DNA from: a virus
IMG/VR virus record: IMGVR_UViG_3300012936_000001
Coordinates: 103,119 to 167,118 of that record
DNA: 64,000 nt
Strand: one strand, 5' to 3'
Made by a program: the position numbers and the translations under genes. Below, piece after piece: positions 1 to 64,000 of the stretch. Below the pieces are notes generated by a model that had not been told where the DNA came from, ran no database searches, and worked only from the letters and a program-made list of their open reading frames with translations. How positions within the stretch are numbered: position 1 is the stretch's first letter; the number at the start of each line of letters is the position of its first letter.

Positions 1-2253
1 ATAGTTCCACAAGGCTCTCCTATGTCCGGAATAGGAAATGATACAAAGATTCAATCCTTATCAAATTGCTTTGTAATTGAAGCACCGGCAGATTCATACG
101 CAGGGATTCTAAAGACAGATCAAGAACAAGTACAGATCATGAAACGCCGAGGTGGAGTTGGCTTTGATATTTCTACAATAAGGCCGAAAGGACTTCCTAC
201 TTCCAACGCTGCAAAAACAACTGATGGGATTGAAGTTTTTATGGACAGATTTTCTAATTCATGCCGAGAGGTAGCGCAAGGTGGCCGCCGAGGAGCATTG
301 ATGTTGACGATATCGGTTCATCACCCTCAAATCATGGATTTTATCAAAATCAAACAAGATCTCAAAAAAGTAACAGGCGCAAATATATCTGTACGAGTAA
401 CGGATGAATTTATGCGAGCTGTGAAAGATGGAACAACATATCAACAACGATGGCCTGTTGATAAATCTGATATAGAAGTCCAGGCAATTGCAGATGCCAA
501 CGAGGTTTGGAACGCACTCATAGAAGGAGCTCATGGTTCAGCAGAACCAGGTATACTTTTCTGGGACACTGCTAAAAGCATGACTCCAGCCGACATTTAC
601 GAAGAAGAAGGCTTCGGCTCAGTATCCACTAATCCCTGTGGTGAGATTATTCTTTCGCCGTATGATTCGTGTCGTCTTATGTTGGTCAACTTAACATCGT
701 TTGTAAAAAACCCTTTTACTTCTAATGCTTCTTTCGATTTTGGAAAATTTCGAAACGTATCTCGAAAAGCTCAAAGGCTCATGGATGATATGATCGATCT
801 CGAGATTGAACAAATTGATAAGATTTTATTCAAGATTGGTATTGATCCTGAAGATGATGAAATAAAATTCTACGAAAAAAGTTTGTGGCGGAAAATAAGG
901 CATGCCGCCCTCACAGGTAGGCGTACCGGCCTCGGAATAACAGGCCTCGGAGACGCGATCGCGATGCTAGGCCAAACCTATGGATCCGAGTCTTCGATCA
1001 AGACAACCGAAGAAATCTATAAATGGCTGTCTCTTGCATCATACGAGGAGTCAATTCAGTTAGCCAAAGAACGCGGGGCTTTCCCGATTTGGAATCTTCA
1101 AAGAGAAGAAGGGCATCCATTTCTTGATAGGGTTATTAATTCCTTAACTGATGAGTCACAAGAAGACTATAAAAAATACGGCAGAAGAAATATTGCGAAC
1201 ACAACAACAGCTCCAGCCGGCTCGGTTTCTTGCCTTACACAGACTACTTCTGGTATTGAACCTGCGTTTATGCTGTACTACAAGCGCAGAAAAAAAGTCC
1301 AAGGAGACGAGGAAGTCACCTTTGTCGATGAATTAGGAGATAAGTGGACAGAGTTCAACGTATATCATCATGGATTTAAACAGTGGCTTGACTCTACTGA
1401 ACCAGACTGCGAATGGGAAAAAGACAACATTGATGTTGCAGTGTCACATTCTCCATACGCCGGCGCTACCGCAAACGAAATAGACTGGAGAGCAAAAGTA
1501 AAATTACAATCCGTTGCTCAAAAGTGGATTTGTCATGCAATCTCAAATACTACAAATCTCCCTTCAGAAATTGACGTTGAAACAGTTAAGGATATCTACC
1601 GAATGGGATGGGAACTCGGGTGCAAGGGAGTGACCGTATACAGAGATGGCTCTCGATCCGGAGTTCTTGTCTCCACGGATGACAAAAAGGAAGATAAAGA
1701 CATTTTCAAAGAGAGGCATGCCCCAAAAAGACCCGACACCCTCAAGTGCGATATTATACATACTTCTGTCAAGGGAACAAAATGGGTTGTGCTTGTTGGA
1801 CTTATGGATGGAAAACCATATGAAGTCATAGGCGGCGAAGCCGAAATGATTGAGCTCCCGAGGAGATACAAGAGTGGAACACTCAATAAAAGATCTTTCA
1901 AAACTACTAATTCGAAATACGACCTTACAATTGGGGAAGGTGATGATGCTCTTTGTGTCAAGGATGTCGTGTCGGTCTTTGATAACCCGAACTATGCTGG
2001 CTACACTAGAACTATTTCTTTGGCTCTTCGCCATGGCGTACCTGTACAATATCTCGTAGAACAACTACAGAAAGATAAAGAAGCAGATCTATTCTCGTTC
2101 TCAAAGGTAATTTCTAGATGTATTAAGAACTATATTACAGATGGCACAAAGGCTAGTAAGCAGTCATGTTCAAACTGCGGTGCAGAAGGAACAATAATTT
2201 ATCAGGAGGGATGCCAAACTTGTACTGCATGTGGGTTCGGTGCATGCGGATAG
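1..2253 (+). CDS. nrdJ: Ribonucleotide reductase, class II (B12-dependent), 5'-truncated
   Basis: Reduces ribonucleotides to deoxyribonucleotides for phage DNA synthesis. The frame is open to base 1 (codons I-V-P-Q-G-S-P precede the first in-window Met at 22), so the N terminus lies outside. Visible: the LSNCF segment with the N-terminal redox cysteine, the RRGGVGFD segment, the NPCGE finger-loop cysteine motif, the GVTVYRDGSR segment typical of NrdJ, a TSCPD-like domain around in-window residues 570-690, and a C-terminal Cys-rich tail (CSNCG, CQTC, CGFGACG) that would carry the shuttle cysteines and a zinc ribbon. The tail and the TSCPD domain argue for class II rather than class I. The downstream methyltransferase follows closely. 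The class call rests on motifs. Confidence 0.93.
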   Translation: MVPQGSPMSGIGNDTKIQSLSNCFVIEAPADSYAGILKTDQEQVQIMKRRGGVGFDISTIRPKGLPTSNAAKTTDGIEVFMDRFSNSCREVAQGGRRGALMLTISVHHPQIMDFIKIKQDLKKVTGANISVRVTDEFMRAVKDGTTYQQRWPVDKSDIEVQAIADANEVWNALIEGAHGSAEPGILFWDTAKSMTPADIYEEEGFGSVSTNPCGEIILSPYDSCRLMLVNLTSFVKNPFTSNASFDFGKFRNVSRKAQRLMDDMIDLEIEQIDKILFKIGIDPEDDEIKFYEKSLWRKIRHAALTGRRTGLGITGLGDAIAMLGQTYGSESSIKTTEEIYKWLSLASYEESIQLAKERGAFPIWNLQREEGHPFLDRVINSLTDESQEDYKKYGRRNIANTTTAPAGSVSCLTQTTSGIEPAFMLYYKRRKKVQGDEEVTFVDELGDKWTEFNVYHHGFKQWLDSTEPDCEWEKDNIDVAVSHSPYAGATANEIDWRAKVKLQSVAQKWICHAISNTTNLPSEIDVETVKDIYRMGWELGCKGVTVYRDGSRSGVLVSTDDKKEDKDIFKERHAPKRPDTLKCDIIHTSVKGTKWVVLVGLMDGKPYEVIGGEAEMIELPRRYKSGTLNKRSFKTTNSKYDLTIGEGDDALCVKDVVSVFDNPNYAGYTRTISLALRHGVPVQYLVEQLQKDKEADLFSFSKVISRCIKNYITDGTKASKQSCSNCGAEGTIIYQEGCQTCTACGFGACG

Positions 2254-2315
2254 ATCATTTTGAACATCAGAAGAAAGATGATTATAATATTCTTGAATCA
2301 CTAAAGGGAGAAAAA

Positions 2316-3044
2316 TTGAACATATTTGCAAATGGCGACTGCCGAGAACTCATAAAGAAAATACCGGATGAATCAGTAGACCTAATTCACACTGATCCTC
2401 CATACGTGACCACTAAGTTTCACTGGGATCATCAAGAAATGGTTACGCCAGAATTAGTTGATGAATTTTTTCGTATTCTAAAGCCGGCCGGTTCGCTGTA
2501 TTGCTGGTGCGGTATTGGCGAAAAAGGAAATTCACTCATGCGATGGCATCCAATTATTTCTACAAAGTTTTATTTCAAAGATCTAATAACCTGGAAAAAA
2601 AGACGCGGGATCGGCATGCGAAAAGGTTGGTTATATACCAGAGAAGAATTGATGTGGTTTGTCAAGGATAACAAAAAATTTATCTGGAACAAAGATTTTC
2701 AATATACCGATGAACCAAATCAATTCAAAAAAGGGTTTAAAGGCACAAAGGTACATCCTTTTAAGAGGATCACCAATGTCTGGATCGATGTCCCTGAAAT
2801 ACTAAGTAGAAGAGACAAAAAGACATCTCATGCGACTCCCAAACCAATGAAAGGGATCACAAGAGTTATACAATGTCATACGAAAGAAGGAGACGTAATA
2901 TTTGATCCATTCGCTGGTTCTGGATCAACGCTAAAGGCAGCCGAACTGTTAAAAAGAAATTATATAGGATTTGAACTAGATAAAGAAATATTTGAAGAGA
3001 CAAGACAAACATTAGGAGAACACAAGAATGAACTGGACGACTAG
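2316..3044 (+). CDS. DNA methyltransferase, DPPY type (N4/N6)
   Basis: Transfers a methyl group from S-adenosylmethionine to an exocyclic amine of A or C in DNA. The catalytic motif DPPY is at about residues 27-30 and the SAM-binding motif DPFAGSGST lies near the C terminus, the order of the beta-type amino-methyltransferases. I chose the TTG at 2316 because AAGGGAG lies 5 bases upstream and the family fold starts at NIFANGDC. An ATG at 2244, overlapping the RNR stop, would add 24 residues without a good RBS. The 3' end overlaps the ClpP-like gene by 17 bases. Target sequence unknown; one of four methyltransferases in the window. Confidence 0.88.
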   Translation: MNIFANGDCRELIKKIPDESVDLIHTDPPYVTTKFHWDHQEMVTPELVDEFFRILKPAGSLYCWCGIGEKGNSLMRWHPIISTKFYFKDLITWKKRRGIGMRKGWLYTREELMWFVKDNKKFIWNKDFQYTDEPNQFKKGFKGTKVHPFKRITNVWIDVPEILSRRDKKTSHATPKPMKGITRVIQCHTKEGDVIFDPFAGSGSTLKAAELLKRNYIGFELDKEIFEETRQTLGEHKNELDD

Positions 3045-3648
3045 AATAGACCCGAAGATAAAAGAACTGGAACTAAGACAGAATCCTGTAATCATAAGAG
3101 TAAACAAGTTCAATGAGGATACTGCTGCAGAATTTGCCACCCAAATGTCGATGGCACATAACACAGGGCAGTCAGTTATTCCTATTGTCATAGATTCTTA
3201 TGGAGGCCAAGTATATTCTCTTATGAGTATGATATCGGCAATTCGATCTGCGGAGCTTCCTGTTGCAACCATAGTAGAAGGAAAGGCAATGTCATGTGGA
3301 GCGATCTTGTTTTCTTGTGGCAACGAAGGATTGCGTTTTGTTGCGCCAGAATCGACAATCATGATTCACGATGTGTCTAGTGGGGCATTTGGCAAAAACG
3401 AAGAAATTCAATCAAACGCAAAAGAAACAAAACGCTTAAACAAATTGGTTTATGAAATTATGGCAGACAATTGTCGCAAGAAAAGAGACTACTTTACGAA
3501 GGAAGTGCAGAATCGAGGACGCGCAGATTGGTATATTACTCCCAAGAAAGCCAAGAAAATGGGTCTAGCAGATCATATTGGGCTACCGAAATTGGATATC
3601 TCAGTTAGCGTTGAAATTAATTTGGCGTTAAAGGAGGAGTCTGAATAA
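3028..3648 (+). CDS. ClpP-like serine protease
   Basis: ClpP/crotonase-fold protease. A plausible triad is Ser89 (AMSCGA), His114 (IMIHDV) and Asp167 (RADWYIT), with the oxyanion-loop sequence SYGGQV at 57-62. Length (206 aa) equals bacterial ClpP. The family degrades proteins together with a Clp ATPase, and phage homologues also act in head maturation. No Clp ATPase is in the window. It overlaps the methyltransferase gene, so the two are probably co-translated. Whether it is a general protease or the head-maturation protease that acts on the leader sequences described here cannot be told from this sequence; T4-type prohead proteases are a different fold. Confidence 0.85.
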   Translation: MNWTTRIDPKIKELELRQNPVIIRVNKFNEDTAAEFATQMSMAHNTGQSVIPIVIDSYGGQVYSLMSMISAIRSAELPVATIVEGKAMSCGAILFSCGNEGLRFVAPESTIMIHDVSSGAFGKNEEIQSNAKETKRLNKLVYEIMADNCRKKRDYFTKEVQNRGRADWYITPKKAKKMGLADHIGLPKLDISVSVEINLALKEESE

Positions 3649-3671
3649 TTATAGCCATATAGGAGCTATAT

Positions 3672-4121
3672 ATGGTTGAAATATTTTCACAGTGGATTGC
3701 GACCCATAAAGCAGTCACATCATGGTTCCATGCTGCTCACCACCTTACAAAAGGTGTTGGGTTCGGCGGGGACCATGTTAACATTTACGGAAAGATATAT
3801 ACAGAATTTCAAGAAGACTTTGATGCTATAGTTGAAAAAGGGCTTGGGTTATGTAACGATGAGACGCTAGCAGATCCTCTCACCATATTGTCATCCGCAT
3901 CCACAATGTTAGGCCAATACTTTCAGCCATCAAATTCTTGCCCAGATAAATTAGCCATCGCTGCATGTGAATTGTCAAAAAGATATGTCGATTTATTACA
4001 GCAGTTTTATACGAGGTTTGAGTCCTGTGGGCATTTAACTATGGGTCTTGACGACATGATGGCAGCCATGGCAAATCGATACGAAACGCATGTTTATCTA
4101 CTACAACAGAGAGTAAAATAA
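3672..4121 (+). CDS. Ferritin-like / Dps-like protein
   Basis: Probable four-helix ferritin-like protein. The segment TSWFHAAHHLTKGVGFGGDHVNIYGKI through FQEDFDAIVEKGLGL resembles the Dps helix-A/B region, in which a His and an Asp/Glu series bind iron at the subunit interface; the length of 149 aa fits Dps. Dps proteins store iron and protect DNA from oxidative damage. AGGAG sits 7 bases before the ATG. The gene stop and the next start overlap by one base. The fit is by pattern only and the ferroxidase residues are not fully conserved by eye. Confidence 0.55.
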   Translation: MVEIFSQWIATHKAVTSWFHAAHHLTKGVGFGGDHVNIYGKIYTEFQEDFDAIVEKGLGLCNDETLADPLTILSSASTMLGQYFQPSNSCPDKLAIAACELSKRYVDLLQQFYTRFESCGHLTMGLDDMMAAMANRYETHVYLLQQRVK

Positions 4122-4534
4122 TGAAACTTACAAAAAGACAGCTTAAGAGAATTATAAAAGAAGAGTACACACGGTTGGTAAGCGAAGGTCTTATCGCAGA
4201 GTCTTATGGGCAAGATTATCGAAACCAAAAGAAAGCTATCGGCCGCAACACTGGCTACTTTGATATGCTTTCACAAAACAGATACCGCCCCTCTCCTGAC
4301 ACAGTTTTTAACATGATAGACAAATTACATGGTAAGCCAGGCAAGACGATCGCTGCTAAGCTCGCATCTCATAGAGGAATATCGCTCGATGATCTTGAGG
4401 CCGCTTATTCAGAAGCAAAACTTGACGGTGGACCTGACGCTGGAATTATTGAGGCTGCTATCGACTATAAGAAATATGGTCTTCCAAGAACAAAAGACAC
4501 ATATGTTCCATATCAGCAAGGTGGCCCAGAATGA
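4121..4534 (+). CDS. Leader-bearing protein (capsid-targeting-like N terminus), unknown function
   Basis: 137 aa, not recognised beyond its leader. Residues 1-26 form the basic amphipathic leader KLTKRQLKRIIKEEY followed by GLIAE and then S, nearly identical to the leaders at 31788 and 59059-61800. LIAE before S fits the [L/I]-x-E cleavage rule of T4-type prohead proteases. The rest is a mixed alpha protein without known motif. Inferred to be a minor or internal virion protein that is trimmed at residue 26. It overlaps the next gene by 4 bases (ATGA). Confidence 0.7.
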   Translation: MKLTKRQLKRIIKEEYTRLVSEGLIAESYGQDYRNQKKAIGRNTGYFDMLSQNRYRPSPDTVFNMIDKLHGKPGKTIAAKLASHRGISLDDLEAAYSEAKLDGGPDAGIIEAAIDYKKYGLPRTKDTYVPYQQGGPE

Positions 4535-4791
4535 GAATAACCGAAGCAAATCTCCGAAAAGCCATTAGGAATCTGATCAAGGAATATGATGATGGCTTTG
4601 GTAACTATTATGACGGAGAAGACGCGGAGGAAGCGTCTTATGATGCTTTGTATCACAACCTAGACGGTTGGGCGAACAACAGTATGGATAAAAATTATCT
4701 GATATCTGGTTTACAATCCGGCTTTCAAAATGCAGACTATGAAACAATTGTAATGGTTGTTGAAGACTGGATTGCAGAAAACGCAGAGTAA
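4531..4791 (+). CDS. Small acidic protein with divergent leader
   Basis: 86 aa. The N terminus RITEANLRKAIRNLIKEY is a divergent form of the KRQLKRII leader, with LIKE before Y as the possible cleavage point. The remainder is very acidic (DDGFGNYYDGEDAEEA, then two amphipathic helices ending in AENAE). ATGA overlap with the preceding leader gene suggests translational coupling. Function unknown. Confidence 0.65.
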   Translation: MRITEANLRKAIRNLIKEYDDGFGNYYDGEDAEEASYDALYHNLDGWANNSMDKNYLISGLQSGFQNADYETIVMVVEDWIAENAE

Positions 4792-4802
4792 ATATACCAA
4801 GG

Positions 4803-5627
4803 ATGAAAACAATGGGTTTGCGGCAACAGATATTATCTCGTAGCGATTATCACAGAGGATTATTGATTTTTATCGAATCAAATCCTGGCTGTACCGAAGA
4901 AGATATTTTTAATTCGCCGATAGCTAATGCACTAATTCCTATCGCGATCCGCAAGCAAGCCATAAATCTGTGGGTAGACAAATTAATTGTTGACGGTTAC
5001 ATACAAGAAAAAAATGGAAAATTGTATTCATCAAATTCCGCAGAATGGGAAGGGCATAATATAAAAACAGAAAGTAAGTTACGTCGATCGATCATTGAAT
5101 CAATTGAAAATAACACGCTTTCCCGCGACGAAGAGTTAGATCTTCTGTTCTTGATACACGACAAAAAACACGCAGCTTCGTTTGGAGAAATAATCCCGGG
5201 ACTAGAAAAGGCAATCAAACTATTTTCCAAACGTTGTAACAGTTATCTCCACCGTGGAGTGACAGGTGAAGAAGCAAGATATATAGCATCATCAGATGTT
5301 GGAGACATTATAGAGAATCCTGGATACTCATCTTTTTCCAGAAGACCAGACATCGCAAGAAAATTTGCGAAATCATACCAGACAGAAGAAATGCCAATTG
5401 TTTTAGAATTAGATAGAGGGGCGATGGCGTTTGATTATAATAGCTGGATATGGAATTTTTGGTACGGCAAAATGGGAACACAGCTTTTCTGGGACAATGA
5501 CGCCCCAGATATTATGGAGCTTGCTGAAGAAGAGCAAGAATGGATCTTACCAAGAAATTCAAAGTTTGAAATAACCAAAATAAGAAAAGCTTTCAAATGT
5601 TTAAATTTCGAGGTTAAACTTAAGTGA
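4803..5627 (+). CDS. Putative mono-ADP-ribosyltransferase with N-terminal winged-helix-like domain
   Basis: The C-terminal half carries an R-S-E type ADP-ribosyltransferase signature: Arg151 in LHRGV, the STS-like motif Y-S-S-F-S at 175-179 followed by RRPDIARKFA, and the E-x-E pair E244-Q-E246 in EEEQEWILPRNSKF. Known R-S-E enzymes transfer ADP-ribose from NAD to protein arginines; T4 Alt and ModA/ModB do this to host RNA polymerase and other host proteins. Residues about 12-75 look like a winged helix-turn-helix, so this may be a fusion. The adjacent upstream genes encode leader-bearing, possibly packaged, proteins, a context like that of T4 Alt, but this protein has no obvious leader itself. 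Confidence 0.65.
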   Translation: MKTMGLRQQILSRSDYHRGLLIFIESNPGCTEEDIFNSPIANALIPIAIRKQAINLWVDKLIVDGYIQEKNGKLYSSNSAEWEGHNIKTESKLRRSIIESIENNTLSRDEELDLLFLIHDKKHAASFGEIIPGLEKAIKLFSKRCNSYLHRGVTGEEARYIASSDVGDIIENPGYSSFSRRPDIARKFAKSYQTEEMPIVLELDRGAMAFDYNSWIWNFWYGKMGTQLFWDNDAPDIMELAEEEQEWILPRNSKFEITKIRKAFKCLNFEVKLK

Positions 5628-5634
5628 GAATAAA

Positions 5635-6531
5635 ATGGCAGTAGACAAAGAATTTTACAATGAAGCTAGCGCAGCAAAACTAGGATGGGAACCGGATTGG
5701 TTCATATCTGGACATAAATACTTTGATAAAAAATTAACAAGTGCAATAAGAAAATGGCAGAAGCAGAATGGACTCTATGCGGATGGAATGTGCGGACCTT
5801 CTACTTTTCGAAGAATCAACGCAGAGAGAGAATCTCAAGTTGATCTAGAGGAGTTAGGTTGGATAACCGACACATCTGATGTTATCTGGTGGCAGAACAA
5901 ACCTATCAAGATTGATTGGCCGGCTGATAAGGTCCACACTTTCAAGGATCCTGGATTCCCATATCCTATCAGTAAAGGAGTAAGAAAAAATTCAAGGAAA
6001 AGAGATATTCGGTCTTTTGTAACACACTGGGATGTCTGCTTAAGCGCAATGAGTTGTGCAAAAGTTCTCGTAAAGAAAAACATATCGATTCACTTCTGTA
6101 TCGACAATGATGGCACAATCATACAGTTGCACGATCTCAACGATTGGTGTTGGCACGCCGGCAACGGCCCTGTAAATAAGCATGGTGTAGGTGTCGAGAT
6201 CTCAAACGTCTATTATCCGAAATATCAGAATTGGTATGTAAAGAACGGATTTGGGAAGAGGCCAATTATGTCTGGTGCTTTAGCTCAGAATAAACCACTA
6301 GACGACTTCCTATGGTTCTATGATGTACAACTTGATGCATTAAAAGCTCTTTACAAAGCGATTCATGAAGGATGCGGCGTCCCCCTTGAGGCCCCAAAAA
6401 CAAAATGGGCGTACGATAAAGAAGCCGCTTCGGGAAGGTGGAAAGGATTCATGAATCATTATCACTGTTCAAAAAAGAAAATAGATTGCGGCGGCTTAGA
6501 CATCGAAAAAATACTGGAAGAACTAAAATAG
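5635..6531 (+). CDS. Endolysin: N-acetylmuramoyl-L-alanine amidase with peptidoglycan-binding domain
   Basis: Cuts the amide bond between N-acetylmuramic acid and the stem peptide of the host wall at lysis. An N-terminal peptidoglycan-binding repeat (residues about 28-63, with LTSAIRKWQKQNGLYADGMCG) precedes an Amidase_2-type domain (about 120-290): THWD with His131, SIHFCID with His153, WHAGN, GVGVEISN, and a late HYHCSKKKID segment with the last zinc ligand. Length 298 aa is normal for a modular endolysin. No signal peptide, so a holin would be needed. A strong hairpin-plus-T-run follows at 6558-6593. Confidence 0.9.
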   Translation: MAVDKEFYNEASAAKLGWEPDWFISGHKYFDKKLTSAIRKWQKQNGLYADGMCGPSTFRRINAERESQVDLEELGWITDTSDVIWWQNKPIKIDWPADKVHTFKDPGFPYPISKGVRKNSRKRDIRSFVTHWDVCLSAMSCAKVLVKKNISIHFCIDNDGTIIQLHDLNDWCWHAGNGPVNKHGVGVEISNVYYPKYQNWYVKNGFGKRPIMSGALAQNKPLDDFLWFYDVQLDALKALYKAIHEGCGVPLEAPKTKWAYDKEAASGRWKGFMNHYHCSKKKIDCGGLDIEKILEELK

Positions 6532-6557
6532 CTTTTCATCTAGGTATATCTTTTTGT

Positions 6558-6593
6558 AAATCCCTCTATAATAGAAAAATTATAGAGGGATTT
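6558..6593 (+). promoter_or_regulatory. Terminator-like hairpin that also masks the RBS of the next gene, with embedded -10 box
   Basis: A perfect 15-bp inverted repeat: left arm 6558-6572, loop AGAAAA, right arm 6579-6593, followed by a T-run (6591-6596). It can end transcription after the endolysin gene. The right arm contains AGAGGGA, the ribosome-binding site of the gene starting at 6597. The left arm ends in TATAAT (6567-6572); a transcript starting about 7 bases later would lack the left arm and leave the RBS open. No convincing -35 is seen. Structure is read directly; the regulatory reading is inference. Confidence 0.7.
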
Positions 6594-6596
6594 TTT

Positions 6597-7559
6597 ATGT
6601 TAGATTACAGTCAAAACAAAAGTTTATATAAAGACAAGTCCAAAACAGTTTCGACAGATCTTCGTGCTCCATTCAAGTGGGCAGGATCGAAAAATAGAAT
6701 GTTCAAAAGATATATGGCTTCTGGATTTTTTACTTCCGAAGAACCAAAATATTTTGTTGATTTATTCGCGGGTACGGGGATTGTTTCTCAATGGGTTATG
6801 AAAAATTATCCGGGTATAGAAATTATAATCAACGAATCATGCGAAGAGCTTATTAACATGTATCGGTCAATGCAAAATTTTTATTCTGATTTCGAAAAAG
6901 AATACAAGAAGCATGTTGCTTCGTATGCTTCCTATTATACTCCGGACGACAGAAAGAAACATTACTATAGCCTAAGGGACAAGTACGCCCTAAATTACCA
7001 AGGGATGACACCTGCTGAAGAAGGTGCCACCCTGTTTTATCTTTTGCAGACAGGGTTTAACGGTATATGGCAAACCTCAAAGAATTTTAATTGGAGATAT
7101 GCTACAGCCGCCGGAGTTATGACCTGGAAACCAAACGGAGATCTTTTTGATTTGGCCAAAATCAAGAGATACGCAGAATTTATCCGAAAATGTAAGTTGA
7201 ACACGGGGGATTTTGAAAAACTAAAGTCACACGCTGGAAAAGACACGTGGTTTTATGCAGATCCTCCATATCGAGTATCTCGCGCTAAGTATGAATCATC
7301 TGGCGTCTTTGGGTCAGAAGACCATCAGCGACTTATAGACTTTGCAAATCTTGCTCATTCGAAAGGTTCGTTGATTGCTATGAGCAATAGAGAAGATGTC
7401 TGTTTTGGATTAGGAGAGGAACCAAAGACAATCACTAGAGGATTTTTCGCAGATAAATTTAATAATGATTGGAACGTTAATTATTTTGATGTAAAATATA
7501 CTGCCGGCAGACACAATAAAGGAGCGAAAGGCAAAGAAGTATTGATAAAAAATTATTAG
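6597..7559 (+). CDS. DNA adenine methyltransferase, D12 class (Dam-like)
   Basis: 320 aa. N6-adenine methyltransferase of the D12 (alpha) class: the SAM-binding motif FKWAGSKNRM near the N terminus, DLFAGTGIVS as motif I, and FYADPPYR as the catalytic DPPY motif in the C-terminal half, the Dam order. The ATG at 6597 follows GAGGGA; an upstream in-frame extension to 6438 overlaps the endolysin gene and is rejected. Methylates A in a short palindrome in the known family; the target here is unknown. It may protect phage DNA or mark it against the host. Confidence 0.9.
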   Translation: MLDYSQNKSLYKDKSKTVSTDLRAPFKWAGSKNRMFKRYMASGFFTSEEPKYFVDLFAGTGIVSQWVMKNYPGIEIIINESCEELINMYRSMQNFYSDFEKEYKKHVASYASYYTPDDRKKHYYSLRDKYALNYQGMTPAEEGATLFYLLQTGFNGIWQTSKNFNWRYATAAGVMTWKPNGDLFDLAKIKRYAEFIRKCKLNTGDFEKLKSHAGKDTWFYADPPYRVSRAKYESSGVFGSEDHQRLIDFANLAHSKGSLIAMSNREDVCFGLGEEPKTITRGFFADKFNNDWNVNYFDVKYTAGRHNKGAKGKEVLIKNY

Positions 7560-7568
7560 GAGAAAATT

Positions 7569-8282
7569 ATGAAAATAGATCTTTATGACGATGGTATTGG
7601 CTCCGTAGAATATGTACAACATATGGGAGAAGATATCACAGTGGTAAATTCTGCCCGAGTATCTTTTGGAAAACATAAGGAAACGATGGATGGCAAAGAC
7701 AAAAAACTCATCAAGTATCTCTTACGTCATCGTCATACTTCTACACTCGAGCATAATATTGTCACTTTTCGTTTTGTTGTTCCTCTTTATATTCGTTCGC
7801 AGCATCATCGTCATCGTACTTGGTCTTACAATGAAATTTCTAGAAGATATACGGAAGAGAATATAAGATTTTATGAACCAAAAGAATTCCGAACTCAGCA
7901 CAAATCCAATCGCCAGGCATCAAACATAGATAAAGTAAATCCAATCATGGGTTATTATGAAGACGGCGGACCCTCGTACGCTGACTCCCTAATAAGGCGG
8001 CATCACCTAGACTCTCTACATCTCTATAACGACTTAATGTCAAAAGGTGTTTGCAGAGAACAAGCTCGAGGAGTTTTGCCTCAAAATATGTATACGGAAT
8101 ATTACGGAACGTGCAATCTGAATAATCTCATAAAATTCTATGAACTCAGGACTCACGAAGGCGCACAATGGGAGATTCAAAAATTAGCACACGCTTGCAT
8201 GGATATAGCAAAAACTCTCTGGCCGATCACAATAGACTCCTATATTAGTCTAAAAAATAAAAGATTGGATTCAAAAAAATAG
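7569..8282 (+). CDS. thyX: Flavin-dependent thymidylate synthase ThyX
   Basis: Makes dTMP from dUMP with methylene-tetrahydrofolate and FAD/NADPH. The diagnostic ThyX motif RHR-x7-S is intact at residues 81-91 (RHRTWSYNEIS). Other family segments are the N-terminal VNSARVSFGK, RHRHTSTLEHN, and EQARGVLPQNMYTEYYGTCNLNNL. Length 237 aa is typical. AGGAG precedes the ATG. Its presence beside a ThyA-like gene at 15127 means the second enzyme may do something other than dTMP synthesis. Confidence 0.96.
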   Translation: MKIDLYDDGIGSVEYVQHMGEDITVVNSARVSFGKHKETMDGKDKKLIKYLLRHRHTSTLEHNIVTFRFVVPLYIRSQHHRHRTWSYNEISRRYTEENIRFYEPKEFRTQHKSNRQASNIDKVNPIMGYYEDGGPSYADSLIRRHHLDSLHLYNDLMSKGVCREQARGVLPQNMYTEYYGTCNLNNLIKFYELRTHEGAQWEIQKLAHACMDIAKTLWPITIDSYISLKNKRLDSKK

Positions 8283-8345
8283 ATACTTATATCTGTTAGT
8301 TCTCTGTTCTTGTCAGGAAAATTATATTTAAAAAAGGGGAAAGAA

Positions 8346-8663
8346 ATGAGCGAGAACGGATGGGAAATACACTCGAAATTAGTATTAAAAGAATTAGAAA
8401 CATTGGCAGCCTCGATAAGACAGTTGCAGGCACAGATAGTCGACCTAAAAAGTGAGATAGCAGAAATAAAAGCCAGAGAAGACAAGGTGCAAATGTTGAC
8501 TCAGTGGAAAGAAAGAGTTGATGAAGTGGCTTCGCCATCTCAAATGAGAGATCTTCAAAAACAAGTACAGCAACTTCAGGACTTTAAAGTAAAAGCCACA
8601 ACCGCATTTATTGCTGTACAGATGGTGGTTGCCGGCGCCTTTGCATTAATAAAAATGTTTTAA
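8346..8663 (+). CDS. Coiled-coil protein with C-terminal membrane segment (XhlA-like)
   Basis: 105 aa. A long coiled coil (residues about 12-75, LETLAASIRQLQAQIVDLKSEI) is followed by a single hydrophobic segment at the C terminus (AFIAVQMVVAGAFALIKMF). This arrangement is seen in XhlA-type holin-associated proteins and other phage lysis or tail-associated membrane proteins. AAGGGGAAAG precedes the chosen ATG at 8346; a TTG 36 bases upstream is less likely. Function inferred only from architecture; no enzyme motif. Confidence 0.6.
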   Translation: MSENGWEIHSKLVLKELETLAASIRQLQAQIVDLKSEIAEIKAREDKVQMLTQWKERVDEVASPSQMRDLQKQVQQLQDFKVKATTAFIAVQMVVAGAFALIKMF

Positions 8664-8723
8664 TTGTAAAATAAAAGTTTCTTCTATATAATCTTTTTGA
8701 ACTTATTGTGTAGGAGAAACTTT
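8664..8723 (+). promoter_or_regulatory. Sigma70-like promoter inside an RBS-masking hairpin
   Basis: TTGTAA (8664-8669), 17-base spacer, TATAAT (8687-8692). Arms 8674-8685 and 8712-8723 can form a 12-bp stem with one G-U pair; the right arm contains the AGGAG ribosome-binding site of the glycosylase gene at 8724. The left arm lies between -35 and -10, so it is present only in transcripts that come from upstream, and absent from transcripts starting here. Boxes and arms are read directly; the switch logic is inference. Confidence 0.65.
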
Positions 8724-9527
8724 ATGCCTGAAGCACCAGAAGTACGATCAATGGCCCAATCGCTTGCAAAACTGTGGAGTGGAAAGACACTGACTAATGT
8801 AGAAGTAGTTTCTGGACGCTACATCAAGAACGAACTGACCGGACTAGATACGATAAAATCCTTGCTTCCTCTCAAGGTCGTTGGTGTCGGCGTTCATGGA
8901 AAGTTCTCTTATGCCATACTTGAAAACGAGACTTTTGCTTGGTTTACCATGGGCATGACTGGCTGTTGGAGAAAGGAAAATAACAAACATGCCCGTGTCA
9001 AATTTTCTTTTGGTGGCTTTGACACTTATTTTACGGACATGAGAAATTTTGGTACTGTGAAATTTGTGCGAGGCAAACACAAAATGATAGAAAAACTAGA
9101 GTCGCTAGGTCACGATCTCATTGCAGAAGACATGGATAATGAAGAGTTTGTTATCAGAATGCAAGCAAAATCAAAGTGGCAACTATGCAAGGCATTGATG
9201 GACCAGACAATCATAGCTGGAGTTGGAAACTATATCAAAGCTGATTCTCTGTGGCTCGCAAAGCTTAGTCCAAAGAAGTTGGTCGGAGACTGTACTGACG
9301 AAGAACTAATAAATCTTAAAGATTGTGTTCGACGAGTTATGCTTGAGTCCTTCAATTCAGGAGGTGCAACCATTCGAACATACAAAAACATTGATGGCGA
9401 AGAGGGTGAGTATGGCTCAAGGTTCCTTGTGTATGGCAGAAAAGAAGACCCGGACGGAAATCCAGTCATTCGTGACACGTTCGCAGATGGGAGAACAACT
9501 CATTGGTGTCCGAAAGTCCAGAGCTAG
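8724..9527 (+). CDS. Fpg/Nei-family DNA glycosylase with degenerate zinc finger
   Basis: Excises oxidised bases and nicks the abasic site. The protein starts MPEAPEV, with the Pro2-Glu3 pair that gives the catalytic amine and acid; MDQTIIAGVGNYIKADSLW is the helix-two-turns-helix motif. The C-terminal finger is unusual: the order VYGRKEDPDGNP...GRTTHWCPKVQ keeps the loop Arg and one Cys but lacks the other three zinc ligands, like the zincless finger of NEIL1 and mimivirus Nei1. A hidden start at 8697 is rejected because Pro must follow the initiator Met. Confidence 0.9.
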   Translation: MPEAPEVRSMAQSLAKLWSGKTLTNVEVVSGRYIKNELTGLDTIKSLLPLKVVGVGVHGKFSYAILENETFAWFTMGMTGCWRKENNKHARVKFSFGGFDTYFTDMRNFGTVKFVRGKHKMIEKLESLGHDLIAEDMDNEEFVIRMQAKSKWQLCKALMDQTIIAGVGNYIKADSLWLAKLSPKKLVGDCTDEELINLKDCVRRVMLESFNSGGATIRTYKNIDGEEGEYGSRFLVYGRKEDPDGNPVIRDTFADGRTTHWCPKVQS

Positions 9528-9682
9528 CCATAGGTGATTATGTTATGAAAATTATGGGATACGGAGCCGGAAAACTAACCGGCGTTGTTGTTGGCATCGA
9601 AAAAGAAAAGGTCGTTGTCTTTACGGAAAATGAAATAGACAGGTGGCATTTAAGATTTGTAAGGGTGATGTATGAAATATAA
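9506..9682 (+). CDS. Small SH3/KOW-like protein
   Basis: 58 aa if the GTG at 9506 is used; 45 aa if the ATG at 9545 is used. Sequence pattern IGDYVMKIMGYGAGKLTGVVVGIEK then VVVFTENEIDRWHLRFVRV is the small beta-barrel pattern (GD-V, G-VV, W-L) repeated in several proteins of this window (44726, 45857, 54946, 56008-56854). The GTG start keeps the GDYV strand and overlaps the glycosylase gene by 22 bases; GGGAG lies 12 bases upstream. The 3' end overlaps the MT-A70 gene by 11 bases. Function unknown. Confidence 0.5.
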   Translation: MSESPELAIGDYVMKIMGYGAGKLTGVVVGIEKEKVVVFTENEIDRWHLRFVRVMYEI

Positions 9683-10283
9683 AACAATTCTAGCAGACCC
9701 TCCATGGAAATTATGCACCGGCGGCCAAAAATCTCTGGCGGTACATACACATTATCCTGTACAGACAAAAGACCAGATTATATCAACGATGACCAATTGG
9801 TTATCACAATACGAGGTAGCAGATGAGGCTCATTTATATTTGTGGACAGTTAATTCTTATTCCGCCGGCTATTCAAGAGGCATTCTTGATGCCGTTGACG
9901 TTTGTAACGCTCTTGGCTTTCGACCTGTAACGAACATCGTCTGGACAAAGCCCCAATCAAATCCAACTCCGTATGGTCAAAGAGCAGTTGAGCTTTGTCT
10001 TTTTGGCGCAAAATGGAGAAAGGGAAACCATAGAGAGGTCATGTATAAAGGAACCAATAATCAAGAATGCGTAGCACAGGCCGGTCTTGTAAGAAGCACG
10101 GATTGGTTCACTTCAGACAGGAGAGAACACTCAAGAAAGCCAGATGAATTTTATGAATACATAATGAATAGATCCAAGGGCCCATATCTTGAACTATACA
10201 GCAGAACAGCTCATCCAAAATGGGACTCTGTCGGAAATCAAACTGGAAAATTTAATATTAACACAAACCAAAAAGATAATTAA
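9672..10283 (+). CDS. MT-A70 family adenine methyltransferase
   Basis: 203 aa, about the length of phage MT-A70 enzymes. The catalytic DPPW motif is at residues 9-12 (ILADPPWKL). Further family segments are HLYLWTVNSY, GFRPVTNIVWTKPQ, and the late REHSRKPDEFYEYI and YLELYSRTAHPKWDSVGNQ. It methylates adenine N6 in DNA (or RNA) from SAM; phage members, such as Mu-like and Iam-type enzymes, act on DNA. Target not known. Overlaps the preceding small gene. Confidence 0.9.
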   Translation: MKYKTILADPPWKLCTGGQKSLAVHTHYPVQTKDQIISTMTNWLSQYEVADEAHLYLWTVNSYSAGYSRGILDAVDVCNALGFRPVTNIVWTKPQSNPTPYGQRAVELCLFGAKWRKGNHREVMYKGTNNQECVAQAGLVRSTDWFTSDRREHSRKPDEFYEYIMNRSKGPYLELYSRTAHPKWDSVGNQTGKFNINTNQKDN

Positions 10284-10297
10284 CAACAGGAGAAAAC

Positions 10298-10531
10298 ATG
10301 AAATTATCCGATAACACAATCGCACAAATCGCAAAATGCCTTCAGGTAGCAATTCTATCAGGGACGGATGTCGTTGATAATTTGCGACAACTCCGGCTCG
10401 TAGCAAATGGAGAGATGCTCGAAGTTGATCCCAAGTACATGTCAGACTTTGAACACGCACTCGCAAAGATGGTGGAAGAACTAGAAGAGAAAAGCGACCC
10501 GAATCAACTAGGACTTTTTGACGAGACGTGA
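10298..10531 (+). CDS. Conserved-looking small acidic protein, unknown
   Basis: 77 aa. Helical, acidic C terminus ending in PNQLGLFDET, a peptide of the QLGLF type that resembles short clamp-binding motifs (QL-LF) used by proteins that dock on the sliding clamp; that reading is speculative. SD AGGAG precedes the ATG. The end overlaps the next gene's GTG by 4 bases. Confidence 0.6.
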   Translation: MKLSDNTIAQIAKCLQVAILSGTDVVDNLRQLRLVANGEMLEVDPKYMSDFEHALAKMVEELEEKSDPNQLGLFDET

Positions 10532-11253
10532 AAAACAAAAAATCAAAACTAAGAATAGATAATGCCGCAGCAATGATAAAAAATTCATATCAGATGCACC
10601 GCGGCATGATCTCTATTCATGGGGAGTATACTCGAGACTTAAATGAAATATTGGAAAAATTTGATCAAGAAGCTTCTAGTGAGAAAAAGAACGGTGAAAA
10701 AATGTCAGATTCTACAGAGGTTACAGTAGGCATAGGAGATTCGCAATCAAGTAATCAGGCACCAAAAAAAGAAAAAACAAAAAGATATAAAAAGCTTGAC
10801 AAAAAAAGAAAAATAATTCCCGCGAAAGAAGTTCATCCACCTTGGGCAAAGGAATTATACAGAAAAATAATGAGAAAATGCCACCCGGACATTTTGCAAA
10901 ATTCTACTATATCGGCCGTAGAAAAACAATACAGGGCCGAAGTCGTACTTCAGGTTACAGAAGCAATAAAAAACAGAGAATATGCCGAGATTCTCTTCCT
11001 TGGGATAACTGTCGAATCCTACACGGAAAAATTAAAAGCTTCTGACCAATTAAAGATGTTGAATAACATGTTTGCAGGCCTTGCCGATAAGATAGACAAA
11101 ATTCAAAATTCTGTCTCTTGGCTATGGGGAATAAATTGGGACAATATTGAGTCTCGCGTTCATATAATACAAGTTGTAATGAGATCAAAGGGTTTTCCGT
11201 TACCTTCCCGGCAAGAAATAATTGCAAAAATTGTAGAACACGAATTAGAATAA
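10528..11253 (+). CDS. J-domain-like protein
   Basis: 241 aa with GTG start overlapping the upstream stop. The central part (about 103-160) reads WAKELYRKIMRKCHPDIL, with the HPD motif at 119-121 that in J-domains stimulates Hsp70 ATPase, followed by a helix of the J-domain type. The N-terminal 95 residues are Lys/Glu/Ser rich and probably disordered; the C-terminal 80 are helical with W-L-W-G-I-N-W. It may recruit host DnaK. A second J-protein with zinc finger lies at 46094. Confidence 0.65.
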   Translation: MKNKKSKLRIDNAAAMIKNSYQMHRGMISIHGEYTRDLNEILEKFDQEASSEKKNGEKMSDSTEVTVGIGDSQSSNQAPKKEKTKRYKKLDKKRKIIPAKEVHPPWAKELYRKIMRKCHPDILQNSTISAVEKQYRAEVVLQVTEAIKNREYAEILFLGITVESYTEKLKASDQLKMLNNMFAGLADKIDKIQNSVSWLWGINWDNIESRVHIIQVVMRSKGFPLPSRQEIIAKIVEHELE

Positions 11254-11307
11254 ATTCTGTGTAGCCAGGCCACAAATGTGCTAAATTATCATATGGCAGG
11301 AGGAACT

Positions 11308-11460
11308 ATGTCAAATCCATGGGACTATGAATATCATCACCCAAATAAATCAATACGCAAAAAATCAAAAGAAGCAATAAAGACTTTTGTATTTGCTACT
11401 GCAATCGTTGTAGGAATTTATTACCACTTTCTAAAAAGCAATGTAAAACCAATCAATTAA
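11308..11460 (+). CDS. Small single-pass membrane protein
   Basis: 50 aa from the ATG at 11308, preceded by AGGAGG at the right distance. A basic stretch (KSIRKKSKEAIK) is followed by a hydrophobic segment (TFVFATAIVVGIYYHFL). One membrane span is likely. Function unknown. Confidence 0.55.
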   Translation: MSNPWDYEYHHPNKSIRKKSKEAIKTFVFATAIVVGIYYHFLKSNVKPIN

Positions 11461-11492
11461 AATTACAATAGTAATGAACTATAGGAGAATAA

Positions 11493-14400
11493 ATGAAACC
11501 AACAAAATTTGTCGGATTGCATGCTCACGATGGCTTTTCGACTTTCGATGGCCTTGACTATCCACAGGATCACATTGACTTTGTAAGATCCAACGGCATG
11601 AATGCAATGGCCATTACGAATCACGGGCACATGAATTCGTATGCACACGCGCAGCTTCACGTTGAAAAGATTAATAAAGCCGGAGCTAATTTCAAGTTCA
11701 TTCCAGGCTGTGAGATGTATGTTCATCCCGACTTGAATCTTTGGCAACTAGAATACGACATTCGCAAAGCGAAGAAGAAGGGCAACCTAGAAGAGGCGGC
11801 CCGCCTAGAAGAACTACGTAAAGAGATAGATCCCACCATTCAATCGTCTGGTGATGATGTCGAAGAAGTTGCAACAGAAGACGCCGGTCTAACGATCGAG
11901 AATGAAGACGAAACAAAGTCTGGAAAGTTCTTTGATCCAATCAAAAGACGTCACCACTTGGTAGTTCTTCCTCGAACCTCAACAGGGCTGCAGCGGCTTT
12001 TTCATCTAGTGTCTCGTGGATACAAGGAAGGATTTTATCGCTTTCCTCGAGTTGATTATAAGATGTTGAAAGAGGCTGCCAAAGGTGGACATATAATGGT
12101 GTCGACAGCCTGCCTAGGTGGTCCGTTGAGCTATGAAGTCTTCAAGCAGTTGGATGGAATAGAGTTCGATGACATACGCCCTGAACTTCTTGATAATCCA
12201 GAATTACGCAAAAAGATTATGCAGAACGTATCCATTGCATATAATCAGCTGGTCAATGCAATCGGAGAAGAGGGAGTAATGCTCGAACTTCAGTTCAATC
12301 GACTCGGCGCACAACATCTTGTGAATCGCGTTCTTATTGAGTTCGCTCGAGATAATGGCCTTACAGATAAACTCATCGTAACATGTGATTCACATTATTC
12401 AAAGCCTTCGCATTGGAAAGAGCGTGAGCTTTACAAAAAACTTGGATGGATGAATCACCGTGAATTCTCACCGGATTCTTTGCCGAAGTCTATCGAAGAA
12501 CTCAAGTGTGAACTGTATCCAAAGAATGCAGATCAGGTGTGGCAGTCATACAAAGATACAACGCAGGGAATGCCGTTCTATTCAGACAAGGAAGTATTCG
12601 ATGCTGTCGAACGCACTCACTATATTGCCTATGAGATGATTGGAGATATTCAGCCGGATCGCTCTCAAAAGCTTCCGTCGTATGTAATCCCAAAAGACAA
12701 GACAGCTGATCAGGCACTTATTCTTTCATGTAAAAAAGGGCTTGTTGAAAGAGGTCTGCATAAAAGTAAAGAATACATCGATCGACTTAAGTATGAACTT
12801 ACGGTCATCAAATCAAAGAACTTTTCAGAATACTTCTTGACCACCAAGGCAATTATCGACTTGGCAAGAAAGCATATGTTCGTCGGCCCCGGCCGCGGCT
12901 CTGGAGCCGGTTCACTTGTGAATTATGTACTCGGTATCACAGATGTTGATCCTATCAAGTATGGTCTTCTCTTTGAAAGATTCTTGTCTCCTGACCGAAA
13001 AGACATGCCAGACATCGATACAGACATCGGCGACCGAGATCAATTGATTACCTTGATGCGTGAAGAGTTCGGAACAGAGAACATTGTTCCTATCTCAAAC
13101 TACAATACTTTCAAACTCAAGTCATTGGTAAAAGACATATCTAGATTCTATGGCATTGAGTTCTCAAAGGTAAACAAGGTTCTATCAAGTCTAGACCGAG
13201 ATGTTCGCCAAGGGCTTCGATCGGACGGTGTAGAAGTGAATGGCCCTGTCGAAGCAAAGCTAGAGTGGGCAATAAAGTATTCTCCGGCTTTCTCAAAATT
13301 CATCGAAGATCATCCGGAGATTGCAGAACCTATTGATGTATTGTTCAAACAGAACAAGGCGCTTGGCCGACATGCAGGTGGAGTTATTGTATCAGAAAAT
13401 ATTGCAGAACGAATGCCTCTCATTCTTGCTCGTGGAGAACTACAGACTCCGTGGGTAGAAGGAGCTTCGTACAAACATCTAGAACATTTTGGTTGGGTAA
13501 AGTTTGATCTTCTCGGCCTAGAAACTCTTCGGATCATAGAAAGAACAATCGAGCTTATTCTCAAGAGAAAGAAAGGAATCAAGGATCCATCGTTCGATCA
13601 GATCAAGGATTGGTTCAATGAGAATATGGCAACGGACACTATCGACTTTGATGATCAACGAGTGTATAAAAACGTGTATCATAAAGGCAAGTGGGCTGGT
13701 ATATTTCAGTGTACTCAGGCAGGTGCCCAACAATTGTTCAAGAAGGCTCAACCGTGTTCGATTGTAGATATAGCAACGCTAACTTCTATCTATCGTCCAG
13801 GACCGCTTGGAGCAAACGTAGATAGATTGTATCTTCGCAACAAGAAGGAGTACAGTGCAACATACGGCCATCCTCTCATCGAAAAGATTCTTGAAGAGAC
13901 ATTCGGTTGCATTATCTTTCAAGAGCAGGTGATGGAGCTTGCGAACAAGGTTGCTGGTATTCCAAAAGAGGAATGTAATTCTGTACGTAAAATGATGAAG
14001 CCGCAAGGCTCATCCAAAGATGCTTTGTCAAAAGCAAAAGCACTGGAAGATAGATTCGTCGGCGGCTGTATCGAGAATGGCATCTCTAGAAAGATTGCTC
14101 AAAAGTTGTTCGATGACATTATGTTGTTCGCATCGTATGGGTTCAATAAGTCACACGCGGTTGCTTATGCGATTGATTCGTACTATTGTGCTTGGCTGAT
14201 GACATACCATGAAGAAGAATGGCTCTGTGCGTATCTCGAATCCATGGAAGGCAATCCGGACAAACGAGGAAAAGCTTTCTCCGAAGTCCAAGCTCTGGGA
14301 TATGAGATTGTTCCAATCGATATCAACTACGCTGAAAAGAACTGGACTATTCTTCCAGGAAAGAAGTTCATGCCATCGTTCCGTTCCTGCAAAGGGATTG

Positions 14401-15074
14401 GCGATACGGCGATCGATGAGATAATAGAGAATAGACCTTATCATTCTTTCAATGAGATGTTCTGGACCGATGAAGGAAAGTGGAAACTCAGCAAGTTCAA
14501 CAAGCGTGCCATAGAAAGCCTTATTCGGATCAAGGCTCTCGAGTCGATGGGCGAGATAGGCGATGGCAAACTGTTTGAGTCCTACAAACACGCGTATGAG
14601 TCGATTATACCAAATTGGAATAATATCCGAAAGTCTCTCAAGAAGAATCCACTTCAAGGCAAAGATAATTTCTACGAAGCAGTCGAGACAAATGCCGGCT
14701 GCGGTGAGTGGACTCGGATGGAAATCATCAAGAATGATATGGACCTTCTAGGATCAGTGTCCGTAGAGAAGATCGTGCCGCCTCGATACTTGAAGAGGTT
14801 CAGCCAAGAAGGATTTTTACCGGTTGATGAATATGCCGGCAGATATTTTTACTGGTTCATTGTCGTTCAAATGACTCCGAAGAAAACAAAAAACGGGAAG
14901 TCTTATCTCCGACTAAAGATTATGGGACAAAACGGCCGGCAGGAATGGATGAACGTCTGGTCCTGGAATGGAATAGACCAGATCGACCCTTATACGGTCT
15001 GTGTTGCTGAAGTCTCAGAGAATGCGTTCGGAAAGTCTTCTCGCTGGTCACGATTCGAAATATTCACAGAATAA
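11493..15074 (+). CDS. dnaE: DNA polymerase III alpha subunit (DnaE type)
   Basis: Replicative polymerase, 1193 aa. N-terminal PHP domain with H10-A-H12 and ITNHGHM; the palm motif PDIDTDIGD has Asp507, Asp509 and Asp511 as metal ligands; further DnaE segments are GPGRGSGAGSLVNYVLGITD, GRHAGGVIVS, SIYRPGPL, IFQEQVMELA and SYGFNKSHAVAYA. The PHP domain holds an acidic insertion (about 85-150). The C-terminal region past about 1010 is short relative to E. coli DnaE, with an OB-fold-like segment near 1100-1190. No epsilon exonuclease, clamp or clamp loader is recognisable nearby, so proofreading may depend on the PHP domain or other genes. AGGAG precedes the ATG. Confidence 0.95.
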   Translation: MKPTKFVGLHAHDGFSTFDGLDYPQDHIDFVRSNGMNAMAITNHGHMNSYAHAQLHVEKINKAGANFKFIPGCEMYVHPDLNLWQLEYDIRKAKKKGNLEEAARLEELRKEIDPTIQSSGDDVEEVATEDAGLTIENEDETKSGKFFDPIKRRHHLVVLPRTSTGLQRLFHLVSRGYKEGFYRFPRVDYKMLKEAAKGGHIMVSTACLGGPLSYEVFKQLDGIEFDDIRPELLDNPELRKKIMQNVSIAYNQLVNAIGEEGVMLELQFNRLGAQHLVNRVLIEFARDNGLTDKLIVTCDSHYSKPSHWKERELYKKLGWMNHREFSPDSLPKSIEELKCELYPKNADQVWQSYKDTTQGMPFYSDKEVFDAVERTHYIAYEMIGDIQPDRSQKLPSYVIPKDKTADQALILSCKKGLVERGLHKSKEYIDRLKYELTVIKSKNFSEYFLTTKAIIDLARKHMFVGPGRGSGAGSLVNYVLGITDVDPIKYGLLFERFLSPDRKDMPDIDTDIGDRDQLITLMREEFGTENIVPISNYNTFKLKSLVKDISRFYGIEFSKVNKVLSSLDRDVRQGLRSDGVEVNGPVEAKLEWAIKYSPAFSKFIEDHPEIAEPIDVLFKQNKALGRHAGGVIVSENIAERMPLILARGELQTPWVEGASYKHLEHFGWVKFDLLGLETLRIIERTIELILKRKKGIKDPSFDQIKDWFNENMATDTIDFDDQRVYKNVYHKGKWAGIFQCTQAGAQQLFKKAQPCSIVDIATLTSIYRPGPLGANVDRLYLRNKKEYSATYGHPLIEKILEETFGCIIFQEQVMELANKVAGIPKEECNSVRKMMKPQGSSKDALSKAKALEDRFVGGCIENGISRKIAQKLFDDIMLFASYGFNKSHAVAYAIDSYYCAWLMTYHEEEWLCAYLESMEGNPDKRGKAFSEVQALGYEIVPIDINYAEKNWTILPGKKFMPSFRSCKGIGDTAIDEIIENRPYHSFNEMFWTDEGKWKLSKFNKRAIESLIRIKALESMGEIGDGKLFESYKHAYESIIPNWNNIRKSLKKNPLQGKDNFYEAVETNAGCGEWTRMEIIKNDMDLLGSVSVEKIVPPRYLKRFSQEGFLPVDEYAGRYFYWFIVVQMTPKKTKNGKSYLRLKIMGQNGRQEWMNVWSWNGIDQIDPYTVCVAEVSENAFGKSSRWSRFEIFTE

Positions 15075-15076
15075 TC

Positions 15077-15105
15077 ATGTAAATACAAATAACCATTAGT
15101 ATAAT
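15077..15105 (+). promoter_or_regulatory. Sigma70-like promoter for the ThyA-like gene
   Basis: ATGTAA (15077-15082), 17-base spacer, TATAAT (15100-15105), 22 bases before the ATG at 15127. The boxes match the TTGTAA-17-TATAAT pattern found at 8664 and 35726. No RBS-masking arm is seen here. Assigned by consensus only. Confidence 0.5.
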
Positions 15106-15126
15106 ATAACAGCACACGGAGTAAAA

Positions 15127-15990
15127 ATGAAAACTGTATTCAGAGATCTCAATAAAGCCTTTGTGTTTTCGCTCGCAGCTCTCCAGAGGGATGGTAAGCT
15201 TGTGAACTCGCGAGGCACAAAACAAAAAGAAATAATCAATTATAACATCTGTATTCTAGATCCGACCGCACTGTCTATCGAACCAAGGGCACGTAAGTTC
15301 AATCCAAGCTATGCAACAACAGAATGGTTATGGTATTTGAGCCAATCTCGTTCGGCAAAAAATATTGGCAAAATGGCAGGAATATGGAAAAAGATAGCAG
15401 ACGGAAGAGATGAGGTAGAAAGCAACTACGGCACATATATTTTTGAACAGTGGAACTGGGCAGTACAAGAACTGTTACTTGATAAAGATACCCGCCGTGC
15501 AACGATTGCAATCAACCAGCCATTTCACAAGTATGCCAATCCATGCGACTATCCATGTACACAGTATCTTCAGTTCTTGATAAGGGACAACAAACTTCAT
15601 CTAATCGTCAACATGAGATCAAATGATGCAGTATTCGGTTTTTGCAATGATGTTTTTGCCTTCTCATTATTTCAACAGATGATGCTTAACGAACTTAACT
15701 ACAATGACCGGGAAGGAGGCAAAGCACTTGAACTAGGGCATTATTATCACCACGCTGGATCGTTCCATATATATGAATCTCATTGGCCAATGATGGATAA
15801 GATACTCAGCAACTACTATCCGTTATACTTGCAAAAAGAGGGTTCTGGTGAACTTCCAAAACTCAAGAAATACAAACTGCGAGAAACTGTCCATGGCTTC
15901 GTCGGTAGGTATATGTTGCCAGAAGATGACATGACGAAAGAACAAATAAAAGAATTCACCCAAAAGATAGCAAAGGAAATCTATGTCTAA
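15127..15990 (+). CDS. Thymidylate synthase / dCMP hydroxymethylase family enzyme
   Basis: ThyA-fold methylase of pyrimidine nucleotides. Catalytic Cys144 lies in YPCTQYLQF, the phosphate-binding motif RSNDAVFG is at 164-171, and HIYESH near 218 matches the ThyA H-x-Y-x-x-H segment. By alignment the ThyA GLPFN sequence reads GFCND here, placing Asp175 where E. coli ThyA has the dUMP-selecting Asn177. In T4-type dCMP hydroxymethylases that position is Asp. With ThyX already present, a hydroxymethylase role (5-hydroxymethyl-dCMP or -dUMP for modified DNA) is a real possibility, not proven. Overlaps the next gene by 8 bases. Confidence 0.8.
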   Translation: MKTVFRDLNKAFVFSLAALQRDGKLVNSRGTKQKEIINYNICILDPTALSIEPRARKFNPSYATTEWLWYLSQSRSAKNIGKMAGIWKKIADGRDEVESNYGTYIFEQWNWAVQELLLDKDTRRATIAINQPFHKYANPCDYPCTQYLQFLIRDNKLHLIVNMRSNDAVFGFCNDVFAFSLFQQMMLNELNYNDREGGKALELGHYYHHAGSFHIYESHWPMMDKILSNYYPLYLQKEGSGELPKLKKYKLRETVHGFVGRYMLPEDDMTKEQIKEFTQKIAKEIYV

Positions 15991-16495
15991 TATATTAGAA
16001 CAAGCAAACAACATTATCAACAATCGATCGGAAGAAAAAGAACGCCAATACGGCCCAATGGGAGAAGGCTTTGAAAGAGCCGCAATGATTGCGTCAGGTA
16101 TGTCTGGAAAAGAATGGACCGCTCATGACATGTTTATTGCAATGGTAGCACTCAAATTCTCGAGACAGTCTTATAATTTCAAAGAAGACAATCTTCTCGA
16201 CGCTGTCGCATACCTTGGAGCGTGGCAAAATTACATCGATGAACAAGAGAAAAAGAAAGATGAACAAGAGAAAAAGAAAGATGAAGAACAAAAACACGAA
16301 GGAAAAATTATTAAGAATGATTTCCTCTCGGCGGTTGGAAATCAGACGCATGAGGATCTTAAAAAGGAGTCGATTCAAAAAAAATCAGATTCGCACAACC
16401 CCTATTCTCTTAAGAAAGCTTTAGTTGAACAAATGGGAAATCATGGTTATACTATGCTTGTTCCCCCATCATTTCAACACGAGGATGAAAAATGA
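15983..16495 (+). CDS. DUF6378-like phage protein with Lys/Glu repeat tail
   Basis: 170 aa. Residues 1-85 contain the pattern RQYGPMGEGFERAAMIASG ... TAHDMFIAMVALKFSRQ ... DNLLDAVAYLGAWQNY, which matches the phage helical family DUF6378 (often near nucleotide-metabolism genes). The middle is a highly charged repeat encoded by a 21-base tandem duplication at 16238-16279. The last 60 residues look disordered. Function of the family is unknown; context suggests a link to dNTP metabolism. It overlaps both neighbours. Confidence 0.7.
   Translation: MSNILEQANNIINNRSEEKERQYGPMGEGFERAAMIASGMSGKEWTAHDMFIAMVALKFSRQSYNFKEDNLLDAVAYLGAWQNYIDEQEKKKDEQEKKKDEEQKHEGKIIKNDFLSAVGNQTHEDLKKESIQKKSDSHNPYSLKKALVEQMGNHGYTMLVPPSFQHEDEK
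16238..16279 (+). repeat. Two-copy 21-bp tandem repeat in the DUF6378-like gene
   Basis: Unit GATGAACAAGAGAAAAAGAA plus A, at 16238-16258 and 16259-16279, followed by a partial third copy. Encodes DEQEKKK twice. In frame, so it can vary in copy number by slippage without breaking the protein. Confidence 0.9.
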
Positions 16496-16938
16496 AAATT
16501 TGGAAAATGAGAGAAGTAAAAACACCTACAAGAGGCACGCCAGGATCTGCTGGAATTGATTTCTATGTTCCTGAAGATTATCCGGATAGTCTTTGTACCA
16601 TAGCCCCGGGAGAAAGATTCTTTATTCCATCTGGAATTAAAGCGAATGTACCTGATGGTTTTGCGCTTATAGCCATGAACAAATCTGGCGTTTCAATGAA
16701 GAAAGGCCTAATGGTTGGTGCATGCGTTGTCGATTCTGACTATCAAGGTGAAATTCATCTACATCTAATCAATACTTCAAATAAGAAAGTTACTATATCG
16801 CCAGGAGAGAAGCTGATTCAATTTCTATTAGTGCCAGTAAGCCACTGTGAAGTAGAAGTAGTTAAGTGGCCGGATGAGTTGTTCGATCAAGAGACAATAA
16901 GAGGCTCAGGTGGATTCGGCTCAACGGGAACAAAATAG
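16492..16938 (+). CDS. dut: dUTP diphosphatase (trimeric dUTPase)
   Basis: Hydrolyses dUTP to dUMP and PPi. All five family motifs are visible: PGSAGIDFYV (1), NKSGVSMKKGL (2), GACVVDSDYQGEI (3, with the uracil-binding hairpin and catalytic Asp), PGEKLIQFLLVPV (4) and RGSGGFGSTG (5, the C-terminal arm). Length 148 aa is standard. Overlaps the preceding gene by 4 bases. Feeds dUMP to ThyX and, if it acts on dUMP, to the ThyA-like enzyme. Confidence 0.96.
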   Translation: MKIWKMREVKTPTRGTPGSAGIDFYVPEDYPDSLCTIAPGERFFIPSGIKANVPDGFALIAMNKSGVSMKKGLMVGACVVDSDYQGEIHLHLINTSNKKVTISPGEKLIQFLLVPVSHCEVEVVKWPDELFDQETIRGSGGFGSTGTK

Positions 16939-16988
16939 CTGAAGCGCATAAATATAAATTGCAATCTTCTAGAAATTGGAGATAAGAA

Positions 16989-17879
16989 ATGATAGAACCT
17001 TCTTCCGTAAACATGGTGATATACCACGCAAACTGTAACGATGGATTTGGCGCAGCATACGCTGCTTGGAAACTGTTAGGAAACAGAGCTGAGTACTATG
17101 CTGCCAATCACGGTACGCCGCCTCCTGACGTAAAGGGAAAGAAAGTAGTGATACTTGATTTTTCATATGGTAACACAACGACAAAGCTTTTGATTGAAGA
17201 CGCCGAATCTTTGTTTATTATCGATCATCATAAATCAAACATGGTTGAGCTCCATGACATTACAAATACACATTTTGATATGACAAAAAGCGGTGCCATG
17301 CTATCATGGGAGTTCTTTCACCCAGGCAAAGAGGCGCCAAAATTTATTCAATATATACAGGACCGAGATCTCTGGAAGTGGGAACTACCGTATTCGAAAG
17401 AGTTCAGCGCTGCCTTTGACATGGTCCCATGGGAGTTTGACGAATATGAAAAATTTGAAGATGATTCTGTGTTCGACGATGCTGTTAAACGTGGATCATA
17501 TATACTTGCATATTCAAAGACAGTGGTCAAGAAAGTATGCGATAAAGCGACAAAAAGAAATTTTGGAGAACATGATGTGATGGTCGTAAATTCTTCTCAT
17601 TGGATGTCTGAAATTGGAGCTACTCTCGCAAAAGACTGCGACTTCGCGATGATATGGTACTACGATCACGATGAACAAATATACAAATGTTCGCTCAGAG
17701 CATTTCATGACACCGTCGACGTGTCTGAGATAGCAAAGAGATTCAAGGGAGGTGGTCATCGAAAGGCTGCGGGGTTTGTCCTGCCGAGGCAAAAACATCC
17801 GGATTCTATCTTCTTTCCGGAAAAAGAAATTAAGAATTGTGAATGGATGGAAGAAAGAGGAGAGTTCGGTGCCGACTAG
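16989..17879 (+). CDS. DHH-family phosphoesterase
   Basis: 296 aa. N-terminal DHH domain: CNDGFGAAYAA, ILDFSYG, and LFIIDHHKSN with the signature DHH. The C-terminal DHHA1-like segment ends in FKGGGHRKAAGF, the GGGH substrate-binding loop. Known members are oligoribonucleases/NrnA, cyclic-dinucleotide phosphodiesterases and RecJ; size and two-domain form fit NrnA or a cyclic-dinucleotide-degrading enzyme. Which substrate is cut cannot be told, but removal of a host signalling nucleotide is possible. GGAGATAAG precedes the ATG. Confidence 0.85.
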   Translation: MIEPSSVNMVIYHANCNDGFGAAYAAWKLLGNRAEYYAANHGTPPPDVKGKKVVILDFSYGNTTTKLLIEDAESLFIIDHHKSNMVELHDITNTHFDMTKSGAMLSWEFFHPGKEAPKFIQYIQDRDLWKWELPYSKEFSAAFDMVPWEFDEYEKFEDDSVFDDAVKRGSYILAYSKTVVKKVCDKATKRNFGEHDVMVVNSSHWMSEIGATLAKDCDFAMIWYYDHDEQIYKCSLRAFHDTVDVSEIAKRFKGGGHRKAAGFVLPRQKHPDSIFFPEKEIKNCEWMEERGEFGAD

Positions 17880-18285
17880 ACCAGAATGGGATAAGATATG
17901 GACGGACTTCGCAAAGTTGATCTCTACTCGTTCAACAGATCCGACTTTCCAGGTAGGGTGTTGTATCGTGACACAAGACAATACTCAGGTACTCGCTATC
18001 GGATATAACGGAGACCACAAAGGTGGACCGAACGAGAGAGAATCAATGGAGCCTGGCCATTCGGGATTTATTCATGCAGAGATTAACGCTCTTATTAAGA
18101 TGGATTATAATAATCCAAAGAAGAAAACAATATATCTCACCTTATCTCCATGCAAATCCTGCTGTAAGGCCATAATTAATGGTGGTATAGATAGAGTAGT
18201 GTACACAACCGAGTACCGGGAAACATCTGGAATAGAATTATTACAAAAGGCAGGAATTGAGGTCGTATACTATTCTGCCGAATAA
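17869..18285 (+). CDS. Deoxycytidylate (dCMP) deaminase
   Basis: Deaminates dCMP to dUMP. Zinc-site motifs H69-A-E71 (FIHAEINAL) and P94-C95-x-x-C98 (LSPCKSCC) are intact. The GTG at 17869 has GAGGAG 6 bases upstream and gives 138 aa, the usual length; the longer open frame from 17752 lies inside the DHH gene. Overlaps that gene by 11 bases. With dUTPase it supplies dUMP for thymidylate synthesis. Confidence 0.92.
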   Translation: MPTRPEWDKIWTDFAKLISTRSTDPTFQVGCCIVTQDNTQVLAIGYNGDHKGGPNERESMEPGHSGFIHAEINALIKMDYNNPKKKTIYLTLSPCKSCCKAIINGGIDRVVYTTEYRETSGIELLQKAGIEVVYYSAE

Positions 18286-18314
18286 TTATTTGAAAGAATA
18301 GGAGAAATCAAGCG

Positions 18315-21300
18315 ATGTTACTAGATGAACTTTTAGAAAGCGTAATAATGGCAGCGCATGCATTGAACGAAAAAGATGCATCAAAAAGTCTAGACGAAGT
18401 AGAAGGAGATGAGGAGAAAGACGACTTTGGTGAATTTAATAAGTACATTGACAGAATAACAAAGAATTCAAAAAGTTTGGAAGATTTGCTCAAAAAGGAA
18501 CTCGGCGACAATGAAGGTGCTAAAAGTATCCTTTTGCCTTTTGAAACTACGCGAACACTCTTGTTAGGGACACAGGAAACGATAGCGAATCCAAAAACAG
18601 ATTTTCAAGATCCAAAAAATGAAAATGCGAAACAAATAAATAGCACTTTGCAAAATTTTATGATCAATCTTGTATCACTGCGAAGAGGGCTGGAAAGTCT
18701 AGCGGAATGGTCAAAAGGCTTAGATAAGATAGGAATTAAGGACGCACAATTTAATAAGTTGTTTGGTGTTGTTCAAAAAGAATCAATGATTCATAAATCT
18801 AGTCTTTCTTCTCTGCTATTAGAAATGAAATCACCAGAAGACTATCCTGCTGGATCTATTGCAAAAGCGATTGCAAACCTTGCCAATTTCAACGTTAATC
18901 TAAAAGACGTTTTTGACCCAGACGGAAGAGAACATAAATTAGTAATCAATTATTTTAAGAAGCTGGATGACAACATTGGCAAATTAGAAAAGACGCTAGG
19001 AAACAAAAAAGCACTTGAAAGCGAAATTGATAAATTTTTCAAAACAAGACCAGGCCAAGGTGTCATTGCAGCTGCCTGGTCCTTTGCTAAGTCAATGGTG
19101 GCATCCTTTTTTAAGCCGGCACCTATTGGCGATGGAACAATTCTTAATGCTAGGCAAGCCATGGGATCAATAGAAGAACCATCAGGCCTCTTGTTTCTTA
19201 GTCCAAAGCAGATCATAGATATAAACGAGAAGGTCAACACTGGTCTCAAGGACATGAAGAAGAATGTCTCTATCGTGCGGGACATGCTCGCATTCGGCGG
19301 AAAAGACGCAGACAGAATCCAGGCATACATCAAGGATAACGAAATAGAGGCCGACGATTATCTAGAAGATCTAGATGCAAATATAGACTGGGACAAAGAA
19401 AAAGACTACAAGAAGCTAAAAGCGGCAATGATATCGTCAGACTATTATGGAGAATCCTATCAGGTTCAAAAAAATCTAATACACAAGAACACGATGCAAA
19501 ATCTTTTGTTCGAAGACGCAGAAGAATTTGTCGATCTTTGGAATCAATTTCTCTCAAAAGGTAACAACATAACCCAGAAGACAAAGGAAGCCGGGACCCT
19601 CCTGTTTCCGAAATTATCAGATGATTATGACTGGAGTGGTGAAACCCTAAATTGGGAAAAGAAAAAAGAGCCCGACATGGCTTTTCCGCAAGGTAGCCTT
19701 TATCCCTCCTCTGACGACCCAGAATTTCGAGCGATATTGAAAAAGGTTGAGAAGAAAGAACCTCTCTCAGACGAAGACCAAAATAAATTAAAGGAATTAG
19801 TGAAGGAAGAACCATATAAAAAAGCAGATCTCGCACAGGCCTTCATCGAAGACAAAGGTAATGATATCAATAACGCAGATTTGGCCAATCAGATTGCTGA
19901 CATTATTACGTTAGGTAACGATGAAGTATTGCTGTCTGCGGTTGACGATGACAGAGAGCAGATCAACAAAACCTTAGAAGAAAAAGGAATCCCGTATGCA
20001 ATCAACGCAGAAAAGGATGATGACGGCAAACCCATTGCAATTAGATTGATAAGGGTTGAAGATAAGCCAGAGCGCGGAATAAATCTGCCCGCCGGTAAGA
20101 CAAAGGTCTCAAGGGCTGCGATGAAGGCTTTATTTCCCGATAAAGATGAGATAATCACCCAAGCACTCGCCGCGTTAGGAAATTACGAATTGATCGAATC
20201 TAATAAATTGCTGCACAGAAATTCACTAGCCCAGTTATTATCCGAAGAAAAACAATCGCTATTAAAGTACATTGTTTCTTATTATAGCAAGAACGCTATT
20301 GATCAAACCCAAAAACACTGGGAAAATACCCCGGGAGCCAAAGACGCGGCACTGAAAAGACTGAACAATATGCTAATACAAAAGAAAGATGTGCTCAAGG
20401 AAAAAGGAATTGATCTTGATGAAGAAATAGAGATTGCCGAAGAAGAGCCAGGTGAAACAACGATTACACTAGAGCCTGGTAAATACCCTGATCCAAAAAG
20501 CGCCGAGGAGGAACTTGACAGCTCACCTGTGACTGATGATCTACCAACCGCGGAAAAGAAGAAAGTAGCGTCAGTCATGGTTGGTGTATCACAGAAAGAA
20601 ACAACGCCTCAAGAAGCTAACGCTGAATTGTTTGGCACTGGCTTGGGAGTAATGACCCCCACAGGTAAACCCTTGGAGTTGGTCGAAGAGGAACCTCCTC
20701 CACCCAAGCCGAAGAAGGAAGAAGGGCAGCCGGTACCCGATGAGAAAGAAACATTTTATTATTCTTTTACACCGCTGAACACATTTAGGCCTACCAAGAC
20801 CAAAATCGCTACAGTTGAAGAAATCATAGCCAATATGAAGAACGATAGCATCGCGTCGCATATGGTTTATTTATCTGCAAAAGATGGTTGGTCTATGAAC
20901 ACTTTTGGCTCCTTTGACAACGACTGGCCTCAGGTCCTAGGAGGATCCTCGGATGCTGCCTCTGAGAAAAAAGGCGTCTCAAAACAAAAAATCAAATCCC
21001 TATTCAGCAACACTACTTCGAAATTCTACGACGACCTTGAATATAAATATACCGGCAAAGACGGCAGCAACAGCAAACGTGATATGGGCAGTTCGTTGAT
21101 GATGCATATTCCAAAAGCTATTGCTTCAGCAACCGGCCTGGAGCTGACAGAATCTCGCCTTATTCACAAGTCAAGTCTATCATCTCTTCTCAGAGAGGCT
21201 TCTGTTTTTGATAAAATATTTGATGAGTTTCATTCTAGTTTTGCTAAGAAAGCGCAAGATAAAGATGGAGGAATATTCAAAAAAGAACCATTGAAAAAAT

Positions 21301-22253
21301 TCCTAAGAGGCATTTTTGAGAAGGAAGAATTAAAATCCGTCATGAAAGACTTAGGGGTCGACGATGTTTTCTCCGGTGGAACAGATGATGAAGAACCGGA
21401 AGCAGACGTTCAACCAGTGAGTGTGCCAAAAACTGGCAGCCCAAAGGAGGATGTGGAGAAAGACCTCAACAAAGCCGGGATCCAAAATTCGAAAGAAGTT
21501 GCTAATGACCTTGATGCGGATGGAGATGGCAATATAACGTCCAAAGAAGCTGAGGATCTTGCAAAGAAAAAGGAGGACATAACCGCCAAACCTGGGGAAG
21601 ACGATTCAACTAATCTTATTGTGGAACCTTCCGCCGAACAGAAAGATTCGGGCACAAAGATAAGCAGAAAAACAGACTTGAGAGATTTCACCGAAGATGA
21701 ACAAGATACCATCGAACTGGCGCTTGCCGACATATTAGATGGAGATATTGTAACAGAATCCAGCCTACACAAACTTGGACTAGGCATTTTACTTGAAAAC
21801 AAAGCAAACGATTTTGTAGAGCTGTTATTTGATTCTGGCCTAGAAGCTGAGCAGGTTCAAACCATTATCAAGAAGATAAAAGACAACAAGGATCTTAGCG
21901 ACAAATTAAAGAAGCTCGGCATAGATATGGAAGAGACATCAGAAAAATCTATTCCAGGCGTAACTATTCGACCGAAATTTATGGACCTCATTAATAAAAA
22001 GAAAAAACAACTAGCAACCCAAGCATTCACGCGAGATCCAGAAGAGGGTGGTATAAAAGGTCTTCCTGGGGTCAATGTATTGAAGAAAATGTTCGGGGAC
22101 CCGACACAAGTTGCTAATATCGAAAAGACTTATAACTATATTGCCAAGAAAACAGTAAAGGCTCCAATCTTTCCAGAAGGAAAGCGCAGCCCCAAATCAA
22201 AACTTATTCACAAACGTAGTCTTACCGAAGCATTATTTAGTGACGATGACTAG
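18315..22253 (+). CDS. 1312-aa repeat polyprotein, probable processed virion protein
   Basis: Not a recognised family. Six copies of a motif [S/N/K/R]-[L/M]-I/L-H-K/R-x-S-L-x-x-L-L-x-E occur at residues 157-170, 387-400, 631-644, 948-961, 1149-1161 and 1297-1308 (last one incomplete at the C terminus), dividing the chain into blocks of roughly 150-320 residues. Each copy ends in L-x-E, like a T4-type prohead-protease site, and the N terminus LLDELLE-S has one too. Block 5 has a canonical EF-hand loop DADGDGNITSKE (1067-1078 starting at Asp1067). Blocks are acidic, helical and rich in K/E/D. Inferred: a polyprotein cut into several internal head or scaffold-like proteins. Start ATG at 18315 follows AGGAG. 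Confidence 0.85.
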   Translation: MLLDELLESVIMAAHALNEKDASKSLDEVEGDEEKDDFGEFNKYIDRITKNSKSLEDLLKKELGDNEGAKSILLPFETTRTLLLGTQETIANPKTDFQDPKNENAKQINSTLQNFMINLVSLRRGLESLAEWSKGLDKIGIKDAQFNKLFGVVQKESMIHKSSLSSLLLEMKSPEDYPAGSIAKAIANLANFNVNLKDVFDPDGREHKLVINYFKKLDDNIGKLEKTLGNKKALESEIDKFFKTRPGQGVIAAAWSFAKSMVASFFKPAPIGDGTILNARQAMGSIEEPSGLLFLSPKQIIDINEKVNTGLKDMKKNVSIVRDMLAFGGKDADRIQAYIKDNEIEADDYLEDLDANIDWDKEKDYKKLKAAMISSDYYGESYQVQKNLIHKNTMQNLLFEDAEEFVDLWNQFLSKGNNITQKTKEAGTLLFPKLSDDYDWSGETLNWEKKKEPDMAFPQGSLYPSSDDPEFRAILKKVEKKEPLSDEDQNKLKELVKEEPYKKADLAQAFIEDKGNDINNADLANQIADIITLGNDEVLLSAVDDDREQINKTLEEKGIPYAINAEKDDDGKPIAIRLIRVEDKPERGINLPAGKTKVSRAAMKALFPDKDEIITQALAALGNYELIESNKLLHRNSLAQLLSEEKQSLLKYIVSYYSKNAIDQTQKHWENTPGAKDAALKRLNNMLIQKKDVLKEKGIDLDEEIEIAEEEPGETTITLEPGKYPDPKSAEEELDSSPVTDDLPTAEKKKVASVMVGVSQKETTPQEANAELFGTGLGVMTPTGKPLELVEEEPPPPKPKKEEGQPVPDEKETFYYSFTPLNTFRPTKTKIATVEEIIANMKNDSIASHMVYLSAKDGWSMNTFGSFDNDWPQVLGGSSDAASEKKGVSKQKIKSLFSNTTSKFYDDLEYKYTGKDGSNSKRDMGSSLMMHIPKAIASATGLELTESRLIHKSSLSSLLREASVFDKIFDEFHSSFAKKAQDKDGGIFKKEPLKKFLRGIFEKEELKSVMKDLGVDDVFSGGTDDEEPEADVQPVSVPKTGSPKEDVEKDLNKAGIQNSKEVANDLDADGDGNITSKEAEDLAKKKEDITAKPGEDDSTNLIVEPSAEQKDSGTKISRKTDLRDFTEDEQDTIELALADILDGDIVTESSLHKLGLGILLENKANDFVELLFDSGLEAEQVQTIIKKIKDNKDLSDKLKKLGIDMEETSEKSIPGVTIRPKFMDLINKKKKQLATQAFTRDPEEGGIKGLPGVNVLKKMFGDPTQVANIEKTYNYIAKKTVKAPIFPEGKRSPKSKLIHKRSLTEALFSDDD
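18783..22238 (+). repeat. Six dispersed copies of an IHKSSLSSLLxE-type motif
   Basis: Copies at about 18783-18824, 19473-19514, 20205-20246, 21156-21197, 21759-21797 and 22203-22238, encoding the motif described for the polyprotein. Copies 1 and 4 share the ten residues IHKSSLSSLL exactly. Spacing is irregular, which fits motif duplication with diverse inserts rather than simple tandem repetition. Confidence 0.85.
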
Positions 22254-22262
22254 GAGAAATAA

Positions 22263-22721
22263 ATGAAAAAGAAACTCACAGAAAAAAGAATCATCAACGC
22301 TATACGTAAAGTGTATCGCCAAAGACTGGCAGAAGTCGCCATAGCAGCCGGGCTAGAAGAAGCAGACATGTATGACAAAAGAGGCAACATGATTCTCTCT
22401 CAAGGATTGAAAGTTCGACACAAGGCTTCCGGATATGAATATACTGTAGACCATGTAGAGGGCGACGGAGACGGCGCAGTTATATATCTTCGGCACCCAG
22501 ACCAACCAAGATTCGAAGCAAGCGATTCAAACATGACAATATCAGAATCCGGAGTTTCCGTCGATCTATCCGGTGTAGATTTACAGAGAGTCGCTGGCAA
22601 AAAGAAAATGCCAAAGGTTCAGCTGAAAAAGAAACCAGATGCCGGAGAGTTGAAAATACCAAAGTCTTCTCTTTTGGCGGTAAGTAAAGAAGAATTCGAC
22701 AAAGCATATGAGGTAGAATAA
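22263..22721 (+). CDS. Leader-bearing protein with SH3-like middle region
   Basis: 152 aa. N terminus KKKLTEKRIINAIRKVYRQRLAE is a basic amphipathic leader ending in L-A-E before V. Residues about 40-85 (GLKVRHKASGYEYTVDHVEGDGDGAVIYLRHP) have a small beta-barrel pattern. C terminus is Lys-rich. Inferred minor virion protein. Its stop overlaps the next start by one base. Confidence 0.6.
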   Translation: MKKKLTEKRIINAIRKVYRQRLAEVAIAAGLEEADMYDKRGNMILSQGLKVRHKASGYEYTVDHVEGDGDGAVIYLRHPDQPRFEASDSNMTISESGVSVDLSGVDLQRVAGKKKMPKVQLKKKPDAGELKIPKSSLLAVSKEEFDKAYEVE

Positions 22722-23407
22722 TGGATAGAACAATTAAAAAAATTATCAAAGAGACGTTAGCCGTGAAAGAAAAAGGCCCGATAAACGAGTCTTATGTTAC
22801 TCGAGCAAAGAAATATGATTTACCTACAGAACTATTGTCCGAAAAGAATAAGAAGGCACACCAGGAGCTCTTAGCCAACTATGTGGAATCTCTCAATGCG
22901 GTCTCTGCGAAACTAGACACTGTATCTCGAGACGATGCTAGCCTAAACCATTCTTCGATTCGTTCACTAAAAATTGATGAAACATATAATGCCAACGCTG
23001 CTTATCTTCATGCCCTTTTCTTCCAGAACATCTCAGACCTCAAGTCAGTTATCACGATGGATTCTCTTACTTTTATCAGGATCGAAAGAGATTTTGGATC
23101 TTTTGATGCGTGGCAAAAAGATTTTATTGCAACATGTCTTTCAGCTAGAAATGGATGGGGACTATTGGTATACAATATGTTCCTAGGAAGATACATGAAC
23201 GTGGTCGTAGACCTCCATTCTCTCAACGTTCCGATTGCTTCTATTCCTATCTTGATTATGGATTGTTGGGAACATTCATACTACAGAGATTATCTTAAAG
23301 ATCGCAAGACATATGTGTATGCTATGATGAAAGAAATAAATTGGGAAGTAGTAGAAAAAAGAGTCCGTAAAGCAGAAAAGATCGCCAAGATTCAGGAGAA
23401 AGGATAA
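22721..23407 (+). CDS. Fe/Mn superoxide-dismutase-like protein with N-terminal leader
   Basis: 228 aa. The fold signature of Fe/Mn SOD is clear: NANAAYLHALFFQNIS (His97), FGSFDAWQKDFIATCLSARNGWGLLVYN (the FGS... GSGW region), and PILIMDCWEHSYYRDYLKDRK (Asp181 and His185), then INWEVVEKR. The first metal ligand would be His47 in KKAHQELLANYV, one residue out of register with classical SODs, and the usual second-sphere His is absent, so activity is uncertain. Residues 1-23 are the leader DRTIKKIIKETL...GPINE before S, which suggests packaging and cleavage. SOD in a phage particle would be unusual. Confidence 0.75.
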   Translation: MDRTIKKIIKETLAVKEKGPINESYVTRAKKYDLPTELLSEKNKKAHQELLANYVESLNAVSAKLDTVSRDDASLNHSSIRSLKIDETYNANAAYLHALFFQNISDLKSVITMDSLTFIRIERDFGSFDAWQKDFIATCLSARNGWGLLVYNMFLGRYMNVVVDLHSLNVPIASIPILIMDCWEHSYYRDYLKDRKTYVYAMMKEINWEVVEKRVRKAEKIAKIQEKG

Positions 23408-24114
23408 TGAGATATAAGAGGAATAGGCTTTGGGAACTTGCAGGTATAGTTCATCGATCCGAACTTCTTACCGAAGGAGGTGACGATGCCGGTGACGACA
23501 AAGAACTAGATGCTGGCGGTGACGACGATGCAGGCGGAGATGATGCAGAAGATTCCGGTGGCGATGATCTTTTCGGCGGAGGAGACGAAGGCGGCGATGA
23601 GGGTGAATCTGGAGGCGATAAGGAAGGTGAAGAAAAAGAAGAAGAGGAGCCTGCCGAAGTTCTCACAGCATCAGAGATTTCTCGATACGGCACCGGAGAG
23701 TTTGAGACCGAGATCGATGAAATCTTTATGACTATTTTTGATCAGGCGAAAGGCCGAGCAAAAGTAAGATCGGAAAAATCTATTGGTTATCCTGGAAAAA
23801 TAGATTTGGAGGAATCAAGAAAATATAGCCTGAGAGTGCTTCTGGAAGAAGCAGACCCAAATTCTGAAGAGTTTGATTTAGTCTTTTTTACAAATGAAAT
23901 AGCAAGATACATAAACAACTATACTACTCTGCTAGACGTAGAAGGAATTTTATTTTCGAAGGCAAAGCAATTTTTATTAAATCAGCGATCGAAAGAAGAA
24001 GCAAATACGTTTGAAGAACTTCTAGCAAGAGATCATGGTCTTAACTTTTCTCATGACGACATATACAAAAAACCACTACCACCGGAGGCTGCAGGAGCCA
24101 AGGCTTCATCATAA
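23407..24114 (+). CDS. Acidic leader-bearing protein
   Basis: 235 aa. Short basic N terminus (RYKRNRLWELAGIVHRSELLTE then G) with L-T-E/G as a cleavage-like site at residue 22. Residues about 23-80 are a low-complexity Asp/Gly/Glu tract; the rest is helical (about 90-235). A very acidic segment that would be exposed after cleavage could mimic DNA or bind cations inside the head. Overlaps both neighbours by one base. Function unknown. Confidence 0.6.
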   Translation: MRYKRNRLWELAGIVHRSELLTEGGDDAGDDKELDAGGDDDAGGDDAEDSGGDDLFGGGDEGGDEGESGGDKEGEEKEEEEPAEVLTASEISRYGTGEFETEIDEIFMTIFDQAKGRAKVRSEKSIGYPGKIDLEESRKYSLRVLLEEADPNSEEFDLVFFTNEIARYINNYTTLLDVEGILFSKAKQFLLNQRSKEEANTFEELLARDHGLNFSHDDIYKKPLPPEAAGAKASS

Positions 24115-24413
24115 TGTCAAAAAATAAAAGATATGATTTCAGTACAAGGAAGAGCATTCATTTCCACCTGAATAAAAATATTCACGCAGATCTGAGAATT
24201 GCTCTTTTACAAAAAGGTCTCACGATGCAAGATGCTTTAGAGGCATGTTCAGTTTTGATAGCAGAACAACATCCTTTTATGGAGAAACACCTTGATAAAG
24301 TGGTTGAAAGAAAACTTAATGGGGAGAAGCAAATTGCAAAAAGAGAAGCAGAATCAATATACGAAGCTATTGAAAGAGCTAGAAGACCTGAAGAAAAAGA
24401 TTCAGGAAATTGA
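24114..24413 (+). CDS. Small basic protein, possible ribbon-helix-helix
   Basis: 99 aa. Residues about 12-50 (KSIHFHLNKNIHADLRIALLQKGLTMQDALEACSVLIAE) fit a beta strand plus two helices of a ribbon-helix-helix DNA-binding fold; the rest is a charged helix. Might be a regulator or a DNA-bound virion protein. Weak by sequence alone. Confidence 0.5.
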   Translation: MSKNKRYDFSTRKSIHFHLNKNIHADLRIALLQKGLTMQDALEACSVLIAEQHPFMEKHLDKVVERKLNGEKQIAKREAESIYEAIERARRPEEKDSGN

Positions 24414-24645
24414 AAAAGAAAAAGAAGAAATGTTAGAAAGAGAAAAGCTTTCTGCCAAAAACCAGAATCTTATTTCTCGTTCTTTGCTCGACTGTGCACA
24501 ACAAATTACTGTCATTTCTACAGCTATTCATACATGTTTAGATAGAATTGATGCAATAGATGCGGAGTTTATGGTTCTGAAGGAAGCCATAGGGCTTAAA
24601 AATCAAGATTATAATTTTTTTAATAATGGAACGACCTATAATTAA
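24334..24645 (+). CDS. Coiled-coil protein, unknown
   Basis: 104 aa from the TTG at 24334, with GGGGAG 7 bases upstream; overlaps the preceding gene by 80 bases in another frame. Residues about 5-50 are a strong Lys/Glu coiled coil, followed by a helical LLDCAQQITVISTAIHTCLDRIDAID segment. An ATG 15 bases upstream is an alternative. Function unknown. Confidence 0.5.
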   Translation: MQKEKQNQYTKLLKELEDLKKKIQEIEKEKEEMLEREKLSAKNQNLISRSLLDCAQQITVISTAIHTCLDRIDAIDAEFMVLKEAIGLKNQDYNFFNNGTTYN

Positions 24646-24668
24646 TAATGACACCAAAGGAGAAAGTC

Positions 24669-24953
24669 ATGTTGAGTGAAAAAGAAATTGTCGAAGCAGT
24701 AAAGGAAATGCCAAAAGAAGAGAAAAAGTCTTTGTCCGAAAAATTAGCCGAACAATTTTATCTAGATGTAAAAAGTAAAGGCGTTCTTGATGCTATTCAA
24801 GAAAAGGCGGTATCTAGAAAGCTATTAGTTTTTATTGTTGCGACAGCACTGATGTGGTATGGACTTGATCCAGAAACATGGTCAACAATCGCAATCATAT
24901 ACATTGGATCTCAATCCGCTGTAGATATTGCCAAAGTGCTTAAGGGCATATAA
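24669..24953 (+). CDS. Small membrane protein, holin candidate
   Basis: 94 aa from the ATG at 24669 (AAGGAG 6 bases upstream; an ATG at 24648 lacks an RBS). A charged N-terminal half is followed by two hydrophobic segments, KLLVFIVATALMWYGL and TWSTIAIIYIGSQSAV. The size and the adjacent membrane genes suggest a holin or holin-like protein, but the amidase gene is 18 kb away. Function is inference. Confidence 0.5.
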   Translation: MLSEKEIVEAVKEMPKEEKKSLSEKLAEQFYLDVKSKGVLDAIQEKAVSRKLLVFIVATALMWYGLDPETWSTIAIIYIGSQSAVDIAKVLKGI

Positions 24954-24956
24954 GGC

Positions 24957-25286
24957 ATGGACTTTATTAAGAAATTCTGGAAATGGATTGTTGGTTTCTT
25001 TGCCATTCTCATTGGTGTTCTATTATTAAGACCTAAGGGAAATCCAGAGCTACAAGCTGAAAAATCAAAAAATAAAAAATTAGAAGATCTTAATAAAAAT
25101 ATTAGAAAAATAGAATCCGAAGGCAAAGAAAAAGTTTTTGATAAATTTGCAAAAAAATCAGAGGACATTCAAAAAAAGACTACCGAACTCAGAGACCAAA
25201 TAGAACTTGAAGAAATCCAAAGGGTTGAGTCTATTAAGTCAGCAGAAGACGCGACAGCGGCCATCAAGGAGAAACTCCAAAAATGA
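24957..25286 (+). CDS. Membrane-anchored coiled-coil protein
   Basis: 109 aa. One N-terminal membrane span (FWKWIVGFFAILIGVLLL) followed by a Lys/Glu coiled coil to the C terminus. Such a type II anchor with long coiled coil is the plan of inner-membrane spanins (Rz-type), and the next gene could be its partner. No sequence homology is claimed. Overlaps the next gene by 4 bases. Confidence 0.5.
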   Translation: MDFIKKFWKWIVGFFAILIGVLLLRPKGNPELQAEKSKNKKLEDLNKNIRKIESEGKEKVFDKFAKKSEDIQKKTTELRDQIELEEIQRVESIKSAEDATAAIKEKLQK

Positions 25287-25690
25287 TTTTATTTCTATGT
25301 TCTATGTTATTTGCTGATGAAGTAATCACGCTGAAGAAGGGCGAGTCTGCTCCTTTTGATGGTACCCTACTTTCGCCAGAAGCGGCCGCAAAACTATTAG
25401 CCTCTTCAGAGTCAGATTTGTCCAAATGTAAAGCCGACCTTGAAATACAAAAACTTCAATTTGAAAACAAACTAGATCTCGAGACAGGACTTTTGACAGT
25501 AGAGATAGACACTTGCAAGTTGGAGAGAGATCGTCAAAAAAAGATATATGAAGAACATATAAAATTATTAGAACAGAGATCCAAACCATCATGGCATGAT
25601 AATCTATTGTTTGCAGGCGGTGTTGCCACCGGCGTTGCAGTCGTAGTCTTATCTGCCTGGACGCTCGATAAAATACAGGTGAATCAATAA
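25283..25690 (+). CDS. Protein with N-terminal signal-like segment, coiled coil and C-terminal membrane span
   Basis: 135 aa. Short hydrophobic start (ILFLCSMLFA), the segment LKKGESAPFDGTLLSPEAAAKLL, a coiled coil (about 50-100), then a membrane span (FAGGVATGVAVVVLSAWTL). The KKGxxAPFDG.LL..EAAA.L segment is one I have seen as a conserved N-terminal motif in phage membrane proteins near lysis genes. Likely part of a three-gene membrane cassette 24669-25690 with a lysis role. Start overlaps the previous gene. Confidence 0.5.
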   Translation: MILFLCSMLFADEVITLKKGESAPFDGTLLSPEAAAKLLASSESDLSKCKADLEIQKLQFENKLDLETGLLTVEIDTCKLERDRQKKIYEEHIKLLEQRSKPSWHDNLLFAGGVATGVAVVVLSAWTLDKIQVNQ

Positions 25691-26982
25691 TGAAACTAGA
25701 TGAAAAAAGACTCATAAGAGCTGTTGGCAACTGGCTTTTTGAATACTCCGGAATTCCTAATGGCAACCGCACATATGACAACCTTGCAGGGAACCTAGGT
25801 GACGAAGAAAGTGAGCTACCAACTGCAACTCCTATTGTTGCAATGGATCAAACAGCTGCTCAGCTAACATATGATCTTCCACCAGTAGAGGATGAAGAGT
25901 ATGTGCCTGAAAATGCAGAAGAATTATCGAGGGCTGCTAGAGAACTTACAAAACAGGTTCCAGATGATCAGGTTGCAAATTTCTATTCTGACCTGAGCAA
26001 AATGATCGAAAATTCAATTGACAAAAGCCGAGACGTGGAAATTCAGGAACACCCTCCCGTCGAAGAGGATATAAAAAACCCGATAAAAGTTAAAGAAAAT
26101 AAAGATTATTTTCGTAGATCTGGTGTAGCCAACCGTAAAACAAGTTACATTAATCATGTAACAAACAAAGGAGGCATTATGTCAGAATCAAGAGGAAAAA
26201 AATCAGCCCGTCAACGCGACTTCGGGCGCTCTTGGGCGCAAGGCGACGACCTAAGAATGACCTGGAAAGATGATCTAGAAACATCGGATGACTATCGTGA
26301 CATGGACGACTTTGACCTAGGAGAATTGGCTGATGAGTTCGTTCCGGATGCTGAAGACATTCAGGCGTTCATGGACGCAAACGATGAAGACGATCCAACT
26401 AAGGTTCCCGGCTTTGATATGGAAATTCATGGTCAAGAGTTCGAACTAGAAGACTTCGTGAAGTCCAAAGTATTTCCTACCGCTAAGCGAGCCAGCGCGG
26501 TGCACAATAAACTGGAAAGAGAAATAAATCCTGTTATTCGAATGACACAGTCCGCTCCGCAGGTGGCAGATAGGCTTATGTCTCTTGTTCGCTCAAACTT
26601 CGCGGCAGACGCTTTTCTTGACGCTGTATATCATGCGGACCTTATGGAAGAAGAAACTATCGAAGATCTTCGGGAAATGTCCCGAGGTAACGAAGAACAA
26701 CGTGAAGCGTTCTATAAGTCTGACATGTATCAATTTTTTGCTTCGATCGCTTTTGTGCGTCCGGCGGTGAAAGAACTTGAAAGACTCGCAAAGCTTGGTA
26801 AGGACGTATTCGACCCCAAGCGCAGAAAGTCTCAAATCAGTCCTGCCGATGCAAAGTCGATTATCAAGTCTGTCAAAAACGCATGGTCTCGAAAGAACGC
26901 GGCTCAAATGTCTCGGTTCGCAGAACGGGCTTTTGAAAACCTCCACTACTTCGAAGCTCGTGATAAATCTGTAATGGGGTAG
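25690..26982 (+). CDS. Leader-bearing 430-aa protein with strong internal start
   Basis: Residues 1-14 (KLDEKRLIRAVGNWLFE before Y) form a short leader-like segment. The first 163 residues are acidic and mostly disordered. At codon 164 an internal ATG (26179) has a perfect AAAGGAGG 4 bases upstream, giving a possible 267-aa protein, which is acidic then helical (NPVIRMTQSAPQVADRLMSLVRSN). Either the gene makes two products, or two genes have fused. No known family. Codon usage after the internal start seems more GC-rich by eye. Confidence 0.6.
   Translation: MKLDEKRLIRAVGNWLFEYSGIPNGNRTYDNLAGNLGDEESELPTATPIVAMDQTAAQLTYDLPPVEDEEYVPENAEELSRAARELTKQVPDDQVANFYSDLSKMIENSIDKSRDVEIQEHPPVEEDIKNPIKVKENKDYFRRSGVANRKTSYINHVTNKGGIMSESRGKKSARQRDFGRSWAQGDDLRMTWKDDLETSDDYRDMDDFDLGELADEFVPDAEDIQAFMDANDEDDPTKVPGFDMEIHGQEFELEDFVKSKVFPTAKRASAVHNKLEREINPVIRMTQSAPQVADRLMSLVRSNFAADAFLDAVYHADLMEEETIEDLREMSRGNEEQREAFYKSDMYQFFASIAFVRPAVKELERLAKLGKDVFDPKRRKSQISPADAKSIIKSVKNAWSRKNAAQMSRFAERAFENLHYFEARDKSVMG
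26167..26181 (+). promoter_or_regulatory. Perfect internal Shine-Dalgarno and start codon
   Basis: AAAGGAGG (26167-26174), spacer CATT, ATG (26179-26181), in frame with the 25690 gene. It is stronger than the gene's own start region, so a C-terminal product starting MSESRGKKSARQ is likely made. Expression is inference. Confidence 0.65.
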
Positions 26983-26985
26983 ATT

Positions 26986-27345
26986 ATGAACAAACCAACT
27001 CTTATGGATCTTTATTTTCCAGGCACTAGTTCCTCGGTCTCTTTGACCGAGGCTTCTACTATTCCCACGGAACTTCCGATTGATGTAAAAGATAAATCAC
27101 TATGGAAACTAAAAGAAGATCCTGAAAGGCTTCTTAGGATTTATCGGCTTTCGAAAGAGAAAGAGTTTAAGTATTTTGTACAAGATCTGCTGGAACTTCA
27201 GGATGAAGAAGGGCACCATGCCAGAATTACAATTCAATATCCCCAAATCAAGATAGAACTTTGGACACATGATCTTAAACAGGTGACAGAGTCAGATTTT
27301 CAATGGGCGGAAAAGGCGGACAAAATATACAATGGCTACAAATGA
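26986..27345 (+). CDS. Pterin-4a-carbinolamine dehydratase-like (PCD/DCoH) protein
   Basis: 119 aa. Residues about 40-115 match the PCD pattern: LLRIYRLSKEKEFKYFVQDLLELQDEEGHHARITIQYPQIKIELWTHD ... SDFQWAEKAD; the enzyme signature normally reads HHP, here HHA, and the third catalytic His is in WTHD. PCD enzymes recycle pterin cofactors or act as dimerisation cofactors. Residues 1-22 are SVSLTE before A, a cleavage-like site, so it may be a processed virion protein that reuses the PCD fold. Catalytic role uncertain. Confidence 0.55.
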   Translation: MNKPTLMDLYFPGTSSSVSLTEASTIPTELPIDVKDKSLWKLKEDPERLLRIYRLSKEKEFKYFVQDLLELQDEEGHHARITIQYPQIKIELWTHDLKQVTESDFQWAEKADKIYNGYK

Positions 27346-27658
27346 CCTAATGGTTTCTGATTCTTTGAAGGGGTTGTTTGACGAACCAGTTAAGCAACCC
27401 CAAAGCTTTATTTCTCTTGTGCATCCTATAGGGGGAATCATTACAAGAATTACAAGTTCCCCTTCAGGAACAAAATACTTTATAATGCCAAAAGATGCAA
27501 CTACAGCGTTTCAGTTATTTGCCAAGAATAAAGTAGATAAGCTTATATTTAAGTACATGGACATTGAGATGGTTCATAAGATTTCTAATCCTCTGATTTC
27601 AATTGATAATTCTCAGGGAAAACTACTTATTCAAATAGAGAGTATACATGAGACGTAA
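27332..27658 (+). CDS. Unknown 108-aa protein
   Basis: No recognised family. Beta-rich pattern (SFISLVHPIGGIITRITSSPSGTKYFIMP, LLIQIESIHET) suggests a small beta domain. Overlaps the neighbours on both sides (14 and 11 bases), so it is translated as part of this cluster. Alternative starts exist downstream (ATG at 27350). Confidence 0.5.
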   Translation: MATNDLMVSDSLKGLFDEPVKQPQSFISLVHPIGGIITRITSSPSGTKYFIMPKDATTAFQLFAKNKVDKLIFKYMDIEMVHKISNPLISIDNSQGKLLIQIESIHET

Positions 27659-28250
27659 GAAACTTTTTGACCTAGATAAACTAATAATGCAAGAAACAAA
27701 AAGAGCCATGGCTGGTGTCATAGAACCAGAGAGAAGGCTTCAGCAAGTTCAGGCCGAAAAAAACAAACCCTTTAAGGCAAAGGAAAAATCTAGGAAAGAT
27801 ATTAGCAAAGACAACGAGAAAGAAGGAGAGGTTGACGAAGCGGAAAAAGACGACGGTGCAAAAGTCAAAAAGTCGGCTCTTCCCGAAATTGACATGTCCG
27901 CTATTTCAGATCTTGTAGATACCATCCGAGCAGGAAAGTCTCTGAAGGACAAGAAAACTCGTGCGGATTTAAAGGCATACTATCAAAGATTAAACGAAGA
28001 TGAAAGACTGGCACTTTATGCATTTCTCTCAGGGCTTGCAGAGGTCATGACAGATCCAGAAGGGGACGCTGGACAAGATGCTGCCCATCCAGCTAAGGAT
28101 CCATATAAACTCAAGATGAGCCGATCAGCCCCGAAAGCAGATAAGAAAGCGAAGGCAAAAGGAGAAGATTCTCCCATTGTTGTCGGTGAAGCTGCAGACA
28201 AATCAAGAGAAAAAAGAATCATTCGATCCAACTTCAGAAGAAGAAGATGA
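27648..28250 (+). CDS. Lys/Glu-rich protein, unknown
   Basis: 200 aa. Basic N terminus (RRKKLFDLDKLIMQE then T), a long charged low-complexity stretch (about 35-75), one folded-looking helical core (about 80-135, DLVDTIRAGKSLKDKKTRADLKAYYQRLNEDERLALYAFLSGLAEVM) and a basic C terminus (KRIIRSNFRRRR). The position among leader genes and the 4-base overlap with the next gene suggest a virion-associated role. Not recognised. Confidence 0.55.
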   Translation: MRRKKLFDLDKLIMQETKRAMAGVIEPERRLQQVQAEKNKPFKAKEKSRKDISKDNEKEGEVDEAEKDDGAKVKKSALPEIDMSAISDLVDTIRAGKSLKDKKTRADLKAYYQRLNEDERLALYAFLSGLAEVMTDPEGDAGQDAAHPAKDPYKLKMSRSAPKADKKAKAKGEDSPIVVGEAADKSREKRIIRSNFRRRR

Positions 28251-29320
28251 AGATAACACGAAGCCAATTACGAAGAATGATCTCTCTTATCACAGAGGCA
28301 GCTGATTCTCATCGGTGCCTCGATGGCCGAATAGTTCCTAAGGATTCAAAGGATTGTTATCTGGATATCTGTGCTCGAATCGAAGATGCAGAATATATAC
28401 GAAATGGAATGTCTGGAGGCACAGCCACAAGAGCTTATTATAATGGGGTACTTGCAGACCTAAGAAAGAAAAGAAGAAGATTATCCAAGAATTTACATGA
28501 ATCTGTTGCTCAAAGAAAAAAATTACAAAAGTGGATGAGCCAGCCGAGCTGGGACACCATTTCTAGAGGAGCGAGAATCCAAAGAAAAAGAGATGCCGAT
28601 TATAAGCTTCTATTTAAAGACAAAAGAGACACTTCGTATGGCGAGCCCATAATGTGGAGAAGTGATATGGGACTAGAAGAGCCACCCGAAGACTATAAGC
28701 CGACTCTTTCGAAAGAAAAAAGAGATACATATAGAAGAGCTTCTTTTGCCCAGTCTAAAATATATGACTGGTGGCAGAAGAATGCAGACATAGAATTTTT
28801 GAAAAGTGTTCAAAAGATTCATTGGATAGGCTGGATTAATGAAAAAGCCGCAATCGGAGGATCCGAAAAGCCTAAGGGGGTAGACGGTCTCAAATTTTTT
28901 AATAGAAAATATAGAAGAGGCAAATTCCACAAAGACGCTCTTTCTACGGTCGGTTACACTGGAAGGATTCCAGCCACAATGAATGCAGTTGGAATAGTTA
29001 TCAAGAATTCTCATCCAATTTTTGCTAGCAACGATGACATATGGACAAACGAACTGTACATGGCAACCGAAGCAGATATAGAATTCTATAGCAACAGCGG
29101 GCTTCCCAAGAAGCCTTCAACCGCTATAGATCCAATGAGTGTAATTTTCGATGCGACTGATGTTAGGGGTAGGATAATTAGTGAGATAGTCATAGACAAT
29201 TGGGCTTGGGAAGAAATATATCTCGGTGCGGCTTTATCCAAGAAAGATGTTGCAAAAATAAAAAATTACTGTAGATCCGCAAACATCAACATAATTAATA
29301 ATAACTTTAAAGGATTATAG
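28247..29320 (+). CDS. Leader-bearing 357-aa protein, unknown
   Basis: Residues 1-17: KITRSQLRRMISLITE before A, a clear leader with LITE/A as the cleavage-like site. The rest is mixed alpha/beta, with a Trp-rich middle (DWWQKNADIEFLKSVQKIHWIGWINEKAA) and a late segment RIISEIVIDNWAWEEIYLGA. Four of these segments have Trp pairs, and a possible enzyme fold is not excluded. No known motif. Inferred processed virion protein. Confidence 0.6.
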   Translation: MKITRSQLRRMISLITEAADSHRCLDGRIVPKDSKDCYLDICARIEDAEYIRNGMSGGTATRAYYNGVLADLRKKRRRLSKNLHESVAQRKKLQKWMSQPSWDTISRGARIQRKRDADYKLLFKDKRDTSYGEPIMWRSDMGLEEPPEDYKPTLSKEKRDTYRRASFAQSKIYDWWQKNADIEFLKSVQKIHWIGWINEKAAIGGSEKPKGVDGLKFFNRKYRRGKFHKDALSTVGYTGRIPATMNAVGIVIKNSHPIFASNDDIWTNELYMATEADIEFYSNSGLPKKPSTAIDPMSVIFDATDVRGRIISEIVIDNWAWEEIYLGAALSKKDVAKIKNYCRSANINIINNNFKGL

Positions 29321-29329
29321 GAGAATCAC

Positions 29330-30478
29330 GTGAATCTTAAGAGCCTAAGAAAAATAATTTTGGAGACAATCAATGAAAAAAATACTCCCTCCAAAAGAAA
29401 AAACCGCAAAAAATATTTAAATAAAGTATTGTCAGAAGCTAGCCAAATATTATTAGAAGAAGAACAGGCTGACTATAAGACAATAGAAGACAAAATAAGA
29501 GGATTTAACTATGCTCTGAAAGATGGCGCGGAGGAAACAAGAAGTTTTCTTGATAACGAAGGAAAGAGTTCTACTTTTCGGGATTTCCTAAAGTCCGGAG
29601 AAGACGATGGATCAGCCGATGATGACGTTGTCAAGATATCAGAAGCTCCCCAGACCCTAGAATCTCTTCAGCCAAGTCAAGGATTTATTGATGCGGGTCA
29701 ATCTGTCTCATTCTCTTTCTGCAATTACAAATTTGGATTCAAGCCACCTCTCATGGGCGGTCCATATACTGCAAAAGACCCCCTGAGTTGTGCTGGCGAC
29801 GTTATACTCGACGGTCACCATAGATGGTCCGGCGGTGTAGCCGTAAATCCAAAAGCGCAGATAAACACTCGAGATTTTGGAGTAAAAGGAGACCCGGGTC
29901 AAAAATTAGCAAAAATGCAAGCCGCGGTTGCATCTCAGACTCCTGCAAATCAGCCTATTCCTTCGAAAAGCGGAGATAAGTCTGGTGACATCATGGGTAA
30001 AAGTGCAGCTGAACTCGAACCTATCTTGACAAATATGTTAGGAAAAGCAGCGAGTGAATTTGATGGCAAAGCCGATGATGAAATAATTCTTGGGGATAAG
30101 TTTATTAATGATCTTAAGGCCGATACTGGAAACCGTGCTCAACTCAAGAGTGTTTTTGGAATAACTGAAGATGACCTAAATAACGTAAAACCTGAACAGA
30201 CATACGCTTCTTTCGATGCAATAGACTGTCCGGTAAGAAAAAAGATTATTGCAGGATCTAGTAAAAATCTTGCATCTATGAGAAAGCAAGCAGCTGGAAC
30301 CCCAAAAGAACGTGACGACATGCCTCAATTAGACCACGATGACATCGGAGGAGATGCTGGATTTGCACAGATTCGGAGAGATCTCGCAAAAGGTAGAATA
30401 AATATCGAGTCTCCTTATGTCAACGAAAATAAACAATTGAAAAGATGGAATAAATTAGCTGGTCTTCTTAAGGACTAA
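29330..30478 (+). CDS. ParB-like (DGHHRW) protein, paralogue 1, with leader
   Basis: GTG start at 29330 with AGGAG upstream. Leader NLKSLRKIILETINE and further sites VLSE before A (36) and ILLE (43). Residues 110-175 carry the ParB/Srx-fold motif ILDGHHRWSG (DGHHRW at 161-166), as in the ParBc_2 family, where the motif sits in a nuclease or nucleotide-binding site. C terminus KRWNKLAGLLKD is shared with the next gene. Two similar genes in tandem with leaders suggest paralogous packaged proteins. Activity unproven. Confidence 0.65.
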   Translation: MNLKSLRKIILETINEKNTPSKRKNRKKYLNKVLSEASQILLEEEQADYKTIEDKIRGFNYALKDGAEETRSFLDNEGKSSTFRDFLKSGEDDGSADDDVVKISEAPQTLESLQPSQGFIDAGQSVSFSFCNYKFGFKPPLMGGPYTAKDPLSCAGDVILDGHHRWSGGVAVNPKAQINTRDFGVKGDPGQKLAKMQAAVASQTPANQPIPSKSGDKSGDIMGKSAAELEPILTNMLGKAASEFDGKADDEIILGDKFINDLKADTGNRAQLKSVFGITEDDLNNVKPEQTYASFDAIDCPVRKKIIAGSSKNLASMRKQAAGTPKERDDMPQLDHDDIGGDAGFAQIRRDLAKGRINIESPYVNENKQLKRWNKLAGLLKD

Positions 30479-30490
30479 TTGGAGAAAAAA

Positions 30491-31771
30491 ATGAACATAA
30501 GACAACTTAGAAAATTGGTATTGGAAACTGTATCGGAAGAACGTCGACGACCATCTAGAAGGAAGCGTAGAGCGATCAAAGAGAACCGCTCAAAGAAACT
30601 TGCAAGAATTCTTCTTGAGGCAGATAAAGAATTAAAAGAACAAGAGGAAGGCGGTGCTGCGCCGGCAGCCACTGCAAACTATGCGGACATGGAACTTTCG
30701 ATGGTTGGTCTTGATGCAGGAAATGTTTATGATACAGTAACCGATTCATCTGAGGGTGACTTAAATGATCTTCAGAAAAATATAATTGCTCAGGATAAGA
30801 ATATGCCGAAAGACAAAGCAGGTTTCAGTGCATATGCAAAGGAACAACTGCCAGAAAAGGAAGAATTTATCAAGCGTTATAATGAAGTCGTCGCAAAAGT
30901 AAAAAGCGATGGTGGACGTGGTTTTCATAAGGCATACATGCCGGCCCTCGAAGGAGATGATGCTCCTCAAGTCAGCCAAGCGCTTACGGACGAAAATGCA
31001 CCTTTTGGAATTGATGTCGACGCTTCTCAAGGAAAGTTTGCTGATATTCTTGCAAAGGCCAAGAACATTCAGATAGATGGAAAGAATCTGCTTGATATGA
31101 CTGCTGCAGAGATGGCACAGAAAAAAGATCAGATCAAGACCGCCATGAAAGAAAATTCATGGTTTGCTGGCGATCTTCTACTTGAATTTTCCCCGCATGA
31201 TTCTTTCCCATGGCCTGGCGCAAAGAAAGCAATCGACGGAGCTAAAACTCTTGGAAAGGGCGCACCTATTCTAAAAGCAGATCAAATAACCGGCCCTGCT
31301 GCTCTGTTTCTTACTCTTGGGCATTTTGACGATGCTCCCGATAAGCTCGAACTCCCAAGTGAACCTGGTTCCGTTACAGCTGGGCAAGCGAAGCCTACCC
31401 AAACAAACATTCAGCTTGCGAAGTCTCTCAGGTTTGCCCTTAATAACATGTACGGTAAATGGGACACGGAAGGTATGGGCGGCGCGTATGCCACAAAGGA
31501 CGGAGATATTCTTGATGGCCATCATCGTTGGAGTTCTCAATATCTTAGAAACGGCGCGGCCGCTGACTTGCCTGGATTGTACAAGATCCAAGCTCCATTT
31601 TCTCAGGATCTCCTAAAAATGCTTACCGCCATTGGAAACGCAATGGGGCGTGGAACAAAAGAAGGTGAGCCTGATGCAAAGAAGGAAGCTGCATGGCATA
31701 AGGGAAATGTTATCAACGAAAACGCAGTTATCAATCGCTGGAACAAGCTTGCTGGCTTGTTGAAAGACTAA
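30491..31771 (+). CDS. ParB-like (DGHHRW) protein, paralogue 2, with leader
   Basis: 426 aa. Leader NIRQLRKLVLE before T, then a second site RILLE before A (about 42). ParB-like motif ILDGHHRWSS with Asp342, and C terminus INRWNKLAGLLKD match the preceding gene; the middle is longer. The ATG at 30491 has GGAG upstream; the in-frame TTG at 30479 is not a likely start. Same inferred role as paralogue 1. Confidence 0.65.
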   Translation: MNIRQLRKLVLETVSEERRRPSRRKRRAIKENRSKKLARILLEADKELKEQEEGGAAPAATANYADMELSMVGLDAGNVYDTVTDSSEGDLNDLQKNIIAQDKNMPKDKAGFSAYAKEQLPEKEEFIKRYNEVVAKVKSDGGRGFHKAYMPALEGDDAPQVSQALTDENAPFGIDVDASQGKFADILAKAKNIQIDGKNLLDMTAAEMAQKKDQIKTAMKENSWFAGDLLLEFSPHDSFPWPGAKKAIDGAKTLGKGAPILKADQITGPAALFLTLGHFDDAPDKLELPSEPGSVTAGQAKPTQTNIQLAKSLRFALNNMYGKWDTEGMGGAYATKDGDILDGHHRWSSQYLRNGAAADLPGLYKIQAPFSQDLLKMLTAIGNAMGRGTKEGEPDAKKEAAWHKGNVINENAVINRWNKLAGLLKD

Positions 31772-31787
31772 TCTCTAGAGAACCAAG

Positions 31788-32162
31788 ATGAAAATATCAA
31801 AAAGACAGCTCAAAAGAATCATCAAAGAAGAGTATTCTAAACTTAGACGTCGCGGACTAATCCGTGAGATGCATCATGATACTAGTCATCAACCATTTCA
31901 ATTCGATCGAAGTGATCCTATAGCCTGTGCAGAGTATGATGTTTTTGATAACAACTATGAAGGCTCTGTGCCTCCAGGTTGCTCCCCTCAGTGGAAAAAA
32001 GATTATGATGATGCTTTCGAGGAAATCGAAGCAGAATATGAGGAACATCTAATTCAACAAGAGCCTAGATCTTATGATGGATATGGTAGTTCAGACTATG
32101 GTTATGACGAGCCATACTATGATCCTGAGTGGGGAGATTCTCCAAAAGATAGGGAACATTAG
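31788..32162 (+). CDS. Long-leader protein, acidic tyrosine-rich
   Basis: 124 aa. Canonical 27-residue leader KISKRQLKRIIKEEYSKL then RRRGLIRE before M. The rest is acidic and Tyr/Asp-rich (YDGYGSSDYGYDEPYYDPEW). The gene is followed by a hairpin terminator at 32194. Member of the same leader family as the array at 59059-61800. Function unknown. Confidence 0.7.
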   Translation: MKISKRQLKRIIKEEYSKLRRRGLIREMHHDTSHQPFQFDRSDPIACAEYDVFDNNYEGSVPPGCSPQWKKDYDDAFEEIEAEYEEHLIQQEPRSYDGYGSSDYGYDEPYYDPEWGDSPKDREH

Positions 32163-32193
32163 TCATTAAATCCTGTGTAAAGCATTTCAGAAT

Positions 32194-32220
32194 AGGTTAC
32201 ATTATATATGTAACCTTTTT
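32194..32220 (+). terminator. Rho-independent terminator
   Basis: 9-bp stem AGGTTACAT / ATGTAACCT with loop TATAT, followed by TTTTT. It closes the 18315-32162 block. A GTGTAA-17-TACATT pair overlaps the arm weakly, so a promoter for the next gene could sit in the same place. Confidence 0.7.
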
Positions 32221-32234
32221 CAATTGGAGTAAAC

Positions 32235-33434
32235 ATGGGCGGTTGTGCGAAACACATGATGCATCCCTACGATAACCTGGGAATAACTTTTGATGAACTT
32301 GCAGACTTAATATGCAAAGTTGGATCAGCCTCAATAAAAGCCTACGAAAAGGTGGATGGGACAAACATCCACTGGTCCTTGGCAGAAGATAACGAGCCTA
32401 GGTTCGCCTTGAACATGGGGCAACTTATTAAAGGCGGCCTTACAATAGATGAGTTCTCAGAGTGGCTCAAACATCACCCCGGTCGAGCTCAGTTCATGGC
32501 TGGCGCCATGGAGTTGTATAGTCGCAAGTTCAAAACACACGGTGGTATTCCATGGCATTTCAAAAAAGACTTGAGTCTATGGGTAAATACCGAGATTATT
32601 TCAAAAGCCAATCCACAGTGCCTAGAATATGACCATGATTGCCTTGTATTTCACGACTTGGTAGAATACTCACCAGAACAAAAGAAATGCGTTTCTGTGG
32701 CATCTGAGCATTCTTGGGGCTGGTCTTCTTTTATCGTAGAGACAACCGGCTGCAAATCATATGATTGGAAGACATATCACAAGCTGGACGTTAAATTAAG
32801 CGCCAACTTTCGGGCTGTTCAAACCTATCTTTCAAAGCTTCATGAGATTATGGATTATTGGAAGTTATCTCCAAACGATACTTTGAAAACTTATTATGCA
32901 AAGATTACGTCCAAAGAATTGTCACAGTGGCTACCTCGGGCAGCCGCTCAAGCCGTGGTAGAAAACGTCTGGTACGGCGGCAAGTCAAATGTTCGATATA
33001 TTAGACAAGAATTAGTAGACTGGGCTCCAATGACTAGGTTCAACCGGATAGCTCTTTCAAAGCATCGAGCAGGATATCAAGGTGAATGCAAACGTGAGAT
33101 GAAACTGTTATTCGATTCTTTTGGAGCTGAGATGATTCAAGACACAAAAAGCAACCTTATTGAGGATTCTTCTCGACAGAAAAAACTAATGTTATCAAAA
33201 ATGGAAAAATCGATGGAAGAAGTAAAAGCTTTTCATAACACTATGAATGATGACGTATCGGGAACGCTTCTCTCGAAAACAGAGGAAGAGTTGGAGAGAT
33301 TTACAAGACTCAAAGTGTCGCCCCCGTCTATGGAAGGAATAGTTTTCGAAATGTACCATGGAAAGTACAAGCTGACTGGCGCCTTCCCATCGATGAACCG
33401 TGTTGCTGGCGCAGCTCGATACGGAATAAAATAG
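32235..33434 (+). CDS. Covalent nucleotidyltransferase (RNA/DNA ligase-like)
   Basis: 399 aa. Nucleotidyltransferase-superfamily motif I K-x-D-G is at Lys39 (EKVDGTNIHWS), motif IV is EGIVFEMYHG and motif V is KYKLTGAF near the C terminus, with an intervening domain of about 300 residues containing a long helical segment. The family adenylates a lysine and seals nicks in RNA or DNA. The large spacing between motif I and IV resembles phage RNA ligases more than DNA ligases, but the type is not determined. Faces a HIGH-type nucleotidyltransferase gene tail-to-tail across a bidirectional terminator. Confidence 0.7.
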   Translation: MGGCAKHMMHPYDNLGITFDELADLICKVGSASIKAYEKVDGTNIHWSLAEDNEPRFALNMGQLIKGGLTIDEFSEWLKHHPGRAQFMAGAMELYSRKFKTHGGIPWHFKKDLSLWVNTEIISKANPQCLEYDHDCLVFHDLVEYSPEQKKCVSVASEHSWGWSSFIVETTGCKSYDWKTYHKLDVKLSANFRAVQTYLSKLHEIMDYWKLSPNDTLKTYYAKITSKELSQWLPRAAAQAVVENVWYGGKSNVRYIRQELVDWAPMTRFNRIALSKHRAGYQGECKREMKLLFDSFGAEMIQDTKSNLIEDSSRQKKLMLSKMEKSMEEVKAFHNTMNDDVSGTLLSKTEEELERFTRLKVSPPSMEGIVFEMYHGKYKLTGAFPSMNRVAGAARYGIK

Positions 33435-33450
33435 TCACGGCTAAAAGAAA

Positions 33451-33470
33451 AAAGCCGGGAAACCGGCTTT
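33451..33470. terminator. Bidirectional terminator between convergent genes
   Basis: 8-bp stem AAAGCCGG / CCGGCTTT with GAAA tetraloop. The left flank is A-rich (AAAAGAAA, a T-run on the minus strand) and the right flank is T-containing, so it can stop transcripts from both sides. It separates the genes at 32235 (+) and 33492 (-). Confidence 0.85.
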
Positions 33471-33491
33471 ATTAGTTTAAGATCTTTGAAT

Positions 33492-34034
33492 TTATGATGT
33501 AAGGATTGAAAGGTATTCTTCTGCGTGTGGCTTCAAAAATTTTGGAAGCATTTTTTCAAAAGACTTCCAGTCTCCGGTTGCTATAGCTTCTCTTACCCAG
33601 GCTCCTTTGGCCATCGGCGAATTTCCTTGGCCTCGCTTGAAGTGTTCGGCTTTTTCTTCTGCGACGTTAACTATGGTCCCACCAAGATTGGTTCCATATC
33701 TTGCATTCAATTTGGCGCCCGGGAACCTCGCAACATCTTCAGTTCCCCCGTATATTCGGAAAGATACATTGTCTCCTCTTTCGTTGGCAGAAGCGATGAT
33801 GTCATACACTTCACCGACTGGAGATTTTGCAAAGCGAACCTCTACGAACGAAGGAAGAAGAGGAATAATTAAGTTCTCCCACGCTCTGCGCATGTTGCTC
33901 CCGCTTATAGACTTCCTATCTTTTTCTGACGTGACGATAATTACGCGGTCGCATTCCGAGATGGCTTGTTCCGTGAGATAGTGATGACCGGCGTGATAAG
34001 GTTTCATAGCACCGGGTACTAATCCAATTTTCAT
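33492..34034 (-). CDS. HIGH-type nucleotidyltransferase (NMNAT/cytidylyltransferase-like)
   Basis: 180 aa on the minus strand. N-terminal motif VPGAMKPYHAGHHYL has H14-A-G-H17, and ISGSNMRRAW is the ISxxxxR-type motif of the nicotinamide-nucleotide adenylyltransferase family. Such enzymes join a nucleotide to NMN, pantetheine phosphate or related substrates; the substrate here is unknown. Phages with NAD biosynthesis (Nam/NMN salvage) can carry NMNAT, but no partner is in view. One of only two minus-strand genes, with a possible divergent promoter upstream at 34035-34107. Confidence 0.75.
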   Translation of the reverse strand: MKIGLVPGAMKPYHAGHHYLTEQAISECDRVIIVTSEKDRKSISGSNMRRAWENLIIPLLPSFVEVRFAKSPVGEVYDIIASANERGDNVSFRIYGGTEDVARFPGAKLNARYGTNLGGTIVNVAEEKAEHFKRGQGNSPMAKGAWVREAIATGDWKSFEKMLPKFLKPHAEEYLSILTS

Positions 34035-34107
34035 ATATGACTCCTACGTTTGTATACTTATAATATAATTATATTAGAGTGTGGTTACACAGGATTTGGA
34101 GAACAAA
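34035..34107. promoter_or_regulatory. Divergent intergenic region with probable promoters
   Basis: Lies between the minus-strand gene ending at 34034 and the plus-strand gene starting at 34108. It is very AT-rich, with TATAAT at 34059-34064 and TTGTAT (34050-34055) on the plus strand, and TATATTATAAG-like sequence for the minus strand. AGGAGT before the minus-strand start and GGAG before the plus-strand ATG act as RBSs. Exact promoters not resolved. Confidence 0.4.
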
Positions 34108-35343
34108 ATGGATAAAATTAAGTTATTAAATGAATCAACCGGCGCGTTTAAAACATTAGTAGGCTCTGCAAAAGATAGTTTGGGTAATTTTTACGATGTT
34201 ATAAAAGCTAGTTTCAAAGGAGTATTTAGGTCTTTTATTTATTGGGCAAGAGTGCACTTTCCTTTGACGCCGTTCCGCTCCATGGAATCTTATAGAAATA
34301 TGGCAAGAAATTATGATCAGGACATGAACAGGATTTATGGAGAGTTAGATTCAGCAATGTCCAAAATGTCTGTTTCAAATGGGACCCTGATGTTAATGAA
34401 CCCTACGGCTGGCGTTGTATCAATGTTAGCAGATGCTAGTATTGGCTACAATACTGGTGATCTTGGTGATTGGTTTCAAGATCTTGGATTGCGAGATATA
34501 ATTTTCGATCGAAATTCAGTAACAAATTTTGAAGGCGCTTTTGGTTATCTAGATGAATCAAATCCGGATGCCCTGAAAGAAAGATTTGCAAAAATTACTG
34601 GTGTCGCATATCAGTCTGGTGGTGGCGATTACTTTAATTCTATATTCGGAAGCATTCAAAGGATTTTTCTTCTCGATCTAAAAAAAGATTCATATGATCG
34701 ACCTGGGAACATAATACTGGAGGCAGATGAGAATCAATCTTTGGATGAAATGAAAAAAGAACTTTTTCTAAAACACATGGAAATTATCGGTTTCTTTGAA
34801 ATGTTCGAAGCTGTAGCAGAAAAATTTACAGCTAGAAAAAAAGAATATGTACAGGAATTAATGGATAGCGTTGAAGAAGCAAATCGAATCGGCAGTGCTA
34901 TACTCGAATCAAAAACTCCAAAAGAATTTTCGGAACAAGTAACGCCACTTATAACTGCTTCAAAAAGCGAGATAACAAAAAAGCTTGATATCGCTGGTTT
35001 CGTTAAAATGTCAGAAGATGAATTTAAGAAATTAAAGCAAGACAAAAAGAATTATAAAGAAATAGCAAAAAAAGTTGGCCAAGGTCTGGATGGCAATGAA
35101 TTAGATGAAAAAATTATGGAGCATGTTTTTACGGCAGCGAGATCTGATTTTGCAAACGTGATTGGAGAATCAATGAAAAGTTCATATGATGAGTTGAAGG
35201 AGATAATAACAGGCAACTTAAATAAAACACAACAAAAATCAATTCAACAAACAGAAAACGGAAAAGCATATCTTGATTGGATGAACAAAACAATGAAAAA
35301 ACTCGACGATTCTTTAACAAATTCTGAATCTTTGCAAAAATAA
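34108..35343 (+). CDS. Unknown 411-aa helical protein with short leader
   Basis: The ATG at 34108 has TTGGAG upstream; a GTG at 34081 is less likely. N terminus DKIKLLNE before S fits the cleavage-like rule, as does ILE before A around residue 208. The rest is helical (SMESYRNMARNYDQDMNRIYGELDSAMSKM) with one hydrophobic patch (MLMNPTAGVVSMLADAS). Likely a virion protein of the internal class. Not recognised. Confidence 0.55.
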   Translation: MDKIKLLNESTGAFKTLVGSAKDSLGNFYDVIKASFKGVFRSFIYWARVHFPLTPFRSMESYRNMARNYDQDMNRIYGELDSAMSKMSVSNGTLMLMNPTAGVVSMLADASIGYNTGDLGDWFQDLGLRDIIFDRNSVTNFEGAFGYLDESNPDALKERFAKITGVAYQSGGGDYFNSIFGSIQRIFLLDLKKDSYDRPGNIILEADENQSLDEMKKELFLKHMEIIGFFEMFEAVAEKFTARKKEYVQELMDSVEEANRIGSAILESKTPKEFSEQVTPLITASKSEITKKLDIAGFVKMSEDEFKKLKQDKKNYKEIAKKVGQGLDGNELDEKIMEHVFTAARSDFANVIGESMKSSYDELKEIITGNLNKTQQKSIQQTENGKAYLDWMNKTMKKLDDSLTNSESLQK

Positions 35344-35360
35344 AGTAAAAGGAGTCAGAT

Positions 35361-35723
35361 ATGAATAAAAAAAGAACATGGGTACCAGAAATCTGCTACG
35401 AGGAATATGGAGAAGACACAATGACTGGCGGACTACCATTTATTCCAGTCCCAAAAGATAAAGAAATGCCCAATGTCATGTTTTTCTTTGGGTCTCAAGA
35501 AACCGGAGAGTTTGAACCTGATGCCGAGGGCAACGAGCAAGCCATTGTAGAAATGGAAGTCTATCAGTATGGTTGTATGAAATATCTTCAGCAGAATCTA
35601 GATGAGGAAACATTTGACAAGGTTCGAGTTGCCCTGGGATTGCAAACTCTAAACGAAGCAAGACAGGCCGGCAGCAAGATTTCAGAAAAGGTTCTAGACA
35701 ACGTCAAGTCTAAGCTTTCTTAA
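35361..35723 (+). CDS. Unknown 120-aa protein
   Basis: No known motif. Acidic (EYGEDTMTGGLPFIPVPKDKEMP) with a helical C-terminal half (KYLQQNLDEETFDKVRVALGL). AAAAGGAG precedes the ATG. Follows the 34108 gene and may be its partner. The next gene is preceded by a full promoter, which suggests this gene ends a transcription unit. Confidence 0.5.
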   Translation: MNKKRTWVPEICYEEYGEDTMTGGLPFIPVPKDKEMPNVMFFFGSQETGEFEPDAEGNEQAIVEMEVYQYGCMKYLQQNLDEETFDKVRVALGLQTLNEARQAGSKISEKVLDNVKSKLS

Positions 35724-35725
35724 AT

Positions 35726-35780
35726 TTGTAAAATCAAATTAAATTTGTTATAATCTCTTTGAACATTAGGGGAGATTATA
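35726..35780 (+). promoter_or_regulatory. Sigma70-like promoter with RBS-masking stem
   Basis: TTGTAA (35726-35731), 17-base spacer, TATAAT (35749-35754). The stem arms 35749-35758 (TATAATCTCT) and 35771-35780 (GGAGATTATA) pair over ten positions, with one G-U; the right arm contains part of the AGGGGAG ribosome-binding site for the gene at 35780. The left arm overlaps the -10 box and precedes the start, so only read-through transcripts hold both arms. Confidence 0.65.
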
Positions 35781-36553
35781 TGACCTATTTAGAAAAAAGC
35801 CATATTGAATCGGCTTGCAAAAAGATGAAAGGCTTCTACGACCAGTTGCAAAACCTATACTCTGACTTTGATCTAGACCTTGAAGAAAATAGAGGGAGAC
35901 GAAACATATTAATGTCTCAGCCCATGGAGCACTTTGTCGCCCAAGAACTACGTCCATTTTTTAAAGAGGTTATAAACGATGGCAGAACTGGCAAAGCTGA
36001 CATACTAATAAAAGACGGAGAGGTCGAAATAGAACTCGAGTGCAAACTGACATCTCCTCATTCTTCTGGCACGGTGGCTTTCCAATCGGACCATGAGACT
36101 CTTCAGAAGAAAGGGTCTTTGGATTACATTTATATCATCGCCAACGAAACATTTGATGGTTTCTGTGCTATACATTTTTCTGGATTAACAACAGAAGATT
36201 TTCGAGATCTGTCTACCGGAGCAAGAGGAAAAGTACAAATGTACAAATGGAAAGGAATGAAGAAAGCAAAAGTCCTCATGGGAGAAGTAATAAACAACAC
36301 GGATAAACTAATCACCGGGAAAACAGATCTTATTGGAAAAGTTTTTCGAAAAAACTGGGAAAAGTGTGACAAGTGGAAAAAAGCAAAAGAAAATCTTTCC
36401 GAAGGCCAAGTGTATGAAAGAAAAAAATTGCAAGGCCAAATAGAAAGATTGAATAAAAATACAAGCAACAGAATTAACAAGATCATGAAAGATATTAGAA
36501 TACTAGAGGAAAGAAATCCAAGCTACACAATCAATTTTGAGGCAATAAAATGA
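35780..36553 (+). CDS. Putative PD-(D/E)xK-like nuclease
   Basis: 257 aa from the ATG at 35780. A nuclease-like core: GKADILIKDGEVEIELECKLTSP holds an Asp, an ELECK triad (E-x-K) on the next strand, and an earlier Glu, as in restriction-endonuclease folds. The preceding FVAQELRPFFKEV helix fits the usual first helix. The C-terminal part is a coiled coil (KLQGQIERLNKNTSNRINKIMKDIRILEE). Could cleave host DNA, or be a restriction-like partner of the phage methyltransferases. The in-frame extension upstream is rejected because the RBS supports 35780. Confidence 0.55.
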   Translation: MTYLEKSHIESACKKMKGFYDQLQNLYSDFDLDLEENRGRRNILMSQPMEHFVAQELRPFFKEVINDGRTGKADILIKDGEVEIELECKLTSPHSSGTVAFQSDHETLQKKGSLDYIYIIANETFDGFCAIHFSGLTTEDFRDLSTGARGKVQMYKWKGMKKAKVLMGEVINNTDKLITGKTDLIGKVFRKNWEKCDKWKKAKENLSEGQVYERKKLQGQIERLNKNTSNRINKIMKDIRILEERNPSYTINFEAIK

Positions 36554-36744
36554 AAGCACACCCTACACTTATAGAAAAACTAATCAAGACATATGAAGTA
36601 TACTCCGGGTGGAGAGATCAGGCAAAATTAAAAAAAGCTTTGGCAGAACTTAATTTTGCGGTATATAAGAGACAAGACGGATTGGAAGTTTTGGTAGATA
36701 AAGACGAAATGGAAAAACTTCTTCGACAACAAGTTCAGGAATAA
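36550..36744 (+). CDS. Small unknown protein
   Basis: 64 aa, helical (AHPTLIEKLIKTYEVYSGWRDQAKLKKALAELNFAV), short beta hairpin near the end. ATGA overlap with the nuclease-like gene suggests co-translation. No known motif. Confidence 0.5.
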   Translation: MKAHPTLIEKLIKTYEVYSGWRDQAKLKKALAELNFAVYKRQDGLEVLVDKDEMEKLLRQQVQE

Positions 36745-36754
36745 GAGGTGCTGA

Positions 36755-37177
36755 GTGGAATACAACGTAGGGGAAATACTTTGGATTGTTTCTAACTCTC
36801 CCGGAATTGTTGTAGTAAGAGTCATTGAAGAAATTACAAAAAAAACTCTTTCGGGCACAAAGACAAGCTATATAGTCGAAGTACTCGGAAAGGATGATTC
36901 CGGATATGATTTGGAAAACATAAAGGGAAAGATTCACCGTTCAAAAGATGATGCAGTATCAACGATGATGGAAAACACTAGAAAAGCTATAGACAGCCTT
37001 GTTGCGCAACACGTGAAACTTATTGCAAGCCTGTGGAACACAGGTGAGAAAATCGCAGCTCCACCAGAATCAGCTCGAAACAATACACCATCAGCTGATA
37101 ATTATGAAGTTATAGAGTTAGAGAATGGTACAAAAGCAAGAATAAAAGTTTCAAACATCAAGGAGAAAATAGGATGA
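36755..37177 (+). CDS. SH3-like / beta-barrel protein, unknown
   Basis: 140 aa with GTG start at 36755 and GAGGTG upstream. N-terminal part YNVGEILWIVSNSPGIVVVRVIEEITKKTL ... YIVEVLGKD has the small beta-barrel pattern; the rest is a helix and a beta hairpin (IELENGTKARIKVS). Placed directly upstream of GroEL with one short gene between, but nothing shows a co-chaperonin. Confidence 0.5.
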   Translation: MEYNVGEILWIVSNSPGIVVVRVIEEITKKTLSGTKTSYIVEVLGKDDSGYDLENIKGKIHRSKDDAVSTMMENTRKAIDSLVAQHVKLIASLWNTGEKIAAPPESARNNTPSADNYEVIELENGTKARIKVSNIKEKIG

Positions 37178-37368
37178 GCGAACAAATAGTTAGCGGAACC
37201 CAACTACAGGATCTTCGCAGCCAAAAAGTTATTACAGAAAATGAAATCGCAATTGTCGAAGGTGACTTGATACTGGCAAAAAATGTTCTCACCCAAGAGA
37301 GAAGAATTATTGGAAAGAAAAACGAAGTCATCAAAGAATCAAACGAGAGAAGAATTCTAAAAGGATAA
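37174..37368 (+). CDS. Small coiled-coil protein
   Basis: 64 aa, helical and charged throughout (LRSQKVITENEIAIVEGDLILAKNVL). Overlaps the preceding stop by 4 bases and precedes the chaperonin gene by 5 bases. Size and position do not match GroES. Unknown. Confidence 0.45.
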   Translation: MSEQIVSGTQLQDLRSQKVITENEIAIVEGDLILAKNVLTQERRIIGKKNEVIKESNERRILKG

Positions 37369-37373
37369 AATAT

Positions 37374-38981
37374 ATGAGTGAAGATGTCACATCAAAAAAA
37401 ATTCTATTTGAAGAAGATGCAAGGTCAGAGCTTCTAGAAGGGGTTTCTAAATTAGCGCAGGCTGTAAGTACAACCATGGGGCCTGGTGGCCTCAACGTTG
37501 TTATCGAAAGGCCAGGCATGGTTCCTGTTCTAACAAAAGATGGTGTGACTGTAGCCAAAGCTGTCAATCTAAAAAATGAAATGCAAAACCTTGGAGTCCA
37601 ACTAGTAAAAGAAGCAGCACAAGGTTCTGCAGAAATTGCAGGAGATGGAACCACAACAGCGACAGTTTTGGCTCATTCTATTTTTTCTCGAGGGCTCAGA
37701 GCCATCAATGCCGGTCATAACCCTGTACAAGTTCGCAACGGAATAAAGGCTGCGACTGAATGCGTAATTCAGGATCTGGTTGCAAAATCAAAAAAGATCG
37801 AATCGGACAATGAAATTATTGATGTTGGTACTATCTCTGCAAACGGCGAACAAGAAATAGGGGAACTCTTATGCAAGGCAATGAATGCTGTCGGTATGGA
37901 CGGGGTGATTGCAGTAGAAGAAGCGAAGGGTTTCAAGACTAGTCTAACCACAATGGAAGGCCTACGCCTAAACCGGGGGTTCATCTCTCCGTATTTTATC
38001 AATGATTCCGCAAAGGGAGTTTGTGTACTTGAAAAACCGTTGGTTCTTCTGGCAAATAAGACAATACGAAATATCAAAGAGATTCTTCCCATCCTTGAAA
38101 AGGTTCACCAGATGCAAAGATCTCTGTTAATAGTTGCAGAAGAAGTAGAAGGCGAAGCTTTGAATGCTCTAGTTCTTAATAACACAAAGGGAATCCTGAA
38201 ATGTTGTGTTATCAGAGCGCCGGAGTTCGGCCAAGGAAGAATTCAGACAATGGATGATCTTGCTCTTTTGCTTGGGACAGAAGTCATATCTTCTTCTGAT
38301 GAAAATTCAATAGCCGGTTTTGATTGCAGCGCACTCGGAACATGTACGAAAATTACTATTAGCAGAAATGAAACAGTGGTTATCGGATCTAATTGTGATG
38401 CCAAAGATCTAAGAGATAGAGCACGAGAACTACGAGAATACATCGAAAGCTCAATATTGTCACCAGACGAGGAGTCTGTTCAAAGAAGAAGGCTAGCCAG
38501 ATTGTCTGGTGGTGTAGCCATATTACGGGTTGGAGGATCAACCGAGGCAGAACTTCGCGAAAGAAAAGACCGAGTGGAAGATGCGTTGCATGCAACTCGG
38601 GCTGCAGTATCTTCTGGTATCTTGCCAGGCGGTGGAACTGCTTTGCTACGATCAGCCGAGAGATATAGAAACACGAAACACTCAGGAAAAGATGCAACAG
38701 CCGACTGGAAGATTGGCTTCAATATCGTGATTGACGCATGTAAAGACCCTATATACAAATTAACAAAGAACGCTGGACAAGTACCGGAACTTATAATCGC
38801 AAAGACTCTTGAACTCAAGGCTTCAATGGGCTTCGACGCAAGGAAAGAAGAGTGGGTTAACCTTATAGACGCAGGAATAATAGACCCAACATTGGTCGTA
38901 ACGTCAGCTTTACGACACGCTACTTCTGCAGCAGATAATCTCCTATCTGTTGCTTGTGCAATGACTATTGAAAAAAATTAA
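37374..38981 (+). CDS. groEL: GroEL-type chaperonin
   Basis: 535 aa. Full-length group I chaperonin: VSTTMGPGGLNVVIER, TKDGVTVAKAV, EIAGDGTTTATVLA (ATP-binding loop), ARLSGGVAILRVGGSTE, and GILPGGGTALLR all match. The C-terminal GGM tail of bacterial GroEL is missing. No GroES-like gene in the window, so it may use host GroES or an out-of-window partner. Phage GroEL (as in some Pseudomonas jumbo phages) folds phage proteins. Likely cotranscribed with the small genes before it. Confidence 0.95.
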   Translation: MSEDVTSKKILFEEDARSELLEGVSKLAQAVSTTMGPGGLNVVIERPGMVPVLTKDGVTVAKAVNLKNEMQNLGVQLVKEAAQGSAEIAGDGTTTATVLAHSIFSRGLRAINAGHNPVQVRNGIKAATECVIQDLVAKSKKIESDNEIIDVGTISANGEQEIGELLCKAMNAVGMDGVIAVEEAKGFKTSLTTMEGLRLNRGFISPYFINDSAKGVCVLEKPLVLLANKTIRNIKEILPILEKVHQMQRSLLIVAEEVEGEALNALVLNNTKGILKCCVIRAPEFGQGRIQTMDDLALLLGTEVISSSDENSIAGFDCSALGTCTKITISRNETVVIGSNCDAKDLRDRARELREYIESSILSPDEESVQRRRLARLSGGVAILRVGGSTEAELRERKDRVEDALHATRAAVSSGILPGGGTALLRSAERYRNTKHSGKDATADWKIGFNIVIDACKDPIYKLTKNAGQVPELIIAKTLELKASMGFDARKEEWVNLIDAGIIDPTLVVTSALRHATSAADNLLSVACAMTIEKN

Positions 38982-38987
38982 TTTTTT

Positions 38988-39053
38988 TTGAAAAAACTGT
39001 GTACTCCGATTAAAATGTGATTAAATTACTTAAGCAAAGTCATTCAATCGGAG
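38988..39053 (+). promoter_or_regulatory. Promoter with RBS-masking arms before the sigma gene
   Basis: TTGAAA (38988-38993), 17-base spacer, TAAAAT (39011-39016). CTCCGATT (39004-39011) can pair with AATCGGAG (39046-39053), which holds the sigma gene's RBS CGGAGGG. The left arm lies just before and at the -10, so a local transcript would not contain it. Same plan as loci at 6558, 8664 and 35726. Confidence 0.6.
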
Positions 39054-39058
39054 GGAAC

Positions 39059-39805
39059 ATGAACGATTCTGTCAAAGCGTATACAAAATCTGCTACGCGT
39101 CACAAATTATTAACCAAAGAGCAAGAGCAAGACCTTGCACGACGAATGTCAAATGGGTGTGTTAAGTCTCGAGATAAGCTTATATCATCTAATCTCAGGC
39201 TCGCTTTGTCGGTTGCGAATAAGTACCGAGGTTCAAAAGTCTCTATGGAAGACCTGATCCAAGAAGCCAACGTAGGTCTTATACGGGCTGTCGATCGGTT
39301 CGACCATAAGAAAGGATTCCGATTCTCAACGTATGCAATCTGGTGGATTCGACAAGCGGTAAAAAGATTTATTGCTTCACAGTCGCATGTTAAGTTTCCT
39401 ACAGGTTCTCGTCATACTATCTGGAAGATCAATAACGCCCGCAAAGAATACGAGCTCGAGTTCGGAGTGATGCCTTCAGATGGAGAGGTAGCTGAAATTC
39501 TTGGGCTAGATGCAAAACTCGTATCTGATCTTCGGTTCGGAATGCAATGGCCTGTTGATATCGATAAACCCATGGGAGATGAATCTGGCGCGAGAACCTT
39601 TGGAGACACATTGGTCGACGAAAATGCAGTCAACATCGAAGAAGAACTTGATAATCAAAAGTTACTTCAGATTATTCGAAATGCTTTTGCATCGTTGAAG
39701 CCCCAAGAGGAAAAAGTGCTGCGACTAAGATTTGGAATAAGCGAACACGAAGAGGATTTATCAATAACAAAAAAAGAATACAACAAAATCAAGGAGGGCA
39801 AATAA
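39059..39805 (+). CDS. Sigma-70 family RNA polymerase sigma factor lacking region 4.2
   Basis: 248 aa from the ATG at 39059 (CGGAGGG upstream). Regions 2.1-2.4 are strong: NLRLALSVANKYRG, MEDLIQEANVGLIRAVDRFD, GFRFSTYAIWWIRQAVKRFI. Region 3 follows (EVAEILGLD), and the chain ends near the start of region 4 (ASLKPQEEKVLRLRFGISEHEEDLSITKKEY), with no helix-turn-helix 4.2 after it. The next gene, in another frame, holds a helix-turn-helix-like segment. Directs phage-promoter transcription with host core polymerase. Frame ends at a clear TAA. Confidence 0.9.
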   Translation: MNDSVKAYTKSATRHKLLTKEQEQDLARRMSNGCVKSRDKLISSNLRLALSVANKYRGSKVSMEDLIQEANVGLIRAVDRFDHKKGFRFSTYAIWWIRQAVKRFIASQSHVKFPTGSRHTIWKINNARKEYELEFGVMPSDGEVAEILGLDAKLVSDLRFGMQWPVDIDKPMGDESGARTFGDTLVDENAVNIEEELDNQKLLQIIRNAFASLKPQEEKVLRLRFGISEHEEDLSITKKEYNKIKEGK

Positions 39806-39806
39806 T

Positions 39807-40064
39807 ATGCCAATGCCAAAAGGAAAAAAACATACACATGGATATGCAACTGTCTCCGGAGTAGGAAAGGGCTTTCGGGAGATTGCCGAGCAGATGACAA
39901 GTGAAGGAAAAAAGATGAATCATGCGACAGCAAGAAATTATTTTTTGCGAGCAATGGAGAAATTAGCTAAGCCACTGTCCGAATATTCTGGCCGATCAGC
40001 AAATGATATTGCTTCAGACGTAAGATTTCAAACAGCAGTAGCAGACCTTTTGAGAAATAAATAA
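39807..40064 (+). CDS. Possible separately encoded sigma region 4.2-like protein
   Basis: 85 aa. FREIAEQMTSEGKKMNHATARNYFLRAMEKLAKPL resembles a region 4.2 helix-turn-helix: a helix, a turn and a recognition helix with T-A-R-N ... K-L. The gene starts one base after the sigma stop in the +1 frame. It could be a split sigma domain, or a small DNA-binding regulator of its own. Ends with a one-base overlap to the next gene. Confidence 0.5.
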   Translation: MPMPKGKKHTHGYATVSGVGKGFREIAEQMTSEGKKMNHATARNYFLRAMEKLAKPLSEYSGRSANDIASDVRFQTAVADLLRNK

Positions 40065-40351
40065 TGAACGTCTTTGGCCTTATCAAGAACGACCTAATGT
40101 CTTTGTCAATACAGACTGAATTACTAGAACTTTTAGACTGGAACGAAGAGGCATTAGAGGTATTTGTCCTACATGTATCGCAAATTATTAATGGTCTCAT
40201 GATTGTACAAGATAATTATAATTTACAGCTTGATAGCATTAGGAGAAAAATCTCTGACATGTCTGACGATAAGGCTGCAGATTTAGTAATAAAACTTATT
40301 CGAAATCATGAAGAGGAAATAATAAACTTTGAAAAGGAGAAATCAAATTGA
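40064..40351 (+). CDS. Unknown 95-aa protein
   Basis: Helical throughout, acidic (SIQTELLELLDWNEEALEVFVLHVSQIINGLMI). Overlaps the next gene's TTG by 4 bases. No motif recognised. Confidence 0.45.
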   Translation: MNVFGLIKNDLMSLSIQTELLELLDWNEEALEVFVLHVSQIINGLMIVQDNYNLQLDSIRRKISDMSDDKAADLVIKLIRNHEEEIINFEKEKSN

Positions 40352-40608
40352 GTAAGAAAATTGAATGGGTGTACTTTTCCAAAAGAAGAAACATAGACTT
40401 GGTAGAACTTATAAAAAAAGGACAGTGCCAGTCTTATGAAGAATTATGTAAAATTTGTGAAGTGTATCAAGTAATACCTCCTACGATTAGCGAGTGGCAA
40501 ATATGTGAATCACAAGCTTTACCAAAACCAAAGGTTGTCCCTTCCAAGAAGCCCGAGACAAAAAAACCTACAAAAAGGACGACAAGGGCCAGGAAAGCAA
40601 AATCATGA
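40348..40608 (+). CDS. Unknown 86-aa protein with basic tail
   Basis: TTG start at 40348 overlapping the upstream stop, GGAG upstream. Folded-looking N half (SYEELCKICEVYQVIPPTISEWQICES) and a Lys/Arg/Pro/Thr-rich tail (KKPETKKPTKRTTRARKAKS) that could bind nucleic acid. No family recognised. Confidence 0.45.
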   Translation: MSKKIEWVYFSKRRNIDLVELIKKGQCQSYEELCKICEVYQVIPPTISEWQICESQALPKPKVVPSKKPETKKPTKRTTRARKAKS

Positions 40609-40766
40609 GACAAATTTTAATTCCAATACTTTATGCGTTCTGCATAATAAACTGCATCAATATGGGAATCTGTATTGGCATCGGGAATTATTCGAGTGCT
40701 TTGTTTGCTTTTGGGTGTTTTGCACTGTGCGGGTACGGCATTTGGTCAGACAAAAAAAGAGGATAA
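40605..40766 (+). CDS. Small two-span membrane protein
   Basis: 53 aa from the ATG at 40605 (ATGA overlap with the previous gene). Two hydrophobic segments, ILIPILYAFCIINCINM and ALFAFGCFALCGYGIWS, and a short basic end (DKKRG). Ends one base before the deformylase start. Function unknown. Confidence 0.5.
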   Translation: MRQILIPILYAFCIINCINMGICIGIGNYSSALFAFGCFALCGYGIWSDKKRG

Positions 40767-40767
40767 T

Positions 40768-41310
40768 ATGTACAGAAAGATTATACAGTTTCCAAATAAA
40801 AGACTGCGTACGAAAACTAAAAAGGTGGAGAATTTTGAATCCATTCAAAATATCGTAAAAGACATGGTCGATACATGTAATGTTGAAATGGCTGTAGGGC
40901 TCGCCGCGAATCAAATAGGGTATGATAGGTCAATTGTCGTTATAGACATAGCCAAATCTGGAGCACAACAAACTATCCAAGGTTGTGAAATAAACCCTAA
41001 TTTTTTGGTAATCTGTAATCCAAAATTATCTGTAGATGGCGAAGACCGGGCATGGCAGGAAGAATGTTTGTCGTTATCAGGTGTTCAGGGAAAAGTAACC
41101 CGGAAGTCGAATGCAAAAATAAAATATCAGAATGAAAACGGAGAACATAAAGAACTCGAGGCCAAGTGGCCATTCTCCGGAGTGTTACAGCACGAGTGCG
41201 ATCATTTAGAAGGTATCACCTTTAATTTTAGAATGAGAAAATATGCTGCACAAAGAATGATAAATAAATTATACAAATCTAGAAAATTGAATTCAAGGGG
41301 GAAAAAATGA
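40768..41310 (+). CDS. def: Peptide deformylase
   Basis: 180 aa. Removes the N-formyl group from new proteins. All three family motifs are present: GLAANQIG (motif I), EECLS (motif II, metal Cys) and QHECDHLEG (motif III with HExDH-type metal ligands). The ATG at 40768 is preceded by AGAGGA; the longer open frame back to 40675 covers the small membrane gene in another frame. Phage deformylases (as in cyanophages) are common auxiliary genes. Confidence 0.94.
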   Translation: MYRKIIQFPNKRLRTKTKKVENFESIQNIVKDMVDTCNVEMAVGLAANQIGYDRSIVVIDIAKSGAQQTIQGCEINPNFLVICNPKLSVDGEDRAWQEECLSLSGVQGKVTRKSNAKIKYQNENGEHKELEAKWPFSGVLQHECDHLEGITFNFRMRKYAAQRMINKLYKSRKLNSRGKK

Positions 41311-41591
41311 AATCAGCTCTAGACATCGGGCCTTTTGGACGAGCTCGTAAAATAATTCATGGTACTGCGCAAAATATGGCTAGAGGGTTCGAGTTTCAGA
41401 ACCTTATAAAAAAACTAGAGGAAGCAAACGAGCTCATGGAAAAGTGCGAAAGTGAGATGGAGAAAAAATTAACACAGTTAGTTATAGATCAGTTAGAAGA
41501 AAGGATTAACCAAATGATAATTCCACCGGACATGGCAAATGAATTCAGAAACAAAAAACAGGATGATAAAATACCTGGAAAGGCATTATGA
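41307..41591 (+). CDS. Unknown helical 94-aa protein
   Basis: Coiled-coil-like middle (NLIKKLEEANELMEKCESEMEKKLTQLVIDQLEERI). Overlaps the deformylase stop (ATGA-type) and the next gene by 53 bases. Not recognised. Confidence 0.45.
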   Translation: MKSALDIGPFGRARKIIHGTAQNMARGFEFQNLIKKLEEANELMEKCESEMEKKLTQLVIDQLEERINQMIIPPDMANEFRNKKQDDKIPGKAL

Positions 41592-41778
41592 AAATATGTC
41601 GACGAAAGAGCAGACAGAATGCCTGAATAGAATACTACAAAGAATATTAGGATCCAAGGGCAATTTTTTTGAAGAAGATCAACTGTTAGAAATGGTTGAA
41701 GAACTGAAAAAGGAGAAATGGACAATAGCCTCAATTCTTGCGCACATGGACCTGATAGACTATGAGGATAGAACATGA
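41539..41778 (+). CDS. Unknown 79-aa protein
   Basis: Helical, charged (MIKYLERHYENMSTKEQ, LEMVEELKKEKW). An alternative ATG at 41563 would cut the overlap with the preceding gene to 29 bases; neither start has a strong RBS. Its end overlaps the next gene by 4 bases. Confidence 0.4.
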   Translation: MNSETKNRMIKYLERHYENMSTKEQTECLNRILQRILGSKGNFFEEDQLLEMVEELKKEKWTIASILAHMDLIDYEDRT

Positions 41779-42014
41779 GCAACGTTATATATCTAGAAAA
41801 ATACATAAAAAAAGAAGAAGAAAAAGAAGACGCTTTGGATAACTACATCGACGTTCTATCACTCTCTACAGACGAAATACTTGCCACTTTAGTTTGCCGG
41901 TTGAGAGGTGAGATTTTCAATGGACATCTTAAGACCGAGAATCTTATCTTGGAAGCAAAGGCAAGAATAAAAATGTTAGATTCTGTGTGCAATACAATAG
42001 AAAAATCCCAGTAG
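41775..42014 (+). CDS. Unknown 79-aa protein
   Basis: Acidic N-terminal helix (YIKKEEEKEDALDNYIDVLSL) then a helical tail. ATGA overlap with the previous gene. No motif. Confidence 0.4.
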   Translation: MSNVIYLEKYIKKEEEKEDALDNYIDVLSLSTDEILATLVCRLRGEIFNGHLKTENLILEAKARIKMLDSVCNTIEKSQ

Positions 42015-42067
42015 ATTATTAGGAGGCAAGTACTTATTAAATAAGGGGCTTTTTTGGGAGAGAGGAA

Positions 42068-42589
42068 ATGATCTTATCGATATCATTGCAGATTTTAATT
42101 GCTTGGTTGTATGGTCATTTTCTCGAATATTTTTTACATATAGCCATGCACGATTACAAAAGATTCCCGTATCTTTTCAAGCATCATTTCGGTGGGCATC
42201 ACAAGATAGCAAAACACAACTCCATGAGAGACAACAGTTATGATGAAGTCTTTGATCGATCAAGCTTGTTCGAGATAGCCAGCATATCAATAGGTTTGTT
42301 GCTACACGCACCAATCGCTTTTTGGTTTCCTTTTGCTTACGCTACTCTGGTGATAAACTTAGCCACCTATTATTGGCTTCATAGAAAGTCGCACATTGAT
42401 ATAGAGTGGGCAAAAAAACATCTTCCATGGCACTATGATCATCACATGAACCCAAACCAACATGCGAATTGGGGGGTTAGACTTCCCATCATTGATCACA
42501 TGTTTGGAACGAGGGTGGAGAAAAAATTAACCAGAAAAGAGATAAGAGAAAAAATAAAAGAAATCAGCAAGAACCGGTGTAATGACTGA
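42068..42589 (+). CDS. Fatty-acid hydroxylase / sterol-desaturase-like membrane protein
   Basis: 173 aa. The His-box pattern of the superfamily is present: EYFLHIAMH, HHFGGHH, HRKSH, WHYDHH, and QHANWG, around membrane segments (SISIGLLLHAPIAFWFPFAYATLVINLATYYW). Such enzymes put hydroxyl groups on lipids using a di-iron centre. An auxiliary lipid enzyme in a phage would alter the host membrane or cell surface. Substrate unknown. GAGAGAGGAAA precedes the ATG. Confidence 0.75.
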   Translation: MILSISLQILIAWLYGHFLEYFLHIAMHDYKRFPYLFKHHFGGHHKIAKHNSMRDNSYDEVFDRSSLFEIASISIGLLLHAPIAFWFPFAYATLVINLATYYWLHRKSHIDIEWAKKHLPWHYDHHMNPNQHANWGVRLPIIDHMFGTRVEKKLTRKEIREKIKEISKNRCND

Positions 42590-42634
42590 TTGTGTAAGCT
42601 ATATTAATAGAGTAACAACAATCACGGAGTAAAA

Positions 42635-43552
42635 GTGCGACAAGAAAATCTCAATCTCGGTTACGCATGTATCAACATGCACCTCGCAGAGTCAGAAAAG
42701 ATATCACCTGCTAAAACGTGCCGCAAGGCTACAATGAAAGAAAAAGGACTGCCTCATCTCGAGTTCCTCTTCGAACAAAATATTCGTAACCTGCATCGTA
42801 TTCTACAATGGAACAGCAAAAATGGATTCACGCTGTATCGCATGTCTTCTGACATGTCGCCGTGGTGCTCTGAGTACAACCTAGAAGACTTGCCAAATTG
42901 GTCAAAGCTCAAGGGTCTACTACGAGAAGCTGGCAACTTTGCCAAAGAAACCGGCCAACGTCTGTCTTTTCATCCAGGCGCTTTCACTGTCCTGGCCGGC
43001 AAAAATCAAGCCACACTCAAAAAGTCTTTGCATGAACTAGAAATTCACGGACAAATTATGGACGCACTTGGCATGCCTCGTTCGCGCTATGCGAAGATCA
43101 ACATTCATCTCGGCGGAGCGTACGGCGATAAAGATTCTGCAATCGCAAGATTTATCGACAACTACAAAAAGCTTTCTCCTGCCGTGACAACACGACTCAC
43201 GCTCGAGAACGACGACCGGCTCAACCTGTATTCCACCAAAGAATTGTTCGAAAAAGTGTGGCCACATACGCAGATCCCCATCGTCTTTGACTATCATCAC
43301 CACGACATTCATCCAGATGGCCTTTCCCGCGAGGAGGCACTGCGTCTGGCTGTCTCCACATGGGGAGATGTAAAACCAACCACTCACTATTCCGAGACAG
43401 CGCAGAAAGAAAACCCAAAAGCCCTGTTGCGCCAACACAGCAAAATGGTCGAAAATTACATCGACACATATGGTATCGACATCGACTGTGTCATCGAGGC
43501 CAAGCACAAAGAGCTGGCATGTCAAGAGTACCTCCGCCTTTGGGGAAAGTAA
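42635..43552 (+). CDS. uvsE: UV-damage endonuclease UvdE/UvsE-like
   Basis: 305 aa from a GTG at 42635 with CGGAG upstream. TIM-barrel UV endonuclease that nicks 5' of pyrimidine dimers. Family segments: LGYACINMHL, YRMSSDMSPWCS, FHPGAFTVLAG, KINIHLGGAYGDK, LENDDR, VFDYHHHDIHP and CVIEAKHKE, which hold the metal-binding His, Asp and Glu residues. Codon use here seems richer in C than neighbours, a possible sign of recent acquisition. Confidence 0.9.
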   Translation: MRQENLNLGYACINMHLAESEKISPAKTCRKATMKEKGLPHLEFLFEQNIRNLHRILQWNSKNGFTLYRMSSDMSPWCSEYNLEDLPNWSKLKGLLREAGNFAKETGQRLSFHPGAFTVLAGKNQATLKKSLHELEIHGQIMDALGMPRSRYAKINIHLGGAYGDKDSAIARFIDNYKKLSPAVTTRLTLENDDRLNLYSTKELFEKVWPHTQIPIVFDYHHHDIHPDGLSREEALRLAVSTWGDVKPTTHYSETAQKENPKALLRQHSKMVENYIDTYGIDIDCVIEAKHKELACQEYLRLWGK

Positions 43553-43929
43553 TGTCGAAGATAAACAACCTTGAGTTCATCGCTTCATACTTGTTTCTTT
43601 TTCCCGGGGTTGCTGCCTCTGAAATTCGAAGAGCTCTTTACGTCTGGAAAGAAGGGCAGATCGATGACGGCTTCGATGACAAGCTTACATATGCCGTGTA
43701 TTTCAACAAGATAAAAAATAGAAAAGGATACGTCGACAGATTATGGTCTTCTCCGAAGAGAACCAGGTGGATTCTTCAGCCTGACGGAATAAAGAAAGTT
43801 AGGCCTGAAATATTCGAAGATATTAAAAATATAAATTCTTGTGTAGCCAAGAAGAATTCAAGTTATTTTAATATAGTGAGAACAACAAAGGAGGAAGCTA
43901 ATCATGTTGAAGCCAAAGCAACTTATTGA
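43552..43929 (+). CDS. Unknown 125-aa protein
   Basis: TAATG overlap with the UV endonuclease gene. N-terminal helix-turn-helix-like region (FPGVAASEIRRALYVWKEGQ) and basic middle (KIKNRKGYVDRLWSSPKRTRW), so DNA binding is possible. Not recognised. Confidence 0.45.
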   Translation: MSKINNLEFIASYLFLFPGVAASEIRRALYVWKEGQIDDGFDDKLTYAVYFNKIKNRKGYVDRLWSSPKRTRWILQPDGIKKVRPEIFEDIKNINSCVAKKNSSYFNIVRTTKEEANHVEAKATY

Positions 43930-44722
43930 AAATTGTCATAGAATGATAAGAGAAATGGACGCAGATAAGAATTTGCGTGATACAAATGGTTGGAACTATG
44001 ATTTCATGAAGTCCATGATAGAACGATACAAAAAGGGAATGAAGATAACACATCCCATGCGAAAGATCATAATGGACAAAATAGAAAACGGTCTTAAACC
44101 TCCCGTATCGGAAGAACTTACGTCGAAGTATGACAAAGAGAAACATCTCGCCGAATATCTTTCCTCAGAACAAGCGAGAATCTTTGAAGATATCTGGAAG
44201 CAGAAAAAGAAGTATTCAAAGATATCAAAAAAACAAGAAGACTTTTTGGCCTCTTTGAAAAATGAGGCAAAGAAAAACATGAAAGAAGGCCGGTGGGAAC
44301 CAACAGAAAAAGAAATTTTAGAAATAAAGCTGGCACTTGATGTCGCCAGATGTTATAGCACAACTTTTTGGCAAACTCATGGCCGTTCAAATTCTAGGTA
44401 CGAAGCTTGTGCAGCGTTCTATGAACGTGTTGCCGAGGGAGTAAAGGACCGTCGATGGTATTCAAAAGACGATTTCAGAAAGTTCTGTGATGTTATTCGT
44501 ACGAAATTAAATATGATACAAAATCCAAAGCATAAACCATCAGATTTTAGATACGCGGCTTCGGCAATGACGAAATATGTCACAGTTCCCGGAATAATAG
44601 TCTCTGAACCTTATGTTCGACACAGCGGCCACTTTTCATCTATAGTTCAAGAGCTTCTTATAGATGGAAAAGTTATGATTCTACCGGTTGATAATATCAA
44701 GAAAAGAAAGCCGAGAAATTAA
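43904..44722 (+). CDS. Unknown 272-aa protein
   Basis: Lys-rich helical protein (KKKYSKISKKQEDFLASLKNEAKKN). The ATG at 43904 has AAGGAGG upstream and overlaps the preceding gene by 26 bases. Aromatic-rich middle (YSTTFWQTHGRSNSRYEACAAFYERVAEGVKDRRWYS). No motif. Confidence 0.5.
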   Translation: MLKPKQLIENCHRMIREMDADKNLRDTNGWNYDFMKSMIERYKKGMKITHPMRKIIMDKIENGLKPPVSEELTSKYDKEKHLAEYLSSEQARIFEDIWKQKKKYSKISKKQEDFLASLKNEAKKNMKEGRWEPTEKEILEIKLALDVARCYSTTFWQTHGRSNSRYEACAAFYERVAEGVKDRRWYSKDDFRKFCDVIRTKLNMIQNPKHKPSDFRYAASAMTKYVTVPGIIVSEPYVRHSGHFSSIVQELLIDGKVMILPVDNIKKRKPRN

Positions 44723-44725
44723 TAT

Positions 44726-44911
44726 ATGCAAGGAAAGAGGGTGATCGTGTTTGTTACTAATTCTTCTTGTTCTCATATGTCGCTAGGTTACGACGTGGTA
44801 TACGGAACATGCGTTGAAGAAAAAGAAGATACGTATATCATTCTTTTGGATGGTGGAGACATAGTAGAAAGATCAAAAGAATTCGTGGAGGAATGGGATG
44901 AGTGGGAGTAA
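44726..44911 (+). CDS. Small SH3/KOW-like protein
   Basis: 61 aa. GKRVIVFV ... YDVVYGTCVEEKEDTYIILLDGGDIVERS ... WDEW follows the small beta-barrel pattern (strand, G-V, I-L-D-G). Overlaps the next gene by 14 bases. Family member with 9506, 45857, 54946 and 56008-56854. Confidence 0.5.
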   Translation: MQGKRVIVFVTNSSCSHMSLGYDVVYGTCVEEKEDTYIILLDGGDIVERSKEFVEEWDEWE

Positions 44912-45359
44912 CCAAAGGGTTCCGATGTGGCAACCGCCAATGATAAACAAGTGGGATAAACCGCTGGTTCAGGAAAGGTATTTTCCAGACAGGTGGAAGA
45001 TGCTTGTATGTTGTCTGATGTTGAATCTTACGTCATACAAACAAGTCTTACCAATTGTCGATGGCTTTTTTGAACGTTGGCCCGATGCTCAAAAGGCATC
45101 AGAAGCAGAAGAAGCAGAAATGAAGGAATACATAAGGTCTTTGGGAATGTACAATAAACGTGCAAAAACAATTATAAGAATGTCAAAAGAGTTTCTAAGT
45201 GGATTCTCTCAGCCAAAAGACTTATATGGATGTGGAAAATACGCTAGTGATTTTGATGCAATCTTTTGGGACGGACAATGGGAGAACGTTAAGCCAACCG
45301 ACGGAGCCCTGTTGAGATATAAGAAGTTTCTCTCTGCATATTACAAAAGAACAACATAA
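44898..45359 (+). CDS. MBD4-like HhH-GPD DNA glycosylase
   Basis: 153 aa. The pattern DRWKMLVCCLMLNLTSYKQVLPIVDGFFERWPDA ... LGMYNKRAKTIIRMSKEFL ... YGCGKYASDFDAIF ... KPTDGALLRYKKFL closely follows the catalytic domain of MBD4, including the G-x-G of the helix-hairpin-helix (111-113) and a catalytic Asp at 135. MBD4 removes T, U or 5-hydroxymethyl-U opposite G. In a phage that may use modified pyrimidines it could repair deamination products or act on host DNA. Short, domain-only protein. The ATG follows AGGAATGGG. Confidence 0.75.
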   Translation: MSGSNQRVPMWQPPMINKWDKPLVQERYFPDRWKMLVCCLMLNLTSYKQVLPIVDGFFERWPDAQKASEAEEAEMKEYIRSLGMYNKRAKTIIRMSKEFLSGFSQPKDLYGCGKYASDFDAIFWDGQWENVKPTDGALLRYKKFLSAYYKRTT

Positions 45360-45387
45360 TTAAATACAAGACCTAGTAGGAGCAATC

Positions 45388-45852
45388 ATGGATAAAAGAA
45401 AAATTAAATCTATCATTAAGGAATCAATCAGAACCGTTCTCAAAGAGTCAAACCAGCAGTTGCCTTGGTTTATATCTGAATTTATTGAAGACTTTTCAGT
45501 TTATTTTGACGCCACAGAGGTGCGAGATCCCAAAAATATAAAACGGTTCAAAGTGCAATTCATAGGAGGCAAAAGATATAACGGATATAAATTTACCAAA
45601 ATACGAGTTCTTTTTACCGGTGGAGTGTCAACCTGGGCAGAAGACCTTAATCCTCATGAAGCATATCAAATGGTATATTCGTTGCCGGCTAGACGTATAC
45701 TACCTTCAAAACAATCTACAAGCGATAAAAACATACGATTGTCTTATGACCTTCTTGAAAAATATACAGAACAATGCAATGCGCTTGGAATTGAAGTAAT
45801 TCCATCGTGGGATAGAAAATATAGCCGAGCTCCATTCGCAGTACATTACTAG
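45388..45852 (+). CDS. Leader-bearing protein, unknown
   Basis: 154 aa. Leader DKRKIKSIIKESIRTVLKE before S, like the family. The rest is mixed (FKVQFIGGKRYNGYKFTKIRVLFTGGVSTW) without known motif. AGGAG upstream. Isolated from the main leader clusters. Confidence 0.55.
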   Translation: MDKRKIKSIIKESIRTVLKESNQQLPWFISEFIEDFSVYFDATEVRDPKNIKRFKVQFIGGKRYNGYKFTKIRVLFTGGVSTWAEDLNPHEAYQMVYSLPARRILPSKQSTSDKNIRLSYDLLEKYTEQCNALGIEVIPSWDRKYSRAPFAVHY

Positions 45853-45856
45853 ATCA

Positions 45857-46054
45857 TTGATTAGAGTCGGAAAACTAGTTTTATACAGATCGGTTGGTTT
45901 TAAGCACGAGCCAGCTCTAGTAATCAGAGGGCCTTTTGAACACGAGTTTCAATATGAGTACAAGCCGGTAGTAGAGATTCTTCTGTGTTTTGATTTGTAC
46001 AAAGACGGTAAAATAATTTATAACGTTCCAAAAAAATATTTACGTACATTTTGA
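45857..46054 (+). CDS. Small SH3-like protein
   Basis: 65 aa from a TTG at 45857 without a strong RBS. RVGKLVLYRSVGFKHEPALVIRG then VEILLCFDLYKDGKIIYNVPKKYLRTF fits the small beta-barrel pattern. An ORF with no stronger start within this frame. Function unknown. Confidence 0.4.
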   Translation: MIRVGKLVLYRSVGFKHEPALVIRGPFEHEFQYEYKPVVEILLCFDLYKDGKIIYNVPKKYLRTF

Positions 46055-46093
46055 ATATAACGTGTATAATAATATTGAATCAACGGAGGATAG

Positions 46094-46555
46094 ATGAAAG
46101 ATCTCTATCAAACTTTAGAGGTGTCTGAGAAAGCGAACGTCGACCAGATAAAATCTTCCTACAGAAGGCTGGCGAAAAAGTATCATCCGGACTTATCAAA
46201 CCTCGAGGATGCAGAAACACGTTTCAAGGAGGTGAGCATCGCATACAACGTGTTATCTTGCCCTAAAGCGAGAGCAGAATATGATGCACACAGGCTCTCC
46301 GGATCTCTATCTTCTGTTGGTTCTCAATATGATCTTATAAAGAAGTGCAAATCTTGCAATGGACTAGGGCATAAGAAATCAGTGTGTTTTATGTGTGGAG
46401 GCCAAGGGGACTTTTGGAAAAAAGTAAAATATGGGCCGTCTATAGTACCGTCTAGAATAATCTGCACCTCTTGCAAAGGATACGGTTCTACAAATTCTGT
46501 GTGCAAAGAGTGCGACGGAGTAGGAACAAAAATTTATACAAGGGGAAAAAAATGA
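46094..46555 (+). CDS. DnaJ-like protein with zinc-finger
   Basis: 153 aa. Residues 1-65 are a full J-domain with HPD (KKYHPDL), YQTLEVSEKA start, and FKEVSIAYNVLS. Residues about 85-150 have four C-x-x-C-x-G-x-G type repeats (CKSCNGLGH, CFMCGGQGD, CTSCKGYGS, CKECDGVGT) as in DnaJ. It lacks the C-terminal client-binding domains. May recruit host DnaK with the GroEL-like protein of this phage. CGGAGG upstream. Confidence 0.9.
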   Translation: MKDLYQTLEVSEKANVDQIKSSYRRLAKKYHPDLSNLEDAETRFKEVSIAYNVLSCPKARAEYDAHRLSGSLSSVGSQYDLIKKCKSCNGLGHKKSVCFMCGGQGDFWKKVKYGPSIVPSRIICTSCKGYGSTNSVCKECDGVGTKIYTRGKK

Positions 46556-46821
46556 ATCAATCTTTATTGGAAGCGTGCGCCCGGGCTGTATTCGAGCTTG
46601 TGGCAAAAGATAATCAAAAAATGACATGGACTGAATTTGTAGGTATTATTCAGAATATGAACTCCGGGGTTTTTGGAAAGTTTCATAATCTGTCAACAAA
46701 AAAATCAGAAATACAAAAACAGTTAAGAGAGTACGTGGATTCTTGCACTCAAGAACAAGATAATACTGTGTGTGATGTGTGCGAATGTACGCCATGTGAC
46801 TGCCATTGGGGAATAATATAG
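46552..46821 (+). CDS. Unknown protein with Cys-rich C terminus
   Basis: 89 aa. Helical core (LLEACARAVFELVAKDNQKMTWTEFVGIIQNM) and a Cys cluster at the end (VCDVCECTPCDCHWG) that could bind zinc or iron. ATGA overlap with the DnaJ-like gene. Confidence 0.5.
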   Translation: MNQSLLEACARAVFELVAKDNQKMTWTEFVGIIQNMNSGVFGKFHNLSTKKSEIQKQLREYVDSCTQEQDNTVCDVCECTPCDCHWGII

Positions 46822-46829
46822 GAGAAAAA

Positions 46830-47132
46830 ATGAAAATACTAAATCAACAAAATGAACTTACGACCCAAGAACAAGTATATAATTTCGTCATTTCGAAATT
46901 TCACGAAATGGGTTGGCTTGACAAAGATATATGCCGAAAAATAATGCTTGCTGATTATGCCATACTTCGAAAAAGATATACCGAAAATGGAATCACTGTT
47001 GCTAGAACAATGTGCGACAAAGTAGCCATGGAAAAATCAGACATTCAGGACTCAACTCAAGAAAAAACAGTGTTGTTTGAAATGTTTGTCGGTCTATCAA
47101 AGATTATTCTGACGAAGTCAAATGAAGATTGA
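46830..47132 (+). CDS. Unknown 100-aa protein
   Basis: ATG at 46830 with AGGAG upstream. Helical (EQVYNFVISKFHEMGWLDKDICRKIMLADYAILRKRY). The end overlaps the VOC gene by 11 bases. No motif recognised. Confidence 0.45.
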   Translation: MKILNQQNELTTQEQVYNFVISKFHEMGWLDKDICRKIMLADYAILRKRYTENGITVARTMCDKVAMEKSDIQDSTQEKTVLFEMFVGLSKIILTKSNED

Positions 47133-47409
47133 TCACGTAGCAATTCAGGTGGATGATCCCAAGGCAGCTGCAGAATGGTATTCTACTAGGTTCAAGGGAG
47201 ATGTTCTGTATTCTGATAAAACTTGGGCTATAGTGAAATTTGGAGAAACTAAATTGGCATTTGTTATACCTCAGCAACACCCAGCTCATTTCGCTTTCGA
47301 AGTACAAGATTTCGACCGTAAGGATAAAGTAAAAAGCCACAGAGACGGATCTCGGTCTGTATACAAAAAAGATCCATGGGGTAACATATACGAGCTCGTT
47401 AAATATTAA
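47122..47409 (+). CDS. Glyoxalase/VOC superfamily protein
   Basis: 95 aa, one VOC domain. HVAIQVDDPKAAAEWYSTRF at the start, HFAFEVQD in the middle and DPWGNIYELV at the end are the family beta-alpha-beta-beta-beta signature, with His and Glu positions for a metal. These bind metals or antibiotics (glyoxalase, bleomycin and fosfomycin resistance). Substrate unknown. Confidence 0.75.
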   Translation: MKIDHVAIQVDDPKAAAEWYSTRFKGDVLYSDKTWAIVKFGETKLAFVIPQQHPAHFAFEVQDFDRKDKVKSHRDGSRSVYKKDPWGNIYELVKY

Positions 47410-47477
47410 GAAAATTCTAAACAATATGCAATGAGTTGATAATATAAAGAAGTCACTTCATCAACAAAGGAGAAAAA

Positions 47478-47657
47478 ATGCTATTGATGATTATGATGCT
47501 CGCATGCGGAGGGAAAGATAACGACTCCGCTGCAGAACAGAAAGAAGAGACAGTAGAGTCACAAGATACGGCCACTGAGCCAGCAGGAGAACCTGCACAA
47601 GAAGACACCGCTTCCGAACCAGAAGATACCGGTGAAGACACAGCAACGGAGGAATAA
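47478..47657 (+). CDS. Small lipoprotein
   Basis: 59 aa. Hydrophobic signal LLMIMMLAC with a lipobox (M-L-A-C before G), then a Glu/Asp/Thr-rich disordered tail (EPAGEPAQEDTASEPED). AGGAG upstream; TAATG overlap with the next gene. The tail would extend from the outer or inner membrane after lipidation. Confidence 0.6.
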   Translation: MLLMIMMLACGGKDNDSAAEQKEETVESQDTATEPAGEPAQEDTASEPEDTGEDTATEE

Positions 47658-47923
47658 TGTTTGCTATATTCTTAACGGCCTTTTTGGCTTGTAGTAATGA
47701 CACAAAAGAAACTACGAACACAAAAAATAATACCAAAACAACGGAAGATGCGGAGGCGACAAAACAAAGTCCCACCAATGTTCAGATGACAAATACTTCG
47801 AACACTTCCAAGAATGAAAACGTAGATACAACCGATAATACAACTAATCAAACTTTGGAAACACAGACAAATGAAGTCAAGGAGTTTGTACAGGAATCCG
47901 TTAATACATCAGAGACGGAATAA
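47657..47923 (+). CDS. Small lipoprotein, Thr/Asn-rich
   Basis: 88 aa. FAIFLTAFLAC before S is a lipobox; the mature part is almost entirely Thr/Asn/Glu (KETTNTKNNTKTTEDAEA), no folded domain. TAATG coupling with the preceding lipoprotein. Could be a surface-exclusion factor (like T5 Llp or similar), but that is speculation. Confidence 0.6.
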   Translation: MFAIFLTAFLACSNDTKETTNTKNNTKTTEDAEATKQSPTNVQMTNTSNTSKNENVDTTDNTTNQTLETQTNEVKEFVQESVNTSETE

Positions 47924-47942
47924 CCTGGCCTTGAATAAGGTC

Positions 47943-48012
47943 GCCAACCACCGTGCGGATTATAAGTAATGGCTTATACCACGGCCTTGACTTAAACGTC
48001 TAAAAGGTTGGC
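47943..48012 (+). ncRNA. Candidate structured RNA before the tRNA
   Basis: A 70-base segment can fold with a closing 7-bp helix GCCAACC (47943-47949) / GGTTGGC (48006-48012) around an inner stem-loop of 5 + 6 bp (CCGTG / CACGG and TATAAG / CTTATA). CCTT/AAGG sits just before (47929-47940). It has no ORF of its own and ends 4 bases before the tRNA. It may be a tRNA processing element, an atypical or degenerate tRNA-like RNA, or a regulatory RNA. Pairing is read directly; any function is inference. Confidence 0.45.
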
Positions 48013-48016
48013 ATTC

Positions 48017-48090
48017 GGACCCTTAGCTCAGTTGGTTAGAGCATCCGACTCATAATCGGCAGGTCCAAGGTTCAAGTCCTTGAGGGTCCA
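48017..48090 (+). tRNA. tRNA with CAU anticodon (Ile2 or Met)
   Basis: Acceptor GGACCCT / AGGGTCC, D-arm GCTC...GAGC, anticodon loop CTCATAA with CAT, T-arm CAAGG-TTCAAGT-CCTTG. No encoded CCA. The loop CTCATAATCG and T-loop resemble tRNA-Ile2 (ileX, which needs lysidine); elongator tRNA-Met is the alternative. The first anticodon-stem pair is a mismatch (T-C). Confidence 0.85.
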
Positions 48091-48123
48091 CTCATTATAA
48101 CAACACAACACAATGGAGAAAAA

Positions 48124-48309
48124 ATGGAAAAAGAACAATTATCAAAAGTGTGTTTCACAGCATCGCTCGCATCCGTCTTGGTGTCAATTGCAGTTTGGGT
48201 ATTGATGAACCCAGAAGATCCTGCTCATGGTGAACGATTCGCCTTGTTTATTGGCTTGTGGGCACCGACATTGATGGGCCTCGCAAACTATTATCGAACC
48301 CAGGAGTAA
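48124..48309 (+). CDS. Small two-span membrane protein
   Basis: 61 aa. Hydrophobic segments VCFTASLASVLVSIAVWVLM and FALFIGLWAPTLMGLANYY with a polar loop. GGAG upstream. Function unknown. Confidence 0.5.
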   Translation: MEKEQLSKVCFTASLASVLVSIAVWVLMNPEDPAHGERFALFIGLWAPTLMGLANYYRTQE

Positions 48310-48311
48310 AC

Positions 48312-48515
48312 ATGAATGGTTTTGAGTTTCTATTTGCTTTGACAGCAGTCGCTGGAATGACAACTATACATTTTTTGTGGCTTCGTTTGGCATACAAAAT
48401 GGAAAATATTAACAAAAAACCTAAACCTGAACATTCAAAACACGAAATAATTGATGACATAATCGATTACGACGGAATGGGACAAGGTAGATTCGTATCA
48501 GAGATTAGGAGATAA
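48312..48515 (+). CDS. Small single-span membrane protein
   Basis: 67 aa from ATG 48312. One hydrophobic segment (FLFALTAVAGMTTIHFLWL) then an acidic cytoplasmic-like tail (HSKHEIIDDIIDYDGMG). CAGGAG upstream, overlapping the stop of the previous gene. Function unknown. Confidence 0.5.
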   Translation: MNGFEFLFALTAVAGMTTIHFLWLRLAYKMENINKKPKPEHSKHEIIDDIIDYDGMGQGRFVSEIRR

Positions 48516-48516
48516 C

Positions 48517-48846
48517 ATGAAGAAATCGACAATCTGGCTTATAGACATCGATGGTACGGTGTGCGAAGATATTCCCAATGAAGAGTCCTATCGATTTCAT
48601 GCTGCAGAACCGCTTCCGGGAGCTTTGGAAAAAGTAAAAGAACTTTACGAAAAAGGCGACCGCGTTACATTCTTCACGTCGCGGACAACGGAACACGCAG
48701 AGCAAACAGAGTACTGGTTGAAAAAACACGGATTTCCGTATGAATCAGTCTGCTACAATAAGCCACGAATCAACGATGGAGAAGAATATCACTGGATAGA
48801 CAACAAGTCTGTACACGCAACTTTTGTCCCGGAAGGATTGAAATAA
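48517..48846 (+). CDS. HAD-family phosphatase
   Basis: 109 aa. Motif D10-I-D12-G-T (IDIDGTVC) is the catalytic site; FFTSRTTEH holds the Thr/Ser of motif II and WIDNKS the last motif. Short domain, cap-less. Could dephosphorylate a nucleotide. AGGAG upstream. Confidence 0.8.
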   Translation: MKKSTIWLIDIDGTVCEDIPNEESYRFHAAEPLPGALEKVKELYEKGDRVTFFTSRTTEHAEQTEYWLKKHGFPYESVCYNKPRINDGEEYHWIDNKSVHATFVPEGLK

Positions 48847-48851
48847 TTTTT

Positions 48852-48925
48852 GCGCTCATAGCTCAGCTGGATAGAGCATCGGCCTTCTAAGCCGAGGGTC
48901 CCAGGTTCGAATCCTGGTGGGCGTA
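48852..48925 (+). tRNA. tRNA-Arg (UCU)
   Basis: Acceptor GCGCTCA / TGGGCGT (two wobble pairs), D-arm GCTC...GAGC, anticodon stem TCGGC/GCCGA, loop CTTCTAA giving anticodon TCT, T-arm CCAGG-TTCGAAT-CCTGG. No encoded CCA. AGA codons are frequent in this AT-rich genome, a usual reason for phages to carry this tRNA. Confidence 0.93.
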
Positions 48926-48934
48926 CTTTCTCAT

Positions 48935-48959
48935 GAGGTTCCGAAAGGAACCTCTTTTT
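48935..48959 (+). terminator. Rho-independent terminator after the tRNA
   Basis: 8-bp stem GAGGTTCC / GGAACCTC with GAAA tetraloop, followed by TTTTT. Ends the tRNA transcript. Confidence 0.9.
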
Positions 48960-49011
48960 ACAATTTAAGATTATAAGACATAATTGACATGCAGAATACT
49001 TGGAGAAAAAA

Positions 49012-49110
49012 ATGAGTGAACAATGGATTTTTTACCTAGACGCTATTATTCCAGCTCTTGGCCTAATATATTTTTATTATTGCTTGCACAACATCGGAGA
49101 GAAAAAATGA
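49012..49110 (+). CDS. Very small membrane peptide
   Basis: 32 aa (starts MSEQWIFYLDAIIPALG). One hydrophobic span and a basic end (KK). TTGGAG upstream, and the stop overlaps the next gene's start (ATGA). A real translation signal, but the function is unknown. Confidence 0.45.
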   Translation: MSEQWIFYLDAIIPALGLIYFYYCLHNIGEKK

Positions 49111-50012
49111 AATATGCTTTATTGACAATGTTCTTTGGATGTGGCAGCGACATTCTCATATCAACAAAATATGAAGAAAAAACAAACGACACTAGTGATG
49201 TAATCGCCGTAGAAGATACTAACACGCCAAGCCCGGCTGCAGAGCCCGAACCTCAGCCATCGGATGACCCCGGTAATCAAATGACAGACCTATCGGTTGG
49301 TTTAGCGACAATGCACTTTCGGCAGATATCTTGTCCAGCATGTGTTGGAGCGTATGGAGAATTTGAGATATCCGCAGATCTTAAGATGCATCAACCAACT
49401 TCCGGAGACTATTTTGAATATATGACTCCAGTCGGCACTTGCACTACTCAAATGATAGAAAGTTATGTAAGTTCGCAGCCTCTAGCGGCCACGCAGCCAG
49501 CGATGTTCAATAGCATCACACTGAACCCATCCGGTGAGGGACAATGGACAAATAATTATTTGTATGAGTATCAGATTCAACGTCAGACGCCACATACGAT
49601 TACCACCGAAAATGGAACTATTGTCGACGCATTTATCACTATCGAAGGATTTGATGACATTCAACCTTACACTCTGCTTTGGGTTGATCCATCCTATGCA
49701 TTTGACGCCGTAATTTCCAAGAATGGTACAACATTTACGTGGTACCCAGTTCTGCCTCTAGACTACTTTGAAATCATAGTTGCGGTGTATTCACCAGACG
49801 GATCTCAGCTTCTTGGCGCAGTTAGCTGTATGGAGACAGACACTGGTTACATGTTCGTGCCTGGTAATTATTTTCAATCGTATCCTACCTGGTCCTTGGC
49901 CGCGGTACACCTTATAAGACACAGAATAGGGAAACAAGTAGCACCCGAATTCAATGGATATATAGATTCACATATGATATGGGAAGTTATTGGAACTGGT
50001 CATATAGAGTAA
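49107..50012 (+). CDS. Large lipoprotein, unknown
   Basis: 301 aa. Signal KYALLTMFFGC with lipobox FFGC before G; then a Pro/Glu-rich linker (AAEPEPQPSDDPG) and a folded beta-rich domain with CPACVGAYGEF and repeated Trp/Tyr. Third lipoprotein of this region; may be a surface or exclusion protein, or be packaged in virions. GGAG upstream. No family recognised. Confidence 0.65.
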   Translation: MKYALLTMFFGCGSDILISTKYEEKTNDTSDVIAVEDTNTPSPAAEPEPQPSDDPGNQMTDLSVGLATMHFRQISCPACVGAYGEFEISADLKMHQPTSGDYFEYMTPVGTCTTQMIESYVSSQPLAATQPAMFNSITLNPSGEGQWTNNYLYEYQIQRQTPHTITTENGTIVDAFITIEGFDDIQPYTLLWVDPSYAFDAVISKNGTTFTWYPVLPLDYFEIIVAVYSPDGSQLLGAVSCMETDTGYMFVPGNYFQSYPTWSLAAVHLIRHRIGKQVAPEFNGYIDSHMIWEVIGTGHIE

Positions 50013-50030
50013 GGACGCATACTTATTTGT

Positions 50031-50462
50031 ATGTGGAAGAAAAATGCTCATGTTGTTATTGTAGATTTTGTGTATCATAAGAAAAATGATATAAAAAACA
50101 AAAGTTTTCGATTTGCGAAGATTATAGAGGTGGGGAAAGATGATTTATTAGTTTCTCCAAAAACTTCATGGTCTTATAGAAAGCTCTTGATCGTTCCAAA
50201 AAGTTCCTGCGTACTAGTAGACGAAAACAAGATAAATCCTCAAGCGCTTCGGAGAGAGCCAGACATTGGGGATCTAGTCTGTGCTTTTACCCAGAAGTTT
50301 TCTGGCTCAACAGAATATAATATTGGACACATTTACGAAAAAAAGTACTCTCCAGGAAATCCAATAGAATATCTAGTAAAGATGGGAGAGAAAGAAGAAT
50401 GGTATCCATCGGATAGATTATTGGTCATAGAAGGAGACAAAAATGCAAAGCCACCTAAGTGA
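50031..50462 (+). CDS. Two-unit SH3-like protein
   Basis: 143 aa. Two beta-barrel-like units, HVVIVDFV...FRFAKIIEVGKDDLLVSP and GDLVCAFTQ...NIGHIYEKK...EWYPSDRLLVIEG. The second matches the pattern of the single-unit proteins at 54946 and 56008. Start has no strong RBS. Overlaps the next gene by 20 bases. Confidence 0.5.
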   Translation: MWKKNAHVVIVDFVYHKKNDIKNKSFRFAKIIEVGKDDLLVSPKTSWSYRKLLIVPKSSCVLVDENKINPQALRREPDIGDLVCAFTQKFSGSTEYNIGHIYEKKYSPGNPIEYLVKMGEKEEWYPSDRLLVIEGDKNAKPPK

Positions 50463-50640
50463 AATAGACAAAAGTTACTTTGAGCATATGAAACATGCGA
50501 TCGGATATTCCTGGAAAATTTTCAAAATATCCCTTGCTTTGTTTTTGCATGCAATTTTTCCAAATATATTTGTACATTATGCGTCAACAGAGATAGAATC
50601 TATAAGAGAGGAGATGAAAAATGACATTGCCAATAATTAA
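50443..50640 (+). CDS. DUF6356-like membrane protein
   Basis: 65 aa. HLSEIDKSYFEHMKHAIGYSWKIFKISLALFLHAIFPNIFVHYASTEI matches the pattern of DUF6356 (short proteins with a membrane segment, found in proteobacteria and phages). GGAG upstream. Function unknown. Confidence 0.6.
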   Translation: MQSHLSEIDKSYFEHMKHAIGYSWKIFKISLALFLHAIFPNIFVHYASTEIESIREEMKNDIANN

Positions 50641-50764
50641 CTTTTGTATCAATCTTGCTATCGTTGGTGGCTTAATTTGGGTTGACAAAAGACACAAAAA
50701 AGAATTGAAAGCTATGGAATCAAAATTACTAAAAGCAAATCCTGCGTCTAGGAGAAGAAAATGA
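50621..50764 (+). CDS. Small membrane protein
   Basis: 47 aa. IINFCINLAIVGGLIW span and a Lys/Arg-rich tail (LKANPASRRRK). GAGGAG upstream; the last four bases (ATGA) overlap the next gene. Function unknown. Confidence 0.5.
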   Translation: MTLPIINFCINLAIVGGLIWVDKRHKKELKAMESKLLKANPASRRRK

Positions 50765-51201
50765 ACATTAGTTATTCTGGAATTGTCCTGTCTGAACAAG
50801 ACCGACAAAATCTATTAGGTCACCTGAGCGAAATGATTCCACTCGGTTGGGAGGTAGTTGCTCATCATATGACGATTTGTATGGGGCCACTAGTCCACCC
50901 AAAGGAAAGCAAAAGACGCAAAGGCCATGACTATTCTGCTTTTGGTATGCCAGGAACTCCGCATAATCTTCAAGTGACAGAAGTAGGATTAGATGAACGA
51001 GCCATGGCAGTTAAGGTAATTTCTCCCTCTGTCACTCAAAATGAAAAAAAAGGAGGGTTTGCACACATTACGATAGCTGTAAATCGGGCTGGTGGCGGAA
51101 AACCATTTCATTCGAACAAAATTCCCGCACAGAATTTCAGTGATATTTCGGACTTAGGAATTATAGTACGGGGAACAGTGGAAGAGATTCCACAATCATA
51201 A
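50761..51201 (+). CDS. 2H-phosphoesterase-like protein
   Basis: 146 aa. Two H-x-T motifs, H36-M-T38 (HHMTICMG) and H102-I-T104 (AHITIAVN), 66 residues apart, are the active-site signature of 2H phosphoesterases. The pattern YSGIVLSE...WEVVAHHMT...HNLQVTEVGLDERAMAV fits the tRNA-ligase/AKAP7-type group. Family members cut 2',3'-cyclic phosphates or, in the phage anti-CBASS protein Acb1, cyclic nucleotides. Specific substrate undetermined. ATGA overlap with the preceding gene. Confidence 0.65.
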   Translation: MNISYSGIVLSEQDRQNLLGHLSEMIPLGWEVVAHHMTICMGPLVHPKESKRRKGHDYSAFGMPGTPHNLQVTEVGLDERAMAVKVISPSVTQNEKKGGFAHITIAVNRAGGGKPFHSNKIPAQNFSDISDLGIIVRGTVEEIPQS

Positions 51202-51218
51202 CAATAACTGGGGGAACC

Positions 51219-51674
51219 ATGAATCTTTTCGAAGATGAATCAGTAAAATTATTTATTACAAAAGCCATGTCAGAAGGAGTAGAGTTTTCAAGCCCTTTGA
51301 ATACGGAAGATATAAAATCTATCTTAGCCAGAACAGTTAATGAGCTAGAGAATCATCCATCCAGCCCCATCTTTTCGCAGGAGGGCCCAAAAAGAGAAGA
51401 AGAGGGAATCTATTCTATCCTTATAGAAGACCTTACAATGAATACGATAATGTCGATAGTTTATCAGTCATCGTCTATGCATTTCAATATGATACAAGAC
51501 ATAAAAACCCTTACTTCAAAAGAAAAGAATATTATTTTTCACAGTGTTCTTAATTCTATAGGTGTTGTAATAGACTCAGGTCTGGCCGGCCAAGTATATC
51601 CAAGAAATGAGAAGCTATTAGACGTGCCCCAACAGGCCAACAGATCAAATAAAGACTGCTGGGTGATGCCATGA
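51219..51674 (+). CDS. Unknown 151-aa protein
   Basis: Helical (NTEDIKSILARTVNELENHPS), moderately acidic. GGGGGA-type RBS before the ATG at 51219. Its stop overlaps the next methyltransferase start (ATGA). No motif. Confidence 0.45.
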   Translation: MNLFEDESVKLFITKAMSEGVEFSSPLNTEDIKSILARTVNELENHPSSPIFSQEGPKREEEGIYSILIEDLTMNTIMSIVYQSSSMHFNMIQDIKTLTSKEKNIIFHSVLNSIGVVIDSGLAGQVYPRNEKLLDVPQQANRSNKDCWVMP

Positions 51675-52423
51675 AAAAAGATTATGCTATAAAAAACAAA
51701 GACTGTGTAGAATTCCTAAAAGAATTAGATTCTGAGTCTATAGACTTGATTGTTGTGGATCCTCCTTATTTTGAAATAGCAAAAGAAGAATGGGACAGAC
51801 AATGGTCTGGAGAATCAGATTATATTTCATGGTGTGAAGAATGGACGCGAGAATGCTTTCGCGTACTGAAGCCGGGTCGCTGCTTTTATGTATTTGGCAC
51901 AACAAAGACAAATACTTTTCTTAAATACAAGCTAGATGTTCTAGATGAAATTGACGGATTTCAGTATAACAATTGGCTGATATGGCATTATGAATATGGA
52001 GGAAAGTCCAGAAAATCATTCTCAAGGAAGCACGAAGATTGCTTGATGTATTCAAAAGGGGATTCTTTTCTTTTCAATGCCGAAGACGTTCGAATTCCAT
52101 ATGTTAATAAAAAGAACCCTCAGAATAAACCAGGTGGAAAAATACCTACCGACGTGTGGTTTTCTAATAAGGCGATGTCTGGAGAAGATCGAATTATCCA
52201 TCCGACACAAAAACCACTCAAGATTCTGCGTAGGATGATAAAAGCATCTTCCAATCATGGCGACATTGTTCTTGATTGCTTTTCCGGATCCGGAGCTACT
52301 GCCATGGCAGCACTACAATGTGGTAGAAGATTCGTGGGCTGCGAAAAAGATTCTGCTTATTTTCATAATTCTATTAACAGAATATTGAAAACGACTTACT
52401 TAAGTGAAAACCAGGAGAAATAG
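51671..52423 (+). CDS. DNA methyltransferase, DPPY type
   Basis: 250 aa. D30-P-P-Y (VVDPPYFEIA) and DCFSGSGATAMAA (SAM motif) in the beta-type order. Middle region WLIWHYEYGGKSRKSFSRKHED has the target-recognition features of the family. Methylates A or C (N4/N6). Distinct from the 2316 gene in sequence. A 14-codon ORF follows. Confidence 0.88.
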   Translation: MKKDYAIKNKDCVEFLKELDSESIDLIVVDPPYFEIAKEEWDRQWSGESDYISWCEEWTRECFRVLKPGRCFYVFGTTKTNTFLKYKLDVLDEIDGFQYNNWLIWHYEYGGKSRKSFSRKHEDCLMYSKGDSFLFNAEDVRIPYVNKKNPQNKPGGKIPTDVWFSNKAMSGEDRIIHPTQKPLKILRRMIKASSNHGDIVLDCFSGSGATAMAALQCGRRFVGCEKDSAYFHNSINRILKTTYLSENQEK

Positions 52424-52470
52424 TTCATGAATTTCTTGAGCCGCATTAAAAATTCAAAGGAGCTCGAATA

Positions 52471-52647
52471 ATGAAAACATTCTTATTTGGTTTTTTGGCT
52501 GGTTGTCTCATAACCAGCCATTTTTTTAATGGCAACTATCTAATTTATTTTTTATCCGGACTATTGTTGTTCGGATTTATTTTATTTAAGTCCTATCAAA
52601 AATTTGATAGAGAGAGTGCCGACTTCTGGGAGGAATATCATGAGTAA
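52471..52647 (+). CDS. Small two-span membrane protein
   Basis: 58 aa. Segments FLFGFLAGCLITSHFF and YLIYFLSGLLLFGFILF; acidic end (READ-like: DFWEEYHE). AAGGAG upstream; overlaps the next gene start by 8 bases. Function unknown. Confidence 0.45.
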   Translation: MKTFLFGFLAGCLITSHFFNGNYLIYFLSGLLLFGFILFKSYQKFDRESADFWEEYHE

Positions 52648-53608
52648 CTATAGCCCTTTATTGGACGTTCTGTCCAAGATCAAAGACTACGGAGGATTTG
52701 TAAACTCACACAGTCACCTTGACAGAGCCAATACAATTACTCATGAGTCTATGCAAAGAGTAAACGATCATCTTTTTGAGAAGTGGAGGTATGTAGAAAA
52801 TGTAAAGTCAGAATCTTCGGAAAGAGATTACGAAAAAAGAATATCTCTTGCCCTTGAATCCCAGAAAAAAATGGGCGTGACAAAAATTTGTACCTTTATT
52901 GATATTGATACTGTTGCAGGGCTAAGGGCCCTGAAGGCAGCGGACAAAGTCAAATCAAACATTGCGGGAATTGACTTAAAGATTGCTTGCCAAACACTTG
53001 ACGGTGTCTTGGATTCAACTCCCAAGAATTTAATTGAAGAAGGGTTGTCTCTGGGGATGATCGATATAATAGGATCTCTACCTGGAGCCGACAAAGGAAA
53101 AGCAGAGGAACATCTAGATGTTATCATGGGATGGGCAAAAGATACCGGAAAAATGGTTCACGCGCACGTAGATCAGTTGAATATCAGTGATGAAGTAGAA
53201 ACAGAACTTCTTGCTCAAAAAACAATTCAGCATGGACTTGAGGGAAAAGTAGTTGCAATCCATGGAATCTCGTTGGCGTGTCACAAAAAAGAATACCGAG
53301 ATAGAGTGTATGGATTATGTAAAGATGCTGGAATCATGTTTATCAGTTGTCCCTCTGCATGGATTGACCACAGAAGAACGGAGATCATGTCTCCGACACA
53401 CTCAGCGATCACTCCGGTCGACGAATTATTGAAATATGATATCCCTGTTGCATTAGGTACAGATAACATACACGATGTATACAAGCCCTTCTGCGATGGA
53501 TCCATGATCAACGAAATGAGGTTATTGGTAGATGCATGTCGAGTTTATGACTCGAGCGACATAATTAGAATATGTACCACAAATGGATATAAAGCATTGG
53601 GATTTTAA
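52640..53608 (+). CDS. Cytosine-deaminase-like amidohydrolase
   Basis: 322 aa. Amidohydrolase fold with H24-S-H26-L-D at the metal site, VHAHVDQ, VAIHGISLA, and ALGTDNIHD (metal Asp); the segments YKPFCDGSM match cytosine-deaminase/related CodA enzymes. Converts cytosine or a related ring amine to the keto form. In a phage that may use modified pyrimidines this could be in base salvage. The ATG at 52640 has GGGAGG upstream. Substrate not shown. Confidence 0.75.
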   Translation: MSNYSPLLDVLSKIKDYGGFVNSHSHLDRANTITHESMQRVNDHLFEKWRYVENVKSESSERDYEKRISLALESQKKMGVTKICTFIDIDTVAGLRALKAADKVKSNIAGIDLKIACQTLDGVLDSTPKNLIEEGLSLGMIDIIGSLPGADKGKAEEHLDVIMGWAKDTGKMVHAHVDQLNISDEVETELLAQKTIQHGLEGKVVAIHGISLACHKKEYRDRVYGLCKDAGIMFISCPSAWIDHRRTEIMSPTHSAITPVDELLKYDIPVALGTDNIHDVYKPFCDGSMINEMRLLVDACRVYDSSDIIRICTTNGYKALGF

Positions 53609-53609
53609 C

Positions 53610-53957
53610 ATGAGAAGAGAAGACATAAAAAACTTTATACGGATGCTGAACGAATGCGGTTGTGAAGAGGAAGAACATTCGATTTATGGAAACACAATGT
53701 ATAAACCGGAATATCAGGCTGATCTCGTATCAATGATGTATCAAAAGGGTCCCTCGACCGAACCTATGTGTCCGGCCAGTTATCAAAAATGTATCGATCA
53801 TTTTTGCGTAGACCCCCACTCTGTACTCGAGACACTACGTCCGATTATGAGGCAGGTTGGGATTGGTTGTCCGCAATCCTTCGCTCAGGCCCTAGCAGAT
53901 ATGTTTGAAATAGCCCAGGAAGTTGGTATAATAAAACCTTTTAGTACCGAGCAATAG
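53610..53957 (+). CDS. Unknown 115-aa Cys-rich protein
   Basis: Cys at NECGCEEEE, EPMCPASYQKC, FCVDPHS, GIGCPQSF: six in all, without a spaced zinc motif. Helical C terminus. Starts right after the hydrolase stop. Not recognised. Confidence 0.4.
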   Translation: MRREDIKNFIRMLNECGCEEEEHSIYGNTMYKPEYQADLVSMMYQKGPSTEPMCPASYQKCIDHFCVDPHSVLETLRPIMRQVGIGCPQSFAQALADMFEIAQEVGIIKPFSTEQ

Positions 53958-53959
53958 AA

Positions 53960-54949
53960 ATGAGCGCGCAATTATTAAATAGCCCTCGCAGAAGGTGGGA
54001 CTTGTTTGTTTTGGAGACACAATATAACTACAGCAGATCTCTTCTCACCGAGGCTCCCGGAGGCTTGCCGGAAGACACAACCGTTAAAGATGCTCTCGAA
54101 GCAATGGATATACTTTCAACGGAAGGCAAAAAGGCAGAAGTAATTAACATGATCTTTAATTATTTCTCTTCCTCCATTAATCCTTTTGAGAAATTTTTGA
54201 ATACATTTATAGAAGTTGCAGGAGAAAAAGTCGATTCGGCGGGTGATGGCTGGTTCTCCAAATTAACAAGCGCGGCAGCGGCTGCAAAAAACAAAAAAGA
54301 TCAAATACAAAAAGATGTAAAAAAAATCATGGCTGAAATCAAGAAGATGACAGACGCATATAAATCGAAGGGAATACTAGCAGTACTAAGACTTGGTGAG
54401 ACCAATGCAAAGCATCCTTTTATGGCAATAATAGGAACAATAATAAAGATTTTTTCAGACAACAAAGACCTTATTTTGTCCGTCATTAAGAAATTAGGAG
54501 CCGATCCCGAAGTTCAGAAGTCCATAAAAACTTTCGTAGACAAAGTCGTTAGTGCGGCATCACCGCTTTTACCGGGTTTGCGTTTTGCAATTACTACTGC
54601 CAAATTTGTGATAAAAGTAATCGGTTCGGCAAAAGATGTAATCGACAAAGTAAAGTCAGGACCAGATGAATTTTTCAATGCTGTTATTGACGATGTTGGA
54701 CAGGCACCAGACAAAAACACGAAGCTTTCCCCATTCCTTGATTTGTTCAACATGGCTGATGAGTTTCAGGTTATGTTGGATGATAAACTAGAAGCTGATT
54801 TTTTGGCGGACTATCGTAAAAGTTTGCAAGCAGTAGTAGCCTCTGAGCCAGACAAACCACTGAGTGCATTCGATATAAACGACGCTTTGCAGAAGTACTT
54901 AGAAAATAAATACAATGATCATACAGTAAAAATCCCGGAGAAACAATGA
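53960..54949 (+). CDS. Leader-bearing 329-aa helical protein
   Basis: N terminus: a basic patch (RRRWDLF) and YNYSRSLLTE before A at residue 31, a cleavage-like site. The rest is amphipathic helical (EKVDSAGDGWFSKLTSAAAAAKNKKD) with a hydrophobic stretch (ILSVIKKLG) and A/K rich repeats. Likely processed virion-internal protein. Overlaps the next small gene by 4 bases. Confidence 0.55.
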   Translation: MSAQLLNSPRRRWDLFVLETQYNYSRSLLTEAPGGLPEDTTVKDALEAMDILSTEGKKAEVINMIFNYFSSSINPFEKFLNTFIEVAGEKVDSAGDGWFSKLTSAAAAAKNKKDQIQKDVKKIMAEIKKMTDAYKSKGILAVLRLGETNAKHPFMAIIGTIIKIFSDNKDLILSVIKKLGADPEVQKSIKTFVDKVVSAASPLLPGLRFAITTAKFVIKVIGSAKDVIDKVKSGPDEFFNAVIDDVGQAPDKNTKLSPFLDLFNMADEFQVMLDDKLEADFLADYRKSLQAVVASEPDKPLSAFDINDALQKYLENKYNDHTVKIPEKQ

Positions 54950-55140
54950 CAAAGACAGGTGATAGAGTAAGTCTATTTCATAATATAGGAAAAAAAGGCA
55001 CAGTAACCAAGATGATTCCAGTAAAAGTGCAAACATATTTTACACACGGTTCTGCAGGAAATACTTGGGCGCTAGTCATAAAATGGGATGATGGCACCGA
55101 AACTACGGAAAAATTAACCGATGTAATGCGAATCGATTAG
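54946..55140 (+). CDS. Small SH3/KOW-like protein
   Basis: 64 aa. GDRVSLFHNIGKKGTVTKMI ... WALVIKWDDGTETTEKLTDVM is a clear small beta-barrel pattern. Its end overlaps the end of the minus-strand gene at 55137 by 4 bases, so the two are convergent. Confidence 0.5.
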   Translation: MTKTGDRVSLFHNIGKKGTVTKMIPVKVQTYFTHGSAGNTWALVIKWDDGTETTEKLTDVMRID

Positions 55141-55964
55141 ATTCCAGCCATTTTTCTCATTCTTCGCAGGGTCCAGTCGTTCATCCTTCTGGACTCTGAC
55201 TTTTTTCCGTACTCTCTTTTATAATCAATCTCGCCAGGCGTAGTACGAGAGAATTTATATACTGTCAAATTGTTGACAAGGTCCATGCAGTGGTCTACTA
55301 CACTTTCACAGTTTTCTTCCCTGTCATCATAAAAGAAAACGTTCTTGCATTCAAGATCCCGGATGAGCATCTCGACAGTCTCTCCTTTTGGATCGTCTCC
55401 TACGCAGAATATATTTCTCTTTGATATCGGACAGCCAATGTACTCAAGATAATCATAGACATTCTGTCTATTGGCCTCGCCCTTCCGTGCAGTACAAATG
55501 TATACGTAATGCCCTTGTCCTAGCTTTTCACGCAAGATATCGGTGCCAAGGATCGGAACATAAGATTCTACGGGGACATCTTCCGGAATAGGGTAGTTCC
55601 ACCTGATAGTAGGATCTCCATAGTCGGCATCTCTGAGCGGGGAGAAATATTGGTTTCTCCATTCTTTTGTCATGACATTCCTGGCACTGATATAGCCATA
55701 CTGATCTAGGTCAATGCAAGAACCATCTACCGATCGGGGCGAGATCCCATGAGCCTTCATTATCCTTGCCGCTTCTCCAGTCCTGTCCGGATCACATGTG
55801 AGAAACTTGTTCCCGTCCTGGTGTCCGACATATAGCTTAAAGCTGGCATCGGGTGCAATAGTAAGTGTTTCATCGAAATCAAACACATGCAACTCTCGAT
55901 TCATTTTATCGGCTTTTACATTTAAACTTTCGACCATTAACTTCAGCGCTTTGATTCTATCCAT
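55137..55964 (-). CDS. HAD-family hydrolase / phosphatase-like protein
   Basis: 275 aa on the minus strand from the ATG at 55964 (GAGAAG upstream); the longer open frame to 56138 overlaps a plus-strand gene. Catalytic motif D29-F-D31-E-T33 (HVFDFDETL); ICTARKGEANRQNVYDYL and VFFYDDREENCESV provide motifs II and IV. The sequence around it resembles polynucleotide kinase 3'-phosphatase-like and other nucleic-acid-end phosphatases. Second minus-strand gene. Confidence 0.75.
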   Translation of the reverse strand: MDRIKALKLMVESLNVKADKMNRELHVFDFDETLTIAPDASFKLYVGHQDGNKFLTCDPDRTGEAARIMKAHGISPRSVDGSCIDLDQYGYISARNVMTKEWRNQYFSPLRDADYGDPTIRWNYPIPEDVPVESYVPILGTDILREKLGQGHYVYICTARKGEANRQNVYDYLEYIGCPISKRNIFCVGDDPKGETVEMLIRDLECKNVFFYDDREENCESVVDHCMDLVNNLTVYKFSRTTPGEIDYKREYGKKSESRRMNDWTLRRMRKMAGI

Positions 55965-56007
55965 AACTTTCTTCTCAACAATAAAAACCACATGCATAAT
56001 TATAACC

Positions 56008-56214
56008 ATGAGAAGGAAAAATGTATACGCAGATGTAAGAACAGGGGATCTTGTTCGCACGGGTTCCGGGGAAATAGGAATAGTTGTGGACATAGTGTCT
56101 TCAGAGTATGAAAAAGGAAGATTGAACCGGGTGTTCATAGACCCAAATATATATCATGTTCTTGTTGAAAACGAATGTATCACTCTTATAAGGGAGGGGT
56201 TTAGGGTAATATAA
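56008..56214 (+). CDS. SH3/KOW-like small protein, tandem member 1
   Basis: 68 aa. RTGDLVRTGSGEIGIVVDIVS ... RVFIDPNIYHVLVENECITLI, beta-barrel pattern (GD-V, G-I-VV, V-L-V). Followed by three similar genes packed head-to-tail. Divergent to the HAD gene, so the 55965-56007 gap may hold promoters. Confidence 0.5.
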   Translation: MRRKNVYADVRTGDLVRTGSGEIGIVVDIVSSEYEKGRLNRVFIDPNIYHVLVENECITLIREGFRVI

Positions 56215-56232
56215 CTTTTGGGGGGAACATTA

Positions 56233-56457
56233 ATGTTATATAAACCAGAATCGGGGGATCTGGTTGCAGTGCCATGTTATATGGCAGTAGTATCTGGGGC
56301 TTCGGCAGATTCTTCCTACGGGATTGTTGTAGGAAGAACGAAAAGAAAAAATTTTTGGAACATATTGGTAGATGGTCAATTAACGCCTCTCCACGTCAAT
56401 GCGGTGGTGCCAATGATTAGCCTGGAGGGGATATGGTTGCAGATCAACCCCAGATAG
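56233..56457 (+). CDS. SH3/KOW-like small protein, tandem member 2
   Basis: 74 aa from the ATG at 56233 with GGGGGG upstream. SGDLVAVPCYMAVVSGASADSSYGIVVGRTKRKNFWNILVDGQLTPLHVNAVVPM has the same strand order. The last 25 bases overlap member 3. Confidence 0.5.
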   Translation: MLYKPESGDLVAVPCYMAVVSGASADSSYGIVVGRTKRKNFWNILVDGQLTPLHVNAVVPMISLEGIWLQINPR

Positions 56458-56654
56458 GACAATTGGTATATTACACTACGGTACCGATCGCAATCCTTAT
56501 GAAGGTCGGAGATTCCGAAAATTTATGGAAAGTTGGCATAGTTGTCGAAAACATTAATAGTTATCAGTGTATAATTATGGGTGACGGAGGCAAGAAAGAA
56601 CAGTGCTGGATTACGATGATAAGAAAAATATGGCCTGGGGACCAGAGCCTTTGA
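56433..56654 (+). CDS. SH3/KOW-like small protein, tandem member 3
   Basis: 73 aa. IGQLVYYTTVPIAILMKVGDSENLWKVGIVVENINSYQCIIMGDGGKKEQCWITM; GGAGGGG upstream of the ATG. Overlaps members 2 and 4. Confidence 0.5.
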   Translation: MVADQPQIGQLVYYTTVPIAILMKVGDSENLWKVGIVVENINSYQCIIMGDGGKKEQCWITMIRKIWPGDQSL

Positions 56655-56854
56655 AAATAGGCAGCCTCGTTCTGGTTAACGATATATTTAAAGATGTGAG
56701 AAAATGCGGTAACATCGGCATAATTATAGGATGTAGATACGGATTCGGATTCGGCTTGACAGATTGGATTGTCTTGCTCAACGGAAAAGTATCTGAATAC
56801 AATGCCGGTGTGCTATGGCCAATAGAGGAAGTTTTATATGAAAAAAAAATATAG
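56603..56854 (+). CDS. SH3/KOW-like small protein, tandem member 4
   Basis: 83 aa from a GTG at 56603 (GGAGG 12 bases upstream; an ATG at 56630 is the alternative). IGSLVLVNDIFKDVRKCGNIGIIIGCRYGFGFGLTDWIVLLNGKVSEYNAGVLWPIEEV fits the same pattern. Ends 17 bases into the next large gene. Confidence 0.5.
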   Translation: MLDYDDKKNMAWGPEPLKIGSLVLVNDIFKDVRKCGNIGIIIGCRYGFGFGLTDWIVLLNGKVSEYNAGVLWPIEEVLYEKKI

Positions 56855-58994
56855 TTTGAAGAGAATATTGGGAGAAGCCCCTGAGACATTTTTTGGTTTG
56901 GATTTTCTTAAGCCGGAGATTGACACAGAACCGGTTGTGATAGATCCGGCTCAAAAAAGAGGCGGCCTATCATTGGGACAAATGTTTATTGTTTCCGGAA
57001 ATTTTGTTGGCATATCTAGAAAAAATGTTCTGAAGGGTTTCAAGAGACAGAAAGGCGATAGCCACTACACAGAGCTGACGAAAACTGAAAAAAAATCAAA
57101 AGGAATGACAGATGCGCAAATCACAGACGCATACGTGTCTCTCGATATAAATCCCCCTTCTGGAAAAGAGTTAAATGTTTTTGTGATCAGCGGACAAAGT
57201 AATTTCCTTAGAACTTTGCGACTAAGGGGATCGAAAGGCGGAACTCGGGGCGTGGGTTCTCTATCAAAGGCAGCGACATATCCAAAATTTGTTTATGGTT
57301 CTATCGTGAAGATCAATCCCCCAGACGGTAAAATCCCTACTGACTCAGCTCAGATAGAGAATATAAAGAATGCTTCAAAGAACAGAAACAGAGACGTGTT
57401 ATTCACCGGATGTGTTCCATTGGAAAGCCTTTATCTTGCATTAGACAAATCTGAAGGCGATACAGGTGTACTTTCGGTGGCTGAAAGGCAAAGTGCACTA
57501 GATGCATACAACGCACTGCAAAATACCCAAAAGACTACTATAGACACCTATCTCGAGCCCGGAGGCTTTAGGACATGGAAAGATGCAATAGAAGAAATTT
57601 ATCCTGCAGATAAAAAAGTATCAATAACAAAAGGCAAATTCAGTGGCGACCTATCAAGCACTGACAGTGCAAAGATTAAGAAACTTTTTAACGATAAAAT
57701 TGCCTCAGCTGCGGGAAGAGGCGAATTACTTCTAGCAAATATATTTCCAAATCTTGTTGAAATAGGCGGATCTGCTCAGGAGGCAGGAGTTGATCTTGTT
57801 GAAGTGGTTACCAACAAAAACTTCGAAGTAAAAGAACCAAAATTCAGAGTTGGTGTAAAATCTGTTGAACCTGCATTAGCATTCAGTGAGTTTATACAGC
57901 CTGTTCTTGAAGATATAAAATTAGTTCTGGCAAGGGAGGGTCAAATGATCGCAGAAGAGATCGCCCTGAAGACAACAGATGACATCAGGGCAATGTCAAT
58001 CGAAGATTTTGCAAATCTAATGGGCTTTGACTATAACTCACTCGACAGTAGTTCTAAGAGTAAATTTAATGCTGATTTCAAGTTAATAGAACAGATTTCG
58101 GTTGATGATTTATTAGGAGAAATACCCAAACAGACAGCTGCGAATATAGAATTGATTGGTGAACTGCAAGGTAAATTTAGGAGTTTGGAAGTAGCGCACT
58201 CAAACCTAGAGAAAGTAGCCAGAAATGTAGCGCAACCATATTTTCTGCAAGCCGCGCAATTAGTGAAAGCAAATTTATCCGACGGATCTTTGATAGCAGA
58301 GATGATTGGAGAGTCAGGGGACGTGCAAGAAGTCTTTCGGAAAAAAATATACGCTGAATATTTGGCAGCGATAGCACCAACCACAGTGTTTTCTGGTGGA
58401 AATATTATAGTGGTAACTGAGGAAGGCTACAGGATTTTTACACCAGAAAGCATGACAAGATTTGTTTTATCTGTTTTTATAAACGATGCCAAGCTCCTTG
58501 CACGAATTACTTCTGGTGGAGTTGGCATGGACATCAAATCAAAATTAGAGGAGGAGCCTGTCGCAGACTTGCAAACCTTTTTCGACGCCTATTCTGAAAC
58601 TTTGGGTGAGGATATGGCCGAAAAGTTAAAATTAACAACGGAGTCCAAATATTCGCTCATGAACATCCTTCGAGAAGACTGTGAATCAATGATCCTCGGA
58701 GATCCGATCGGTACACCGTATAGGGAAGAGATAAAATCAAAATCGAGAGAAGGAATCAAGTCAAAAGCGAAACTGTTCCGGATAGCCCAGAAGTCACAGT
58801 CCATGCACGACAGATTACTTGATGATGATAATCTTCCGGAATGGGTTCAGGACATGATAACGACATCCGAAGACAGACTTCGTGCGGCCTATGATTATAT
58901 CGAATATAAATTGCATAGGATGAAGACTGACGGTGTAAAGCTCACCGAGGCAAGAAAGAGAAAATTAATCAGTGACATGCTAAAAGTTATATAA
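56838..58994 (+). CDS. 718-aa leader-bearing processed protein
   Basis: Leader KKKYSLKRILGE before A. A second near-copy of that segment, KYSLMNILRE before D, lies at about residues 610-620, as if another cleavage separates a C-terminal piece. The C terminus (LPEWVQDMITTSEDRLRAAYDYIEYKLHRM) is a helical module that I associate with phage particle proteins. The middle is mixed alpha/beta with no known motif, including a beta-rich start (VFVISGQSNFLRTLRLRGSKGG). Inferred processed virion protein. Confidence 0.65.
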   Translation: MKKKYSLKRILGEAPETFFGLDFLKPEIDTEPVVIDPAQKRGGLSLGQMFIVSGNFVGISRKNVLKGFKRQKGDSHYTELTKTEKKSKGMTDAQITDAYVSLDINPPSGKELNVFVISGQSNFLRTLRLRGSKGGTRGVGSLSKAATYPKFVYGSIVKINPPDGKIPTDSAQIENIKNASKNRNRDVLFTGCVPLESLYLALDKSEGDTGVLSVAERQSALDAYNALQNTQKTTIDTYLEPGGFRTWKDAIEEIYPADKKVSITKGKFSGDLSSTDSAKIKKLFNDKIASAAGRGELLLANIFPNLVEIGGSAQEAGVDLVEVVTNKNFEVKEPKFRVGVKSVEPALAFSEFIQPVLEDIKLVLAREGQMIAEEIALKTTDDIRAMSIEDFANLMGFDYNSLDSSSKSKFNADFKLIEQISVDDLLGEIPKQTAANIELIGELQGKFRSLEVAHSNLEKVARNVAQPYFLQAAQLVKANLSDGSLIAEMIGESGDVQEVFRKKIYAEYLAAIAPTTVFSGGNIIVVTEEGYRIFTPESMTRFVLSVFINDAKLLARITSGGVGMDIKSKLEEEPVADLQTFFDAYSETLGEDMAEKLKLTTESKYSLMNILREDCESMILGDPIGTPYREEIKSKSREGIKSKAKLFRIAQKSQSMHDRLLDDDNLPEWVQDMITTSEDRLRAAYDYIEYKLHRMKTDGVKLTEARKRKLISDMLKVI

Positions 58995-59058
58995 AAAGAT
59001 AATATATATTAATAGGATAAGATAGATAGTCTGTGCCTATATCTAATCGGAGAACAAA

Positions 59059-59793
59059 ATGAGACTAACAAAAAGACAACTGAAAAGAATAATCAGAGAA
59101 GAGTATTCAAGGCTCAGAAGTCGTGGCTTGATCAAAGAAATGTATGAAGAATATTATCCCGAAGACGAATTCGATGCTTATGAACACGTAGAAAATACTA
59201 TGGGTGACGGGTCTCCCGATGCTCCAGGCATGTATGATGGTCTTACCGAAGATCAAATTGATCAGGTCCTTGATGTTCTTGACGAGATGAGAGAAGAAGA
59301 GGAAAGACGTCACGGGTACAGGGATGAGATGATGGACTATGACCCATCCCCTATGACGAACTATGATTCTTTCGGCTTTGCAACCTCAAGACCAGGTGGT
59401 CACATGGGCGAAAGCCGAAGAAGGAGAAGAACTCTGCGAGAAAGCATCGGGTCTACAGTTCTTGTAGAGATAGAAGAACTTCTTCTCGATGAACTCGGAG
59501 ATGACATTGATGCAAAGATATCAATGGCCAAGGCAGTTGCGCTTATAAAATCAAATATGCCGTATGTAATGAAAGGACAATCGGCAAAGGACATTGAGGA
59601 TTTTATATATAGTCACAACGATTTTTACCATGACATCGTAATAGACCCAATTTCTCGATCGGTTATGTTAAAACAAATATTTGATGACGACGATGAAACA
59701 ATTAGTTCACCCTATCATTACTCAGATTCACCTATACACCGCGGAAGCGTCGGAGTCAAAGCTGGCCGCAATCCTTTCCCGGGAGAATACTAA
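59059..59793 (+). CDS. Long-leader protein, array member 1
   Basis: 244 aa. Leader RLTKRQLKRIIREEYSRL then RSRGLIKE before M. Residues 30-130 are acidic (EDEFDAYEHVENTMG), then a second possible site near RTLRE before S (about 131) and a folded helical domain (LVEIEELLLDELGDDIDAKISMAKAVALIKSN). GGAG upstream. First of five tandem genes with the same leader. Function unknown. Confidence 0.7.
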   Translation: MRLTKRQLKRIIREEYSRLRSRGLIKEMYEEYYPEDEFDAYEHVENTMGDGSPDAPGMYDGLTEDQIDQVLDVLDEMREEEERRHGYRDEMMDYDPSPMTNYDSFGFATSRPGGHMGESRRRRRTLRESIGSTVLVEIEELLLDELGDDIDAKISMAKAVALIKSNMPYVMKGQSAKDIEDFIYSHNDFYHDIVIDPISRSVMLKQIFDDDDETISSPYHYSDSPIHRGSVGVKAGRNPFPGEY

Positions 59794-59794
59794 G

Positions 59795-60208
59795 ATGAGA
59801 ATCACAAAAAGACAACTCAAAAGAATCATCCGGGAAGAATACCAAAACTTAAGAGAGAAAGGCCTTATCAGTGAGATGAGCCGAAGGCCTCGTCCTTCCA
59901 ATGTTGACCGTCAGGCAATGTATAGTGGATACGGTGGGCCACCCGCTGTCTTCAATGCTCTTTCTATGGCCATAGCAAAAGTCATGAACATGAAAGGAGG
60001 AATGTGGATTCAAAAGAAAAGAAATCCTCTCCGAAGTCTCAAGAATGCTGTAAATACTATTATGATTAAGGATCCTGTTGTCTCCGACGAGTATTTTGAA
60101 ATTAGAGATAACCCCGCCTATGACTTTGGTCTACAAGAAATCATCGATCAATTGGTCATGGATGAAAGGGAAATAAAAAGAATCATATTGGACGTCGTAT
60201 TATCCTAG
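59795..60208 (+). CDS. Long-leader protein, array member 2
   Basis: 137 aa from ATG 59795 (GGGAG 9 bases upstream). Leader RITKRQLKRIIREEYQNL then GLISE before M. C-terminal domain has NPLRSLKNAVNTIMIKDP ... LQEIIDQLVMDEREI, helical. Follows member 1 by one base. Confidence 0.7.
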   Translation: MRITKRQLKRIIREEYQNLREKGLISEMSRRPRPSNVDRQAMYSGYGGPPAVFNALSMAIAKVMNMKGGMWIQKKRNPLRSLKNAVNTIMIKDPVVSDEYFEIRDNPAYDFGLQEIIDQLVMDEREIKRIILDVVLS

Positions 60209-60218
60209 GAGCAAATAC

Positions 60219-60623
60219 ATGAAAATCACAAAAAGACAATTAAAAAGAATTATCAGAGAAGAATACTCTAGACTTAAACGAAGAGGCTTGATCAAAGAAA
60301 GTTTCGGGATGATGGATTCATATGGAAACCCAGACGAATACATCACAAACATGGAGATGGGCATAGGTTATTCCGATGCCGAAGAGATGCAAATAGACGA
60401 CTTGGACAAGATATTTGATGCCGTTGCAGACATTCAACGAAAAAATTTCAACTATGAAGATCTTGCGATGGCACCAGATGAAGTCATTCAACGTCTAATC
60501 ATGGAGTCAGAGCCTATTTTCGAATTGGCAATGGAAGCAACATACGGAGAGGGTTATGATCAATCTCCACTTTCCGATAGATGGCGGGGTTTTCTTATAG
60601 CTCTACTTTCTATGGGCCGATAA
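60219..60623 (+). CDS. Long-leader protein, array member 3
   Basis: 134 aa. Leader KITKRQLKRIIREEYSRL then GLIKE before S. Acidic middle (EEMQIDDLDKIFDAVADIQ), helical end (PIFELAMEATYGEGY). AGGAG upstream. 21-base gap to the next. Confidence 0.7.
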   Translation: MKITKRQLKRIIREEYSRLKRRGLIKESFGMMDSYGNPDEYITNMEMGIGYSDAEEMQIDDLDKIFDAVADIQRKNFNYEDLAMAPDEVIQRLIMESEPIFELAMEATYGEGYDQSPLSDRWRGFLIALLSMGR

Positions 60624-60643
60624 CAATTTATTTTGAGAAAAAA

Positions 60644-61132
60644 ATGAGAATAACAAAAAGACAATTAAAAAGAATTATTAGAGAAGAGTATTCTAGACTC
60701 AAACGAAGAGGGCTTATTCGCGAGATGAGAGGCGGAGGGCACTATGATTCAATAATGAGTGCTAACCCAGAATTTGAACTGGACCCTGGAGAGTTGCAAT
60801 CAAAAATGGCTCAGGCCCCCATGAAAGCTCGTAAATTAGCATCTGATCCAAGGATCCAAGCTGCGGAAGGAATGTTGGCACAACACGAACTCGGAGGACG
60901 GTTGATGCCTTTGCTCGACCAACTTTTGGAATCAGGCATTGTAACAGGTGATGACCAAATGACAGAAGCATTGTGTGAGATTCTTGGAGAGGCCGGCCTC
61001 AGTACGACTGTATATAATTATAGTTATGATGACCCATACGGCCCTTTTATTTCTGGACATAATATAGTTTGGATAAAACTTTCTGGAAACCAGGCTCTTG
61101 TCATGATCGACGATTATCGCGGACCTAGATAA
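60644..61132 (+). CDS. Long-leader protein, array member 4
   Basis: 162 aa from ATG 60644. Leader RITKRQLKRIIREEYSRL then GLIRE before M. Helical core (RIQAAEGMLAQHELGGRLMPLLDQLLESG). A beta-rich C terminus (PFISGHNIVWIKLSGNQALVMIDDY). Unknown function. Confidence 0.7.
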   Translation: MRITKRQLKRIIREEYSRLKRRGLIREMRGGGHYDSIMSANPEFELDPGELQSKMAQAPMKARKLASDPRIQAAEGMLAQHELGGRLMPLLDQLLESGIVTGDDQMTEALCEILGEAGLSTTVYNYSYDDPYGPFISGHNIVWIKLSGNQALVMIDDYRGPR

Positions 61133-61155
61133 CAACAACTTAATTGGAGAAAAAA

Positions 61156-61800
61156 ATGAGAATATCAAAAAGACAACTTAAAAGAATAATCAGAGAAGAG
61201 TATTCGAAATTGAAGAGAAGAGGCCTTCTCCGTGAGATGGCCGGTGGACGACTGCGAGTAGGGACGAAGATTGGAAAAAACCATATTGGCCCGTCTGCAG
61301 CTGAATTTCCTGGGCTTCATACAATCGGCGAGCTCATGCACGGAAACTCTGTTGATGGAACCGGTTTTTATATCGCGCAGGATGATGAGGGAAATTATTA
61401 TCTGCCAGATCAGTATGGAGATGAGCCCTTTGGAGATGAGATCGAAGACATCCTATATTCAATGGTTCCTTCGAGAAAGAAAAAGAAAAAGCTGAAGAAA
61501 AAAGGCAAGAAAGCTATGAGAGGCCGTTCCTCGATGAGAGCGCCAATGGACCTCGGAAGGCACTATGTTGCTCCTGCAGATCCTGATGATGCGCAAGAGG
61601 CTATGGAACTTGCCATGGAATTTGGAATACCAAGTCCTCAAGTCGTTGGTCAAGTTGGTGGATACGGCAGCACGTATGTTATCCTAACTGATGGAATGGG
61701 TAAATATTATCTTCCTTTGACGGCAACAGAAGACGACGATCTTAGCGTTCAAGAACTTATTGAAATGCTCGACGATGCCAAATCCGAGGGCGATCTTTAA
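61156..61800 (+). CDS. Long-leader protein, array member 5
   Basis: 214 aa from ATG 61156 (TTGGAGA upstream). Leader RISKRQLKRIIREEYSKL then GLLRE before M. Two similar halves: EFPGLHTIGELMHGN ... FYIAQDDEGNYYLPD and MEFGIPSPQVVGQVGG ... TYVILTDGMGKYYLP, with a Lys-rich linker (KKKKKLKKKGKKAM). The repeated D-x-G-x-YYLP suggests an internal duplication. Ends the array. Confidence 0.7.
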   Translation: MRISKRQLKRIIREEYSKLKRRGLLREMAGGRLRVGTKIGKNHIGPSAAEFPGLHTIGELMHGNSVDGTGFYIAQDDEGNYYLPDQYGDEPFGDEIEDILYSMVPSRKKKKKLKKKGKKAMRGRSSMRAPMDLGRHYVAPADPDDAQEAMELAMEFGIPSPQVVGQVGGYGSTYVILTDGMGKYYLPLTATEDDDLSVQELIEMLDDAKSEGDL

Positions 61801-61846
61801 CAACGTTCACAGACAACAAATCCTAAAATAAAATCGTACATTTGAT

Positions 61847-61885
61847 TCCCTCCTGGTACAATATACTTGTAACCAACAGGAGGGA
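61847..61885 (+). promoter_or_regulatory. RBS-masking inverted repeat with -10-like box
   Basis: 9-bp arms TCCCTCCTG (61847-61855) and CAGGAGGGA (61877-61885); the right arm holds the strong RBS AGGAGG of the gene at 61894. TACAAT (61857-61862) lies in the loop. -35 is not clear. Same design as the other loci. A T-rich end after the right arm (ATTTTC) makes this also a possible terminator. Confidence 0.55.
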
Positions 61886-61893
61886 TTTTCATT

Positions 61894-62958
61894 ATGATAG
61901 TAAGTCCAATTAACAATCACGCGAATCGCGTCTATTCTCACCGGACAGGCTGGGCGAGAATGTGGGCAAACTGCCTGGGAACAACACTAGGCTTCAACGC
62001 AGACTGGTCCAATGAACCCAAGGTATATCTTGAACATGGCATGGAGTGGAAAGTAGGTGCTAAGTCTATTAAATATTTCTTGGCTTCTGAGAAACAACTC
62101 AAAGAACTTGCCGAGGAAAACAAAAAGAGAGTTGCAGACGGCAAACCAAAAAAAGAATCTTCGTGGGAAAAGCTTGCGAAAAAAGCAAAGATGTTCGAGA
62201 ACTTTGAAGGACAACTATTCTCTCTCGACATCGACTGTCCTATGTACGGAACATTACTCAAGACAAGAATCAAACCATGGGTTCCTCAGGTCTTTAAGAA
62301 TCTCGACTTTGATAAGATTGATCAGGTCTGCAAAAGAGCGACAACGATAAAACAAGAAGACCTGAAAAGGGGATTTGTCGTTCTTGGAGATTCTCATTCC
62401 TTATCTGCTTGGCATGAAGACGCAGCTCTTTGTCGCAACGATGGCCAGACACTGAATGGAGCTATCAGCCGTGGGTTCAGTACATGGCTTCAGCCTTTCG
62501 TGGACGCTGGTTCAAAGATGAGCAAGCTTCGCCTCTACTTCGGCAACATTGATATACGTCATCACATCTGTCGATTGGCTACGACGAAAGAAGAACAGCT
62601 GACGATGACAAAAGATCTCGTACGACGATACTTTGCAGAGATTCAGAAGACGATAAAACAATATGATATTACTCACGTCGAAATAGTTGGAGCCTTGCCT
62701 ATCGAGAATGAATCTCGTCGACTTCCAAAGACTGGATACCATAAGGGAAAACCTTTTTGGGGAACATGGCAAGAAAGAAATGACGTTGCAGAAGCTTTCA
62801 ATGCTTTATGCAAAGGAATGTGCGAACGACTTTCAGGATACACTTATATTGGCTGGAAAGATTCATACAAGAACGAAAAAGGTGAACTTGACTTTGAGTA
62901 CATGGAAAGACCACAGTCGGTTCACATCTCACCCGAGCATTACATGTGGAGTATATAA
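61894..62958 (+). CDS. GDSH-motif protein, possible SGNH-like
   Basis: 354 aa. FVVLGDSHSLSAWHED has a GDSH motif, as in SGNH-type hydrolases (catalytic Ser in GDS), and GNIDIRHHICR could supply the Asn block; a conserved later His (HISPEHYMW) could be the catalytic His. N terminus (NHANRVYSHRTGWARMWANCLG) is distinctive. Next to a gene tentatively tied to DNA base modification, so it may be part of that pathway, but the function is not established. Confidence 0.45.
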   Translation: MIVSPINNHANRVYSHRTGWARMWANCLGTTLGFNADWSNEPKVYLEHGMEWKVGAKSIKYFLASEKQLKELAEENKKRVADGKPKKESSWEKLAKKAKMFENFEGQLFSLDIDCPMYGTLLKTRIKPWVPQVFKNLDFDKIDQVCKRATTIKQEDLKRGFVVLGDSHSLSAWHEDAALCRNDGQTLNGAISRGFSTWLQPFVDAGSKMSKLRLYFGNIDIRHHICRLATTKEEQLTMTKDLVRRYFAEIQKTIKQYDITHVEIVGALPIENESRRLPKTGYHKGKPFWGTWQERNDVAEAFNALCKGMCERLSGYTYIGWKDSYKNEKGELDFEYMERPQSVHISPEHYMWSI

Positions 62959-62959
62959 C

Positions 62960-64000
62960 ATGCTATCTTCTCTTATTGAACTAAATGATTATTACAAAGA
63001 CTTTTTGCGATACTACAAAAAAGCAAAGAAAGTACAGGTGGAATGTAACCTAGGTGGAAAGCCATACGTCGGGTCTTGTGGTGATGACCTGATTGAACAG
63101 GTTCATATCTATGATACTGTAGAACGGCAACATGCTGGATTTCAGAACATGTTGCAAGATCTTTGGTTCGGAACCCAAGCTCCGAAATACTATAAATGGA
63201 ACAAAGAACACAAAGAGAGAAACGATTCTTATAATGATCAACACAAGTTCTGGAGCCGACGTGAATGGTTGTGGATTTTCATGTTTCATCGGATCACAGG
63301 ATCTGGCGCTTCCTTTGAAGCCGATCACGGCTATCGCAACTCTGTTATTCCTCATCTTGCAAAGCTCGAGACCTGTGAAAAGATGGCAGATTGGGTAAGG
63401 CACAATGATGATATACCCATGTTTACATCTATTGGTAATCAAATTCCAATGTTTCCATCAAAACATCTATGGGAAAGCTTGAACAAGTCAGGACATGAAT
63501 ATAAAACTCCAGGAAAACTCTGGATAGCTGAATGCATGACTCAGCTCGTCGATGATGTTTGGAGCTGGGTTGATAAGATAAGATACCTTGAAGAAAGAAA
63601 AGTTACCATTCGAGAAGTCGTAGACTTCATGTGTGAATGGAACAGAGACAGAGGGATGAAAAGATTCCACTTTCAGTTCACGGCAACTGCTGCAGACCTT
63701 GCGGATTACTTCCCAGATATCGTTGACCCGATGTCTCATATGTACTACGGCAAGAACGCAAAAGAATCCATGGACATGTTTGCTACAAAGATCGGCAGAT
63801 ACAAAAAAGATCTTTATTATGATTATGTGATGGAGTCGGCAGTCAAAGATACTGGCGGTGCTCCTCGCGACCTAGAGGACGTAATGTGTGACTACATTCG
63901 ATATGTCGAGAACTATATTCCCGACAGTAAACAAAAAACATATGAGCATCTTGATCGAACAACGGTCTGGAACTCATCGTCAATCACAAATCATCCAAAA
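62960..64000 (+). CDS. Possible alpha-glutamyl/putrescinyl-thymine pyrophosphorylase-like protein, 3'-truncated
   Basis: 347 codons, no stop before the window end. Trp-rich helical protein with FWSRREWLWIFMFHRITGSG followed by an ADHGYRNS segment; the HRITGSG-x(5)-DHGYRN-type motif and the late RDLEDVMCDYIRYVENY helix recall clade-3 aGPT-Pplases, a glycosylase-like group proposed to link amino groups to 5-hydroxymethyl-U in phage DNA. The resemblance is from memory and unverified. Starts one base after the preceding stop. Confidence 0.4.
   Translation, partial: MLSSLIELNDYYKDFLRYYKKAKKVQVECNLGGKPYVGSCGDDLIEQVHIYDTVERQHAGFQNMLQDLWFGTQAPKYYKWNKEHKERNDSYNDQHKFWSRREWLWIFMFHRITGSGASFEADHGYRNSVIPHLAKLETCEKMADWVRHNDDIPMFTSIGNQIPMFPSKHLWESLNKSGHEYKTPGKLWIAECMTQLVDDVWSWVDKIRYLEERKVTIREVVDFMCEWNRDRGMKRFHFQFTATAADLADYFPDIVDPMSHMYYGKNAKESMDMFATKIGRYKKDLYYDYVMESAVKDTGGAPRDLEDVMCDYIRYVENYIPDSKQKTYEHLDRTTVWNSSSITNHPK

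Follow-up and report, generated by a model that had tools for sequence, protein, structure and literature searches.

We found that the 64,000-nt stretch of DNA analysed here (the window; bases 103119–167118 of an IMG/VR viral record of 167,118 bases) encodes a sigma-70 family factor that ends between regions 4.1 and 4.2, with a small helix-turn-helix (HTH) protein encoded directly behind it. This gene split is conserved among viral loci, the two ORFs carry independent translation signals, the split sigmas form a single clade, and both proteins have diverged in parallel. We consider it probable that the pair is a two-polypeptide sigma-70 factor, in which the break falls inside sigma4, after 4.1 and ahead of 4.2, and the small protein presents its HTH to the −35 element in trans. 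Region 2 of the larger protein would bind the host core RNA polymerase and read the −10 element, while the two region-4.1 helices and the small protein's HTH would together make up a single composite sigma4 at the beta-flap. The second HTH helix would then face −35 DNA, and we propose that promoter choice for this reason needs both proteins. For the pair we infer flap binding, −35 reading, use of the host RNA polymerase and a dependence of transcription on both proteins.

The window encodes a sigma factor that lacks region 4.2

The 248-aa protein is an RpoD-like member of the sigma-70 family, about 35–40% identical to bacterial RpoD-like proteins, and has regions 1.2, 2, 3 and 4.1 without region 4.2 (Table 1). 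Besides region 2, Pfam matched region 1.2 (4e-8) and region 3 (3e-4; at 21.2 bits this is under the 25.3 cut-off, which the related sigmas of loci L220 and L050 exceed). Within region 4 the match to Sigma70_r4 is restricted to the model's first 22 positions and is weak alone (14 bits), although the RLRFG motif is present. SigA and RpoD sequences from the PDB align up to residue ~229–232, the end of region 4.1, and a few reach 241–244. The first-pass annotation of this DNA had placed the end of the sigma just before region 4.2, and both searches bear this out. The next ORF begins one base past the sigma stop (TAA 39803–39805, ATG 39807; the sigma ATG is at 39059) in the +1 frame relative to the sigma, and its 85-aa product contains the HTH-like segment with the FREIA...TARN pattern, again as first described.

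Table 1. Coordinates of the sigma locus and its neighbours in the window
Feature	Position	Strand	Basis
Truncated sigma-70 family factor, 248 aa, regions 1.2-2-3-4.1, without region 4.2	39059..39805	+	Pfam, PDB sequence alignment, tree
Sigma region 2 (−10 recognition, core binding), residues 41–109	39179..39385	+	Pfam Sigma70_r2 6.6e-23
Region 4.1, residues 209–235; region-4 homology stops here	39683..39763	+	Pfam Sigma70_r4 positions 1–22 of 50
Short ITKKEYNKIKEGK-like tail past 4.1 in place of region 4.2	39764..39802	+	Relatives: 5–32 aa past RFG[LI]
Shine-Dalgarno (SD) AAGGAGGG of the small ORF, within the sigma gene 3' end	39791..39798	+	
85-aa HTH protein, proposed region 4.2 in trans	39807..40064	+	
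HTH helix 1, residues 23–32, predicted counterpart of the third helix of sigma4	39873..39902	+	AF2 model
Long HTH helix 2, residues 39–61, starts HATARN; proposed −35 recognition helix	39921..39989	+	AF2 model; ARN nearly invariant
Phage GroEL-like chaperonin, conserved upstream neighbour	37374..38981	+	Pfam Cpn60_TCP1 1.9e-58; in 100 related loci
95-aa ORF, no assigned function, overlaps the small ORF	40064..40351	+	In 14 related loci
86-aa ORF, no assigned function	40348..40608	+	In 21 related loci
Putative peptide-deformylase-like protein, conserved downstream neighbour	40768..41310	+	In 45 related loci

Within the contig, which may be incomplete, Pfam detected neither a second sigma nor any further region-4 signal; the sole region-4 signal is the 4.1 half of the 248-aa sigma itself, so that no Pfam-recognisable region 4.2 lies elsewhere in it. 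Nor was a gene for the beta subunit of RNA polymerase found in the contig, which counts in favour of a two-part sigma acting on the host RNA polymerase.

The locus forms part of a cassette (window 37374–41310) that is common to a large group of uncultivated phages and runs GroEL, sigma, small HTH protein, two small ORFs and peptide deformylase, the last of which is putative, named from its sequence rather than from a profile search. Elsewhere in the window, seven different proteins (at 4121, 31788, 59059, 59795, 60219, 60644 and 61156) start with M(K/R)ITKRQLKRIIREEYSRLxxRGLI, a common N-terminal module that may serve as a targeting or prohead sequence. In a 1312-aa ORF (18315–22253), LIHKxSLxxLL motifs recur with low-complexity stretches separating them, and the protein looks like a string of similar units.

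The split is conserved across viral loci

A two-member profile made with a related virus (L001 and L002, two contigs of one virus) yielded the small-protein motif KMN[HY]xxARN. Scanning IMG/VR with this motif, which is blind to the sigma, returned 110 loci. The small protein is encoded at every one (E 1.6e-13 at worst); a related sigma ORF lies on the same strand in 104 of them, and in the other six the small ORF is near the edge of the stretch. The reverse scan used sigma region-2 peptides and was blind to the small protein. It returned 80 loci, and every one has a sigma without region 4.2 in the same polypeptide and the small protein just downstream. As the two scans overlap in many contigs, these counts are not independent. 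The arrangement is more than chance, and the first-pass annotation had understated it. It had also entertained homologues with an intact region 4.2; among the 80 close sigma relatives there are none. Thirty-one of these 80 had been labelled 'intact?' owing to a loose profile end, and none of their tails exceeds 29 aa, bar one 55-aa simple repeat and one altered RFG.

In the motif-scan set, 80 of 81 distinct sigmas stop within the short distance past RFG[LI] given in Table 1. The exception is the L001 sigma, which continues for 102 aa past RFG[LI], in a frame overlapping the small ORF. In bacterial and phage sigmas that are intact, region 4.2 belongs to the same ORF and the tails measure 37–89 aa, mostly 45–58; no small protein was found near the intact-sigma loci examined. 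A tree that excluded region 4.2 placed all 28 sampled split sigmas in one group (SH-aLRT 96), with several long branches that make the exact position of this group unsure. Across 55 pairs, distances between sigmas correlated strongly with those between small proteins (Mantel r 0.87; none of 2000 permutations reached this value), which indicates that the two proteins have travelled together.

That the contig is metagenomic might suggest a sequencing error or the decayed pseudogene of an ordinary sigma. However, scores of distinct, deeply diverged contigs share the arrangement with both ORFs conserved, and we rejected both possibilities as extremely improbable.

Spacing of the two ORFs argues against a frameshift

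An SD of its own precedes the small ORF, with the AGGAGG core 9 nt ahead of the ATG. Such a core occurs at 3–11 nt in 56 of the 81 distinct relatives' small ORFs, a count inflated by start codons having been picked partly by their SD, compared with 8% of random ATGs. Between the two ORFs, ATGA-type overlaps and gaps of 0–26 nt are common. The first-pass annotation had left two explanations standing, a split or frameshifted sigma and a protein devoted to −35 recognition in trans. Programmed frameshifting or read-through into a single full-length sigma could draw on an A7 run at 39769–39775 and on the overlap of the open frames. However, the offset from sigma to small ORF among relatives spans −269 to +488 nt in all three phases, so no conserved frameshift could serve; there are in-frame stops, the second ORF has an SD and ATG of its own, and genes intervene in many relatives. 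We therefore rejected frameshifting, to which we give very little credence, and the trans-acting protein is left as the better supported of the two. No fused sigma–small-protein ORF was found among the loci.

About half of the split-sigma families have another gene between the sigma and the small protein. A gap of ~180–280 nt separates 42 of the 81 distinct pairs, and in those inspected a small ORF occupies the space. The intervening products usually belong to a family of ~75–95 aa with an N-terminal hydrophobic or transmembrane segment and an LNxRLxxIQxxxFSP-like tail (28 of 42 fit the pattern; L020, L066, L034, L049, L024, L087, L019, L101, L058 and others), which could be a tether or regulator of the pair. 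Two divergent split-sigma loci instead have an unrelated gene of ~155 aa between the halves (L022 1422–1886 and L035 4056–4526), a putative dual-specificity phosphatase by sequence.

The small protein is predicted to complete sigma4

Sequence profiles give no significant link between the small protein and region 4.2. Searches of Pfam, PHROGs and PDB sequences with the 85-aa protein and with a 56-member alignment of its family gave only scattered weak matches and none to an unrelated DNA-binding family, as the first-pass annotation had envisaged, and tblastn with four different members found no match in 50,697 annotated phage records. When the small family was compared by hhalign with region 4 of 48 intact sigmas, P was 0.06–0.29, which is not significant (7 of 200 column shuffles scored equally high), and the turn of the small family was ~4 residues longer. 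The profile comparison proposed at the outset gave no significant result for the region-4 assignment, for which the composite model described below is the stronger test. In a small-protein set that was not selected by its motif, ARN and FQ are nearly invariant and the residues ahead of ARN vary (KMNH, PMKH, KMRH, EISI). Such variation would suit the start of a DNA-reading helix with drifting specificity.

Modelled alone with AF2, the 85-aa protein forms a two-helix HTH (Table 1; pLDDT ~92) and a C-terminal helical piece. A fold search with this model returned nothing at E ≤ 0.001 (the top rows were P450 noise) and gave only a weak match, to the DosR HTH (Z 3.9). We also built a composite AF2 model from locus L050, whose two ORFs are in frame across the TAA, in which the sigma from region 3 on was read through the stop, taken as a residue, into its own small protein. 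The high-confidence helices of this composite are those of 4.1 (90–109 and 113–123) and of the small-protein HTH (168–177 and 184–206), the latter with a pLDDT of 96–98 compared with ~92 for the small protein of the window alone. It superposed on AlgU sigma4 with Z 9.7 (2.0 A over 78 residues; model 85–206, both pieces in one superposition) and on Taq SigA region 4 with −35 DNA with Z 8.7 (3.7 A over 71 residues). The FixJ HTH fitted equally well (1.9 A over 81 residues), which makes this the HTH fold common to sigma4 and LuxR-type proteins. The small protein is therefore predicted to complete a sigma4 fold together with 4.1, in a model that is a tethered read-through of one relative, built without an unrelated-HTH control.

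These data also bear on another view of the small protein, as an independent transcription regulator or a sigma-appropriation protein (with an AsiA/MotA-like role) that just happens to share an operon with a sigma lacking region 4.2. The lack of a tie to region 4.2 by sequence, the extra C-terminal helical part with its conserved FQ motif and the gene that separates the halves in about half of the families would all fit such a role. Set against this are the strict reciprocal co-occurrence of the two proteins exactly where region 4.2 is missing and the composite sigma4 model, and we regard a separate regulator as quite unlikely.

Candidate promoters and a −10-only alternative

On the coding strand, mostly 18–34 nt ahead of gene starts, we observed a ATACTTATA-like element that has no clear −35 partner and is the best candidate for a (late) promoter in the contig. 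Sites occur at 8282 and 34053 of the window and in L301 (16012), L302 (13354, 17156), L303 (5177, 10166, 19508) and L304 (19212). A second candidate class does have a −35 partner, TTGTAA or TGTGTA/TTGTGTA lying ~17 nt ahead of TATAAT-like boxes (window 8723, 35779 and 39058; L304 115 and 19304), and the site upstream of the sigma gene itself reads TGTGTA-N17-TTAAAT. A search for gapped −35/−10 pairs yielded only TTGTAA-N17-TATAAT-like sites.

The absence of a clear −35 partner from the ATACTTATA class is the main caution against −35 reading and would suit a T4-like −10-only system. As with gp55 and gp33 of T4, the truncated sigma might then read only a −10-like element, and the small protein might be a coactivator that clamps the flap but does not recognise −35 DNA in a sequence-specific way. 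The ATACTTATA-like sites without a −35 consensus resemble T4 late promoters, and gp33 sits on the flap in the place of sigma4 (PMC7892883); the hydrophobic C-terminus of some small-protein relatives points the same way. However, the sigma of the window, unlike gp55, retains regions 3 and 4.1, gp33 is described as structurally unrelated to sigmaR4 (PMC7892883) while the composite is modelled as sigma4-like, and no sliding clamp of PF02916 or PF00712 was found in the contig, which may be incomplete. We consider this alternative unlikely.

Implications and comparison with known systems

Sigma4 is usually treated as a single unit that serves both the −35 box and the beta-flap; if the two-polypeptide reading is true, it can also function when divided between two chains. 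The conserved 4.1/4.2 cut would offer a simple test of the coupling between flap binding and −35 reading and a natural split sigma for engineered logic, and a small family without a Pfam or PHROG model would gain a predicted function. Our broader proposal is tentative, and we hold it with more doubt than confidence: throughout an ancient lineage of large GroEL-encoding phages, sigma domain 4 may be an obligate heterodimer inside one small fold, whose −35-reading half can be supplied, withheld or, where a membrane-protein gene lies between the halves, tethered separately, as a natural AND gate on promoter recognition.

Ordinary RpoD/SigA-type sigmas share regions 1.2, 2, 3 and 4.1 with the sigma of the window and differ in having region 4.2 in the same polypeptide. 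T4 gp55 is not known to have any part of sigma4; the sigma of the window, by contrast, keeps 4.1, and its composite is modelled as sigma4-like, unlike gp33. No Pfam or PHROG match joins the pair to gp55/gp33, and structure and family searches with the small protein gave no gp33 among the matches listed. The resemblance is that of a phage sigma without a complete sigma4 to which a small beta-flap partner is added, gp55 itself consisting of a sigmaR2 domain and an HLH motif (PMC7892883).

Jumbo-phage sigmas, of a minimal single-HTH type and with gp33 orthologues in 'group 2', are likewise phage-encoded and recruit the host RNA polymerase (PMC7824862), as we propose here; that review describes minimal and complete sigmas, and we found no mention of a 4.1/4.2 cut in it. 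In SPO1, gp33 and gp34 are encoded by adjacent phage genes (with a 4-bp overlap) and are needed for late transcription. The gene order is reversed, however, gp34 has a weak region-4 HTH match (residues 137–169), and gp33 falls in a separate Pfam family, PF25742 (1.9e-38), without an HTH match; the small protein of the window does not match that family. With no meaningful BLAST similarity and a different family, SPO1 gp33/gp34 were rejected as direct homologues.

Our searches of annotated phages, bacterial relatives and the openly accessible literature turned up no other sigma divided between 4.1 and 4.2. SigO–RsoA (YvrI–YvrHa) of Bacillus subtilis resembles the window pair in that two proteins from adjacent genes jointly make one sigma (PMC8103513, PMC10141391). 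Compared by domain layout, SigO–RsoA has sigma2 and sigma4 each whole on different proteins (PMC8103513), whereas the window pair has 1.2-2-3-4.1 on one chain and is cut inside sigma4, with no whole sigma4 on the partner. Two-subunit sigmas are thus already known, and what is new here is the position of the cut, between 4.1 and 4.2.

Follow-up and report, generated by a model that had tools for sequence, protein, structure and literature searches.

The window analysed here is a stretch of 64,000 nucleotides that spans bases 103119-167118 of a virus record of 167,118 bases (genome label G000), and its source is an uncultured T4-like phage. A regular-expression scan of the window in six frames for the leader motif MRITKRQLKRIIREEYSRLKRRGL[IL]xE returned exactly 7 matches, all on the + strand and each four residues past an ATG (4121, 31788, 59059, 59795, 60219, 60644, and 61156). 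This confirms the starting observation of a sequence-only reading of this DNA, namely that five consecutive genes begin with a common 27-residue leader that is also present at 4121 and 31788. The leader is a basic, amphipathic N-terminus (helical moment 0.68, with ~1% of shuffles equally high) that ends in GL[IL]xE in all seven window genes. Leader genes 2, 4, and 5 likely start at internal ATGs (59795, 60644, and 61156, respectively). The leader genes and three associated genes of the window are as follows (window positions; the arrow marks the predicted cleavage).

4121..4534, + strand: isolated leader gene, 137 aa, IAE↓S
4531..4791, + strand: gene directly 3' of the 4121 gene, 86 aa, weak leader-like N-terminus MRITEANLRKAIRNLIKE↓Y, matrix score 9.1
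28247..29320, + strand: gene with weak leader-like N-terminus MKITRSQLRRMISLITE↓A, 357 aa, matrix score 13.3
31788..32162, + strand: isolated leader gene, 124 aa, IRE↓M
56838..58994, + strand: 718-aa gene immediately preceding the array, with a short leader of a second type, MKKKYSLKRILGE↓A
59059..59793, + strand: leader gene 1, 244 aa, leader at residues 1-27, IKE↓M, acidic body with a possible second site LRE↓S
59795..60208, + strand: leader gene 2, 137 aa, ISE↓M
60219..60623, + strand: leader gene 3, 134 aa, IKE↓S
60644..61132, + strand: leader gene 4, 162 aa, read from ATG 60644 and not from the longer ORF start at 60581, IRE↓M
61156..61800, + strand: leader gene 5, 214 aa, read from ATG 61156, LLRE↓M

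The reference for the weak leader-like starts is the median leader-matrix score of -21 over 180 gene calls. A third such start in G000, L012:3171, lies outside the window, as do two further clear leader genes, L011:12540 and L011:13385 (genome positions 52540 and 53385). When the 60644 protein was modeled alone with AlphaFold2 (pLDDT 40), a helix was placed at residues 5-21 with low confidence. The body of the 61156-61800 gene contains what seems to be a diverged internal duplication, FYIAQDDEGNYYLP and TYVILTDGMGKYYLP, with a lysine-rich stretch between them.

The seven window leaders align without gaps over 28 residues with pairwise z-scores of 14-20 against shuffles, whereas the bodies past residue 28, compared in 21 pairs, gave a median z between -0.1 and 0.6 and a maximum of ~2.2. 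The claim that the bodies differ is thereby borne out, and the full-length alignment of bodies that would indicate ordinary duplication was looked for and is not seen. The companion claim, that leader DNA is almost identical over the first 70 bases, holds as to similarity but was overstated as to degree: identity over the first 84 nt is 70-82% within the array and 63-82% across all seven leaders. This similarity ends sharply on either side, falling to 34% over the preceding 40 nt and to 26% over the 90 nt that follow. Within the array leaders, codon positions 1 and 2 are 83% identical and position 3 is 58% identical, indicating that the leader is held mainly as protein. The window bodies carry charges of +3, -9, -28, -16, -10, +2, and -20, such that five of seven are acidic. 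No credible match to these bodies was found in Pfam or PHROGs scans, no relative was found when IMG/VR was scanned with bodies 59059 and 61156, and none was found when annotated phages were scanned with body 61156. A tblastn search of annotated phages with the leader, a short query subject to low-complexity filtering, gave one weak match, in an uncultured 484 kb phage, and is for those reasons uninformative; no mention of the leader sequence was found in the text of open papers.

Relatives were taken from IMG/VR, where a position-specific matrix recovered 431 distinct leader genes; none of the reversed-sequence decoys scored above 18. Ten large records hold 13-39 leader matches each, and the longest run of leader genes in the loci comprises 24 genes. 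In a count that includes overlapping loci, 401 of 503 leader genes occur in runs of at least three. Clustering of the 431 bodies gave 238 clusters, of which 186 are singletons. Within-phage body paralogues are present, and 84% of all leader-gene bodies are acidic. An alignment of 100 proteins has the consensus MKITKRQLRRIIxEE and almost nothing conserved beyond it. Among 100 long leader proteins of relatives searched against Pfam, pentapeptide repeats (2 of 100) were the sole recurring domain, accompanied by a few single matches. Further, when 84,980 bacterial and archaeal genomes were scanned, the leader was detected only in four contigs of three metagenome-assembled genomes. Leader arrays lie on L098, L099, and L101 (NHDW01000006 and PBIO01000025) from bacterial metagenome-assembled genomes. 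PBIO01000025 matches an IMG/VR phage contig of the relatives set in length, and the four contigs are therefore probably misbinned phage contigs.

The prohead protease of T4, gp21, recognizes an (L/I)xE consensus, and T4 cleavage sites were re-read from the T4 genes as a control for it. An [LI]xE at residues 16-33 is present in 244 of 380 non-redundant leader genes, where shuffles give 90.5 (z=20). Patterns of this form with D, K, Q, S, or T in place of E were not enriched among these genes, [LI]xN was weakly enriched (z=3.7), and [LI]xxE was enriched because LL often precedes xE. The site falls mostly at residue 21-22 or 27, indicating that [LI]xE is kept at variable spacing. Conservation drops steeply past the E, from 4.3 bits at P1 to 0.8 at P1' and 0.3 at P2', with P1 fixed by the construction of the logo, and the test of the motif is for that reason the z-score against shuffles. 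Roughly a third of the leader genes do not have a strict [LI]xE within residues 16-33, which counts against a reading modeled on T4; in many of them P3 is instead V, M, or some other hydrophobic residue, or the site falls at residue 14. Nearly all leaders carry [IL]12-x-E14, and an A, S, T, G, C, or M follows at residue 15 in 58 of 128 leaders without a later site versus 24 of 232 with one (p=1.3e-13). In leaders without a later [LI]xE, residue 15 thus tends to switch from E to A/S/T/M, creating a T4-like IxE↓A site that seems to replace the later one. The leaders of T4 IPII and IPIII end in FIAE↓A, similar to this alternative site.

A protease of the S77 (gp21) family is encoded in G000 at positions 62169-62585 of the record (E=1.9e-27), and the genome also carries a portal of the gp20 type and a capsid protein of the gp23 type, with PHROG matches to head maturation protease (PHROG 207, 2.3e-50), portal (7.4e-35), and major head protein (2.8e-72). 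The capsid protein has a propeptide with a predicted cleavage LLRE↓A64, within ~3 residues of residue 1 of mature T4 gp23* by alignment, and the P4-P1 residues of leader gene 5 (LLRE) are the same as those at this predicted capsid site. S77 was detected in all eleven leader-bearing records of at least 180 kb that were searched and in 12 of 17 overall; the five records without a match are all 61-135 kb and are possibly fragments. In many relatives, the N-terminus of a conserved core protein, encoded no more than two genes downstream from the protease, resembles MAKISRNALKGLVKECLVEIL.E. The G000 copy of this protein is the weak start L012:3171, with a leader score of 8.9 where few of the 180 gene calls score positive. 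The head operon also contains a ribosomal protein S21-like gene (L012:4938-5159; PHROG 21469, E=5e-4), and an S21-like gene is annotated at the same head-operon place in Microcystis phage Mel-JY01.

In T4, internal proteins carry capsid-targeting sequences (CTS) of 10-19 residues that are removed by gp21 (PMC9026906), and Ip1-3, which lack homology beyond the leader, inhibit different GmrSD enzymes of restriction (PMC12373910). The genes ipI, ipII, and ipIII, re-read as a control, have the leader and body layout described here: ipII and ipIII have identical leaders (10 of 10 residues) ahead of unrelated bodies, and the longer ipI leader ends in ITE↓A. As in G000, T4 builds a gp20/gp21/gp23 head and places a short leader ending in [LI]xE before unrelated small proteins (IPI, IPII, IPIII, and Alt). 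The five array genes are accordingly regarded, with good though not complete confidence, as candidate internal head proteins whose leader would be a T4 CTS-like propeptide, cut by a gp21-type protease, and whose cargo would be injected. The leader's basic amphipathic helix would bind the prohead core, enclosing the protein in the prohead; the S77 prohead protease would cut after [LI]xE; and the mature cargo, retained in the capsid, would pass into the host along with the DNA, probably to counter early host defenses. We infer these roles in core binding, packaging, cleavage, injection, and anti-defense from gene anatomy and by analogy with T4.

The likeness has bounds. The T4 CTS (MKTYQEFIAE) has no sequence similarity to the present leader beyond the terminal [LI]xE. 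The present leader is strongly basic and longer than the 10-19 residues of the T4 CTS (27 residues in the window, mostly 22-27 overall). T4 internal proteins are basic but the present bodies are mostly acidic, which counts against a CTS-like role, and T4 has three IP genes plus Alt compared with 7-12 leader genes in G000 and up to 39 in relatives. The proposal is consequently that the leader works like the T4 system, and homology of the leaders is not claimed. In the giant phages SPN3US and phiKZ, many packaged proteins are cut by the prohead protease (PMC5694885); these ejection (E) proteins offer a parallel for packaging of many proteins in large phages, but their propeptides mostly exceed 100 residues while the present leaders are short and nearly uniform. 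The principle is already known from T4 internal proteins, and the leader sequence and the scale appear to be new.

The array had also been read as leader shuffling, in which a targeting module is copied in front of new cargo. Two parts of that proposal stand: the leader terminates in the motif of the T4 prohead protease, in a genome with such a protease and a T4-type head, as befits a targeting module, and differing cargo lies behind one leader. Leader identity does not follow body identity, being 0.746 for homologous bodies in different phages, 0.742 for unrelated genes within one genome, and 0.698 for unrelated genes between genomes, although a leader so short and constrained gives little resolution. 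This makes modular exchange of leaders and bodies plausible, and individual alignments show the same body domain behind different leaders, at other distances, or with an extra domain inserted. The third part, recent copying, does not hold for this array. Synonymous sites too similar for the age of the bodies had been suggested as its mark; besides the 58% identity at third positions, same-amino-acid codon agreement in the array is 0.60, within the range of 0.33-0.65 obtained against leaders of other phages, indicating that the array leaders are old and under protein-level constraint. Across all genomes, nearly identical leader DNA pairs are in modest excess (23 observed versus 9.9 permuted), and in L071 one pair is identical at 48 of 48 nt ahead of unrelated bodies, but G000 has no excess of such pairs.

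Other accounts of the shared N-terminus were considered. It is unlikely, if still worth some weight, that the leader proteins are parts of the prohead core or scaffold that are cut and lost in maturation, like T4 gp67 and gp68, rather than delivered effectors. The leader-like start of the head-operon core protein and the scaffold-like composition of acidic bodies would suit such a role, but the extreme diversity of bodies and the occurrence of orphan bodies are unlike conserved core components, and in G000 ~100 kb separates the five-gene array from the head operon. Tandem duplication followed by divergence of the bodies past alignable range, which the tandem layout and the body paralogues within phages of the relatives set would fit, is a somewhat weaker candidate and also unlikely: bodies score near z=0 where leaders score 14-20, and homologous body domains in other phages stand behind different leaders at different distances.

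The helical moment, rarely equaled in shuffles, could instead mark a localization helix for the inner membrane, a replication site, or a phage-made compartment, with [LI]xE being incidental. Yet the motif persists at varying distances (z=20), residue 15 switches in compensation, and every large record that was searched has the protease, making a localization helix very unlikely. Least probable, and close to negligible, is conservation of the stretch as DNA or RNA (a promoter, ribosome-binding, or recombination element) and not as protein; codon agreement does exceed the 0.40 predicted by codon usage, but the drop in identity at third positions and the 34% identity of upstream DNA run against it.

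Additional features were noted in other genes. The 718-aa product of 56838..58994 is a candidate large internal protein, for which no credible family match was found in Pfam or PHROGs. Large genes with a similar KYSL leader but without detectable homology to it occur at L016:4469 (552 aa) and L022:1007, and a KYSL leader is present internally in 23407-24114. The 1312-residue protein of 18315-22253 repeats a motif resembling LIHKxSLxxLLxE at residues ~158, 388, 632, 949, 1150, and 1297 (spacing ~150-320 residues), with one similar motif in L055; the protein may be a polyprotein that the prohead protease cleaves. Among the unknown proteins clustered at 22263-31771, several have a short basic N-terminus and then [LI]xE, such as MKKKLTEKRIINAIRKVYRQRLAE and MRYKRNRLWELAGIVHRSELLTE, and these may be further head-packaged proteins. 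Two neighboring proteins at 29330-31771 end in RWNKLAGLLKD and a scaffold-like protein of the head operon (L012:5200-6915) ends in RWQKLAGIKK, a possible common C-terminal signal. The product of 37374-38981 resembles, by eye, a GroEL chaperonin.

Among the phage proteins that host defenses encounter first are the injected internal proteins, and the characterized internal proteins of T4 inhibit type IV restriction enzymes. A broader proposal, held tentatively and with less than even confidence, is that in a group of marine T4-related phages one removable tag has been recombined before any gene in an open-ended manner, supplying dozens of injected proteins per virion and possibly also the 1312-residue protein, as a polyprotein cleaved at its internal repeats. 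A leader that can be read from sequence would turn hundreds of unannotated small genes of uncultured phages into testable candidates for packaged and injected proteins, and a delivery route known from three small T4 genes would be expanded about tenfold elsewhere.
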